This document shows positions 1 to 40,382 of a DNA stretch of 40,382 nt, piece by piece (position 1 is the stretch's first letter; every line of letters begins with the position of its first letter). Origin of the DNA: Bacillus sp. 491mf (lineage in GTDB: Bacteria > Bacillota > Bacilli > Bacillales > Bacillaceae_G); the NCBI RefSeq assembly GCF_900112415.1, contig NZ_FOLV01000035.1, positions 1-40,382 on the forward strand, given 5' to 3'. The position numbers and the translations under genes are program-made. The notes under the pieces are model-generated. The model made no database searches, was not told the DNA's origin, and saw only the letters and a program-made list of their open reading frames with translations.

Positions 1-180
1 TCTACAAACTGTAGGGCAAGGTTATGTCCGAACAGTATAATCTACGCCTGTGGAGACTGTGTAAGACGCAGTGGGACCCCCTACTATGCAACGGTCTATG
101 AAACAGGAAGCCCCTTCTTTAATCAGACCGTAAGGTGGATAAGGAGGGGTTATTCACCGAGTCAATATAGAACAACGTAA
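1..180 (+). mobile_element. IS200/IS605-family element, 3' end (tnpB tail and putative omega-RNA region)
   Basis: One frame is open from the first base to TAA at 178-180 and contains IIYACGDCVRRSGT and YETGSPFF, resembling the extreme C-termini of TnpB proteins; frame 2 gives LQTVGQGYVRTV before a stop at 38-40, also TnpB-like, so the tail may be frameshifted. A stem (CCCCTTCTT at 111-119 with AAGGAGGGG at 141-149) lies at the end, where TnpB guide (omega) RNAs form, followed by TTATTCAC. The rest of the element lies to the left of the window. It ends about 25-50 bases before the next gene. The assignment rests on motif recall and could be wrong in its details. Confidence 0.5.
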
Positions 181-205
181 GAGTGAATAACAGGAGGAAA
201 ACAGA

Positions 206-832
206 ATGACAACAGTTTTATTTGTAAAAGCAAACAATCGTCCAGCGAACCAAGCGGTGAGTGTGAAATTATACGAGGCTTTTTTAGCGAGCTATAAAGA
301 ATCACATCCAAATGATACAGTGGTAGAGCTTGATTTATACAATGGGGAATTGCCGTATGTAGGCGTAGATATGATTAACGGTACATTTAAGGCGGGTAGA
401 GGACTTGATTTAACAGAAAAGGAAGCAAAAGCAGTAGCTGTTGCTGATAAATATTTAGATCAATTCCTTGCAGCTGATAAAGTTGTATTTGGTTTCCCGT
501 TATGGAATTTAACAATCCCAGCTATACTACACACATATATTGATTATTTAAACCGCGCGGGTAAAACATTTAAATATACGCCAGAAGGTCCAGTAGGTCT
601 GATTGGAGATAAGAAAATTGCATTATTAAACGCAAGTGGTGGTGTATATTCGAAAGGACCAGCAGCTGAAATGGAAATGGCTGTTAAATATGTAGCTAAT
701 ATGATGGGTTTCTTCGGTGCAAGAGATATAGAAAAAGTAGTGATTGAAGGTCACAACCAATTTCCTGATAAAGCAGAAGAAATTATTGCTGCAGGGCTTG
801 AAAAGGCTGTTAAAGTAGCAAGTACGTTCTAA
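206..832 (+). CDS. azoR: FMN-dependent NADH-azoreductase
   Basis: The 208-residue product is a flavodoxin-fold quinone/azo reductase of the AzoR (AcpD) family, cytoplasmic, reducing azo dyes and quinones with NADH and FMN. The N-terminus TTVLFVKANNRP followed by a Ser/Gln-rich phosphate-binding turn, FGFPLWNLTIPA around residues 96-107 and LLNASGGVYSKGP around 139-151 are family flavin-site segments; length is typical (about 200-210). AGGAGG lies 8 bases before the ATG. It is monocistronic, between the IS tail and a strong terminator at 849. B. cereus group genomes carry several azoR paralogues and I cannot tell which this is. Confidence 0.9.
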   Translation: MTTVLFVKANNRPANQAVSVKLYEAFLASYKESHPNDTVVELDLYNGELPYVGVDMINGTFKAGRGLDLTEKEAKAVAVADKYLDQFLAADKVVFGFPLWNLTIPAILHTYIDYLNRAGKTFKYTPEGPVGLIGDKKIALLNASGGVYSKGPAAEMEMAVKYVANMMGFFGARDIEKVVIEGHNQFPDKAEEIIAAGLEKAVKVASTF

Positions 833-848
833 TTAACAAAACACTATG

Positions 849-876
849 GCAGTACCAGCGGGTGGTACTGCTTTTT
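849..876 (+). terminator. Rho-independent terminator after azoR
   Basis: GCAGTACC pairs with GGTACTGC across a short loop and is followed by TTTTT, 17 bases after the azoR stop codon. Confidence 0.85.
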
Positions 877-927
877 CATTCGCTTATCTGTAAAATATGA
901 AACGATAGAAAGAAGGATTACATTATA

Positions 928-2058
928 ATGGAACGTTTATGGACAAAAAACTATATAATGCTGACAATTACAGCGTTATTACTATTTAGTGGCTTTTATT
1001 TACTCATGCCAACACTACCGATGTTTATTAAACAATTAGGTGGAAGTGAATCTCAAGTTGGATTTATTATTGGAGTGTTTACCATATCAGCAGTGATTTT
1101 ACGTCCGATTGTTGGAGGATTAATGGATCGATATGGCAGGCGCGTATTTATAATAAGTGGACTACTATTTTTTGCAATGACAATGTATTTTTACGATTGG
1201 GTAACAGGAGTTATATTTTTAGTGGTATTACGTATCCTCCATGGAATGAGCTGGGCAATTGCTACAACTTCGATCGGAACGGCTGTGACTGATGTTATTC
1301 CACCATCTCGTCGCGGAGAAGGAATGGGATGGTATGGACTTGCAATGACTTTAGGCATGGCTTTAGGACCAATATTAGGTCTTTGGGTAGCAAAATCATT
1401 TTCATTTCATTATCTATTTCTTCTATGTACAGCATTAGCACTTATTGCATTCATACTTGCATTTGGTACGAAAATTCCAGTAGTTCAAAGTACAGAAAAA
1501 AAACCAATATCATTTTTTGAAAAAACTGTTTTGCCAATCGCTGTTGTTACATTTTTTCTATCCCTTACTTTTGGTGGCATTACAACATTTTTACCACTGT
1601 TTGCGGCAAAAATTCAAGTTAATGCTGGTACTTTTTTCTTAGTGTATGCTGTTACACTTACAGTAATTAGACCACTTGCCGGGAAGATATCCGATAAACA
1701 TGGAGAAGGAGTTATTATTGTTCCTGCACTTTGTACACTGATAGTCGCACTATTCGTCCTAACAATGACAAAAGGGCTTGTTGGACTCGTTATTACAGCT
1801 ATTTTGTACGGAATTGGATTTGGAGCAGCGCAACCTGCTCTTCAAATAGTAACGTTACGATTAGCTTCACCAGAGAAAAGAGGAGTAGCGAACGCTACAT
1901 TTTTTACTGCTTTTGATTTAGGAATTGGTTTAGGATCTATTATTCTAGGATTTGTTTCACAAATCATGGGATATCAAATGCTATTTATTGTTTGTGCTGT
2001 ATCTGGGTTTATTAGTCTGCTAATTTTTATTTTGTTTGTAAAAAAGACATTACTATAA
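928..2058 (+). CDS. MFS transporter (12-TM drug/sugar efflux type)
   Basis: The 376-residue protein is a polytopic membrane protein with about 12 hydrophobic helices. It carries the MFS motif A after TM2 (GGLMDRYGRRVFI, near residues 63-75), a motif C-like GMALGPILGLWVA in TM5 (about 143-155), and a repeated half-motif KISDKHGEG in the second half. This fits proton-driven efflux of small molecules, but the substrate cannot be read from sequence. AGAAGGA precedes the ATG. It stands alone between two terminators. It resembles YwoG/YfkF-like exporters common in Bacillus. Confidence 0.85.
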   Translation: MERLWTKNYIMLTITALLLFSGFYLLMPTLPMFIKQLGGSESQVGFIIGVFTISAVILRPIVGGLMDRYGRRVFIISGLLFFAMTMYFYDWVTGVIFLVVLRILHGMSWAIATTSIGTAVTDVIPPSRRGEGMGWYGLAMTLGMALGPILGLWVAKSFSFHYLFLLCTALALIAFILAFGTKIPVVQSTEKKPISFFEKTVLPIAVVTFFLSLTFGGITTFLPLFAAKIQVNAGTFFLVYAVTLTVIRPLAGKISDKHGEGVIIVPALCTLIVALFVLTMTKGLVGLVITAILYGIGFGAAQPALQIVTLRLASPEKRGVANATFFTAFDLGIGLGSIILGFVSQIMGYQMLFIVCAVSGFISLLIFILFVKKTLL

Positions 2059-2072
2059 TGTTTTAATTTATG

Positions 2073-2102
2073 AAAAAGCCCATTAGAAAATGGGCTTTTT
2101 TC
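2073..2102 (+). terminator. Rho-independent terminator after the MFS gene
   Basis: AAGCCCATT and AATGGGCTT form a 9-bp stem followed by a T run; it begins 15 bases after the stop codon and isolates the downstream PapR-like gene from read-through. Confidence 0.85.
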
Positions 2103-2190
2103 TTAGAGGTTAATGTTAACTAACCACTAAGACGGTTTGATGGAACATTTATTGTAACATGATAGTGGTTATCTGAAAATGGAAATAACA

Positions 2191-2206
2191 TATGCAATAT
2201 TGCATT
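2191..2206 (+). promoter_or_regulatory. PlcR box upstream of the PapR-like gene (one mismatch)
   Basis: TATGCAATATTGCATT matches the PlcR operator TATGNANNNNTNCATA except for the last base. It lies 60 bases before the ATG at 2266, in the place where papR has its own PlcR box. A possible -10 (TATATT) is at 2229-2234. Confidence 0.7.
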
Positions 2207-2265
2207 TTATCCAAATATTTCTTCATGCTATATTAATAGAGAACCTGTGGGGGGGGGAAGAGTGT

Positions 2266-2406
2266 ATGCAAAAACTTTTTAAGGGGAGTTTAGTGGCATT
2301 AGCGATGGTAACGTGTATGTCTCTAGTACGTAACGAAGTCGCAAAGAATCCCGAAGAAGAAACTGAAGAAGTGGATTTAATGTCTATCTTGCCTTTTGAG
2401 TATTAA
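2266..2406 (+). CDS. PapR-like quorum-sensing signal peptide precursor (orphan, C-terminus LPFEY)
   Basis: The 46-residue precursor begins MQKLFKGSLVALAMVTCMSL and ends LMSILPFEY. PapR of B. cereus, as I recall it, begins MKKLLIGSLLTLAMAWGISL and ends in LPFEF-type pentapeptides; start, signal sequence, acidic middle and terminal PFE motif all correspond. PapR is exported, cut by NprB and re-imported by Opp, and then activates PlcR. Here no plcR gene is adjacent: an MFS gene precedes it and an mccF-like gene converges on it. A start 87 bases upstream would place the PlcR box inside the gene, so the ATG at 2266 is preferred. Its ribosome site is a 9-G tract at 2249-2257. The final Tyr differs from the pherotypes I remember. 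Confidence 0.75.
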   Translation: MQKLFKGSLVALAMVTCMSLVRNEVAKNPEEETEEVDLMSILPFEY

Positions 2407-2408
2407 TA

Positions 2409-2452
2409 AAAAAGAAACAATCGCTTATAACAAAAGTGATTGTTTCTTTTTT
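2409..2452. terminator. Bidirectional terminator between the PapR-like gene and mccF
   Basis: AAAGAAACAATC (2411-2422) pairs perfectly with GATTGTTTCTTT (2438-2449); A-rich on the left and T-rich on the right, so it can serve both the PapR-like gene and the convergent gene ending at 2528. Confidence 0.8.
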
Positions 2453-2527
2453 ATTGATTATATATATCTGAGATAATTGAATATGAATTTATTATGAAAA
2501 AGCCTCATTAATCCACGTTTAGCGTAA

Positions 2528-3526
2528 TTAACGTATCCACTCTTCAAGGATCATTACGGTTTTATTTGTTGCATCCATCTCTATTTTCATACCAAGTGGA
2601 ACGGTTAACATCGGGTGTGTATGGCAACAATCAAAGTCCGCAATAAAGGGTATGTTAATGCCGTCCAAAACTTCTAATAAAATCTCATATGGTTTTTTGT
2701 TTGTACCACTATCATGAAATTGCTCATGTTTTCCAAGAATCAAACCAGAAATTTTATGAAATACGCCATTGAGTTTTAGTAATGAAAAACTTCTTTCAAT
2801 AGTAGCAGCATCTTTTGTCGTATCCTCGATAAAAAGGATATCTCCGCCTTTTATTTCTGGCATATACTCGCTGCCCCAAATGCCAGTTAAAGTATCTAAA
2901 TTTCCTCCAATTAACCTTCCTGTTGCTTTTCCGCTATTTACACAAATCCAATCATTCTTTATACGTTGTTTTTCCTTCGTTTTTTCTTCCCAATTGATAA
3001 ACTCATCCGTCCAATACGGCGGCTTTTTAATCGCATATGGTAATGTTTGTTTCTCTTCTAACATGTCACTAAAATATTCGTATGTAAAGTGAACAAATGG
3101 TTCAAACTCACCAAATGAAGGGATTAATGCAGGGCCATAAAATGTATGGATTCCAGTTTTGGCGTATATCCCAAGTAAGATTGCAGTAACATCGGAATAA
3201 CCGATCATGATTTTCGGTTTTTTTATAAAAGCTTCATAATCAATATAAGGCAATATTGAATTAGAATTCATCCCACCAATGGTTGACATGATACATTTGA
3301 TGTTAGGGTTTCGTATTAACTCGTTCAGTTCTTCTGCCCGTTCTTTAATGCTTCCAGAGCGATAGTTGTCATGTTTTCCAGTTAAATTTCCTTCTATTAT
3401 TTTGAACCCCTTGTTCTCTAGGAATTTTTTTGCCCGCTCAAATCTTTTCGGTGCAGTATAAGTTGCGGGTGATGAAGGGGAGTAAATCCCAATTAAATCT
3501 CCTTTTTGTAATCTGCTAAGTTTCAT
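2528..3526 (-). CDS. S66-family serine peptidase (LD-carboxypeptidase / MccF-like)
   Basis: The 332-residue protein belongs to peptidase family S66, cytoplasmic Ser-Glu-His enzymes that include murein LD-carboxypeptidase and MccF, which cleaves the toxic aminoacyl nucleotide of microcin C7. The nucleophile elbow is GYSDVTAILLGIY (Ser near residue 110), the Glu lies in DILFIEDTTKDAA, and the His in DCCHTHPMLTVPLG near the C-terminus. The extra loop and HTHP segment resemble MccF rather than the shorter LdcA. The start is ATG with GGGGAGAGA upstream. It is a single gene, with no biosynthetic cluster nearby, so a self-immunity role is not indicated. Confidence 0.85.
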   Translation of the reverse strand: MKLSRLQKGDLIGIYSPSSPATYTAPKRFERAKKFLENKGFKIIEGNLTGKHDNYRSGSIKERAEELNELIRNPNIKCIMSTIGGMNSNSILPYIDYEAFIKKPKIMIGYSDVTAILLGIYAKTGIHTFYGPALIPSFGEFEPFVHFTYEYFSDMLEEKQTLPYAIKKPPYWTDEFINWEEKTKEKQRIKNDWICVNSGKATGRLIGGNLDTLTGIWGSEYMPEIKGGDILFIEDTTKDAATIERSFSLLKLNGVFHKISGLILGKHEQFHDSGTNKKPYEILLEVLDGINIPFIADFDCCHTHPMLTVPLGMKIEMDATNKTVMILEEWIR

Positions 3527-3627
3527 AGTTTTCTCTCTCCCCTAAAAAGTGTTTTCTGTACAACGGTTCCTTCTTTTTGATTATTTTTTGAAAATTCCTT
3601 TTTATCCAATGTATAATAAATGAAAAA

Positions 3628-3999
3628 GTGCTGCAATATGAGATTCGTAACTATTCCGAGATCATCACGCCAATGATTAAAGGATTGGCTGAAAGTGGTG
3701 ATTTATTTTTCAAACTTTATTTGCAAAGTAAAGTAGAAATCACTGATTCTCACGTTTCACCGCTGCTATCAGATCAGTTAAGCAACATGCCGCCAACATT
3801 AATTGCAACTACCGAATTTGATTATTTAAAAGTAGAGTGCGAAGCATACGCAGCAAAACTTGCACGAAGCGGCGTTCCTACAAAGCTGATTCAATACAAC
3901 GGTACAAACCATGTATTTATGGACAAAATCGGTTTATATCCGCAAGCAGAAGATTTGATGAGTGAAATTGCGAAAGAAATGAAAAGAGTGTTTGTTTAA
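3628..3999 (+). pseudogene. C-terminal fragment of an alpha/beta-hydrolase (esterase/lipase, HSL type)
   Basis: About 123 residues remain. LIATTEFDYLKVECEAYAAKL around residues 59-79 holds the acid residue, and GTNHVFMD around 107-114 holds the catalytic His of an Aes/HSL-like esterase. The oxyanion HGG and nucleophile GDSAGG region, which should lie about 150 residues upstream, are missing; the frame extends only to about 3610 with no good RBS, so this is a 5'-truncated remnant. A GTG at 3628 is the only formal start. Confidence 0.7.
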
Positions 4000-4010
4000 T
4001 TAGAAAGAAG

Positions 4011-4052
4011 CTGGCTTCAAAAGGCACATAAATTCCTTTTGAAGCCAGTCTG
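4011..4052 (+). terminator. Terminator after the esterase fragment
   Basis: CTGGCTTCAAAAGG and CCTTTTGAAGCCAG form a perfect 14-bp stem followed by TCTGTTTT. It outlived the truncated gene. Confidence 0.75.
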
Positions 4053-4070
4053 TTTTGTTATCGACCGTTC

Positions 4071-4127
4071 TTTGCAATATATCGGCGCTTCGAAACGATT
4101 CAAAGACCATTCGACGATATTCGACAT
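4071..4127 (+). repeat. Dispersed CGGCGCTTCGA repeat, copy 1
   Basis: GCAATATATCGGCGCTTCGA, then ACGATTCAAAGA and TTCGACGATATTCGACA. It is one of five copies in this window; the others are at 9357, 17955, 23320 and 29881. It sits just behind the terminator at 4011. Confidence 0.75.
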
Positions 4128-4149
4128 ATGAATAGCACTAGATCATACC

Positions 4150-4196
4150 GAAAAGAAGAAGAGAAATTATGGGATCATGATCTCTCTTCTTTTTTA
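4150..4196 (-). terminator. Terminator of the laccase gene overlapping its 3' end
   Basis: On the minus strand AAGAAGAGAGA pairs with TCTCTTCTTCTT across a loop containing the TGA stop, followed by TTTT. The last codons of the oxidase are part of the upstream arm. Confidence 0.5.
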
Positions 4197-5845
4197 TGTT
4201 TCCATTGTTTATGACAGTCAAAACATTGAGAAAAGGCGTTATCGCTACATTGTTCTGGATCACGTTCACATGGGTTAAAGCTAGGATTAGGTAGAACCTC
4301 GTACGGTCTCATCATATCGTAATCTTCATGTTCAAGAATGTGGCAGTGCCACGGATAGATTCCTGTAAATGGCCCAAAACGTGCAATAATTCGGGTTACT
4401 TCTCCGGGATTAGCACGAACCGTATCTTTCCATCCTCTCTCGTTTGGATCGGGTGGTATAGGCGGTCCGACTTTGAGATTAGAACCATTTGGATCGCCAG
4501 TAAATACGGCGCGATTCAAAATTTGAAAATGGACAAGGTGCAAGTGAATTGGGTGAGTGTCTGGTGTCGTATTGTACAGCTCCCAAATCTCTATCGTTCC
4601 ATTATACGGTGTTTCTGTAATTGGTTCACTCCACTCCATGTTATTTAATAATGGCATAGGGCGCCCAAAATTATCGGTAGCTTCAAGTAAAGTGTTTTTT
4701 CGTGTTATTACAGCATACTGCGGGTTCAGGTGTTCCAAACAACTCAACTTTTTTGGAATTTTGCTTTTGTCAGTTCTGCAGCATGTTTGTTTCACGCGAA
4801 ATTGCATAATCTGCCTCAAATCTTCAGAGGGACTTTCGCCGTCAGGGAATGGGGTTGGTGCGTCATTTGTTAAAATAATACTCTGACCGTTATGGTTTGA
4901 AAAATCAACAATGACATCGGCGCGTTCCGCAGGTGCAAGGATGATTTCGGATACTTGGACTGGTTGTTCCAAAAATCCTCCATCCGTACCAATTTGGATA
5001 AACTTTTGCCCAGAGCTCAGCCGCACACGATAAAAACGAGAATTGGAGCCGTTTAGGATGCGGAACCGGTATTTACGTGGCTCCACCTCAAGATAAGGCC
5101 ATACTTTTCCGTTTACTAAAATTGTGTTGCCGAAAAATTCAGGTGTGACTGACGGATTTGGTAATGTAGGGTCGATTGGCGGAGGTGGCTGCGGTGCTGG
5201 TGGTGCCATATTTCCTGGTTGGGATGGATAGAATAGTTCACCATTGGCATAGAACGAACGATCTTGGATGACGAGTGGAATTTCAAATTTTCCACTCGGA
5301 AGATTCAATTGTTTCTCTTCTTCATCTCTGAGAAGATAGAAGCCTGCAAGACCGGCATAAACGTTCAAACGGGTGATTCCAAGGGCGTGATCATGATACC
5401 AAAGTGTTGCCGGACGTTGACAGTTTGGATAATAGTAGACTTCAGTCACAAATTTCGGCCCAACATTTCTAAAATCTCTTGTGAACCATGCTTCAGGATA
5501 TCCGTCATCTTCTGGACGAACCCGAGCGCCATGTAAATGGACAACGGTCCTAACAGAAGGCATGGACGATTGCGCACCATGAACCGTTTGGTCGACAGGC
5601 AGCAGGTGTTCAAAGGGCAATTTATTTTTCCATTTCACAAGAATAGGGTGATTTCTTTCTACTTCGAATGTAGGGCCCGGGTACATACCGTTGTACCCCC
5701 AGACGGTAGTTGGCGACAAATCACGATGTAATTTTTGTTTGACTTGCTTCATTGTTACTTCATAGAATGGGATTCCATTATAGCTACTTTCTGGTTTTAA
5801 GACAGGAGGAATGGGTAAGGCATCGACAAATTTTTTTAAAGACAA
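4175..5845 (-). CDS. cotA: Multicopper oxidase, CotA-type spore-coat laccase/bilirubin oxidase with Cys-rich tail
   Basis: The 556-residue protein has three cupredoxin domains and all copper motifs: HLHG (103-106), WYHDHALG (149-156), HPIHLHL in the last third and HCHILEHEDYDMM (500-512), with type-1 Cys501, His506 and axial Met511 at CotA spacing. B. subtilis CotA is 513 residues; the extra length is mainly a C-terminal tail with Cys at 526, 533, 541 and 544. No signal peptide is present, as expected for a coat protein made in the mother cell. A good RBS (AAAGGAGG) precedes the ATG, and a sigma-K-like promoter lies about 42 bases upstream. CotA oxidises phenolics, ABTS and bilirubin and makes brown spore pigment. 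The symbol is by family similarity. Confidence 0.85.
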   Translation of the reverse strand: MSLKKFVDALPIPPVLKPESSYNGIPFYEVTMKQVKQKLHRDLSPTTVWGYNGMYPGPTFEVERNHPILVKWKNKLPFEHLLPVDQTVHGAQSSMPSVRTVVHLHGARVRPEDDGYPEAWFTRDFRNVGPKFVTEVYYYPNCQRPATLWYHDHALGITRLNVYAGLAGFYLLRDEEEKQLNLPSGKFEIPLVIQDRSFYANGELFYPSQPGNMAPPAPQPPPPIDPTLPNPSVTPEFFGNTILVNGKVWPYLEVEPRKYRFRILNGSNSRFYRVRLSSGQKFIQIGTDGGFLEQPVQVSEIILAPAERADVIVDFSNHNGQSIILTNDAPTPFPDGESPSEDLRQIMQFRVKQTCCRTDKSKIPKKLSCLEHLNPQYAVITRKNTLLEATDNFGRPMPLLNNMEWSEPITETPYNGTIEIWELYNTTPDTHPIHLHLVHFQILNRAVFTGDPNGSNLKVGPPIPPDPNERGWKDTVRANPGEVTRIIARFGPFTGIYPWHCHILEHEDYDMMRPYEVLPNPSFNPCERDPEQCSDNAFSQCFDCHKQWKHKKEERS

Positions 5846-5886
5846 TTCAGTGCCTCCTTTTAAACAATTAAATGTTGTATGTCATA

Positions 5887-5914
5887 TATCATATGAATTT
5901 CATTTATGATGGTA
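5887..5914 (-). promoter_or_regulatory. Putative sigma-K promoter of the cotA-like gene
   Basis: On the minus strand CATATGATA (5895-5887) fits the sigma-K -10 consensus CATANNNTA, with ACC about 16 bases upstream fitting the AC of the -35. Late mother-cell control is what a coat laccase would need. Confidence 0.45.
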
Positions 5915-5951
5915 TAGACGAAATTTTTCATTTTAGAGGATATTTTGTTTT

Positions 5952-5974
5952 GTTAGCTTGATAGTGATGGGCAT
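5952..5974. mobile_element. Possible IS231 end remnant
   Basis: GTTAGCTTGATAGTGATGGGCATG resembles the IS231 terminal repeat (CATGCCCATCAACTTAAGAA, as I recall it) on the minus strand, with a short insertion. It lies in the 282-base gap between the laccase and the nitronate monooxygenase genes, which otherwise holds a weak inverted repeat (CACC...GGTG, 6030-6070) and no gene. Confidence 0.3.
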
Positions 5975-6127
5975 GCGTGTCAGGCCCTATAGAATATTAT
6001 TCGAACATTTTGTGAAAAACAACAAAAAACACCACAAACTACTAGGAGTAGGTATTAATTTCCTGGTGTCCATTCGAAACGCTATGTTACACTAAGGGAG
6101 CTTTAACGATCCATTCTAAAAACAGTA

Positions 6128-7099
6128 ATGAAATGGGGTATTTACTTGAACTTTCCACAGTTAAAAATCGGTCATATGATGCCAAAGGTTCCAATTATGC
6201 AGGGAGGTATGGGCGTAGGTATTTCATTAAGCAAACTTGCATCTGCTGTTGCAAATGCTGGAGGAATTGGAATTATATCAGGAACTGGAATTTCCATCGA
6301 CGAAATGAGACTACATATAAGGAAGGCGAAGGAAAAGGTCCAGAATGCCGGCTATATTGGAGTAAACGTTCTTTTCGCGATGAATGATTTTGCTGAAAAA
6401 ATGAAAGCGGCCATTGAAGAAAAAGTTGATTTCATCATATCAGGTGCTGGGATTTCAAGAGATATGTATACTTGGGGCAAAAAGGCCGGCATACCAGTTA
6501 TTTCAATTGTTTCTTCAGCAAAGCTTGCTAAATTATCTGAACGTCTGGGTGCATCTGCAGTTGTTGTAGAAGGTCATGAAGCCGGGGGACACCTCGGAAC
6601 CGAAAGACCTTTATTCGATATATTACCTGAAGTAGTTGCAGCGGTTAAAATCCCGGTAATTGCTGCTGGAGGAATTATGACCGGAAAAGATCTTGCTCGT
6701 GCCTTAAGTATGGGGGCCTCTGGAGTACAGATGGGGACGAGATTTGTTGCAAGTGATGAGTGTGACGCACCCTTATCATTTAAAGAAAAATATGTACATG
6801 CTCGAACGAAAGATACTATGCTGCTCAAAACAACTGTAGGTCTCCAAGGTCGTGCAATTAAGAATAACTTCACTGAGCTGATAGCTGATGATAAAAAGAT
6901 AAAAATAAAGAAGTGCATGAATTGCCTAAAAAATTGTTCTTATCGTTTTTGTACGCTAGATTCTTTGATAACATCAATGGATGGTGATTGTGAGAATGGT
7001 CTTGTTTTTGCTGGCGCAAGAGTGCATGAAATCAAGGAAATTCTACCAGTTAAAACAATCATCAACAATATCATGACAGAATATAAAGCCTGTATGTAA
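6128..7099 (+). CDS. Nitronate monooxygenase (NPD/2-nitropropane dioxygenase family)
   Basis: The 323-residue TIM-barrel flavoprotein binds FMN and oxidises alkyl nitronates such as propionate-3-nitronate, or is a FabK-like enoyl reductase relative. Family marks are PIMQGGMGVGISLSKLASAVA (about 22-42), AGGIGIISG, the VVVEGHEAGGHLG segment carrying the catalytic-site His (about 146-158), IPVIAAGGIMTG and GVQMGTRFVAS. A Cys-rich stretch (KKCMNCLKNCSYRFC) near residue 260 occurs in one subgroup. The ATG at 6128 has no clear RBS; TTG at 6146 is preceded by TGGGG at suitable spacing and gives the usual N-terminus LNFPQLKIG, so the real start may be 6146. Confidence 0.85.
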   Translation: MKWGIYLNFPQLKIGHMMPKVPIMQGGMGVGISLSKLASAVANAGGIGIISGTGISIDEMRLHIRKAKEKVQNAGYIGVNVLFAMNDFAEKMKAAIEEKVDFIISGAGISRDMYTWGKKAGIPVISIVSSAKLAKLSERLGASAVVVEGHEAGGHLGTERPLFDILPEVVAAVKIPVIAAGGIMTGKDLARALSMGASGVQMGTRFVASDECDAPLSFKEKYVHARTKDTMLLKTTVGLQGRAIKNNFTELIADDKKIKIKKCMNCLKNCSYRFCTLDSLITSMDGDCENGLVFAGARVHEIKEILPVKTIINNIMTEYKACM

Positions 7100-7110
7100 G
7101 TAAGAATTAA

Positions 7111-7455
7111 TGTCGATCCTCTTATATTCATCTGAAGAAGGTACTAGAAAATCTTATAACAAATGCTATAAAATATTCACCGAATTCAATGAATATAAAT
7201 ATCGATTTAGTAGAAGAGCAAGATCAATATGTTTTTAGCATAGAAAATGAAGGTGCTCATATACCAGATGAGGATGTAAAGAATATTTTTAAAGAGTTTT
7301 ACAGGGTTGATAAATTAAGAAATAAAAAAACAGGTGGAAATGGTTTAGGCTTGGTAATAGTAAAAGTTATATTGGAAGCCCACCATATTCAATATGATAT
7401 AGAGAATAATAAAAAAGGCGTAAAATTTACAATTTATTTACCTGGAAATGAGTGA
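7111..7455 (+). pseudogene. Histidine-kinase ATPase-domain fragment
   Basis: About 110 residues survive from a sensor kinase: the N box LENLITNAIKYSP, the G1-like HIPDEDV, the F-box region IFKEFYRVDK and the G2 box GGNGLGLVIV. The frame is closed by TAA at 7108, 12 bases after the preceding gene, so the dimerisation, His and sensor domains are gone. An internal ATG at 7189 would start within the ATP lid and cannot give a working kinase. The likely parent is a VanS/ResE-like kinase. Confidence 0.75.
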
Positions 7456-7553
7456 ATTATTTTAGTATTAATTATAATGAACCGTATCACAAGTGATAGC
7501 AAAGCGGAAGTTTGAGTTAGACGTCGTAGAAGAGTGGTTTTAAGAGTCATGAA

Positions 7554-7588
7554 AACAAGCCTAACGTATTTAGTTAAGCTTGTTTTTT
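7554..7588 (+). terminator. Rho-independent terminator
   Basis: AACAAGCCTAAC and GTTAAGCTTGTT form a near-perfect stem followed by TTTT, about 100 bases after the kinase fragment. The rest of the 7456-7761 gap shows no gene. Confidence 0.6.
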
Positions 7589-7761
7589 GTATAATGTATT
7601 AAAGATTTCTAATATAATTATGTACAAGAAGAAAGTAATTAATTAAAGTGGCATATTAGGTAGTAAAAATTAAGTAGCGCGGAGAATCATATTATATGAT
7701 ATTAACGATATTTTTCCGTATAAATAATAATTAGTACTATATTTTTAATATTAAAGAGCAA

Positions 7762-8646
7762 TTGCATGAATGGTTACTCTTTTATTTAGAATTTTTAAAT
7801 GCGGTAAATAACTTGTTGAAGGGTTATTTAGGTTCTATAATTTTTGCAGATAAGGGGAATGATAATTTGTTTAGTACGAGGGAGTATGGCATTATATTAT
7901 GGTTAAGCATTATCATTATTTTTGCTCTATTTAAAAATGGAAAGCAGATTGGGCTTAGTTTGTTGATTGCTTACTTATTTCTCATAGTTTATTTGTTATT
8001 TTATTTAAAAATAATGGAATTAGAAATGATAAAGGATTATGTTATTTGGATATCCTCAGCCTTTTTTCCTGCGATGTATAAAGTTGTTATACATCGGAAT
8101 GTTAGTATATTTAAAATGTTTAAGGACTTATTCAAATTTAGTATATTCTATATGTTTATTATAAGCGAGTACACCTTTAACTTTTGGTTAGAGTCAATAA
8201 TAATAGTCCCGATTTCTTTTATATTAATACTTATATCATCTTTTATAGATATTGAAAATAAAGCAGAATATAAGCAGCTTAAGAAAGTAATAAATGTTTT
8301 ATTGGCACTTCTAGGATTTATTATCCTATATTATGCTATGATTTCATTTATCGGTTCTATTAAAGATGTAGAAAAGATCATTTTTTGGAAAAAATTATTT
8401 TTTGAAATTATTATATTCTGTTTACATATACCTATTTTATACTTTAGTCAGATTGTTTCGGTCACCGAGCAAATTATATTAAAAACGAATTTAATATGGG
8501 ATTCTAAAAAGAAGAAGAAGGCAATGATTTTGCTATTATTAAAATCTAGATTTAAGAAAGAAAGATTAAATGATTTTTATGAAATAATCTTAGCCAATAA
8601 TCGTGTGAATAATATGAGAGAGTTAAAAGAATTAATTAATAATTAA
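7762..8646 (+). CDS. Hypothetical multi-pass membrane protein
   Basis: I do not recognise this 294-residue protein. It has about seven hydrophobic segments (for example around 40-57, 62-80, 90-105, 120-140, 145-160, 180-200 and 215-235) rich in Ile, Leu and Phe, then a basic cytoplasmic tail with WDSKKKKKAM and a final charged helix. Base composition is very AT-rich compared with the neighbours, suggesting acquired DNA. The start is TTG at 7762 preceded by AAAGAG; no ATG occurs upstream in frame. No operon partner is evident, although the next gene follows 42 bases later. Confidence 0.55.
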   Translation: MHEWLLFYLEFLNAVNNLLKGYLGSIIFADKGNDNLFSTREYGIILWLSIIIIFALFKNGKQIGLSLLIAYLFLIVYLLFYLKIMELEMIKDYVIWISSAFFPAMYKVVIHRNVSIFKMFKDLFKFSIFYMFIISEYTFNFWLESIIIVPISFILILISSFIDIENKAEYKQLKKVINVLLALLGFIILYYAMISFIGSIKDVEKIIFWKKLFFEIIIFCLHIPILYFSQIVSVTEQIILKTNLIWDSKKKKKAMILLLLKSRFKKERLNDFYEIILANNRVNNMRELKELINN

Positions 8647-8688
8647 GTTTCATGCTATGCAAAGTCCATTTAAATATTTGTAGAATGT

Positions 8689-9243
8689 ATGCTATTTCTC
8701 TTCAGGATATGTAATGACTATCAAAAGATGCCAAAACTATGGGCTATAAGCTTGTTTCCAGTTCTGATTATCATCCAGCTAATTTTAGTCCTGTTTGGAC
8801 AACGACCGGATAGCCTTATTCGTGTATTCCTTGAAACAAGTTCTTTCAACTATTCGAATATCCCTGCGCCAAAACCAGAAATAGTGCCAGGTGACGGGCA
8901 TTATTTGTGTACGGTCTCTGCTAAAGGACATAAAAAATTGGTCAAGCCAGTCAGGGCAGGTATCAGAGGTGGGGCAAGAATTCCTGTGAACCGCCAGCTA
9001 TTAATTGCCAATGCATTTGAGAACATTCTTGAACAATATGTTCCAAACTTGCATAGAGCCATTCGTAACTTCTATGACAAGTATGGCTACCCAATCAGCA
9101 GGCACATCAATTCAAAATGGTCCGCAGAAATCGTCTATCTTATAATGAACCCTTTGGAATGGTTATTCCTTGTTGTGTTGTATACGGTAGACAAAAAACC
9201 AGAAAACAGAATTCATATGCAGTATAGTGAGTTGAGGAAGTGA
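8689..9243 (+). CDS. DUF6688-like membrane-associated protein, possibly 5'-truncated
   Basis: The 184-residue product has a hydrophobic segment near residues 18-36 (LWAISLFPVLIIIQLILVLF), then PGDGHYLCTVSAKGHKKLVK and RAGIRGGARIPVNRQLLIANAFENIL, which I recall from DUF6688 proteins of Bacilli, and a second hydrophobic stretch WLFLVVLYTV near the C-terminus. Full family members are longer, and there is no good RBS before the ATG at 8689, so the 5' part may be lost. Function is unknown. Confidence 0.5.
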   Translation: MLFLFRICNDYQKMPKLWAISLFPVLIIIQLILVLFGQRPDSLIRVFLETSSFNYSNIPAPKPEIVPGDGHYLCTVSAKGHKKLVKPVRAGIRGGARIPVNRQLLIANAFENILEQYVPNLHRAIRNFYDKYGYPISRHINSKWSAEIVYLIMNPLEWLFLVVLYTVDKKPENRIHMQYSELRK

Positions 9244-9302
9244 AATAATCAAGGGCGGTTGATATGGTGACAAAAGGTGATTCTTCAAAAAAGTAAAACG
9301 GG

Positions 9303-9355
9303 TCATTTATCCCGTATTAACGGGCAGTCAGACCCCCACTGACGGAAGTTTCACT
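9303..9355. repeat. Hairpin-rich intergenic repeat (B. cereus group type)
   Basis: CCCGTATTAACGGG (a perfect 5-bp stem, 9311-9324) is followed by CAGT...ACTG pairing and GGAAGTTTCACTTTATC. I have seen similar strings between genes of B. cereus group genomes. A related fragment in the opposite orientation (AAGTGAAACCTCCATTAGTGGA) is at about 12578. Confidence 0.4.
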
Positions 9356-9356
9356 T

Positions 9357-9424
9357 TATCGGCGCTTTTTGAAATATATCGGCGCTTCGACACGATATAA
9401 AGATACCTTGACAATATTCGACAT
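9357..9424 (+). repeat. Dispersed CGGCGCTTCGA repeat, copy 2
   Basis: TTATCGGCGCTTTTTGAAATATATCGGCGCTTCGACACGATATAAAGA then TTGACAATATTCGACA. Two TATCGGCGCTT units about 20 bases apart. It abuts the hairpin repeat at 9303-9355. Nothing else is visible from 9425 to 9592. Confidence 0.75.
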
Positions 9425-9592
9425 CTTGGTTAGTTCAAATACAAAAGAACGTCATCCTAGAAAGGATAACGATTTTGGATGAAGAGATGATTGATCTCGG
9501 TTTATAAATGTAGTGGTATCAAAATGATTTTTCTTATAGTACAAGTTATTTAAATGATCAGTTTGTGCAATTTTTAAATATGAGGGTAGACG

Positions 9593-9627
9593 AATAGCCC
9601 GTGAAGAAAGTCTTCATGGGCTATTTA
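9593..9627. terminator. Terminator downstream of the DUF2639 gene
   Basis: AATAGCCCGTGAAGA and TCTTCATGGGCTATT form a 15-bp stem with one mismatch. It lies just after the minus-strand gene that ends at 9652 and could also stop plus-strand transcripts. Confidence 0.65.
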
Positions 9628-9651
9628 CTTATAAAGATTGGAACAGATAGT

Positions 9652-9798
9652 TTATTTCTCTTTCAGTTCTTGCTGCTTCCCTAATAGTAAATTCCTGAGC
9701 ACGTGCGCTCGGTAACTCTCCAACTTCCGCCCCTCATAATAATTTACGCCAAGCTTCTTCAACTCATACACGTACCAGCCTTTAGTTCCGTAATACAT
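9652..9798 (-). CDS. DUF2639 (YflJ-like) small protein, paralogue 1
   Basis: The 48-residue protein begins MYYGTKGWYVYELKKLG and continues VNYYEGRKLESYRAHVL. It is closely similar to the second copy encoded at 10835-10975. The pattern GWYV-ELKKLG-EGRKLESY/F-LL matches the DUF2639 family of short Bacillus proteins, function unknown. The RBS is strong (AAAAGGAGAAGG on the minus strand, about 6 bases before the ATG). Confidence 0.75.
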   Translation of the reverse strand: MYYGTKGWYVYELKKLGVNYYEGRKLESYRAHVLRNLLLGKQQELKEK

Positions 9799-9926
9799 GA
9801 CGAACCTTCTCCTTTTAAATTTTTTACAGTATATGCTCGAGTAGGAAAAGGAAAGCTTGTTTTACTTGCGAAAAATGTGGATTTTTCTGCATGCTATAAT
9901 AATAGAAAAATATAGGAGGACTTCTA

Positions 9927-10246
9927 ATGCCAATCTACAACAAATTAGTACGCGATCGTATCCCAAAAATGATTGAAAAGGCATGTACAACTAGAATTTT
10001 AGAGAATATATAGAAGAAATATGTAAAAAAACACAAGAAGAGTTAGCGGAGTACGTAGAAGCAGAAATACAGGAACATAAAATAGAGGAACTAGCGGATT
10101 TACTTGAGCTTGTTAACGCACTAGCACAGCATGAAGGCGTAACGCTTGAAGACGTGGAAAAAGTCCGCGTAGAAAAAGCTGAAAAGCGCGGTGGATTTGG
10201 GAAGAGAGTTTTCTTAATTGAAGTAAGTGATAATGAGGCAGAGTGA
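9927..10246 (+). pseudogene. MazG-like phosphoribosyl-ATP pyrophosphohydrolase-related gene, frameshifted
   Basis: ATG at 9927, with AGGAGG upstream, opens MPIYNKLVRDRIPKMIEKAC and stops at 10010-10012. A second frame carries on as EYIEEICKKTQEELAEYVEA, then EELADLLELVNALAQHEGV and ends EKRGGFGKRVFLIEV at 10246. Together they match the short MazG-like house-cleaning hydrolases; EELAEYVEA and EELADLLEL hold the metal-binding Glu/Asp. A small deletion near 10005-10012 breaks the frame, and residues before CTTR also seem missing. The promoter and RBS look intact. Confidence 0.75.
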
Positions 10247-10275
10247 TTACGTTAGGAAAAGAAAAAAGGCATTAC

Positions 10276-10764
10276 TTATATAAGTGATGCCAAGTTATTT
10301 GTTAATTTTAAGCAATACACGAGTTCATCGTGATGACCTTTTTCAATCTCGCCAGTTGCCTCAAAACCGCTTTTTTCATAGATTCGTTTTGCGCGTTCGT
10401 TATCGTGGATTACCGATAAATAAATTTCTTTACATTTGTATTGTGCGCTCATTTCGTCAATTACTATTTGTAATACAGGAATGCCATACCCTTTTCCTTG
10501 ATATTGATGCCCTAACATCATGCTAATTAATTCGTATCTTTCATGTTCTTTTCGGTAGCCATAGGAGGCAAATCCGATTAAAGTGTGATCGTCATAAATA
10601 GCTTTTGGGACAAAATTATAAGTTTGACAGACCCCAAGGAAAAAAGCGTTAGAACCGACCCATCTTTCGAATATTTGAATGCGTTCTTCTTGGTCTTTAT
10701 CCGATTTCAAACTAATAACATCCCAAAAGTTTTCTTCTGTTACCGCTCCTAATTTTAGATTCAT
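10276..10764 (-). CDS. GNAT-family N-acetyltransferase
   Basis: The 162-residue cytoplasmic acetyltransferase has the acetyl-CoA loop GHQYQGKGYGIPVLQIV (motif A, about 89-105) and the C-terminal LSVIHDNERAKRIYEKSGF (motif B), as in spermidine/diamine acetyltransferases of the SpeG/PaiA kind. The open frame extends 33 codons further upstream into the terminator of the next gene. The ATG at 10764, with AAGGAGCG just before it, gives the normal length and N-terminus. Substrate is unknown. Confidence 0.8.
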   Translation of the reverse strand: MNLKLGAVTEENFWDVISLKSDKDQEERIQIFERWVGSNAFFLGVCQTYNFVPKAIYDDHTLIGFASYGYRKEHERYELISMMLGHQYQGKGYGIPVLQIVIDEMSAQYKCKEIYLSVIHDNERAKRIYEKSGFEATGEIEKGHHDELVYCLKLTNNLASLI

Positions 10765-10797
10765 TCTTCGCTCCTTTTTTAACTTACTTTTCAAAGG

Positions 10798-10829
10798 GAA
10801 AAGCTCCTCCCGTACAAGAAGGAGCTTCC
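10798..10829 (-). terminator. Terminator of the second DUF2639 gene
   Basis: On the minus strand AAGCTCCT and AGGAGCTT form a stem followed by TTCCC, just past the stop of the gene ending at 10835. The T run is weak. Confidence 0.45.
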
Positions 10830-10834
10830 TTTTA

Positions 10835-10975
10835 TTAAGCCGACTGTCTCCTTGCCTTCTCAAGTAGACTAGCTAAAATATGCGTACGAAATGACTCTAG
10901 TTTTCTTCCTTCATAAGTACGGATACCTAATTTTTTTAATTCGTGTACGTACCAACCTTTGCTACCGAAATGCAT
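10835..10975 (-). CDS. DUF2639 (YflJ-like) small protein, paralogue 2
   Basis: The 46-residue product begins MHFGSKGWYVHELKKLGIRT and continues YEGRKLESFRTHILASLLEK. It shares most positions with the copy at 9652-9798. The frame is open for 79 codons upstream but that part is unlike protein; the ATG at 10975 has GAGAGGAAG at proper spacing. Function is unknown. The two copies lie about 1 kb apart with the broken MazG gene and a GNAT between them, suggesting a local duplication. Confidence 0.75.
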   Translation of the reverse strand: MHFGSKGWYVHELKKLGIRTYEGRKLESFRTHILASLLEKARRQSA

Positions 10976-11113
10976 ATAATCGCTTCCTCTCTTGTTTGGA
11001 GTAATTCTGATTGTCTTTTTTGTGGAATGATGAATTTCCATAGGAAAGTGGTTAACTTCTTTGTCAAAGACATATATACTAGAAGTAGTATATGTTGAGG
11101 TGGACTGAACAGC

Positions 11114-11473
11114 GTGATTATTGAAAAACACGAAATTCAAATTGATCAGATTACGAGTGGGAAGGTCAATATTATTACGTTTTATCGTAATAAGAAGCAA
11201 ATTGACCACCAATTTTTACAATTGCAGGAGCCTTCTCTAACTGCGAATTATTTTTTTCATTTTCATCTAGATGCGGAAAGCTTGCGTCTCTTGCATGAAG
11301 AGTTTCCAAGTATTTATCCGTACAATCCAAAAGAGAGCATTCAGCAGTGGACGGATAAAATGAAGGATGAGTTAAAGCACCTTATTCAAACAGGTATGTG
11401 GAATAAGCGTGTTCGATTTGGTAATCGAATTGTAGAAGTTGTGTTTCTGTGGTGTGAAGAAGATATACTATGA
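11114..11473 (+). CDS. Hypothetical protein, 119 residues
   Basis: I do not recognise the family. The product is soluble, basic to neutral and without membrane segments; it opens MIIEKHEIQIDQITSGKVNI (GTG start) and ends RIVEVVFLWCEEDIL. TGAGG precedes the GTG. It is transcribed away from the DUF2639 gene; the shared 138-base spacer contains CATATATACTAGAAGTAGTATATG, a near-palindrome at about 11070-11093 that could be an operator or overlapping promoters. The gene ends at a bidirectional terminator. Confidence 0.65.
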   Translation: MIIEKHEIQIDQITSGKVNIITFYRNKKQIDHQFLQLQEPSLTANYFFHFHLDAESLRLLHEEFPSIYPYNPKESIQQWTDKMKDELKHLIQTGMWNKRVRFGNRIVEVVFLWCEEDIL

Positions 11474-11502
11474 AAAAGAAGCGGTGTAACGCTTCTTTTT
11501 TA
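11473..11502. terminator. Bidirectional terminator
   Basis: AAAAAGAAGCG and CGCTTCTTTTTT form a perfect stem with A and T tails on the two sides, between convergent genes ending at 11473 and 11500. Confidence 0.8.
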
Positions 11503-11685
11503 ACGCTGGAATAAGACAAGCTTTCCGCTTGAAGATGTGCAGCGGTGCGTGTGACCATACAATTGTTTGTCTTGTAAAAGGGCTTCGCCTTTTGATTTTG
11601 CTTCTGCTTCTGTCGTAGCCTCAAATGACTCGTCTAGTACTTTTGAACCGTCTTTTTCGAAAACTGTTAGTGTGTATACGCCCAT
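11500..11685 (-). CDS. yhzD: YhzD-like small protein
   Basis: The 61-residue protein begins MGVYTLTVFEKDGSKVLDES and ends SSSGKLVLFQR. It matches, as I recall it, YhzD of B. subtilis, a short conserved protein of unknown role. The ATG at 11685 is chosen over one five codons upstream because GGAGGG lies at good spacing from it. Confidence 0.7.
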   Translation of the reverse strand: MGVYTLTVFEKDGSKVLDESFEATTEAEAKSKGEALLQDKQLYGHTHRCTSSSGKLVLFQR

Positions 11686-11849
11686 GAAAATTCCCTCCAA
11701 AAAATAATCAGAATGTTATAACTATTGTGTCACAAAATACGCAATTATGCAAAAGAAATATGTGACAATATTTGTAAAGATTAAGATGACTTTTGTATCT
11801 ATTTTTTTGGGGGGAGAAAAAGGGTTAGGTTCTTTTTGGGTTTTTTCCG

Positions 11850-12132
11850 ACAAAATATGACATAACAAAGACATTTCCTTTGTTGTGATATTTTTGCATA
11901 ATTAGAGAAACATGGAATTATGAAAGTTGAATTCACTAAAAAGAATAATAAATGAAGATTTGTTAGAAACGATAAAAACCGTCAGCTAACAACTTTAGAT
12001 TGGTTTTCAATAGCGAAAAGTTATGCGACATTTAGCGATGTGAGGAAGGAATTTGATAAAGTACCATAGGTTGAAATAGAAAGTAAGGGTAGGGATAAGC
12101 CAGATGATAAAAAGCATCTGGCTTATTTTTGT
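11850..12132 (+). repeat. Decayed duplicate of the TPR-gene leader and terminator, or a small RNA gene
   Basis: ATATTTTTGCATAATTAGAG at 11889-11908 and the following GGAATTATGAAAGTTGAAT recur almost unchanged at 16770-16812, and AAGTAAGGGTAGGGATAAGC at 12080 recurs at 16862 just before the start of the TPR gene. Here the reading frame is absent: CCAGATG is followed at once by the terminator (AAGCCAGATG with CATCTGGCTT, then TTTTTG), equivalent to the one at 17836. It could be a deletion scar of a second TPR gene, or an RNA gene of about 200-250 bases. No protein is visible. Confidence 0.55.
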
Positions 12133-12211
12133 TTAGATGTGGGGTGCATTATTTCTGAAGTTATAGTAGTAACTGTTTTTTAGAAACGGGAGATATAGAA
12201 CTATTTTCAAC

Positions 12212-12256
12212 AAGATAAATGAGGTTTTGCTCCGAAGCGAAACCTCTCTTTATCTT
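12212..12256 (+). terminator. Long hairpin with terminator character
   Basis: AAGATAAATGAGGTTTTGCT pairs with AGCGAAACCTCTCTTTATCTT through about 18 positions with a CCGA loop. There is no long T run. It lies in the gene-poor stretch 12133-12388 and no gene nearby explains it. Confidence 0.4.
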
Positions 12257-12388
12257 GGATTTTTATATGGTAGTTGAGTAGTTACGTTAAATTTATGTTT
12301 AACAGTTTAGAAGTAAAAAGGTATAATCTTAAAGGGATGTCTTTACAAACAGGGAAAAATTTTCATGAAAAAGGGGTAATGAGATTAG

Positions 12389-12559
12389 ATGATAATAGGG
12401 ATCATATGTTTAATTTTAGGAATAGATTTAATTTGGTGGAGTAACGGGAATTTATGGTTATTGATACCTGGCATTCTATTTACAGCTGTGGGTGCTATAT
12501 TAAGCGTGACGTTTATTTGGTTGAAGAAAGAAGTAAGAAAATCAGAGAAGAATAGTTAG
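12389..12559 (+). CDS. Small two-helix membrane protein, 56 residues
   Basis: ATG at 12389, preceded by AAGGGG at 12 bases, opens MIIGIICLILGIDLIWWSNG, then NLWLLIPGILFTAVGAILSV and a basic tail WLKKEVRKSEKNS ending at TAG 12557-12559. An in-frame TAG just before the ATG fixes the start. Two hydrophobic helices with a polar turn and positive tail look like a genuine small inner-membrane protein. I do not recognise the family. Confidence 0.6.
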   Translation: MIIGIICLILGIDLIWWSNGNLWLLIPGILFTAVGAILSVTFIWLKKEVRKSEKNS

Positions 12560-12670
12560 AAGTTATATAAATGCAAAAGTGAAACCTCCATTAGTGGAAG
12601 TTTTTTTGAAAGAATAGTTTTGTAAATGCCGTACCGTAGTCTAGTAAACAATTACTTCGAAGTGATAAAA

Positions 12671-12702
12671 AATCCTGAGAAATTTCTCAGGATTCTTTTT
12701 TA
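12671..12702. terminator. Bidirectional terminator
   Basis: AAAATCCTGAGAAATTTCTCAGGATTCTTTTTT is a perfect 12-bp stem with A and T tails on either side. It separates the small membrane gene from the convergent chaperone operon. Confidence 0.8.
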
Positions 12703-12807
12703 TCCCGCATTTATATATCTTTAGCGTAATGCCGAACTTCCATATCAAAACAGTTTCTATTTGTTCTCTAAAGCAATTTCTTCTTATTTCAAGAAATGTA
12801 ATATGAT

Positions 12808-13488
12808 TTAACTCAAATCTTTAAGTAGATTATTTTCCCATGGAACAATACTTAATAGAGTTTTTTTATAATTAAACAAGTGCAATACGTAATTAATATT
12901 ATACTTATCTTTATTTATAAATTCTATATCATTTGCGTTAAAGTGGCTGCCGATACGAAAGGCGTTAAAATACTCGTGCCAATCTGAATAAGAATGTTGT
13001 GAAAGTCGTGCAGCCTGTATCATAAAGTTCTTTGCTTCCTGTTTTGATAAATAACCGAGTCTTCTACCGACCCGACATAAACAAATGCACCATGCATAAT
13101 CAAACGCTGCAATTCCGGAATCCGTCAAAATATGTAATCCGTAATTAGCAATATAAAGTTTTTCATAGTCAGGGTGGTCTTTCGATAATTGCTTTCGCGC
13201 TGCCTCGGAAAGAGGAGTCAATTGCTGGCGTATACGATTAAATTCCTGCCGTGTTCCTTCTTCTAAAAACCAATTGATTTTCTCTTTTAACTCCGTCGAA
13301 TTTTCAATCTTCCATGTCCATAACACGTTCTTCAAAAAACGTTTCCCAATAAGGCGGTCTCTAATAAGGGTGAATTCATATCGGGTAAAGTAGTTTGTAA
13401 GATAAACACAATTCAAACAAACGGAAGACAAACAGCGGAAATATAGTTCGAGCTGTTTCTCTTGTTTTCTTTTAGATAAAATAGGCAT
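12808..13488 (-). CDS. DUF1266 protein of the HscC-type chaperone operon
   Basis: The 226-residue protein carries the DUF1266 core AAFDYAWCICLCRVGRRLGY (about residues 126-145) and SDWHEYFNAFRIG (about 168-180). E. coli DUF1266 proteins (YbeU, YbeR) are encoded beside the Hsp70 hscC and the J-proteins djlB and djlC, and the same grouping is seen here, so a shared function is a fair inference although the biochemical role is unknown. GGAGGAGACAG precedes the ATG, and only 12 bases separate it from the J-protein gene. Four Cys lie in the N-terminal third and the core. Confidence 0.75.
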   Translation of the reverse strand: MPILSKRKQEKQLELYFRCLSSVCLNCVYLTNYFTRYEFTLIRDRLIGKRFLKNVLWTWKIENSTELKEKINWFLEEGTRQEFNRIRQQLTPLSEAARKQLSKDHPDYEKLYIANYGLHILTDSGIAAFDYAWCICLCRVGRRLGYLSKQEAKNFMIQAARLSQHSYSDWHEYFNAFRIGSHFNANDIEFINKDKYNINYVLHLFNYKKTLLSIVPWENNLLKDLS

Positions 13489-13500
13489 TCTGTCTCCTCC

Positions 13501-14787
13501 TTATGCCCATGTTTTAAGCCTAACGAATTTCCATGCTTCCCAAATAAGAGGGAGCAGGAGAAGTAATGCATATTTAGATGGTAATGGGGTTAAAACAATA
13601 AGAATCATAAAGATCAAATAAACCCAGGTGCGGCTAATAGATATAAATAACAAGTATAGCGCATAGTGGATAATAAACTTCATATTTATTTCTTGTTTCT
13701 GTCTCTTCTCTGGAATTTCGGTGTGAGCTCGAACACTGTATGAACGAAATTCTAAGCGTTCCGGATAACGATTTATCACATCCAGCGCCTTAGTGGCTAC
13801 AGTTTCTATATCACCTGATTCGAGCGAATACTTCACTAATAAGAACAGTGCGTCCATATGCTCCGGCTGAATCGAAAGTAGATGCTCACAGTCCTTGATG
13901 GCATCGGTAACTTGGTCACGGCTATAATAAATTTCAGCGCGGTACAGTAAACCATCCGGATTATCTGGATCAATGGAAAGTAAGTCGTTAAAGGATTGTA
14001 GCGCACGCTCTTTATTTTCTATACGTAAATAATAAACGCCTTGCATGCGTAAAAGTTCTGGGTCTTCTTGATAAAGATCGTATGCAAAATCCAACGCACT
14101 TTTTGCTGCTTCTAAGCTATTGTTCATAAGTGCGTGCTGGGCTTTCTCACGTAAGTATAAATATGCTTCGAAATATAAATCGTCACTTTTCTTGAAAATA
14201 TCGTAACGCATTTCCCCTGCGCCGCTAATTCTTTCTAGTAAAAATTGTACTGTTTCTTCACCGTACTCAAACTCTAATTCCTGTTTTTGTTCACTAAAGC
14301 GAAAAACATTGTCGATAAGTTCCCAAATCGAACTAGAGAAATGGTAATGATATTCTAAAAAATCTATTAATCTATCTCGAATCACTTCGGCATATTCTAC
14401 ATTCCATATTACATCGGAACTTAATAGGTCTTCCCAGTTTTTCAGTTCTATTCGTGCAAAGAAATCGTCATACAGTGTCTCGACTTTTTCCATAAATGCG
14501 TGAACAGGATGCTCTGAAACGAGAGTGGAAGCAAGTTCAGGGTTATTGTCAATCCAAGTAGGGAATACAGGATTGACATATGAACCTTCTTCGTTTTCAT
14601 CTATTTCTTGCAATTCTGCTTGCATTTGTTTTGCGTTTTTTATTGCCCTATCAAACGCTTCTCTTAGTCGCTGATATCCTTCTGGGTCATCTTCTGGATG
14701 GTAGACTTTTAGAAGTTTTGCGTAAGCTTTTTTAATAGCAGCAATATTGTCAGTAGGTTCAATCTCTAATGTTTTCCAAATACTCAT
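13501..14787 (-). CDS. J-domain/TPR membrane-anchored co-chaperone with HPE motif
   Basis: The 428-residue protein starts [20 protein letters not shown] followed by AYAKLLKVYHPEDDPEGYQR, a J-domain whose HPD tripeptide is HPE, as in many J-proteins paired with HscC-like Hsp70s. Residues of about 210-330 form three to four TPR-like helical pairs (for example ALQSFNDLLSIDPDNPDGLL), and the C-terminus has two hydrophobic helices (about 370-420), so it probably sits at the membrane with the J-domain in the cytoplasm. Its ATG overlaps the hscC stop as TAATG, with AGGTGG upstream: translational coupling. Changing HPD normally abolishes Hsp70 stimulation, so the pairing must be specialised. Confidence 0.8.
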   Translation of the reverse strand: MSIWKTLEIEPTDNIAAIKKAYAKLLKVYHPEDDPEGYQRLREAFDRAIKNAKQMQAELQEIDENEEGSYVNPVFPTWIDNNPELASTLVSEHPVHAFMEKVETLYDDFFARIELKNWEDLLSSDVIWNVEYAEVIRDRLIDFLEYHYHFSSSIWELIDNVFRFSEQKQELEFEYGEETVQFLLERISGAGEMRYDIFKKSDDLYFEAYLYLREKAQHALMNNSLEAAKSALDFAYDLYQEDPELLRMQGVYYLRIENKERALQSFNDLLSIDPDNPDGLLYRAEIYYSRDQVTDAIKDCEHLLSIQPEHMDALFLLVKYSLESGDIETVATKALDVINRYPERLEFRSYSVRAHTEIPEKRQKQEINMKFIIHYALYLLFISISRTWVYLIFMILIVLTPLPSKYALLLLLPLIWEAWKFVRLKTWA

Positions 14788-16487
14788 TAATGAGTAATCC
14801 ACCTTTCTATACTTTCTAAATGCTCTTTCAATGCAATAGCAGCCTCTTTAATTTTTTTATCATTTTGTGAAGTGAGCACAGTTTCGAATTGTTGTAACAA
14901 GATGGAAACTTTCTTACGTTCGTCACCGAGTAACTCTTCATAGAGACGTTCGCCTTTTGCGAGCAACAAGCGATTTTCAGTCCGGTCGCGGGGATGAATT
15001 TTAATTTCTTTCAATTCTAGTAGTCTAGCTTCAATTTCTTTTTCTGTAAGATTTCCGGCATTTTGTTGGATAATTGCTCTTTTTTTCTCTCCAGTCGTTG
15101 TACTTATTACCTCGACTTCGAGAATGCCGTTAATGTCATATGTATAACGAATGTCAATTGCCTCTTGCCCGGCAGGAGCAGGAGGGACTTTAATTTTGAG
15201 TTCGCCAAGTTTTAAGTTATTTTTAACCAAGCGGTTTTCTCCTTGATAAACATCAACAAGTATGGATTGTTGTCGATCATTGACAGTATAAAGTCGTTCC
15301 ACTCGGCTCACAGGAATCGGTGTATTTCGTTCAATAATCGGGAAGAAGTATCCGAATTCTTTTTGTCCATTTCCTAACTCTTGAACAACACTAGTTCCTA
15401 ACGTATAAGGACAAACGTCCGTTAAGATAACTTCTTCTAGCGCTTTGTTTCGTTCTTTTAAAGCAACTTGAATCGCAGCGCCTAAAGCAACTGTTTCATC
15501 AGGATTAATATTTGCATAAGGCATACGTCCAAAAATTTTAGAAATGATGGATTTGATAAGTGGCATTCTTGTCGCTCCGCCAATTAGAATTACAGCATCT
15601 AAATCATTGGGATTTAACGATGCATCACGAAGTGCCCGTTCAATAGGGTAGCGAAGCCGTAAAAGAAGCGGGGTTACTATTTTTTCAAATTCATTTCTGT
15701 TAATAGGAGTTTCATATGTCTCATTATGAATTGTGACTCTCATACCTGCGCTATGTTCATTACATAGTGTGAGCTTACAACGTTCTGCTTGCGTATAAAT
15801 TAACGATTGAGTTTTCGAATCAAGTGAATTCAAATCAAGTTGGTGTGACTCTAAGAAATAGGACATTAAGCTTTTTGTGAAGTCTTCGCCCCCAAGGTAA
15901 TTATCGCCGGCGATGGATTTAACATCCATTACTCCTTCAAATAATTCCAGAATAGAAACATCGAATGTACCACCACCTAAATCAAATACAAGGAATTTTG
16001 TTTCTGTTTCCTCCTGGCATAGTCCGTAAGCGATCGCAGCAGCTGTTGGTTCGCTAATGAGTCGTTCAACTTTTAATCCGGCAATTTCTGCAGCGTGTTT
16101 CGTGGCTTTGCGCTGAGCATCATTGAAATAAGCAGGTACGCTAATTACAGCACCAGTAACCGGTTCATTTAAATATGCTTCTGCATCTTGTTTTAAAGAC
16201 TTGATGACAAAAGATGAAAGTTCTTCAGAAGAAAAAGTATACATACCTAATTCATATTTTTTCTCTGTTCCCATAAATCGTTTAAACGTTGATGCTGTAA
16301 AATGCGGATGGGTAATCAGCCGTTCTTTTGCAATACGTCCGACTAAAATCTCACCGTTTTCTTCAACGCTGACGACCGATGGTGTAAGATATTCGTCAAG
16401 TGCATTAGGGATAAGGATTGCGCCATCATCTGTCCAATAAGCCGCCAAACTATTTGTTGTTCCTAAGTCAATTCCGATCGTTGCCAT
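14787..16487 (-). CDS. hscC: HscC-type Hsp70 chaperone
   Basis: The 566-residue protein is an Hsp70 with a shortened C-terminus (DnaK is about 610 in Bacillus). It has the ATPase signatures [15 protein letters not shown] (4-18), [16 protein letters not shown] (about 170-185) and [17 protein letters not shown] (about 305-321), then [16 protein letters not shown] and [17 protein letters not shown]. The latter two strings and [10 protein letters not shown] are near-identical to E. coli HscC as I recall it, setting it apart from DnaK and HscA. The ATG at 16487 follows AAAGGTGATC; a GTG three codons upstream overlaps that RBS and is rejected. It is first gene of a three-gene operon with the J- and DUF1266 proteins. 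Confidence 0.85.
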
Positions 16488-16726
16488 ACTGATCACCTTT
16501 CTTCTTTATATTTTCTATATTTTCTATATTTTACTATATCATTGCAGTAGGGAAAAGTATCTAAAAAATAGCATAGAAAAGCTGTAATGGGATATTCAAA
16601 AAATGTAAAGCAGATGGAGATTAGGAGTGAAATAGGGGGATAAACCTTTCAAGAACTATATATGGATTATTATGTAATTACTCAATCACTCTATGAAAAA
16701 AGGCAGAAAAGCACTTTTTTCTTATT

Positions 16727-16883
16727 TCGACGAGATATGACAAATCAAAAAAGTTTTATTTGTTATAATATTTTTGCATAATTAGAGGAATGTGGAATTA
16801 TGGAAGTTGAATCATAATTAAATCGCAAAGGTAATCTCTTTTGATAGAGAACAAAGTAGAACGTAAGGGTAGGGATAGGCCAG
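16727..16883 (+). promoter_or_regulatory. Leader of the TPR gene, duplicated at 11850-12108
   Basis: TGTTATAATA (16761-16770, an extended -10-like TATAAT) is followed by a leader of about 110 bases with two blocks shared with 11889-11932 and 12080-12107. AGGGTAGGGATAGG provides the ribosome site. GGCCAGATG at 16878-16886 can pair with CATCTGGC in the terminator arm at the end of the gene. Confidence 0.45.
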
Positions 16884-17819
16884 ATGATGGAAGATAATCT
16901 TAGAAGAATTCGAGATTTACTGAAGGTTGGCGATGCTGATCAGGCAAGGAAAGAAGCGGAAATGCTTATAAAGGAAGACCCAAAAGACGCTTCCGGATAC
17001 TTTTGTTTAAGTCATGTTTATTTTTATGGATTTAGTGATAAGAATAATGCAAGTAAGTATTTAGAAGAGGCGCTTAAACTGGATCGTTTAAACGAGCAAG
17101 AACCTGCGGTAGTTTCAACAACGAAATTATCACCAGAAGAAATTGAACCACCATTATTGAGCACTGAAGCTGTGTTGGAGAAACAGCTGACGGAAGAAGT
17201 AGCTGCAGCCGAACAACCGCAGTTATCACTGAAAGAACATAAAAAAATTCAATCGGATTCAAAGGATGAATCTCCTTGGTATAAAAAATGGCAAATCTAT
17301 ATGGCCATTACGCTGTCTATTATTCTCGTTTATCGTGCTGGGAAATTATATAACGTTTATCATAAATCAAATGAAAATACGATGCCAAATATAAGCCAAG
17401 AAGAGAAGAAGGTTATTACTGAGTCTGCAGATAAGATACTTAAAATAAAACAAAAGAATTTCAATGTGCATACAGCTGTGCTCAAATTATATGGATTAAA
17501 AATAAGTGACTTTAGCGAGAATTCGCTTCGTGAATATGTATCCGATCAGTATGTACCAATTGTCATGGAAAAGGCTGGGCAACCGAGTGTAGAGAACTTA
17601 AAGAATTCACATCCTGCTAAATTTTATGAAGAAGAGACAAGTATGTACTTGTCAGTGAAAAGTGATGATAGTACTTTTATATTGGAAATTGCAGGGGATA
17701 GAATTAATCATATTTACGGAGAAACCTGGGATAATAGTGAGCAAGAAATGCAAAGGTATCATGAATTACTGAATAAGTTGGAAACGCAAGGTGTGGAAGC
17801 GAAAGGTAAAAAAGACTGA
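16884..17819 (+). CDS. TPR protein with central membrane helix, divergent from the chaperone operon
   Basis: The 311-residue protein has an N-terminal TPR-like pair (LRRIRDLLKVGDADQARKEA through KYLEEALKLDRLNE, about 4-70), an acidic linker, a single membrane helix around residues 137-155 (IYMAITLSIILVYRAGKLY) and a C-terminal domain of about 140 residues that I do not recognise. It is transcribed away from hscC with a 396-base spacer, so it is probably a linked partner with its TPR in the cytoplasm. A second ATG one codon later is equally possible. Confidence 0.7.
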   Translation: MMEDNLRRIRDLLKVGDADQARKEAEMLIKEDPKDASGYFCLSHVYFYGFSDKNNASKYLEEALKLDRLNEQEPAVVSTTKLSPEEIEPPLLSTEAVLEKQLTEEVAAAEQPQLSLKEHKKIQSDSKDESPWYKKWQIYMAITLSIILVYRAGKLYNVYHKSNENTMPNISQEEKKVITESADKILKIKQKNFNVHTAVLKLYGLKISDFSENSLREYVSDQYVPIVMEKAGQPSVENLKNSHPAKFYEEETSMYLSVKSDDSTFILEIAGDRINHIYGETWDNSEQEMQRYHELLNKLETQGVEAKGKKD

Positions 17820-17835
17820 AGTATAAGCAGAACAA

Positions 17836-17876
17836 CAAAAATAAGCTGGATGTTTTTTCGCATCTGGCTTATTTTT
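17836..17876 (+). terminator. Terminator after the TPR gene
   Basis: AAAAATAAGCTGGATG and CATCTGGCTTATTTTTG form a 15-bp stem with one G-T pair, followed by TTG. Related to the terminator at 12098-12132. Confidence 0.8.
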
Positions 17877-17954
17877 GTTGTTTGCATCAAGCCGCTTCCG
17901 GCGTATCCTCAATTTGAAAAAAAGTGTTAAAATAAAGTGAAACTTTCCTACCTG

Positions 17955-18037
17955 TGTGTCGAATATAGCCGAGGAATCTTTAAATCATGTCGAAGCGCCG
18001 ATAAATGATACATTTGCGCCGATATATTGTGAGTCTC
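17955..18037 (-). repeat. Dispersed CGGCGCTTCGA repeat, copy 3
   Basis: Plus strand reads GTGTCGAATATAGCCGAGGA, then ATCTTTAAATCATGTCGAAG, CGCCGATAAATG and GCGCCGATATATTGTG, the reverse complement of the consensus. It lies between the TPR gene terminator and yhaO, and a long open frame through it creates a false 41-codon extension of yhaO. Confidence 0.75.
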
Positions 18038-18078
18038 GGCTGACCAAGCAAAGTAGGACGGAGAAAGGACGTTACAGT

Positions 18079-19320
18079 GTGAAAAAAGTAAAGTTTATTC
18101 ATGCGGCAGATTTGCATTTAGATAGTCCGTTTAAAGGGATGGAACTGAATGTACCCTTCTTTATATGGGAAAGAATGAAGGAAAGTACATTTCGTTCGTT
18201 TCTGCGCATTGTGGATAAAGCGATTCAAGAGCAAGTTGATTTTGTTTTGCTTGCGGGGGATTTGTATGATGCAGAGACGAGAAGTTTGCGGGCGCAGGTG
18301 TTTGTTCGTGAGCAAATGAAGCGTCTGGCGCAGTATGATATTCCGGTATATGTGATTCACGGCAATCATGATCATTTAGGCGGGAGCTGGGCGGCCATTG
18401 AGTTTCCAAGTAATGTGCATGTTTTTACAGAGCCTTATATAGAAGAAAAATCATTTTATAAAGACGAGGAGCTGCTTGCCTCTATTTACGGATTTAGTTA
18501 TCAGCAGCAAGCTGTGACGGATAATATGACAGCGCAATATAAAAAGATGACGGGTGCACCGTTTCATATCGGTATGCTGCACGGAAGTGTGGAAGGGGAT
18601 TCGGATCATAACCGGTATGCGCCGTTTCAAATTCGTGAACTGAAGGAGAAGGGGTTTGATTACTGGGCGCTTGGTCATATACATAAACGTGAAGTGTTAG
18701 CAGAAGAACCGTGCATTGTATATTCTGGCAATATTCAAGGGAGACACCGAAAGGAAACGGGAGAGAAAGGTGCGTACGTAGTTTCCTTGTCTTCGCAAGG
18801 GACAGAACTAACATTTTTTAGTACGAATGATGTGATTTGGGATGAGATTTCGATTCCGATTGATGAGTTAGAAACGGTTGATGATTTGATTCACGCCTGT
18901 ACGGAGAGCATGAACGGTGTGCGAAGAGAAGAGGAAGGTTTGCTTGTGACGATGACGTTTACAGGGCAATCTGCGCTTGCTTCTTATTTGCGTGATGAAA
19001 AGCGCGTGGAAGAAATCTTGCAAATTGTCTCATCAGGCGAGGAGCGCAGCAATTTTGTTTATGTTGTGAAATGGAAGAATGAAACGATTTCGTTTGCGGA
19101 AATTGAGAAGTTGAAGAACGAGAACCATTTTATCGGGAATGTGCTGCAAGAGCTTGAGTCGTTTTCGAGTATGGATGAGGTGCTGCGAACCATTTGGACA
19201 TCACCTGTTGCGAGGAAGGTACTTCACTCATTTTCTGAGGAAGAAAAGAAAGAGATTCAAAAGTCAGCTGAGAATATTATTTTAGAGCAATTACTAGAGC
19301 AAGAGAGGAGTAAAGCATGA
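18079..19320 (+). CDS. yhaO: YhaO, SbcD-like metallophosphoesterase (DNA nuclease subunit)
   Basis: The 413-residue protein is a calcineurin-like exonuclease of the SbcD/Mre11 family. Metal motifs are FIHAADLHLDSPF (about 4-16), VLLAGDLYD (about 53-61), VIHGNHDHLGG (about 91-101), GMLHGS and YWALGHIHKRE. The frame opens 41 codons upstream inside the dispersed repeat; the GTG at 18079 has AAAGGAC at proper spacing, gives VKKVKFIHAADLHLD and the length of B. subtilis YhaO, so it is the chosen start. The gene overlaps yhaN by ATGA, so the two are translationally coupled and likely form an SbcCD-like complex acting on DNA ends or hairpins. Confidence 0.9.
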   Translation: MKKVKFIHAADLHLDSPFKGMELNVPFFIWERMKESTFRSFLRIVDKAIQEQVDFVLLAGDLYDAETRSLRAQVFVREQMKRLAQYDIPVYVIHGNHDHLGGSWAAIEFPSNVHVFTEPYIEEKSFYKDEELLASIYGFSYQQQAVTDNMTAQYKKMTGAPFHIGMLHGSVEGDSDHNRYAPFQIRELKEKGFDYWALGHIHKREVLAEEPCIVYSGNIQGRHRKETGEKGAYVVSLSSQGTELTFFSTNDVIWDEISIPIDELETVDDLIHACTESMNGVRREEEGLLVTMTFTGQSALASYLRDEKRVEEILQIVSSGEERSNFVYVVKWKNETISFAEIEKLKNENHFIGNVLQELESFSSMDEVLRTIWTSPVARKVLHSFSEEEKKEIQKSAENIILEQLLEQERSKA

Positions 19321-22145
19321 GAATAGAAAAGCTTCATATTTACGGATATGGAAAATTAGAAAATGCTGAGCTGAGTCTTTCCATGCTTACGGTATTGTAC
19401 GGAGAAAATGAAGCTGGCAAGTCGACGATTCGTTCGTTTATGAAGAGCATATTGTTTGGCTTTCCGACAAGGGGCCAGCGCCGTTATGAGCCGAAAGAAG
19501 GCGGGAAATACGGCGGTGCGCTTACGGTTTTTACTGAGGAGTATGGACGATTAAAAATTGAACGTCTTCCCAAAACAGCGGCCGGTGAGGTGACGGTTTA
19601 TTTTGCGGATGGAAAAACAGGCGGTGAGGAAATTTTAAAGCAACTGTTAAACGGAATGAATGAGCAGTTGTTTGATTCTGTGTTTTCTTTTGACATGCAT
19701 GGGTTGCAAAATATTCACCATATCGGCGAAGGGGATATTGGTAACTACTTATTTTCAGCAAGTGCAGTTGGCAGCGACGGGTTGTTACGCCTAGAAAAGA
19801 CGCTTGAGAAAGAAATGGAGCAGCGCTTTAAACCAAATGGCCGCAAGCCGGAAATTAATGTGGCGCTGCATGAGTTGAAAAATCTGCAAGACCAGCTCGC
19901 AGATTGGCAAGGGAAAATTGCTGCGTATGAAGAGCTTGTCGGAAAGAAAAAGAGTATGGAAGAGCGCCTTTCTATTATTCGCACCGAGCAGCAAGAAGCG
20001 GGAAAGCGAAAGCAAGATTATGAAGTGCTAGAAGCGCTGCAGCCGCTTTTTTTAGAAAAGCGTGCGTGTGAACGGTTTTTACAGCAACATGCAGAGCATA
20101 AGTTTCCTGTTGATGGTTTGCAGCGTTATGGAGGGATAAAAGCACGGCTTGAACCGCTTCAGCTCCAAGAAGAGGGGCTGCAAAAGAAAATAGCTGGTGC
20201 AAAGTTTGAAATAGAAGCATTACGAGTAAATGAAGAATTGCTTCAACAAGATATGTACGTAGAAGAGCTTCGTTTGCAGCATATGTCTTATGAAGCAGCG
20301 CTACAGGAAGTGCGGGATTTGACGGGGCGCATTTTACATATCGAAGAAGAAATACAAGATTTGCAGCAGCAAATCGGCGCTACATTTGCGCGCGAGGACG
20401 TTCTTTCTTTTAATGTGAGCCTAGCGATGAAGGAAACGATTACGCAAATGGTGCAGCAAGCAAAAGAGGTAGAAAAGCGAAAAGGGCAGTTAGATGAACG
20501 ATTTAAAACAGCGCAGGAGCAGTTAGAGGAACAAGAAGAAGCCGTGAAAAAGCTGCAGTCGCAAACATTGCCAGACCAGGAGCGGGAGAACTATTTGCCA
20601 AAGGTGCAAAGTGCCGCATCTCGCCAAAAGCGAAATCGCAAAGCACCGCAGATGAATAAAACGGTGCTGATTGTATTCGGTATGGATGTTTTACTGCTGC
20701 TTGCCGGTGTTTTTATGGATAATCGTAAGTTGTTGTTTGCAGGAGTCTTTTTGTTAATTGGCCTTGTAGTTTTTTATGTGATGTATATGAAAGGGTCAGA
20801 TGAACAAGAAGGCAATGAAGCGCTTGAACTTCAGTATCGCCTTGAGAAAGATGATGAGGTGCGGAAGTTATTAGAGCGCGAGGAATTTAAGTTAAAGCAA
20901 ATTGAGCGTGGGTATGAACGTGTTCTTTCTGAATATGACGAGTGGGAACGCGATCTGTTTAGTGTGAATGAACAGGTGAAATTGTATAAAGAGGAGTATA
21001 CGTTGCCACATAATTTTACGCACGCACACATATTGCCGGCGTTTGAACGGATCGAAAAGATACAGCAACTGTACCGAGATTTAACGAAGCAGCAAGAACG
21101 AAAAGAATTACAGGCAGACATGATTTCCGGGTTTGAACATAAACTAATGAAACTAACGGTTGTTACAGAAAGAAGCGCCGAGACACCGTCGTTATTTTTG
21201 TATGGGTTAAGTAAAGATGTGCAGAAAGAAAAGGAAAAGCAATTACGGAAAAAGCAGCTGCTAGAAAAGCGTGCGGCGTGGGAAGAAGAGTATGCTGCAT
21301 ATCATCAGAAGATTCATCATCTATTAGAAGAACGTCAGCATATTTTGGACATTGCTGCGGCAACTGATGAAGAGGCGTTTTTAACGGCGGCAAAGCAAGC
21401 GGAGCAAATAGAAGAGAAAAAGCAGCAGCTGAGCCGGTTAATTCCGCAAATGGACGTACTAGAAGGGCGACTCATGACGTCAGCGCTAGAGAATGGGTAT
21501 CGTCTAGAAGGATATGAAGAGGAGCGGAAGAAAGAGCAGGAACAAATAGACAGGCTAATGCAGGAGGAAAAAGAGTTGACGCATACACTTGCCGCTCTTC
21601 GTCTTGATATCACCCAGTTAGAAGAAGGCCGGACGTACGGTGATGTCCTTCATGAATGGGAGCTGAAAAAATCACAAGTGCGTGAACAGGTGAAAAAATG
21701 GGCAGCTTATGCAGCGGCAAAGGCGGTATTAACGAAAACGAAGAAGTATTACCATGAAGTGCAGCTGCCGCGTATTTTGCAAAAAGCAGAAGAGTATTTT
21801 ATATATTTAACAAGTGGAAATTATGTAAAAGTCTTTTCGCCAGATGCAGAAGAGCCGTTTATAGTAGAACGACAAGATGGACTGCGTTTTTATAGCCATG
21901 AATTAAGCCAAGCGACAGCGGAGCAGCTCTATTTATCGCTGCGGTTTGCGCTCGCGCATACGTTTGAAGGGCAGTATCCGTTTATTATTGATGATAGCTT
22001 CGTACACTTTGACGTGCTGCGAACGGAGCGAACTGTGCATCTGATGAAGGAATTAGCGAAGGAACGACAAGTGATTTTCTTTACTTGTCATAAGCATCTT
22101 TTAGATTTCTTTGTAGAAGATGAGATTCAGCGATTAACGCAGTAA
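19317..22145 (+). CDS. yhaN: YhaN, SbcC/Rad50-like AAA ATPase with coiled coils and membrane segments
   Basis: The 942-residue protein has a Walker A YGENEAGKSTIRSFM (about 28-42), long coiled coils (about 180-430 and 490-790), and a C-terminal ABC signature-like region with Walker B QYPFIIDDSFVHFDVLR (about 882-898). Unlike true SbcC, the middle has two adjacent hydrophobic helices around 446-487 (VLIVFGMDVLLLLAGVF and LLFAGVFLLIGLVVFYVMY), in the place of the zinc hook, so the coils are probably fixed to the membrane. Partner of YhaO. A structured region after the stop (22160-22210) may be a weak terminator. Confidence 0.9.
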   Translation: MRIEKLHIYGYGKLENAELSLSMLTVLYGENEAGKSTIRSFMKSILFGFPTRGQRRYEPKEGGKYGGALTVFTEEYGRLKIERLPKTAAGEVTVYFADGKTGGEEILKQLLNGMNEQLFDSVFSFDMHGLQNIHHIGEGDIGNYLFSASAVGSDGLLRLEKTLEKEMEQRFKPNGRKPEINVALHELKNLQDQLADWQGKIAAYEELVGKKKSMEERLSIIRTEQQEAGKRKQDYEVLEALQPLFLEKRACERFLQQHAEHKFPVDGLQRYGGIKARLEPLQLQEEGLQKKIAGAKFEIEALRVNEELLQQDMYVEELRLQHMSYEAALQEVRDLTGRILHIEEEIQDLQQQIGATFAREDVLSFNVSLAMKETITQMVQQAKEVEKRKGQLDERFKTAQEQLEEQEEAVKKLQSQTLPDQERENYLPKVQSAASRQKRNRKAPQMNKTVLIVFGMDVLLLLAGVFMDNRKLLFAGVFLLIGLVVFYVMYMKGSDEQEGNEALELQYRLEKDDEVRKLLEREEFKLKQIERGYERVLSEYDEWERDLFSVNEQVKLYKEEYTLPHNFTHAHILPAFERIEKIQQLYRDLTKQQERKELQADMISGFEHKLMKLTVVTERSAETPSLFLYGLSKDVQKEKEKQLRKKQLLEKRAAWEEEYAAYHQKIHHLLEERQHILDIAAATDEEAFLTAAKQAEQIEEKKQQLSRLIPQMDVLEGRLMTSALENGYRLEGYEEERKKEQEQIDRLMQEEKELTHTLAALRLDITQLEEGRTYGDVLHEWELKKSQVREQVKKWAAYAAAKAVLTKTKKYYHEVQLPRILQKAEEYFIYLTSGNYVKVFSPDAEEPFIVERQDGLRFYSHELSQATAEQLYLSLRFALAHTFEGQYPFIIDDSFVHFDVLRTERTVHLMKELAKERQVIFFTCHKHLLDFFVEDEIQRLTQ

Positions 22146-22150
22146 ATTAA

Positions 22151-23245
<1,095 letters not shown>

Positions 23246-23250
23246 AAAGG

Positions 23251-23292
23251 AGAAGCTGATCAAAAGTCCACTTTTGGTTAGCTTCTTTTATT
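23251..23292 (+). terminator. Terminator after yhaM
   Basis: AGAAGCT...CAAAAGT with ACTTTTGGTTAGCTTCT, followed by TTTATTTTTTT, 6 bases after the stop. Confidence 0.75.
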
Positions 23293-23319
23293 TTTTTGGT
23301 ATGATTTAGTGTTATTTAT

Positions 23320-23434
23320 GTGTCGGATATCGTCGAGGAATCTTTAAATTGTGTCGAAGCGCCGATATATTTTAAATTGTGGTCGATATATTGCAAAAAG
23401 CGCCGATAAATGCACCATTTCCGCCGATATATTG
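23320..23434 (-). repeat. Dispersed CGGCGCTTCGA repeat, copy 4 (longest)
   Basis: Plus strand: TGTCGGATATCGTCGAGGAA, TCTTTAAATTGTGTCGAAGC, GCCGATATATTTTAAATTG, GTCGATATATTGC, AAAAAGCGCCGATAAATG, CCGCCGATATATTGC. Four CGATAWA units spaced 20-27 bases. It begins 28 bases after the yhaM terminator. The rest of the spacer to 23615 is AT-rich with no PlcR box. Confidence 0.75.
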
Positions 23435-23615
23435 CTGGGAACGACATCATAACTAAAAAGATTCCACTCCAGAAAAATTATCGTAATAAAATAAACTGTA
23501 TTTAATTTTCGATATATTACAAAAATATTGAAAATTCAGCTGTTCGATAATAATATATAAATATCGACAAAAAGAGATGAGTCGATAACTTATACATAAT
23601 GGAGGAGGGACTACG

Positions 23616-25997
23616 TTGAAAAAGAACAGAAAATTAAAAACTTTTTCAGTGTTGGCAACAGGGGCAATGTTAAGTTCTATGTTTGCTTTCGGTGGTCATG
23701 CTGCTTATGCAGAGTCATCACTGGCGCCATCTAGTTTCATAGATGAGCATTTAATACCGGAGGATCGCTTGGCAAATGCGTTGAAACAACGCGGGGTTAT
23801 TGATTCTTCTGCATCACAAGCAGAAACGTCAAAGGCTGTAGAAAAATACATAGAGAAGAAGAATGGCGAAAATCCTGGAAAGGAAACAACGCCAGAAGAC
23901 AGCCTTACACAAGAAGCTACTGACTTTATGAAAAAAGTAAAAGATGAAAAGATGAAAGAAAAAGCGCAGCAAGTAGAGAATGGTCCAGCAAATGGAGAAG
24001 CATCTGGATTTACTGCTGGAAAATTGAATGGGAAAGTTCCGACATCTCCAGCGAAGCAGGCTGAATATAATGGGGCAGTTCGCAAAGATAAAGTTCTTGT
24101 GCTACTTGTAGAATATAGTGATTTTAAACATAATAATGTCGATCAAGATCCAGGATATATGTATGCGAATGATTTTAATCGTGAGCATTATCAAAACATG
24201 TTATTTGGTGATAAGCCGTTTACATTATTCAATGGCACGAACATTAAAACATTCAAGCAATATTATGAAGAGCAATCAGGCGGCAGTTATACAGTCGACG
24301 GTACTGTAACAGAGTGGTTGAGTGTTCCAGGTAAAGCGGCAGATTACGGCGCTGATGCTGGTACTGGTCATGATAATAAAGGACCATTAGGACCACGTGA
24401 TTTAGTAAAAGACGCATTAAAAGCAGCGGTGGAAAAAGGTATTAATTTAGCTGATTATGACCAATTTGATCAATACGATTACAACGGCAATGGTAATAAA
24501 AATGAACCAGATGGAATTATCGATCATTTAATGGTTGTTCACGCTGGTGTTGGACAAGAAGCTGGCGGTGGAAAATTGAAAGATGATGCAATTTGGTCTC
24601 ATCGTTCAAAACTTGGGGCAAAGCCTTATGCAATCGATGGAACGAAATCATCTGTTCCAAACTGGGGCGGAAAGATGGCTGCGTATGATTACACAATCGA
24701 GCCTGAAGACGGTGCAGTTGGTGTATTTGCGCATGAATTTGGTCATGATTTAGGTTTACCGGATGAGTACGATACAAAGTATTCTGGACAAGGTGAGCCG
24801 ATTGAAGCTTGGTCTATTATGAGCGGCGGTAGCTGGGCTGGAAGAGTTGCTGGAACAGAACCGACAAGTTTCTCTCCGCAAAATAAAGAATTCTTCCAAA
24901 AGAATATGAAGGGTAATTGGGCGAATATTGTTCAGGTAGACTACGATAAACTTCGTGGTGTTGGATCGGCAACGTATTTAGATCAAAGTGTTACGAAGTC
25001 AAATCGCCCAGGAATTATTCGTGTGAATTTACCTGATAAAGAATTGAAAAATATTGAACCTGGTTTTGGAAAGAAATTTTATTATAGTACAAAAGGAAAT
25101 GACATCCATACAACATTAGAGACACCATTATTTGATTTAACAAATGCAACGAATGCGAAATTTGATTACAAAGCATTCTATGAATTAGAAGCAAAGTATG
25201 ATTTCCTAGATGTATATGCGATTGCAGAAGATGGAACGAAAACAAAGATTGATAGAATGGGTGACAAAGACATCAAGAATGGTGTGGACACAACGAACGA
25301 TAAATGGATTGATAAATCTTATGATTTAAGTCAATTCAAAGGTAAAAAAGTAAAACTACAATTTGACTATTTAACAGATATTGCTGTAGCATACAGAGGA
25401 TTTGCGCTTGATAATGCGACTTTAACAGTAGATGGTAAAGTTGTGTTCTCTGATGATGCAGAGGGACAACCAAGCTTTACGTTAAAAGGCTTTACGGCTT
25501 CTAATGGATTGGAATATAAGAAAAATAACTACTATTTAGAGTGGAGAAACTACGCTGGTTCTGATGAAGCACTGCAATATGGACGCGGTCCAGTTTACAA
25601 TACAGGACTTGTTGTATGGTATGCAGACCAAAGCTTTACAGATAACTGGGTTGGTGTACATCCAGGCGAAGGATTCCTTGGAGTAGTAGATTCTCATCCA
25701 GAAGCGATTGTAGGATCATTAAATGGTCAGCCATCTGTGAAAAGTAGCACGCGTTATCAAATTGCAGATGCTGCGTTCTCATTTGATCAAACACCGGCGT
25801 GGAAAGTAAATTCACCGTCACGCGGCGTATTTGATTATAAAGGGTTACCAGGTGTGGCTAAATTCGATGACTCTAAAGTATATATAAACAAGTTAATTCC
25901 AGATGCAGGACGCAAACTTCCAAACCTTGGCCTGAAATTTGAAGTAGTAGGTCAAGCTGATGATAAGTCTGCAGGAGCAGTTTGGATTCATCGTTAA
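23616..25997 (+). CDS. Immune inhibitor A family metalloprotease (InhA)
   Basis: The 793-residue secreted zinc protease has a signal peptide ending near AYA-ES (residue 32), a propeptide, and a thermolysin/M6-type site [14 protein letters not shown] (373-386) with SIMSGGSW downstream. [13 protein letters not shown] and the C-terminal [10 protein letters not shown] and [13 protein letters not shown] are hallmark InhA strings. InhA proteins cleave antibacterial peptides, host proteins and NprA. InhA1 has HEYGH, InhA2 HEFGH; this protein mixes features of both and cannot be assigned to either. The start is TTG with GGAGGAGGG. It has its own spacer without PlcR box and lies between yhaM and yhaL, which are adjacent in B. 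subtilis. Confidence 0.9.
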
Positions 25998-26023
25998 GTA
26001 AAATAAAAGAGTCATAAAACCTT

Positions 26024-26073
26024 CCTTCCTTTCATACAGTAAAACTAACCAAGCTTGTCTGATGAAAGGAAGG
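26024..26073 (+). promoter_or_regulatory. Hairpin burying the yhaL ribosome-binding site
   Basis: CCTTCCTTTCAT (26024-26035) is a perfect 12-base complement of ATGAAAGGAAGG (26062-26073), which contains the yhaL Shine-Dalgarno sequence 8 bases before its ATG. A 26-base loop separates the arms. The structure would block translation of yhaL unless opened; it could also act as an attenuator, although no T run follows. Confidence 0.6.
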
Positions 26074-26080
26074 AACTTTA

Positions 26081-26281
26081 ATGGAAAATTTACCATGGTG
26101 GATTTATCTCATTATTGTTGGAATTGTTGTGAGCGGTTATATGGTCTTATTTACGTCGAAACAAGAACAAGAAATTGATAATGAGTTTATTGAAAAAGAA
26201 GGCGAAGTCTATATGAAACGCCTCGCTGAAGAACGGGAACGACGCCATCAAGATAAGGATAAGGATTCCGTTTTGCTTTAA
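26081..26281 (+). CDS. yhaL: Sporulation protein YhaL
   Basis: The 66-residue protein has one N-terminal membrane helix (PWWIYLIIVGIVVSGYMVLF, residues 5-24) and a charged helical tail (NEFIEKEGEVYMKRLAEERE). B. subtilis YhaL has the same PWWVYL start and tail, and lies between yhaM and prsA; it is known as a sporulation protein. Here it is separated from yhaM by the inhA-family gene. The initiation region is in a 12-bp hairpin. A terminator follows 8 bases after the stop. Confidence 0.85.
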   Translation: MENLPWWIYLIIVGIVVSGYMVLFTSKQEQEIDNEFIEKEGEVYMKRLAEERERRHQDKDKDSVLL

Positions 26282-26288
26282 TAGTATG

Positions 26289-26327
26289 AAAAGAGGATGC
26301 GTAGCCGAATGGTTACCATCCTTTTTG
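26289..26327 (+). terminator. Terminator after yhaL
   Basis: AAAAGAGGATG and CATCCTTTTTG form the stem, followed by TTGT. Confidence 0.65.
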
Positions 26328-26396
26328 TTGTGGGGTTTTGAAATGATTAAGACCAAATATTTAAAGTGTAATTCAAACGAAATATCTGGTAGTTCA

Positions 26397-26822
26397 TTAA
26401 CGTTTTGAATCTTTAGTAACATTAGGTCTTGAGATTCTTTTCCCGTCTTTATAGTCAAGACAAGAAACCTCAATCATCAACCCATTAAATACTGTAAAGT
26501 AGAAGCCATAACTACTCCCTCTCATCATATAAGGTTCTTTATCTATTTCAATACCTCCATCGATTAAGCGGTTATATACTTGATCAACCTCATTAGGTTC
26601 TTCTACTAAGAAACCAATATGAAACGCCTCTGGATATTGCGCATCTTTACCATCTTTAAACGCTTTTGGATCACTTAATACGAGAATGAATCCATCATTA
26701 TCACTCATTACTACAAGAGCTTTTCCTTTCGCTTCTAAAAATTGAAAATCAAAAAATGTTTCAAAGAAATTTCTCGCTGCCGCTAAATCATTTACACATA
26801 AATTTAAGTGATTTAGTTTCAT
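26397..26822 (-). CDS. VOC-family (glyoxalase/bleomycin-resistance fold) protein
   Basis: The 141-residue protein has the paired beta-alpha-beta-beta-beta units of the vicinal oxygen chelate fold: KLNHLNLCVNDLAAARNFFE at the N-terminus with His5 as likely metal ligand, AFHIGFLVEEPNEV in the middle with another His, and GLMIEVSCLDYKD with Glu near residue 118. Substrate is unknown; relatives include glyoxalases and fosfomycin or bleomycin resistance proteins. AAAGGAGATG precedes the ATG. The mirror-strand frame shows no protein features. Confidence 0.8.
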   Translation of the reverse strand: MKLNHLNLCVNDLAAARNFFETFFDFQFLEAKGKALVVMSDNDGFILVLSDPKAFKDGKDAQYPEAFHIGFLVEEPNEVDQVYNRLIDGGIEIDKEPYMMRGSSYGFYFTVFNGLMIEVSCLDYKDGKRISRPNVTKDSKR

Positions 26823-26973
26823 ATACTCATCTCCTTTTCATCATATTTATATTTCAGGGATTTTCTCCTTTAGAACAGTTTCATGTGTAAGCTAAAGAAT
26901 GCCATACTTCAAGAAGGAAGTATGGATACTATCATTTCGCGGATTTTGTACGTTAAGGTGAGGGGATACCATA

Positions 26974-27050
26974 CATGCCTATCAACTAGAGAAAATGCAC
27001 TGTCTCCAAATGTAAAAAAATGAACAATAATTTGTAAAAAAGTTTGATCA
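26974..27050 (+). mobile_element. Solo IS231 end
   Basis: CATGCCTATCAACTAGAGAA followed by AATGCACTGTCTCCAAATG and AAAAAAATGAACAATAATTTG. This resembles the IS231 terminal repeat CATGCCCATCAACTTAAGAA plus adjoining subterminal DNA as I remember them. No transposase follows; satA begins 135 bases later, so it is a decayed end. GAGGGGATACCATA just outside fits a G-rich IS231 target. Confidence 0.45.
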
Positions 27051-27184
27051 AAAGTATTGTGTAGGTATGTAGGGTTCTTATGTTTAACATACGGGCCAAA
27101 TTGTTAAATGAAATCAAATCCATGTCCCTGTTGAACATTGTTGATGAACGGTATTTGAAATCAGATAATGAGGAGAATGAGAAA

Positions 27185-27730
27185 ATGGGCGTAACGATTA
27201 AAAAATTTACAGAAGAAGACCTGAATTGTTCTGTCATCATCAATGATCGATTCACAGTAGATTCGATTCTTTTGTTAACGGCAACGGGGCATTCCATCCA
27301 GTATACGGTGAAGAAAGTTCGTCCCTATGAAAAACAGTATTCAGATGATCCAGATGATCTACTTTGCTTGCAAGAATACATTGATCATCCAGATCAGGCG
27401 CTATTCTTGGCAATTGAAGGAAATGATATTGTCGGCCTGGTCATAGTAAGACGAAACTGGAATGAGTTTGCTTACATTGAAGACATCAAAGTAGCCCAAA
27501 AATATCGGCGACATGGTATCGGCCGCCTACTTATGGATAAGGTCAAAGATTGGGCTCAAGACAACCGAATGGCTGGTATGATGTTAGAGACACAAAATAA
27601 CAATGTGGGTGCATGTAAGTTTTATGAACGCTATGGTTTCTTTATTGGTGGCTTTGACAAATATGTCTACAAAGGTATCAATCAGCTGAGTGACGAAATA
27701 GCGATATACTGGTATTTTATATTTGAGTAG
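27185..27730 (+). CDS. satA: Streptothricin N-acetyltransferase, SatA/YyaR type
   Basis: The 181-residue GNAT enzyme has CSVIINDRFTVDSILLL near its N-terminus and the acetyl-CoA loop VAQKYRRHGIGRLLMDKVK (about 104-122), then LETQNNNVGACKFYERYGF. These strings match SatA of B. subtilis (YyaR) and B. anthracis, which acetylate streptothricin and confer resistance. The upstream ATG at 27080 adds 35 codons of non-family sequence; GAGGAG before 27185 fixes the start. The IS231 remnant upstream may point to transfer, although satA is common in the group. Confidence 0.88.
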   Translation: MGVTIKKFTEEDLNCSVIINDRFTVDSILLLTATGHSIQYTVKKVRPYEKQYSDDPDDLLCLQEYIDHPDQALFLAIEGNDIVGLVIVRRNWNEFAYIEDIKVAQKYRRHGIGRLLMDKVKDWAQDNRMAGMMLETQNNNVGACKFYERYGFFIGGFDKYVYKGINQLSDEIAIYWYFIFE

Positions 27731-27793
27731 ACCTCTACAATAAGCTCATTACTTTTATAAAACCAGAATTGATTATTTGTAATAAATTAAAAA

Positions 27794-28723
27794 TTATATG
27801 GCTCTTTTATCAAAATTTGAAACTGGTAATTCCAGTAAGTCGCTTTGATCATATAAGTTTAGTAAGTGTTTTTCTATTCCCATACAAATTTCTTCTAATG
27901 GAAGGTCATTTGAATCTTGACCAAATGGATCTTCAATTTCAACTCCTATTGCTTCAATTCCTAAAAATGCAAAACTAATAAACATCGTTGCCATAATCGT
28001 AAACCATCCCATACTATCAACCAGCCCAATTGATAAAGTCCCACAAAAAATGATAAGTAAACTTTTAATATGTGCAAAGTATGCAAAGGGAATGGGTGTT
28101 GCTTTAATGCGATCACAGCCGCCTATAGAATTTAACAGATTATCCAATTCATCTTCCATATTCATTAAGGTATTTGGAGGAAGTTGCCCGGATTTCAATC
28201 CCTTTGTTATGACAGCTTTTAACATGAAAATTATGGTAAGAGGTAAATAGTTGGATCTCACCAACATTTCCTTATCTTTATCCGAACATAGTTCTAATAG
28301 ATCTTTTATTTCGGATAGATCTTTTTCATCTCTCAAATGTTGTTTAGCTAGTTTTGGAAAAGCAATTAATAAATGTAGAAACTTTAATTTTTCTTTATCC
28401 ATAGTATTTCCTTTAGAATCCCAGTAACATAAAAAGCTTACTGCTAAATTTCTAGTCGAATTACCGACTCCTCCAAATAGTTTTCTTCCTTCCCAATATC
28501 GATCATATGCAGTATTTGTTCGAAATACTAATAATAAACCTAAAGCTCCCCCTACAATAACCCACGGAGTCGAATTTATATGTATTCCAAAGTAGTAGTT
28601 AATAAGAACAATACAAATAGAAATACATGTATAAACAATGATCTGTTTAAAGATGTTTTTTATAATTGTTCCCTTTAACGTAAAGATTTGTTTTAAACTT
28701 TCTTGATTGTCGTAACGAATCAT
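27794..28723 (-). CDS. Bestrophin-like (UPF0187/YneE) ion channel protein
   Basis: The 309-residue membrane protein shows bestrophin hallmarks: WVIVGGALGLLLVFRTNTAYDRYWEGRK (about 51-78, with the RxNxAYDRWWE-type string), KATPIPFAYFAHIKSLL (about 215-231), and the cytoplasmic FLGIEAIGVEIEDPFGQDSNDLPLE (about 256-280). Bacterial bestrophins form pentameric channels, sodium-permeable in the one studied from Klebsiella. AAAGAGG precedes the ATG at 28723; a TTG 13 codons upstream has no RBS. Confidence 0.88.
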   Translation of the reverse strand: MIRYDNQESLKQIFTLKGTIIKNIFKQIIVYTCISICIVLINYYFGIHINSTPWVIVGGALGLLLVFRTNTAYDRYWEGRKLFGGVGNSTRNLAVSFLCYWDSKGNTMDKEKLKFLHLLIAFPKLAKQHLRDEKDLSEIKDLLELCSDKDKEMLVRSNYLPLTIIFMLKAVITKGLKSGQLPPNTLMNMEDELDNLLNSIGGCDRIKATPIPFAYFAHIKSLLIIFCGTLSIGLVDSMGWFTIMATMFISFAFLGIEAIGVEIEDPFGQDSNDLPLEEICMGIEKHLLNLYDQSDLLELPVSNFDKRAI

Positions 28724-28762
28724 ATGTGAATAAACCTCTTTTCTTCTATAAGCTGTTTGCAA

Positions 28763-29399
28763 TTGTGCGATAGTGTTAATGTCTCTATCATAACTGTGAA
28801 CCTAACAGACTTAATATATGTATTTATTAGATGGAGTTACATGGATAAAACATGGAAATTATATTCTAATACATTTCCCGGAAGAACAATGCTAACTTTC
28901 TTACGCAAATCAATAGATTAATATTTTTATCATAGCTAGAGTCTTATTGTCAATCACCATTTTTATATACTAAGAGAAATGGATTTAACTGTATTGTTGA
29001 CCTCATGAAAGAGTGGGTTATATGAGTTTGAAATTATTCTATGATAGCAATCGTTATGGTTAGCTCGGGGATATCAACACAAATTCTGTTAACCAAACAC
29101 AACAACAATATGAAGCTTCCCAGTATAATGGTTACGGAAGATGTACAATTGCAGGGATGATTGGTAGTTTATCTGTCATTAGTTAGTATCTTATGAAATG
29201 ACCAGCAAGCAGGCGTCTACAAAAATGAAGATGGTGCTATGATTTGGAATTTGCTTAGCAGGAAATTCGAGTGGATTCACATAAAAGATGTCGATTTTTT
29301 TCATAGCACAAATGATTCCATAAACAGGTCATATATGATAAAATAATAGAAACGTATGTTCTATTTCTTATTTACATATGTTAAACATTTTAGAAAGAG
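28763..29399 (+). other. Gene-poor decayed stretch with two open-frame remnants
   Basis: Between the bestrophin and the VOC gene there is no intact gene. ATG at 29022 reads MSLKLFYDSNRYG, an in-frame TAG, then LGDINTNSVNQTQQQYEASQ and YNGYGRCTIAGMIGSLSVIS to a stop at 29184-29186. A second open stretch, in another frame, reads QQAGVYKNEDGAMIWNLLSR and ends SYMIK at about 29346. They may derive from one broken gene. I do not recognise the parent. Confidence 0.4.
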
Positions 29400-29408
29400 G
29401 TGCTTGTG

Positions 29409-29837
29409 ATGATTTTAGGTATTAATCCGTATGTAGTGACAAATGGTAATGGGCAAGAGGCTATTAAGTTTTATGAACATGCATTGGATGCAAAAGTTGT
29501 AAGTCTTCAAACGTTTGGAGACATGCCTGAAAACCCGGAATTCAAAGTTCCCGCTGAGGCGAAAGACCTTGTGTTACATGCTCATTTAAAAGTGGGTGAT
29601 ACGAATCTAATGATCTCTGATACATTTCCAGGTCAGCCATACCAAATTGGATCGCAAGTGACTATCGCTATTCACATACAAAATGCAGACAAATCAAAAG
29701 AAGTGTTTGAAAAGTTACAAGATGGTGGTCAAGTCGTGATGCCGCTTCAAGAAACGTTCTGGAGCCCATTATATGGCCAAGTCAAAGACAAATTCGGCGT
29801 AGAGTGGCAAGTTTCAACGGAAGGCGCTAATATGTAA
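29409..29837 (+). CDS. PhnB-like VOC family protein
   Basis: The 142-residue protein begins MILGINPYVVTNGNGQEAIK and continues FYEHALDAKVVSLQTFGDMP, typical of PhnB/YjdN-like VOC proteins (3-demethylubiquinone methyltransferase-like in name only). It ends FGVEWQVSTEG with the Glu/Trp of the last strand. No reaction is established for these. AGAAAGAGGTG precedes the ATG at 29409; a GTG three codons upstream would overlap this RBS. Confidence 0.8.
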   Translation: MILGINPYVVTNGNGQEAIKFYEHALDAKVVSLQTFGDMPENPEFKVPAEAKDLVLHAHLKVGDTNLMISDTFPGQPYQIGSQVTIAIHIQNADKSKEVFEKLQDGGQVVMPLQETFWSPLYGQVKDKFGVEWQVSTEGANM

Positions 29838-29846
29838 GTCATTGTA

Positions 29847-29875
29847 CGGGACTGATGATCAGTCCCGTTTTTTGT
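29847..29875 (+). terminator. Terminator after the PhnB-like gene
   Basis: ACGGGACTG and CAGTCCCGT form a perfect 9-bp stem followed by TTTTT. Confidence 0.85.
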
Positions 29876-29880
29876 GTCCA

Positions 29881-29951
29881 CCGATATCGGCGCCTTTCGC
29901 AATATATCGGCGCTTCGACACGATTTAAAGATTCTTCAACGTTATTCGACG
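29881..29951 (+). repeat. Dispersed CGGCGCTTCGA repeat, copy 5
   Basis: CCGATATCGGCGCCTTTCGC, AATATATCGGCGCTTCGACA, CGATTTAAAGATTCTTCAAC, GTTATTCGACG. It begins 6 bases after the terminator at 29875. Confidence 0.75.
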
Positions 29952-30052
29952 CATGAATCATGGAACCCATTTGGAATGAAGGTCCCATCTTTTCTTTTTC
30001 CTTAATTTGTGTACTATAAGAAGTAGAAAGATATAAAAAAGGGGACTTTCGA

Positions 30053-30613
30053 ATGGAATTTCATGAACAAAAAATATTACCAGCGGTTCGGCAAATTAAA
30101 GATTTAGAGAAGCTATTACATAGCTCCTATGAATATATCGTTATTCTTGATATTCATGTCGGTCAGTTGAAAAGTGTTGTGGCATTAGCGAAGCAGTATT
30201 GTAAAAAGGTCTTTTTGCATGTGGATTTAATTCATGGTTTGCAAAGTGATGCGTATGCGACGGAATATGTATGCCAAGAGTTTCGTCCGTACGGGGTGTT
30301 ATCTACGAGGTCTAGTGTGATTATAAAAGCGAAGCAAAAAGGCGTTGTGGCGATTCAACGCGTTTTCTTAATTGATTCTAGTGCAATGGAAAAGAGTTGT
30401 GCTCTTTTAGAAAAGACACAGCCCGATTATATTGAGGTGCTTCCAGGTGCTTTAACAGGCGTAATTGCGGAAGTGAAGGAGCGGACTGGATTATCTATTT
30501 TAGCAGGCGGATTTATTCGCACTGTGGATGATGTGGAAAGGGCTCTGGCAGCTGGTGCAACGGCGATTACAACGTCGAAGAAAGAATTATGGAAACATTT
30601 TCATGAAAAGTGA
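30053..30613 (+). CDS. glpP: GlpP, glycerol-3-phosphate-responsive antiterminator
   Basis: The 186-residue TIM-barrel protein binds glycerol-3-phosphate and then glp leader mRNA, preventing termination ahead of glpFK and glpD. KKVFLHVDLIHGLQSD (about 50-65), FLIDSSAMEKS (about 105-115), DYIEVLPGALTGVI (about 124-137) and LAGGFIRTVDDVERAL (about 150-165) are family strings; B. subtilis GlpP is 192 residues. GGGGAC precedes the ATG. Two target leaders lie downstream at 30700 and 33208. Confidence 0.92.
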   Translation: MEFHEQKILPAVRQIKDLEKLLHSSYEYIVILDIHVGQLKSVVALAKQYCKKVFLHVDLIHGLQSDAYATEYVCQEFRPYGVLSTRSSVIIKAKQKGVVAIQRVFLIDSSAMEKSCALLEKTQPDYIEVLPGALTGVIAEVKERTGLSILAGGFIRTVDDVERALAAGATAITTSKKELWKHFHEK

Positions 30614-30633
30614 CAAAAATATGAAAAAACCAA

Positions 30634-30662
30634 TTGACAACGCTTTCAAATGAGTTTAACAT
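30634..30662 (+). promoter_or_regulatory. glpFK promoter with overlapping CcpA site (cre)
   Basis: TTGACA (30634-30639), 17-base spacer, TAACAT (30657-30662). TGACAACGCTTTCA (30635-30648) matches the cre consensus TGNAARCGNWWNCA at 13 of 14 positions and overlaps the -35, so glucose repression by CcpA is expected. Confidence 0.65.
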
Positions 30663-30699
30663 TATAAATAAGTTAATAAACGTGACGGAGAAAAGTAGA

Positions 30700-30757
30700 G
30701 ATCCACATTTCATTGCTTCTATGATTCTATAGAAGCGTGCATTTGTGGGTTTTTTTC
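30700..30757 (+). promoter_or_regulatory. GlpP-controlled leader terminator before glpF
   Basis: ATCCACA pairs with TGTGGGT around an inner perfect stem GCTTCTAT/ATAGAAGC, followed by TTTTTTT. It lies between the promoter and glpF and resembles the leader before glpD, as expected for GlpP antitermination targets. Confidence 0.75.
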
Positions 30758-30795
30758 ATTTGGAAATGAATGGACATTCAATTTGTCTCTTTCAC

Positions 30796-30809
30796 TGAAA
30801 GCGTTTTAA
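30796..30809 (+). promoter_or_regulatory. Second cre-like site between leader terminator and glpF
   Basis: TGAAAGCGTTTTAA matches TGNAARCGNWWNCA except at one position. It lies 21 bases before the glpF start, where a bound CcpA would act as a roadblock. Confidence 0.45.
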
Positions 30810-30829
30810 TTTGATTATGGAGGGGTTAT

Positions 30830-33155
<2,326 letters not shown>

Positions 33156-33168
33156 GTATAAACAGTGT

Positions 33169-33266
33169 TATAATGTTGATAAGTTAATATTTCGGTAGGA
33201 GATTTGGAGAGACCACAGCACGCTATAGAAGCAATTCTATGGTGATGTTTGTGGTCTCTTTTTTTC
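33169..33266 (+). promoter_or_regulatory. glpD promoter and GlpP-controlled leader terminator
   Basis: TGTTATAAT (33166-33174) is an extended -10. The leader then folds: AGAGACCACA (33208-33217) pairs with TGTGGTCTCT (33250-33259), with an inner CTATAGAA/TTCTAT stem, followed by TTTTTT. Same design as the glpF leader. Confidence 0.75.
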
Positions 33267-33288
33267 GTAATGAAAGGGAGGAATTACT

Positions 33289-34971
33289 ATGAAATTCTCA
33301 AGTAACGGGCGTCAAAATGTTTTAAATGAAGTAAATAAACAAGAAGTAGATGTGGTTGTCATTGGCGGTGGGATCACAGGAGCGGGTATTGCGCTAGACG
33401 GAGCAAAACGCGGATTATCAACAGTTGTGTTTGAAATGCAAGACTTTGCAGCAGGTACATCAAGTCGTTCTACAAAGCTTGTTCACGGCGGTTTACGTTA
33501 TTTAAAACAGTTTGAAGTGAAAATGGTAGCTGAAGTTGGGAAGGAACGTGCCATTGTATATGAAAACGGTCCTCACGTAACAACGCCAGAGTGGATGCTG
33601 CTACCGTTCCATACAGGCGGTACGTTCGGTGCATTTAGTACATCAATTGGACTTCGCGTATACGACTTTTTAGCAGGCGTTAAGAAAAGCGAGCGCAGAA
33701 AAATGTTTAGCCGCGAAGAAACGATGAAGAGAGAGCCGCTTGTGAAACAAGAAGGGTTAAAAGGCGGCGGTTACTACGTAGAATATCGTACAGATGACGC
33801 GCGTTTAACAATTGAAGTCATGAAAGAAGCGATCAAACATGGTGCAAAAGCAGTCAACTATGCGAAAGTAGACGGCTTCTTATATAAAGATGGAAAAGTA
33901 TGCGGCGTTCGTGTAGTCGACTTATTAGACGGAAACGTATATGAAGTGTACGGTAAAAAGATCGTCAACGCGTCAGGCCCTTGGGTCGATACACTTCGTG
34001 AAAAAGATAATTCGAAAAAAGGAAAAGTCTTGCAGTTATCAAAAGGTGTGCACCTTGTCATCGATCAAAAGCGTTTCCCACTAGGGCAAGCAATTTACTT
34101 TGATACGCCAGACGGACGGATGGTATTTGCGATTCCGCGCGGAGGTAAAACATACGTAGGCACAACAGATACATTCTATGATAAAGATGCAGCAGTACCA
34201 AAAATGACAACAGAAGATCGCACATACATTATTAACGCGATTAACTACATGTTCCCGAGCGTAAAAATTACAGAGAAGGACATTGAATCAAGCTGGGCCG
34301 GCGTTCGTCCATTAATTTATGAAGAAGGAAAGAGCGCATCTGAAATTTCTCGTAAAGATGAAATTTGGACTTCTGAATCTGGTCTAATTACAATTGCTGG
34401 CGGAAAATTAACAGGATACCGCAAAATGGCAGAGATGGTCCTAGATTATGTCACATCGTTAATGCAAAAAGAAGGTCAAGGTTCATATCCAAAAAGTACA
34501 ACGAAACATATGCCAATCTCTGGCGGTCATGTTGGCGGTTCGAAAAACTTCCCAACATTTATTGCGAAAAAAGCACAAGAAGGGAAAAAATACGGTTTAA
34601 CAGTAGAACAAGCAGAGCAGTTCGCAAAATTCTACGGTTCAAACGTCGATGTACTCTTCGAATTAGCGAAAGAGTATAAAGGAGATGCAGAGCGTCATAA
34701 CATGCCGCTTGACGTCATTCTTCCACTCGTATACGCAATGGAGTTCGAAATGACAACAAAACCAGTCGACTTCTTTGTACGCCGCACAGGAGCAGTATTC
34801 TTCAACATTCACTGGGTATATCAATGGAAAGACGCTGTGATCAACTACATGGTAGAGGCCTTAAACTGGAGCGGAGAAGAGAAGCGGAAGTATACAGCTG
34901 AATTAGACGCAGCATTAACAGATGCAGTTGTACCAGTCGATCAACAAGATCAGGCATCTGCGCTGGCATAA
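33289..34971 (+). CDS. glpD: Aerobic glycerol-3-phosphate dehydrogenase
   Basis: The 560-residue membrane-associated FAD enzyme oxidises glycerol-3-phosphate to dihydroxyacetone phosphate and feeds electrons to menaquinone. The dinucleotide fold VDVVVIGGGITGAGIALDGA (about 19-38) and GTSSRSTKLVHGGLRYLKQF (about 55-74) are the two family signatures; AGVRPL and SGLITIAGGKLTGYRKMAE lie in the C-terminal half. Length matches B. subtilis GlpD (555). GGGAGG precedes the ATG. Confidence 0.95.
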   Translation: MKFSSNGRQNVLNEVNKQEVDVVVIGGGITGAGIALDGAKRGLSTVVFEMQDFAAGTSSRSTKLVHGGLRYLKQFEVKMVAEVGKERAIVYENGPHVTTPEWMLLPFHTGGTFGAFSTSIGLRVYDFLAGVKKSERRKMFSREETMKREPLVKQEGLKGGGYYVEYRTDDARLTIEVMKEAIKHGAKAVNYAKVDGFLYKDGKVCGVRVVDLLDGNVYEVYGKKIVNASGPWVDTLREKDNSKKGKVLQLSKGVHLVIDQKRFPLGQAIYFDTPDGRMVFAIPRGGKTYVGTTDTFYDKDAAVPKMTTEDRTYIINAINYMFPSVKITEKDIESSWAGVRPLIYEEGKSASEISRKDEIWTSESGLITIAGGKLTGYRKMAEMVLDYVTSLMQKEGQGSYPKSTTKHMPISGGHVGGSKNFPTFIAKKAQEGKKYGLTVEQAEQFAKFYGSNVDVLFELAKEYKGDAERHNMPLDVILPLVYAMEFEMTTKPVDFFVRRTGAVFFNIHWVYQWKDAVINYMVEALNWSGEEKRKYTAELDAALTDAVVPVDQQDQASALA

Positions 34972-34976
34972 AAATG

Positions 34977-35022
34977 AAAACCACACTGTTTCTAAAAGTT
35001 TAGAGATGGTGTGGTTTTGTTT
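34977..35022 (+). terminator. Terminator after glpD
   Basis: AAAACCACAC and GTGTGGTTTT form a 10-bp stem with TCTAAA/TTTAGA inside it; T-rich tail follows. Confidence 0.8.
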
Positions 35023-35105
35023 TGAAAAGATTTTTAAATAAAAACGAAATAAGTCGTTTAATATTCTGGAATTAAAAAGCTTTAAATGTTAATAGGGGTA
35101 CCGTC

Positions 35106-35233
35106 CATGTCCATTAACTTAAGAAATTAATTGTTTCCCAAAACAAAAAAATGAGCCGAATTCTCATAAATAACTGTGAAAAGGTGAATTTTTCGTTATG
35201 GGAGGTTTCTCAAATGTTAGCTTGATGGGTATG
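35106..35233. mobile_element. IS231-derived mini-element (MIC231/MITE-like)
   Basis: CATGTCCATTAACTTAAGAA at 35106 and its inverted partner GTTAGCTTGATGGGTATG ending at 35233 match the IS231 terminal repeat (CATGCCCATCAACTTAAGAA as recalled) with a few changes each, 128 bases apart and with no transposase. Outside are GGGGTACCGTC and GAACGATCCCC, in keeping with the G/C-flanked IS231 target. An aborted ATG-TTA-GCT-TGA lies at the right end. It may be a non-autonomous cassette or an internally deleted IS231. Confidence 0.5.
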
Positions 35234-35360
35234 GAACGATCCCCCTAAGAGCATTCTTTTTGAGAAGAAAATAGAATTTTAATGATTTGCTGAAGATGTG
35301 AGTTTAAAAAAGTTTTGGTATAATGTGGATATAAATATTTAGATAGATGGGAATGAATTG

Positions 35361-35666
35361 ATGGAAGGAAAATTATTGGTAAAATATATTTTTTACTTTT
35401 TTTCTTATTTACTTGTTTATATACCCTCATTTCCAGTTATAGTTGTTCTTGGTTTAGCTGGTGCTTCTCCAGATGTAGAACATACTGTACTGGAATGGAT
35501 AATTGCTATTTTTGAGATTTTAGTTACAATGTTGGGAGCTTGGGTTTTTAACTTTATTTTCAAGAGTATTATAGGAATAAAGAAGAACACAAAAATCACT
35601 TGGACTATCTGTATTCTTCATTTAATTCTAATCCCTTTGACATGGAGACTTCTTCTTTATTTTTAA
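35361..35666 (+). CDS. Hypothetical small membrane protein, 101 residues
   Basis: The product has three hydrophobic segments (about 6-30, 40-64 and 78-100) with little charge and a short basic loop IGIKKNTKITW. GATGGGAATG precedes the ATG; a TTG one codon upstream is less likely. I do not recognise a family. Single gene with a promoter-like TATAAT at about 35320. Confidence 0.55.
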   Translation: MEGKLLVKYIFYFFSYLLVYIPSFPVIVVLGLAGASPDVEHTVLEWIIAIFEILVTMLGAWVFNFIFKSIIGIKKNTKITWTICILHLILIPLTWRLLLYF

Positions 35667-36340
35667 ATTATTCATTTATAACTCTGTATTTAATCAATCC
35701 TTTTTTCAAAGTAACATAAAGAGGAAGATAATGTACTTAATAAATTTTATAATTTAAATAAAGAAAAGAATCCCTTTAAATGATCTAAAAGACTTCTTTT
35801 TTTGTATATTTGATATAATCAATATTGATAACTAACTTGTCAAAACAGAAATTTCACTTCACCTATAGTATCAGCCCCACCTACGCTAGATACCTTGATA
35901 GCCACACTTGCCATCCAACCCATTATCATTATAATAGAAAGCGCTTACAAAGTAAATGATTTCCTCTTAGAAAACATTATTTTTCTATGCAATTAAACTT
36001 TGTTTTAAACAGTACAACTTTCTTTCAAAATCACAATTAGCGGTTTTATGTGTAATTGCAGCGTTATTTGCATTTATATGGGTGAAGCAAAATGAGCATA
36101 CTTTTCAGATGTTAGAAGAGTAGCTGTTTTGCCTTTTTTATTTGTTCTTATTCAACTAAAACACAGGAATCTTTTTTCATTGTATTTTTTGTTTTGATTT
36201 TGTCCTTTGGTTTTCCATTGTTTTTTGTTTGGAGTGTTGGCTCGTCGTGTGGGGGTGAGACCCCACGGTTTGAAAAGTAGCGATATAGCGGATAAGAGAA
36301 AGTCTGGGACGAATGATCTGGCGGTACTTCTAATAGAAGA
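35667..36340. other. Gene-poor AT-rich stretch
   Basis: No intact gene. AGAAAGCGCTTACA (35936-35949) matches the cre consensus at 13 of 14 positions but no start follows. A frame without a start codon, closed by TAG at 36121-36123, reads QLAVLCVIAALFAFIWVKQN, perhaps the tail of a broken small membrane gene. GTGGGGGTGAGACCCCAC (36249-36266) is a hairpin. Confidence 0.4.
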
Positions 36341-36376
36341 TTAATTAATATATGCAATTTTGCATATATTAATTAA
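36341..36376. promoter_or_regulatory. PlcR box inside a 36-bp perfect palindrome
   Basis: TATGCAATTTTGCATA at 36351-36366 is a perfect PlcR operator. It is extended on both sides by TTAATTAATA and TATTAATTAA, so the whole has 17-bp inverted arms around TT. A likely -10 (TAAAAT) is at 36404-36409, 37 bases after the box. It should drive the Kunitz-like gene and plc. Confidence 0.9.
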
Positions 36377-36459
36377 TGTATCTACAAACTCAACATTAGA
36401 TGTTAAAATTACGTTTGCCGATGGTAGGATCAATTGTGAAAATAAGGAGGAATTAAGAC

Positions 36460-37227
36460 ATGTTTATGAAAAGAAAACTCCCAATACTTACACTCTTAGC
36501 ATTAATATTTAGTTTGATAGTTACTGTTTTTCCGACAAATACTGCTTTTGCAGATGAGGAAGATCGTATACTTGATATTTATGGTGATCCAGTTACCACA
36601 AATAAAGACTATATGTTAGTAAATAAGTATTGGGACGTGGTGGGGGTTCATCCTTCAGAACGTATAGCAGCTGTAGGTCAGAACAAATTTGGATTATCTT
36701 ATGAGAAGTACGCTGGTTGGCATTATGCAATTCAGTATAGACAAGCATCTTATTATGGATCAGCAGAAATGCATAAAGATACAAAAGGTAATCAGTACTA
36801 TGGTACACCTATAAATTTTGAAACTCCAGATGGATTAAACAGTGATGGATATGTAAGACATAATACGCCAGTTACAATGTCAATGTGGATTGGTGGGCCA
36901 AACGCTGATGCCGGAGGAACAAAAAAATATATAAATGCCAAGGATGCTGGATGGATTTATTTTAGCGACCAATCAAAAAGCAAGCTAATCGTTCAGAAAA
37001 GAAATTCGAAGGAAATAGACTTAGCAACAGGCACTACCGAGATTCTTAGGGATAAATTTGGTAGACCTTGTGATTGGTATAGTGCAGATCCAAAGAACTC
37101 TTATTATGGGGTTACATCAACTTTCCAAGTACAGATCGCACAATATTTAGGCTCAGATCATCAGAAAATGTGGGCAATTTCTGCTCCTAAAAGTGTTGCT
37201 GGCTACGAATTAGTACCTTTGCAGTGA
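36460..37227 (+). CDS. Secreted Kunitz(STI)-type beta-trefoil-like protein, PlcR-controlled
   Basis: The 255-residue precursor has a signal peptide (MFMKRKLPIL plus hydrophobic core, cleavage after AFA, residue 31). The mature start ILDIYGDPVTTNKDYML (37-53) fits the soybean trypsin inhibitor (Kunitz) signature [LIVM]-x-D-x-[EDNTY]-[DG]-[RKHDENQ]-x-[LIVM]-x(5)-Y-x-[LIVM] at each position. GTPINFETPDG (115-125) then DGYVRHNTPVTMSMW (129-143) resemble the next two strands of that fold. Only one Cys (204) is present, so the plant disulfides are missing. AGGAGG is 9 bases before the ATG. plc begins 28 bases later in what is probably one transcript. It might inhibit proteases, bind sugars or be a toxin component; unknown. 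Confidence 0.65.
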   Translation: MFMKRKLPILTLLALIFSLIVTVFPTNTAFADEEDRILDIYGDPVTTNKDYMLVNKYWDVVGVHPSERIAAVGQNKFGLSYEKYAGWHYAIQYRQASYYGSAEMHKDTKGNQYYGTPINFETPDGLNSDGYVRHNTPVTMSMWIGGPNADAGGTKKYINAKDAGWIYFSDQSKSKLIVQKRNSKEIDLATGTTEILRDKFGRPCDWYSADPKNSYYGVTSTFQVQIAQYLGSDHQKMWAISAPKSVAGYELVPLQ

Positions 37228-37255
37228 AACTATATATTAAATGGAGGAATGTAGT

Positions 37256-38110
37256 ATGAAAAGAAAAATTTTAGCTATAGCTTCTGTAATTGCTTTAACA
37301 GCTCCTATTCAAAGTGTGGCGTTCGCACATGAAGATGACGGGCAAGTTGAGCCACCTATCGCTCAAAAATGGTCAGCAGAATCGATACATAGTGAAGGAG
37401 TAAGTTCTCATTTATGGATTGTAAACAGAGCCATTGATATTATGTCCCAAAATGAAACTGTTGTGAAGAAAAATGAGACAGCTCTATTAAATGAGTGGCG
37501 TACTGATCTAGAGAAAGGTATTTACAATGCGGATTATAAAAACCCATACTATGATAATTCCACATTCGCTTCACACTTTTATGATCCTGATTCAGGAAAG
37601 ACGTATATTCCATTTGCTAAACAAGCAAAACAAACAGGAGCGAAATATTTTAAACTAGCTGGTGAAGCTTATCAAAATAAAGATATGCAAAATGCATTCT
37701 ATTATTTAGGATTATCACTTCATTATTTAGGGGATGTTAACCAACCAATGCATGCTGCAAACTTTACTAACATTTCGCATCCATTTGGCTTCCACTCAAA
37801 ATATGAAAACTTCGTCGATACAGTGAAGGATAATTATAGAGTAACGGATGGAAATGGTTATTGGAACTGGAAAAGTGCAAATCCAGAAGAGTGGGTTCAT
37901 GCTTCAGCAGCTGCAGCAAAAGCTGATTATCCATCAATTGTTAATGGTAGTACGAAAAATTGGTTCCTAAAAGCAGCTGTATCACAAGACTCTGCTGATA
38001 AATGGCGTGCGGCAGTAACACCGGTAACAGGAAAACGTTTAATAGAAGCACAGCGTATTACAGCTGGATATATTCATTTATGGTTTGATACGTACGTAAA
38101 TCATCAATAA
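37256..38110 (+). CDS. plc: Phosphatidylcholine-specific phospholipase C
   Basis: The 284-residue precursor has a signal peptide (ending AFA-HE near residue 24), a short propeptide, and a mature enzyme starting at Trp39 (WSAESIHSEG), the N-terminal zinc ligand. Other ligands are in SHLWIVNRAID, the ASHFYDPDSG His, LHYLGDVNQPMHAANF and GFHSKYENFVD, the full trinuclear zinc site of B. cereus PC-PLC (283 residues). It hydrolyses phosphatidylcholine to diacylglycerol and phosphocholine and lyses membranes. GGAGG before ATG 37256 fixes the start. In B. cereus the sphingomyelinase gene sph follows plc; here it does not. Identity to the classical enzyme appears only moderate. Confidence 0.93.
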   Translation: MKRKILAIASVIALTAPIQSVAFAHEDDGQVEPPIAQKWSAESIHSEGVSSHLWIVNRAIDIMSQNETVVKKNETALLNEWRTDLEKGIYNADYKNPYYDNSTFASHFYDPDSGKTYIPFAKQAKQTGAKYFKLAGEAYQNKDMQNAFYYLGLSLHYLGDVNQPMHAANFTNISHPFGFHSKYENFVDTVKDNYRVTDGNGYWNWKSANPEEWVHASAAAAKADYPSIVNGSTKNWFLKAAVSQDSADKWRAAVTPVTGKRLIEAQRITAGYIHLWFDTYVNHQ

Positions 38111-38139
38111 TAACTGCACTTACTTATGTCATAAAGTAA

Positions 38140-38278
38140 AATGGAAACGACTATTGGGTTCATGTTTCATCATATGGAGATAAAATCCAGACTATGCCCC
38201 ACCAATGCATGTGTCTCGGCTGAATCCCAATTATATGTTGGAGAAACATCACATCCATTAATTTGTAAATTGACATAA
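38140..38278 (+). pseudogene. Short broken reading frame after plc
   Basis: One frame reads NGNDYWVHVSSYGDKIQTMP and stops; the overlapping frame continues PTNACVSAESQLYVGETSHP and ends LICKLT at 38278. Joined by a frameshift they look like the C-terminus of a secreted protein. I do not recognise it; it does not resemble sphingomyelinase. Confidence 0.3.
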
Positions 38279-38297
38279 ATAACAATGATAAAATAAG

Positions 38298-38336
38298 AAA
38301 AAACGTTGCATCAATTGATTGCAACGTTTTTTCTTA
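38298..38336 (+). terminator. Terminator downstream of plc
   Basis: AAAACGTTGCA and TGCAACGTTTT form a perfect 11-bp stem followed by TTC, about 190 bases past the plc stop. Confidence 0.75.
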
Positions 38337-38455
38337 TTTTATTTACTTTGCACTTAATAGCCATTAAATCTGAATGATTTTAAGAAATTCATTGCCAAAT
38401 ATACGAGAAGAACAATTACTTATATAATGAAAACGAGAAAGGGGGAAATGGAAGC

Positions 38456-39277
38456 ATGCCAAAACATATCGTAGATCTATCAAAATACAATGATAATATC
38501 GATTGGGATATAGCGGCGCCGCAACTAGATTTGGCAATCTGTCGCGTTCAATATGGCTCAAGGAAGATAGACCAACTATACAATGAACACGTCCAAAATT
38601 TAGAAGCATATGGAGTTCCTCATGCGGCTTATGCTTACGGTTGTTATGTAAGCATTACAGATGCTATTGTGGAGGCCGAAGATTTTCTGGCACGTGTAAA
38701 CCCAAATGCGAAATTTCTTGTGTTAGATGTTGAAGAGGACACGCTAGCAAGCTGCGGAGCTACGAATCTAGCAGAAGCAGCACAAACATTTATTACTACT
38801 TGCAAAGATGTTGGTTGGAAAGTTGGCTTATATGTAGCACATCATATGTATGGATCTTATGGGTTACAAAATGTACAAGCTGATTTCTTATGGATTCCAC
38901 GATATGGAGGCAGAAAACCTAAATATGAATGCGATTTATGGCAATATGCAGATGGTGAAACAGGTGGATGGATTGATGGAATTGGAAAAGTAGATTTAAA
39001 TGTTTTAAACGGAGATAAGCCGCTCGAATGGTTCACAAATGTTCAGGAACTTTATCGCATCTTTGTAGGAGACTTCAATTCAGTTGAATGGATGGAAGAT
39101 GTATATCAGACAATCAAAGTTATTTTTCCAGACTACGGGATATGGACGCAATCTCTTGATGATGGAAATCAGCGTATCATTATTGGTGATTTCAACTCCA
39201 AAGCGTGGTGTGATGAAACGTTTGCGAAGTTGCAAGAAGCTTTCCCGTCATATGGTATGTGGGCCCGGCGAATTTAG
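38456..39277 (+). CDS. GH25 muramidase (lysozyme) with two C-terminal repeats
   Basis: The 273-residue protein has a GH25 catalytic domain (1-190): HIVDLSKYND with the catalytic-site Asp7, FLVLDVEEDT, GLYVAHHMYG and PRYGGRKPKYECDLWQYADG, close to endolysins of B. cereus phages such as PlyB-type enzymes. The C-terminus has two tandem units, ELYRIFVGDFNSVEWMEDVY...FPDYGIW (about 198-229) and QRIIIGDFNSKAWCDETFAK...FPSYGMW (about 237-270), SPOR-like and probably cell-wall binding. There is no signal peptide and no holin nearby, and no phage genes. Start ATG with AAAGGGGG. Confidence 0.85.
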   Translation: MPKHIVDLSKYNDNIDWDIAAPQLDLAICRVQYGSRKIDQLYNEHVQNLEAYGVPHAAYAYGCYVSITDAIVEAEDFLARVNPNAKFLVLDVEEDTLASCGATNLAEAAQTFITTCKDVGWKVGLYVAHHMYGSYGLQNVQADFLWIPRYGGRKPKYECDLWQYADGETGGWIDGIGKVDLNVLNGDKPLEWFTNVQELYRIFVGDFNSVEWMEDVYQTIKVIFPDYGIWTQSLDDGNQRIIIGDFNSKAWCDETFAKLQEAFPSYGMWARRI

Positions 39278-39357
39278 CTATTTACGTCCAAAGTTATTTT
39301 CAAAAATATGTTAATGTAATGTATAAATATTTATGAAAAAATTATACAAGAGGAAAA

Positions 39358-39398
39358 GGAGTCAGCCCCGCAGCTTAAAAGCTGTGAGGACTGACTCC
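39358..39398. other. GC-rich hairpin between muramidase and cytolysin operon
   Basis: GGAGTCAGCCCCGCAGCTTA and AAGCTGTGAGGACTGACTCC fold into a stem of about 17 pairs with two interruptions. On the minus strand it is followed by TTTTCC. It may act as a terminator; its GC content is unlike its surroundings. Confidence 0.5.
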
Positions 39399-39493
39399 AA
39401 AGTTCCTTCATATTATTATCTTTGTTATTGTTTGATAGTAAGTCTTTTTCAATTATATGATTAATATTGCAAAAAGAACCTGCTACATCCTCA

Positions 39494-39548
39494 TATGCAA
39501 CATTGCATATGAAGATGTATTGATAAAAACATAGGCGCTTACTATAAT
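39494..39548 (+). promoter_or_regulatory. PlcR box and -10 of the peptide-cytolysin operon
   Basis: TATGCAACATTGCATA (39494-39509) is a perfect PlcR operator; TATAAT at 39543-39548 is 33 bases behind it, the same geometry as at 36351. Confidence 0.92.
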
Positions 39549-39598
39549 AAGAGCATAAAGATAAATCACATCGTAGCAAAAAAAGAGGAGGAAATACT

Positions 39599-39679
39599 AT
39601 GACAATCGCAATGGCAATTTTAAAATTTTTAGGTGGAGTACTTCCATTCGTTCAAGAACTTTTAAAAGCATTTATGTAA
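39599..39679 (+). CDS. 26-residue amphipathic peptide, PlcR-controlled, upstream of the cytolysin
   Basis: MTIAMAILKFLGGVLPFVQE then LLKAFM. AGGAGG lies 8 bases before the ATG and the stop TAA is at 39677-39679. It is highly hydrophobic with Lys9, Glu20 and Lys23 on one side and no signal peptide, like phenol-soluble modulins, delta-lysin or leaderless bacteriocins. No terminator separates it from the cytolysin gene 68 bases later, so the two should share one PlcR-activated transcript. It could instead be a leader peptide or a type I toxin. I know of no named homologue. Confidence 0.7.
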   Translation: MTIAMAILKFLGGVLPFVQELLKAFM

Positions 39680-39747
39680 GTTCACTATTTAGCAATTATT
39701 GATAAATAATTTATCCTTAATACGAAAAAAGGAAGGGGTTGAGTTTT

Positions 39748-40382
39748 TTGAAAATTACAAAAAATACAAAAAGCACAAAAGGAATCAAATTACTAGCGTG
39801 TTTATCAATTGGCTTATGCACTTTTACTTATTCTTCTATTTCCTTCGCTGAAACACCTAAAAGTAATTCAGCTAATGCAACAAAAAAAGCTATTAACATT
39901 GATACTGGTATAGCAAATCTAAAGTATAATAATCAAGAGGTTTTAGCAGTAAATGGTGATAAAGTAGAGAGTTTTGTTCCAAAAGAAAGTACAAATTCAA
40001 ATGGTAAATTTGTAGTGGTTGAACGTGAGAAAAAGTCACTTACAACTTCACCAGTTGATATTTCGATTATTGATTCTGTGGCTAACCGTACTTATCCAGG
40101 AGCAGTACAACTTGCAAATAAAGCTTTTGCAGATAATCAACCTGATTTATTAGTGGCTAAGAGAAAACCTTTGAATATTAGTATCGACTTACCTGGTATG
40201 AGAAAAGACAATACAATTACTGTCCAAAATCCTACATATGGTAATGTGTCTGGAGCAGTAGATGAGTTAGTATCTACTTGGAATGACAAGTATTCAAACA
40301 CACATACGTTACCTGCAAGAATGCAGTATACAGAATCTATGGTGTATAGTAAATCTCAAATCGCAAGTGCTCTTAATGTTAA
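39748..40382 (+). CDS. Thiol-activated cholesterol-dependent cytolysin (cereolysin O/anthrolysin O), 5' part
   Basis: The first 211 residues are present and the gene runs off the window. A signal peptide ([20 protein letters not shown], cleavage after FA) is followed by [20 protein letters not shown], then [20 protein letters not shown] and [20 protein letters not shown], nearly identical to anthrolysin O. It forms cholesterol-dependent pores after secretion. The undecapeptide lies beyond the window. Start is TTG at 39748 with AAGGGG 9 bases before; a TTG three codons upstream matches the annotated start of anthrolysin O but has no spacing to the RBS. Confidence 0.92.

Follow-up and report, generated by a model that had tools for sequence, protein, structure and literature searches.

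Introduction

What does a PapR-like pheromone gene do when it stands behind a PlcR box with no receptor gene at its side? PlcR and PapR form a textbook circuit of one signal and one receptor. Within the window, by which we mean the whole stretch of 40,382 nucleotides from Bacillus sp. 491mf that was analysed, an initial annotation had proposed an orphan gene of this kind, with its own PlcR box and a C-terminus, LPFEY, that looked new. The proposed gene, PapR-like, solitary and preceded by a PlcR box, stood up to analysis through the core of that box, its match to PF05968, its terminator and tblastn searches of the window; the novelty of LPFEY did not, given the PapR of B. cereus ATCC 14579. 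Judged from its sequence, the locus is a one-gene unit that combines a PlcR-type box with a PapR-like precursor whose C-terminus is conserved in another species; searches of the window yielded no receptor gene. We regard it as well supported that a PapR-like gene stands alone here downstream of a PlcR box, and give an even chance to the reading that this gene, under PlcR control, supplies an additional pheromone to a receptor of the PlcR family, most likely PlcR, whose gene lies elsewhere.

The gene and its transcription unit

The papR-like open reading frame occupies 2266-2406 on the plus strand and encodes 46 residues (MQKLFKGSLVALAMVTCMSLVRNEVAKNPEEETEEVDLMSILPFEY). It was originally given as a feature at 2191..2406, which does contain the gene; position 2191, though, is the start of the box, and the gene starts at 2266. 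The unit comprises the following features:

2191..2206, no strand assigned: palindromic PlcR box TATGCAATATTGCATT, with its core at 2192-2205 and 59 bases from box to start codon
2226..2234, plus strand: possible extended -10 element TGCTATATT, read by eye, with no good -35 hexamer
2249..2257, plus strand: run of nine G in the leader, within or adjoining the ribosome-binding region
2266..2406, plus strand: papR-like gene, 46 aa, with a hydrophobic N-terminus, an acidic middle and the C-terminus SILPFEY (from translation, Pfam and hydropathy)
2383..2403, plus strand: codons of the presumed mature heptapeptide SILPFEY, by analogy with PapR7
2407..2453, plus strand: long terminator-like hairpin with a T-rich end, directly 3' of the stop codon

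The reading frame also opens at an ATG at 2179, ahead of the PlcR box, and the hydropathy of the 46-aa peptide peaks at 2.2 over 11 residues. The possible -10 element at 2226-2234 was absent from the output of a consensus promoter scan, and Rfam and tRNA scans of the window returned nothing of use. The 2400-2470 region folds at -27.6 kcal/mol versus a shuffled mean of -6.1 (z -9.7), and the gene appears to form a unit of its own, flanked by an MFS transporter (928-2058) and an LD-carboxypeptidase (2528-3526, on the strand opposite to the papR-like gene). The nine-G run is longer than every other homopolymer in the window, whatever the base; its length could vary through slippage, or it could be a sequencing soft spot, and it is missing upstream of the B. 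arachidis relative described below.

Resemblance to PapR and the C-terminus

The 46-residue PapR-like precursor of the initial annotation is borne out by Pfam PF05968, which matches the peptide from end to end (residues 1-46 on profile positions 1-48) with an E-value of 2.4e-5 and 25.0 bits; because this score falls just under the curated cut-off of 27 bits, we call the peptide PapR-like rather than PapR. NCBIfam profiles gave no match to it. When its C-terminal part (QEVQVAADLPFEF) was compared with PapR27 (EEVDLMSILPFEY) as printed in PMC4701985, 10 of 5000 shuffles scored equally well, and the B. arachidis peptide was equalled by 30 of 5000.

The peptide carries the PFE core with one of the known endings (LPFEF, LPFEY, MPFEF or LPFEH), here LPFEY. 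That this ending is new is ruled out by published sequences of PapR from B. cereus ATCC 14579, which ends in LPFEY: its PapR7 is given as KDLPFEY (PMC10017872) and its pentapeptide as LPFEY (PMC3009653), and LPFEY is one of the three PapR endings given in PMC7237779. SILPFEY differs from this PapR7 only in the two residues before LPFEY, SI for KD, and is identical to it at 5/7 positions, versus 3/7 with PapRa7. The forms of PapR7 seen in the cited articles (KD, AD and SD starts) have an acidic position 2, which is replaced by I in SILPFEY. The LPFEY pentapeptide is thus already known; the heptapeptide SILPFEY is without match in the literature searched, as are SILPYEY, ILPFEY and ILPYEY. In the literature searched for further copies of PapR, whether solitary or paralogous, no account of a solitary one was seen, and no solved structure containing the peptide was found.

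Set against PapR of the B. cereus group (PF05968, LPFEY class, KDLPFEY), the precursor is of similar length (46 aa versus 48) and shares the hydrophobic N-terminus, the EV...LPFE pattern at the C-terminus, the last five residues and a PlcR box. It differs in having SI for KD ahead of LPFEY, a box and terminator of its own, and its surroundings: papR lies directly downstream of plcR in the description of PMC10017872, whereas the papR-like gene adjoins the MFS transporter and the LD-carboxypeptidase. With PapRa (PapRa7 CSIPYEY; PMC3519770) it has in common a PapR-like signal for a PlcR-family receptor and the lack of an acidic position 2, and the PYEY of PapRa7 recurs in the B. arachidis relative. 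As that article describes it, PapRa has 93 aa with an internal heptapeptide and is encoded upstream of plcRa, and the targets of PlcRa showed no palindromic box; here, in contrast, the motif stands at the very end of 46 aa and no PlcR-like gene was found in the window. None of the marks of a PapRa (about 93 aa, internal heptapeptide, adjoining plcRa) is present in the papR-like gene.

That the product is a small secreted peptide of some other function, for example membrane-active, which merely resembles PapR, we consider very improbable. The PlcR regulon does include further small peptides, Sppc1-3 (PMC2464732), and the PF05968 score does lie below cut-off, but the peptide matches PapR from end to end and LPFEY is placed exactly at its C-terminus.

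PlcR boxes in the window

The box TATGCAATATTGCATT at 2191-2206 has one mismatch, a terminal T, to the older consensus TATGNAN4TNCATA. With up to one mismatch, this consensus has 7 matches in the window versus 2.81 expected, a count reached by 4/100 shuffles, and a match of this kind is weak evidence for a PlcR box. The 14-base core ATGCAATATTGCAT (2192-2205) fits exactly the target that was defined through mutagenesis, ATGhAwwwwTdCAT (PMC2464732), for which the window holds 2 exact sites versus 0.23 expected (3/100 shuffles reach 2). Nor does the mismatch count as a strong weakening of the box, since Table 1 of the same article gives 90% retained activity for a terminal T (PMC2464732). The one-mismatch box proposed for this gene is confirmed, its core being free of mismatches and the terminal T its single departure.

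Three mismatch-free sites to either pattern lie on the plus strand (the 2192-2205 core, 36351 and 39494), none of them within a kept open reading frame of at least 90 aa. The perfect site at 36351 is upstream of a 255-aa protein that begins with a signal-like stretch and matches no Pfam family, followed by a zinc-dependent phospholipase C gene (36351-38110). The perfect site at 39494 is upstream of a 26-aa frame, read by eye, and then of a thiol-activated cytolysin gene (39494-40382), which is cut by the window end at 40382; this arrangement brings to mind the small gene under PlcR regulation whose expression is coupled to that of cereolysin O (PMC1913518). The genes after both sites are content of PlcR-regulon type, and because the sites precede such genes the source organism probably has an active PlcR.

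Two further observations concern this end of the window. The start of the cytolysin and its promoter region have matches of 88% and 86%, respectively, on two different B. arachidis plasmids. Positions 35361-35672 have an 89% DNA match to CP079755.1, a record labelled Klebsiella grimontii, which is odd for an enterobacterium and perhaps reflects contamination or a mislabelled record.

A relative on a plasmid of Bacillus arachidis

A tblastn search of 72,556 plasmid records (E<=1) returned a single record, the plasmid NZ_CP127373.1 of B. arachidis YX15, a species whose type strain was included in a comparison of the B. cereus group and there clusters apart from the isolates (PMC11510535). The relative on this plasmid, QRY57_RS00165 (WP_286015142.1), is annotated as a hypothetical protein; its 46-aa open reading frame (MQKILLGNLVAFAILTGMSFEHNEIATNSKEEIEEVDLMSILPYEY) is 63% identical to the papR-like peptide, ends in EEVDLMSILPYEY and scores 16.8 bits against PF05968. 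The two peptides are identical at 12/13 of their last residues, with the common pattern EEVDLMSILP[FY]EY, and 1 of about 18 amino-acid-changing differences falls in the last 13 codons (P ~0.02). In this one pair of short genes with very few changes, dN/dS is 0.58 over the whole gene versus 0.11 in the last 13 codons. As a relative with a conserved C-terminus exists, the papR-like gene is not a one-off.

Like the window gene, the relative has no PlcR-like gene alongside. Unlike it, the relative is plasmid-borne, lies downstream of a Ricin-B/Toxin_10 gene and has no PlcR box in the 200 bases upstream, even with 3 mismatches, and hence a link to PlcR has been established for the gene in the window but not for its relative. 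The plasmid as a whole carries 11 perfect PlcR boxes versus 0 of a reversed control pattern, one of them 553 bases upstream of the Ricin/Toxin_10 gene, and a 49-kb part of it has 12 sites with at most one mismatch versus 4.49 expected, which 0/100 shuffles reach. The peptide gene is flanked by two genes annotated as recombinase family proteins, and a nearby 41-aa open reading frame matches DUF4158 weakly (24.2 bits, cut-off 27.4). DUF4158 is a domain of Tn3-type transposases.

This setting bears on two readings. One is that the papR-like gene is a relic left by duplication or transfer of papR, perhaps transcribed but with neither receptor nor effect. The place of the relative between recombinase family genes, near the weak DUF4158 match, would fit this, as would the overall dN/dS of 0.58, the nine-G run in the leader and the lack of a receptor in the window by tblastn; we nevertheless think it unlikely, given that frame, box and terminator are all intact and that 12/13 of the final residues are identical in another species. 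The other, which we hold to be slightly more doubtful still, is that PapR-like genes which stand alone act as mobile "signal-only" modules: on the mobilizable, box-rich B. arachidis plasmid the peptide would push or tune the host's PlcR and hence the plasmid's own PlcR-box cargo, and in the window the module would sit with its own box among chromosomal-looking genes.

Wider searches added little. A scan for PapR-type endings among open reading frames of 25-130 aa in the window and loci L001-L031 found four, namely the genes of the window and of L001, an L026 frame (DLPYQH) and an L002 frame ending in LPFGF, which is antisense to an annotated toprim gene and is probably spurious. The two-row peptide alignment gave 339 pattern matches and 0 confirmed ones against genome contigs and none against 397 genomes of the order; it does detect the B. 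arachidis plasmid, itself one of its two rows. PF05968 gave no match in sets of 2, 19 and 397 genomes, but neither did the controls, and the B. arachidis gene was missed, such that absence is not implied. Viral contigs (searched by DNA pattern and alignment) and phage records yielded no relative. The neighbouring MFS transporter has 15 matching loci in genome contigs, none labelled B. cereus group. By megablast against plasmids, window positions 1-25000 had no match, and 25001-40382 matched four records, none reaching 80% coverage.

Candidate receptors

The claim that no plcR lies beside the gene is upheld by tblastn of the window with three PlcR-like proteins from plasmids, which gave no match at E<=1; a PlcR elsewhere within the window is ruled out by this search alone. 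The B. arachidis plasmid, for its part, encodes a 292-aa PlcR-like regulator, P0003 (PlcR 2qfc, E 1.6e-28; RNPP_C, E 5.2e-29), chosen because, of the plasmid's 7 HTH_3 places, it alone lies in a PlcR-sized frame. It lies about 77 kb from the peptide gene by the shorter way round the circle and may be a candidate partner of that plasmid's peptide. No peptide-like open reading frame lies within about 700 bases downstream of P0003 on the same strand, and no PapR-type ending was found in the 22 kb around it among open reading frames of 25-130 aa. Relatives of P0003 occur in 51 plasmid records. Among seven PlcR-like plasmid loci examined, B. arachidis included, a peptide-like frame follows within about 700 bases on the same strand at two and at none of the other five, upstream sides being covered by the ending scan only.

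These two loci are worth recording in their own right. On a Priestia plasmid, a frame ending in ALMDLPYQH lies 56 bases after the PlcR-like gene (L026:3442-3564), and the two may make up a pair of PapR type in a genus beyond the B. cereus group; the frame has no PF05968 match at E<=0.1. On a Cytobacillus plasmid, the frame after the PlcR-like gene (L030:3363-3569) contains GYPTQH twice, like multi-copy pheromone precursors.

Could such a regulator, rather than PlcR, be the receptor? By the title of Huillet 2020, PapR is reportedly required for the activity of PlcRa, which would fit a PapR-type peptide acting on a paralogue. Of the residues that presumably contact the peptide in PlcR (K87, K89, K204, Y275, N159, N201, Y64 and Q237), the plasmid regulator keeps K87, K89, K204 and Y275 and has H for N159, T for N201, F for Y64 and E for Q237, which we count against this reading. 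Solitary receptors are known, namely PlcRb and PlcRc in ATCC 14579 (PMC3519770) and AloR18 (PMC7425212). The peptide might accordingly serve as ligand of another RNPP receptor, a PlcR paralogue with no adjoining peptide gene, either of the PlcRb/PlcRc type or of the B. arachidis plasmid type; PlcR would then drive expression only, and the gene would link two circuits. The ATCC 14579 paralogues BC1158 and BC2443 are described as having no associated peptide gene, and PapRa7, CSIPYEY, has no acidic residue at position 2 (PMC3519770). A paralogue stays in play because SILPFEY has likewise lost the acidic position 2 and the B. arachidis relative shares the PYEY ending of PapRa7, and the plasmid regulator's lack of a nearby peptide gene points the same way. 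SILPFEY is nonetheless closer to PapR7 of ATCC 14579 (5/7) than to PapRa7 (3/7), and overall we view a paralogue as possible though clearly the less probable receptor.

Proposed mechanism

In the reading that we prefer, an extra pheromone for a PlcR-family receptor, the PlcR box, a weak promoter, a ribosome site, the 46-aa propeptide and the terminator would together yield a PapR-type signal. As growth ends, active PlcR would switch on the gene; the propeptide would be exported and then cut to about SILPFEY, and the processed peptide would be re-imported through an oligopeptide permease to bind a receptor of the PlcR family, most likely PlcR, whose gene lies elsewhere. We favour PlcR because intracellular toxin levels rose in ATCC 14579 when the LPFEY pentapeptide was supplied, an effect that the authors attribute to activation of PlcR (PMC3009653), and because 5/7 residues equal PapR7. 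If the resident PlcR accepts LPFEY-type peptides, the gene would form a second arm of the positive loop; if not, the peptide may dampen the loop as a competitor. Non-cognate PapR7 was reported to lower haemolysis (PMC10017872), and an extra peptide therefore need not be neutral.

The full-length match to the PapR profile, the mismatch-free box core, the gene's own terminator and the conserved C-terminus all argue for this reading. Counted against it are the PF05968 scores, below cut-off here and lower still in the relative (16.8 bits), the replacement of the acidic position 2 by I, the lack of a box upstream of the B. arachidis copy and the overall dN/dS of 0.58. The PlcR regulon of ATCC 14579, as listed in PMC2464732, has PapR as its single signalling peptide, so the papR-like gene is not general to the B. 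cereus group.

Significance

For RRNPP_detector, the simplest system of this type is a propeptide gene next to its receptor gene (PMC10075063), and a signal-only gene could for that reason be missed in surveys of that kind. With a second pheromone gene under a PlcR box, cross-talk, competition between signals or the steering of a quorum circuit by plasmids would become directly testable.
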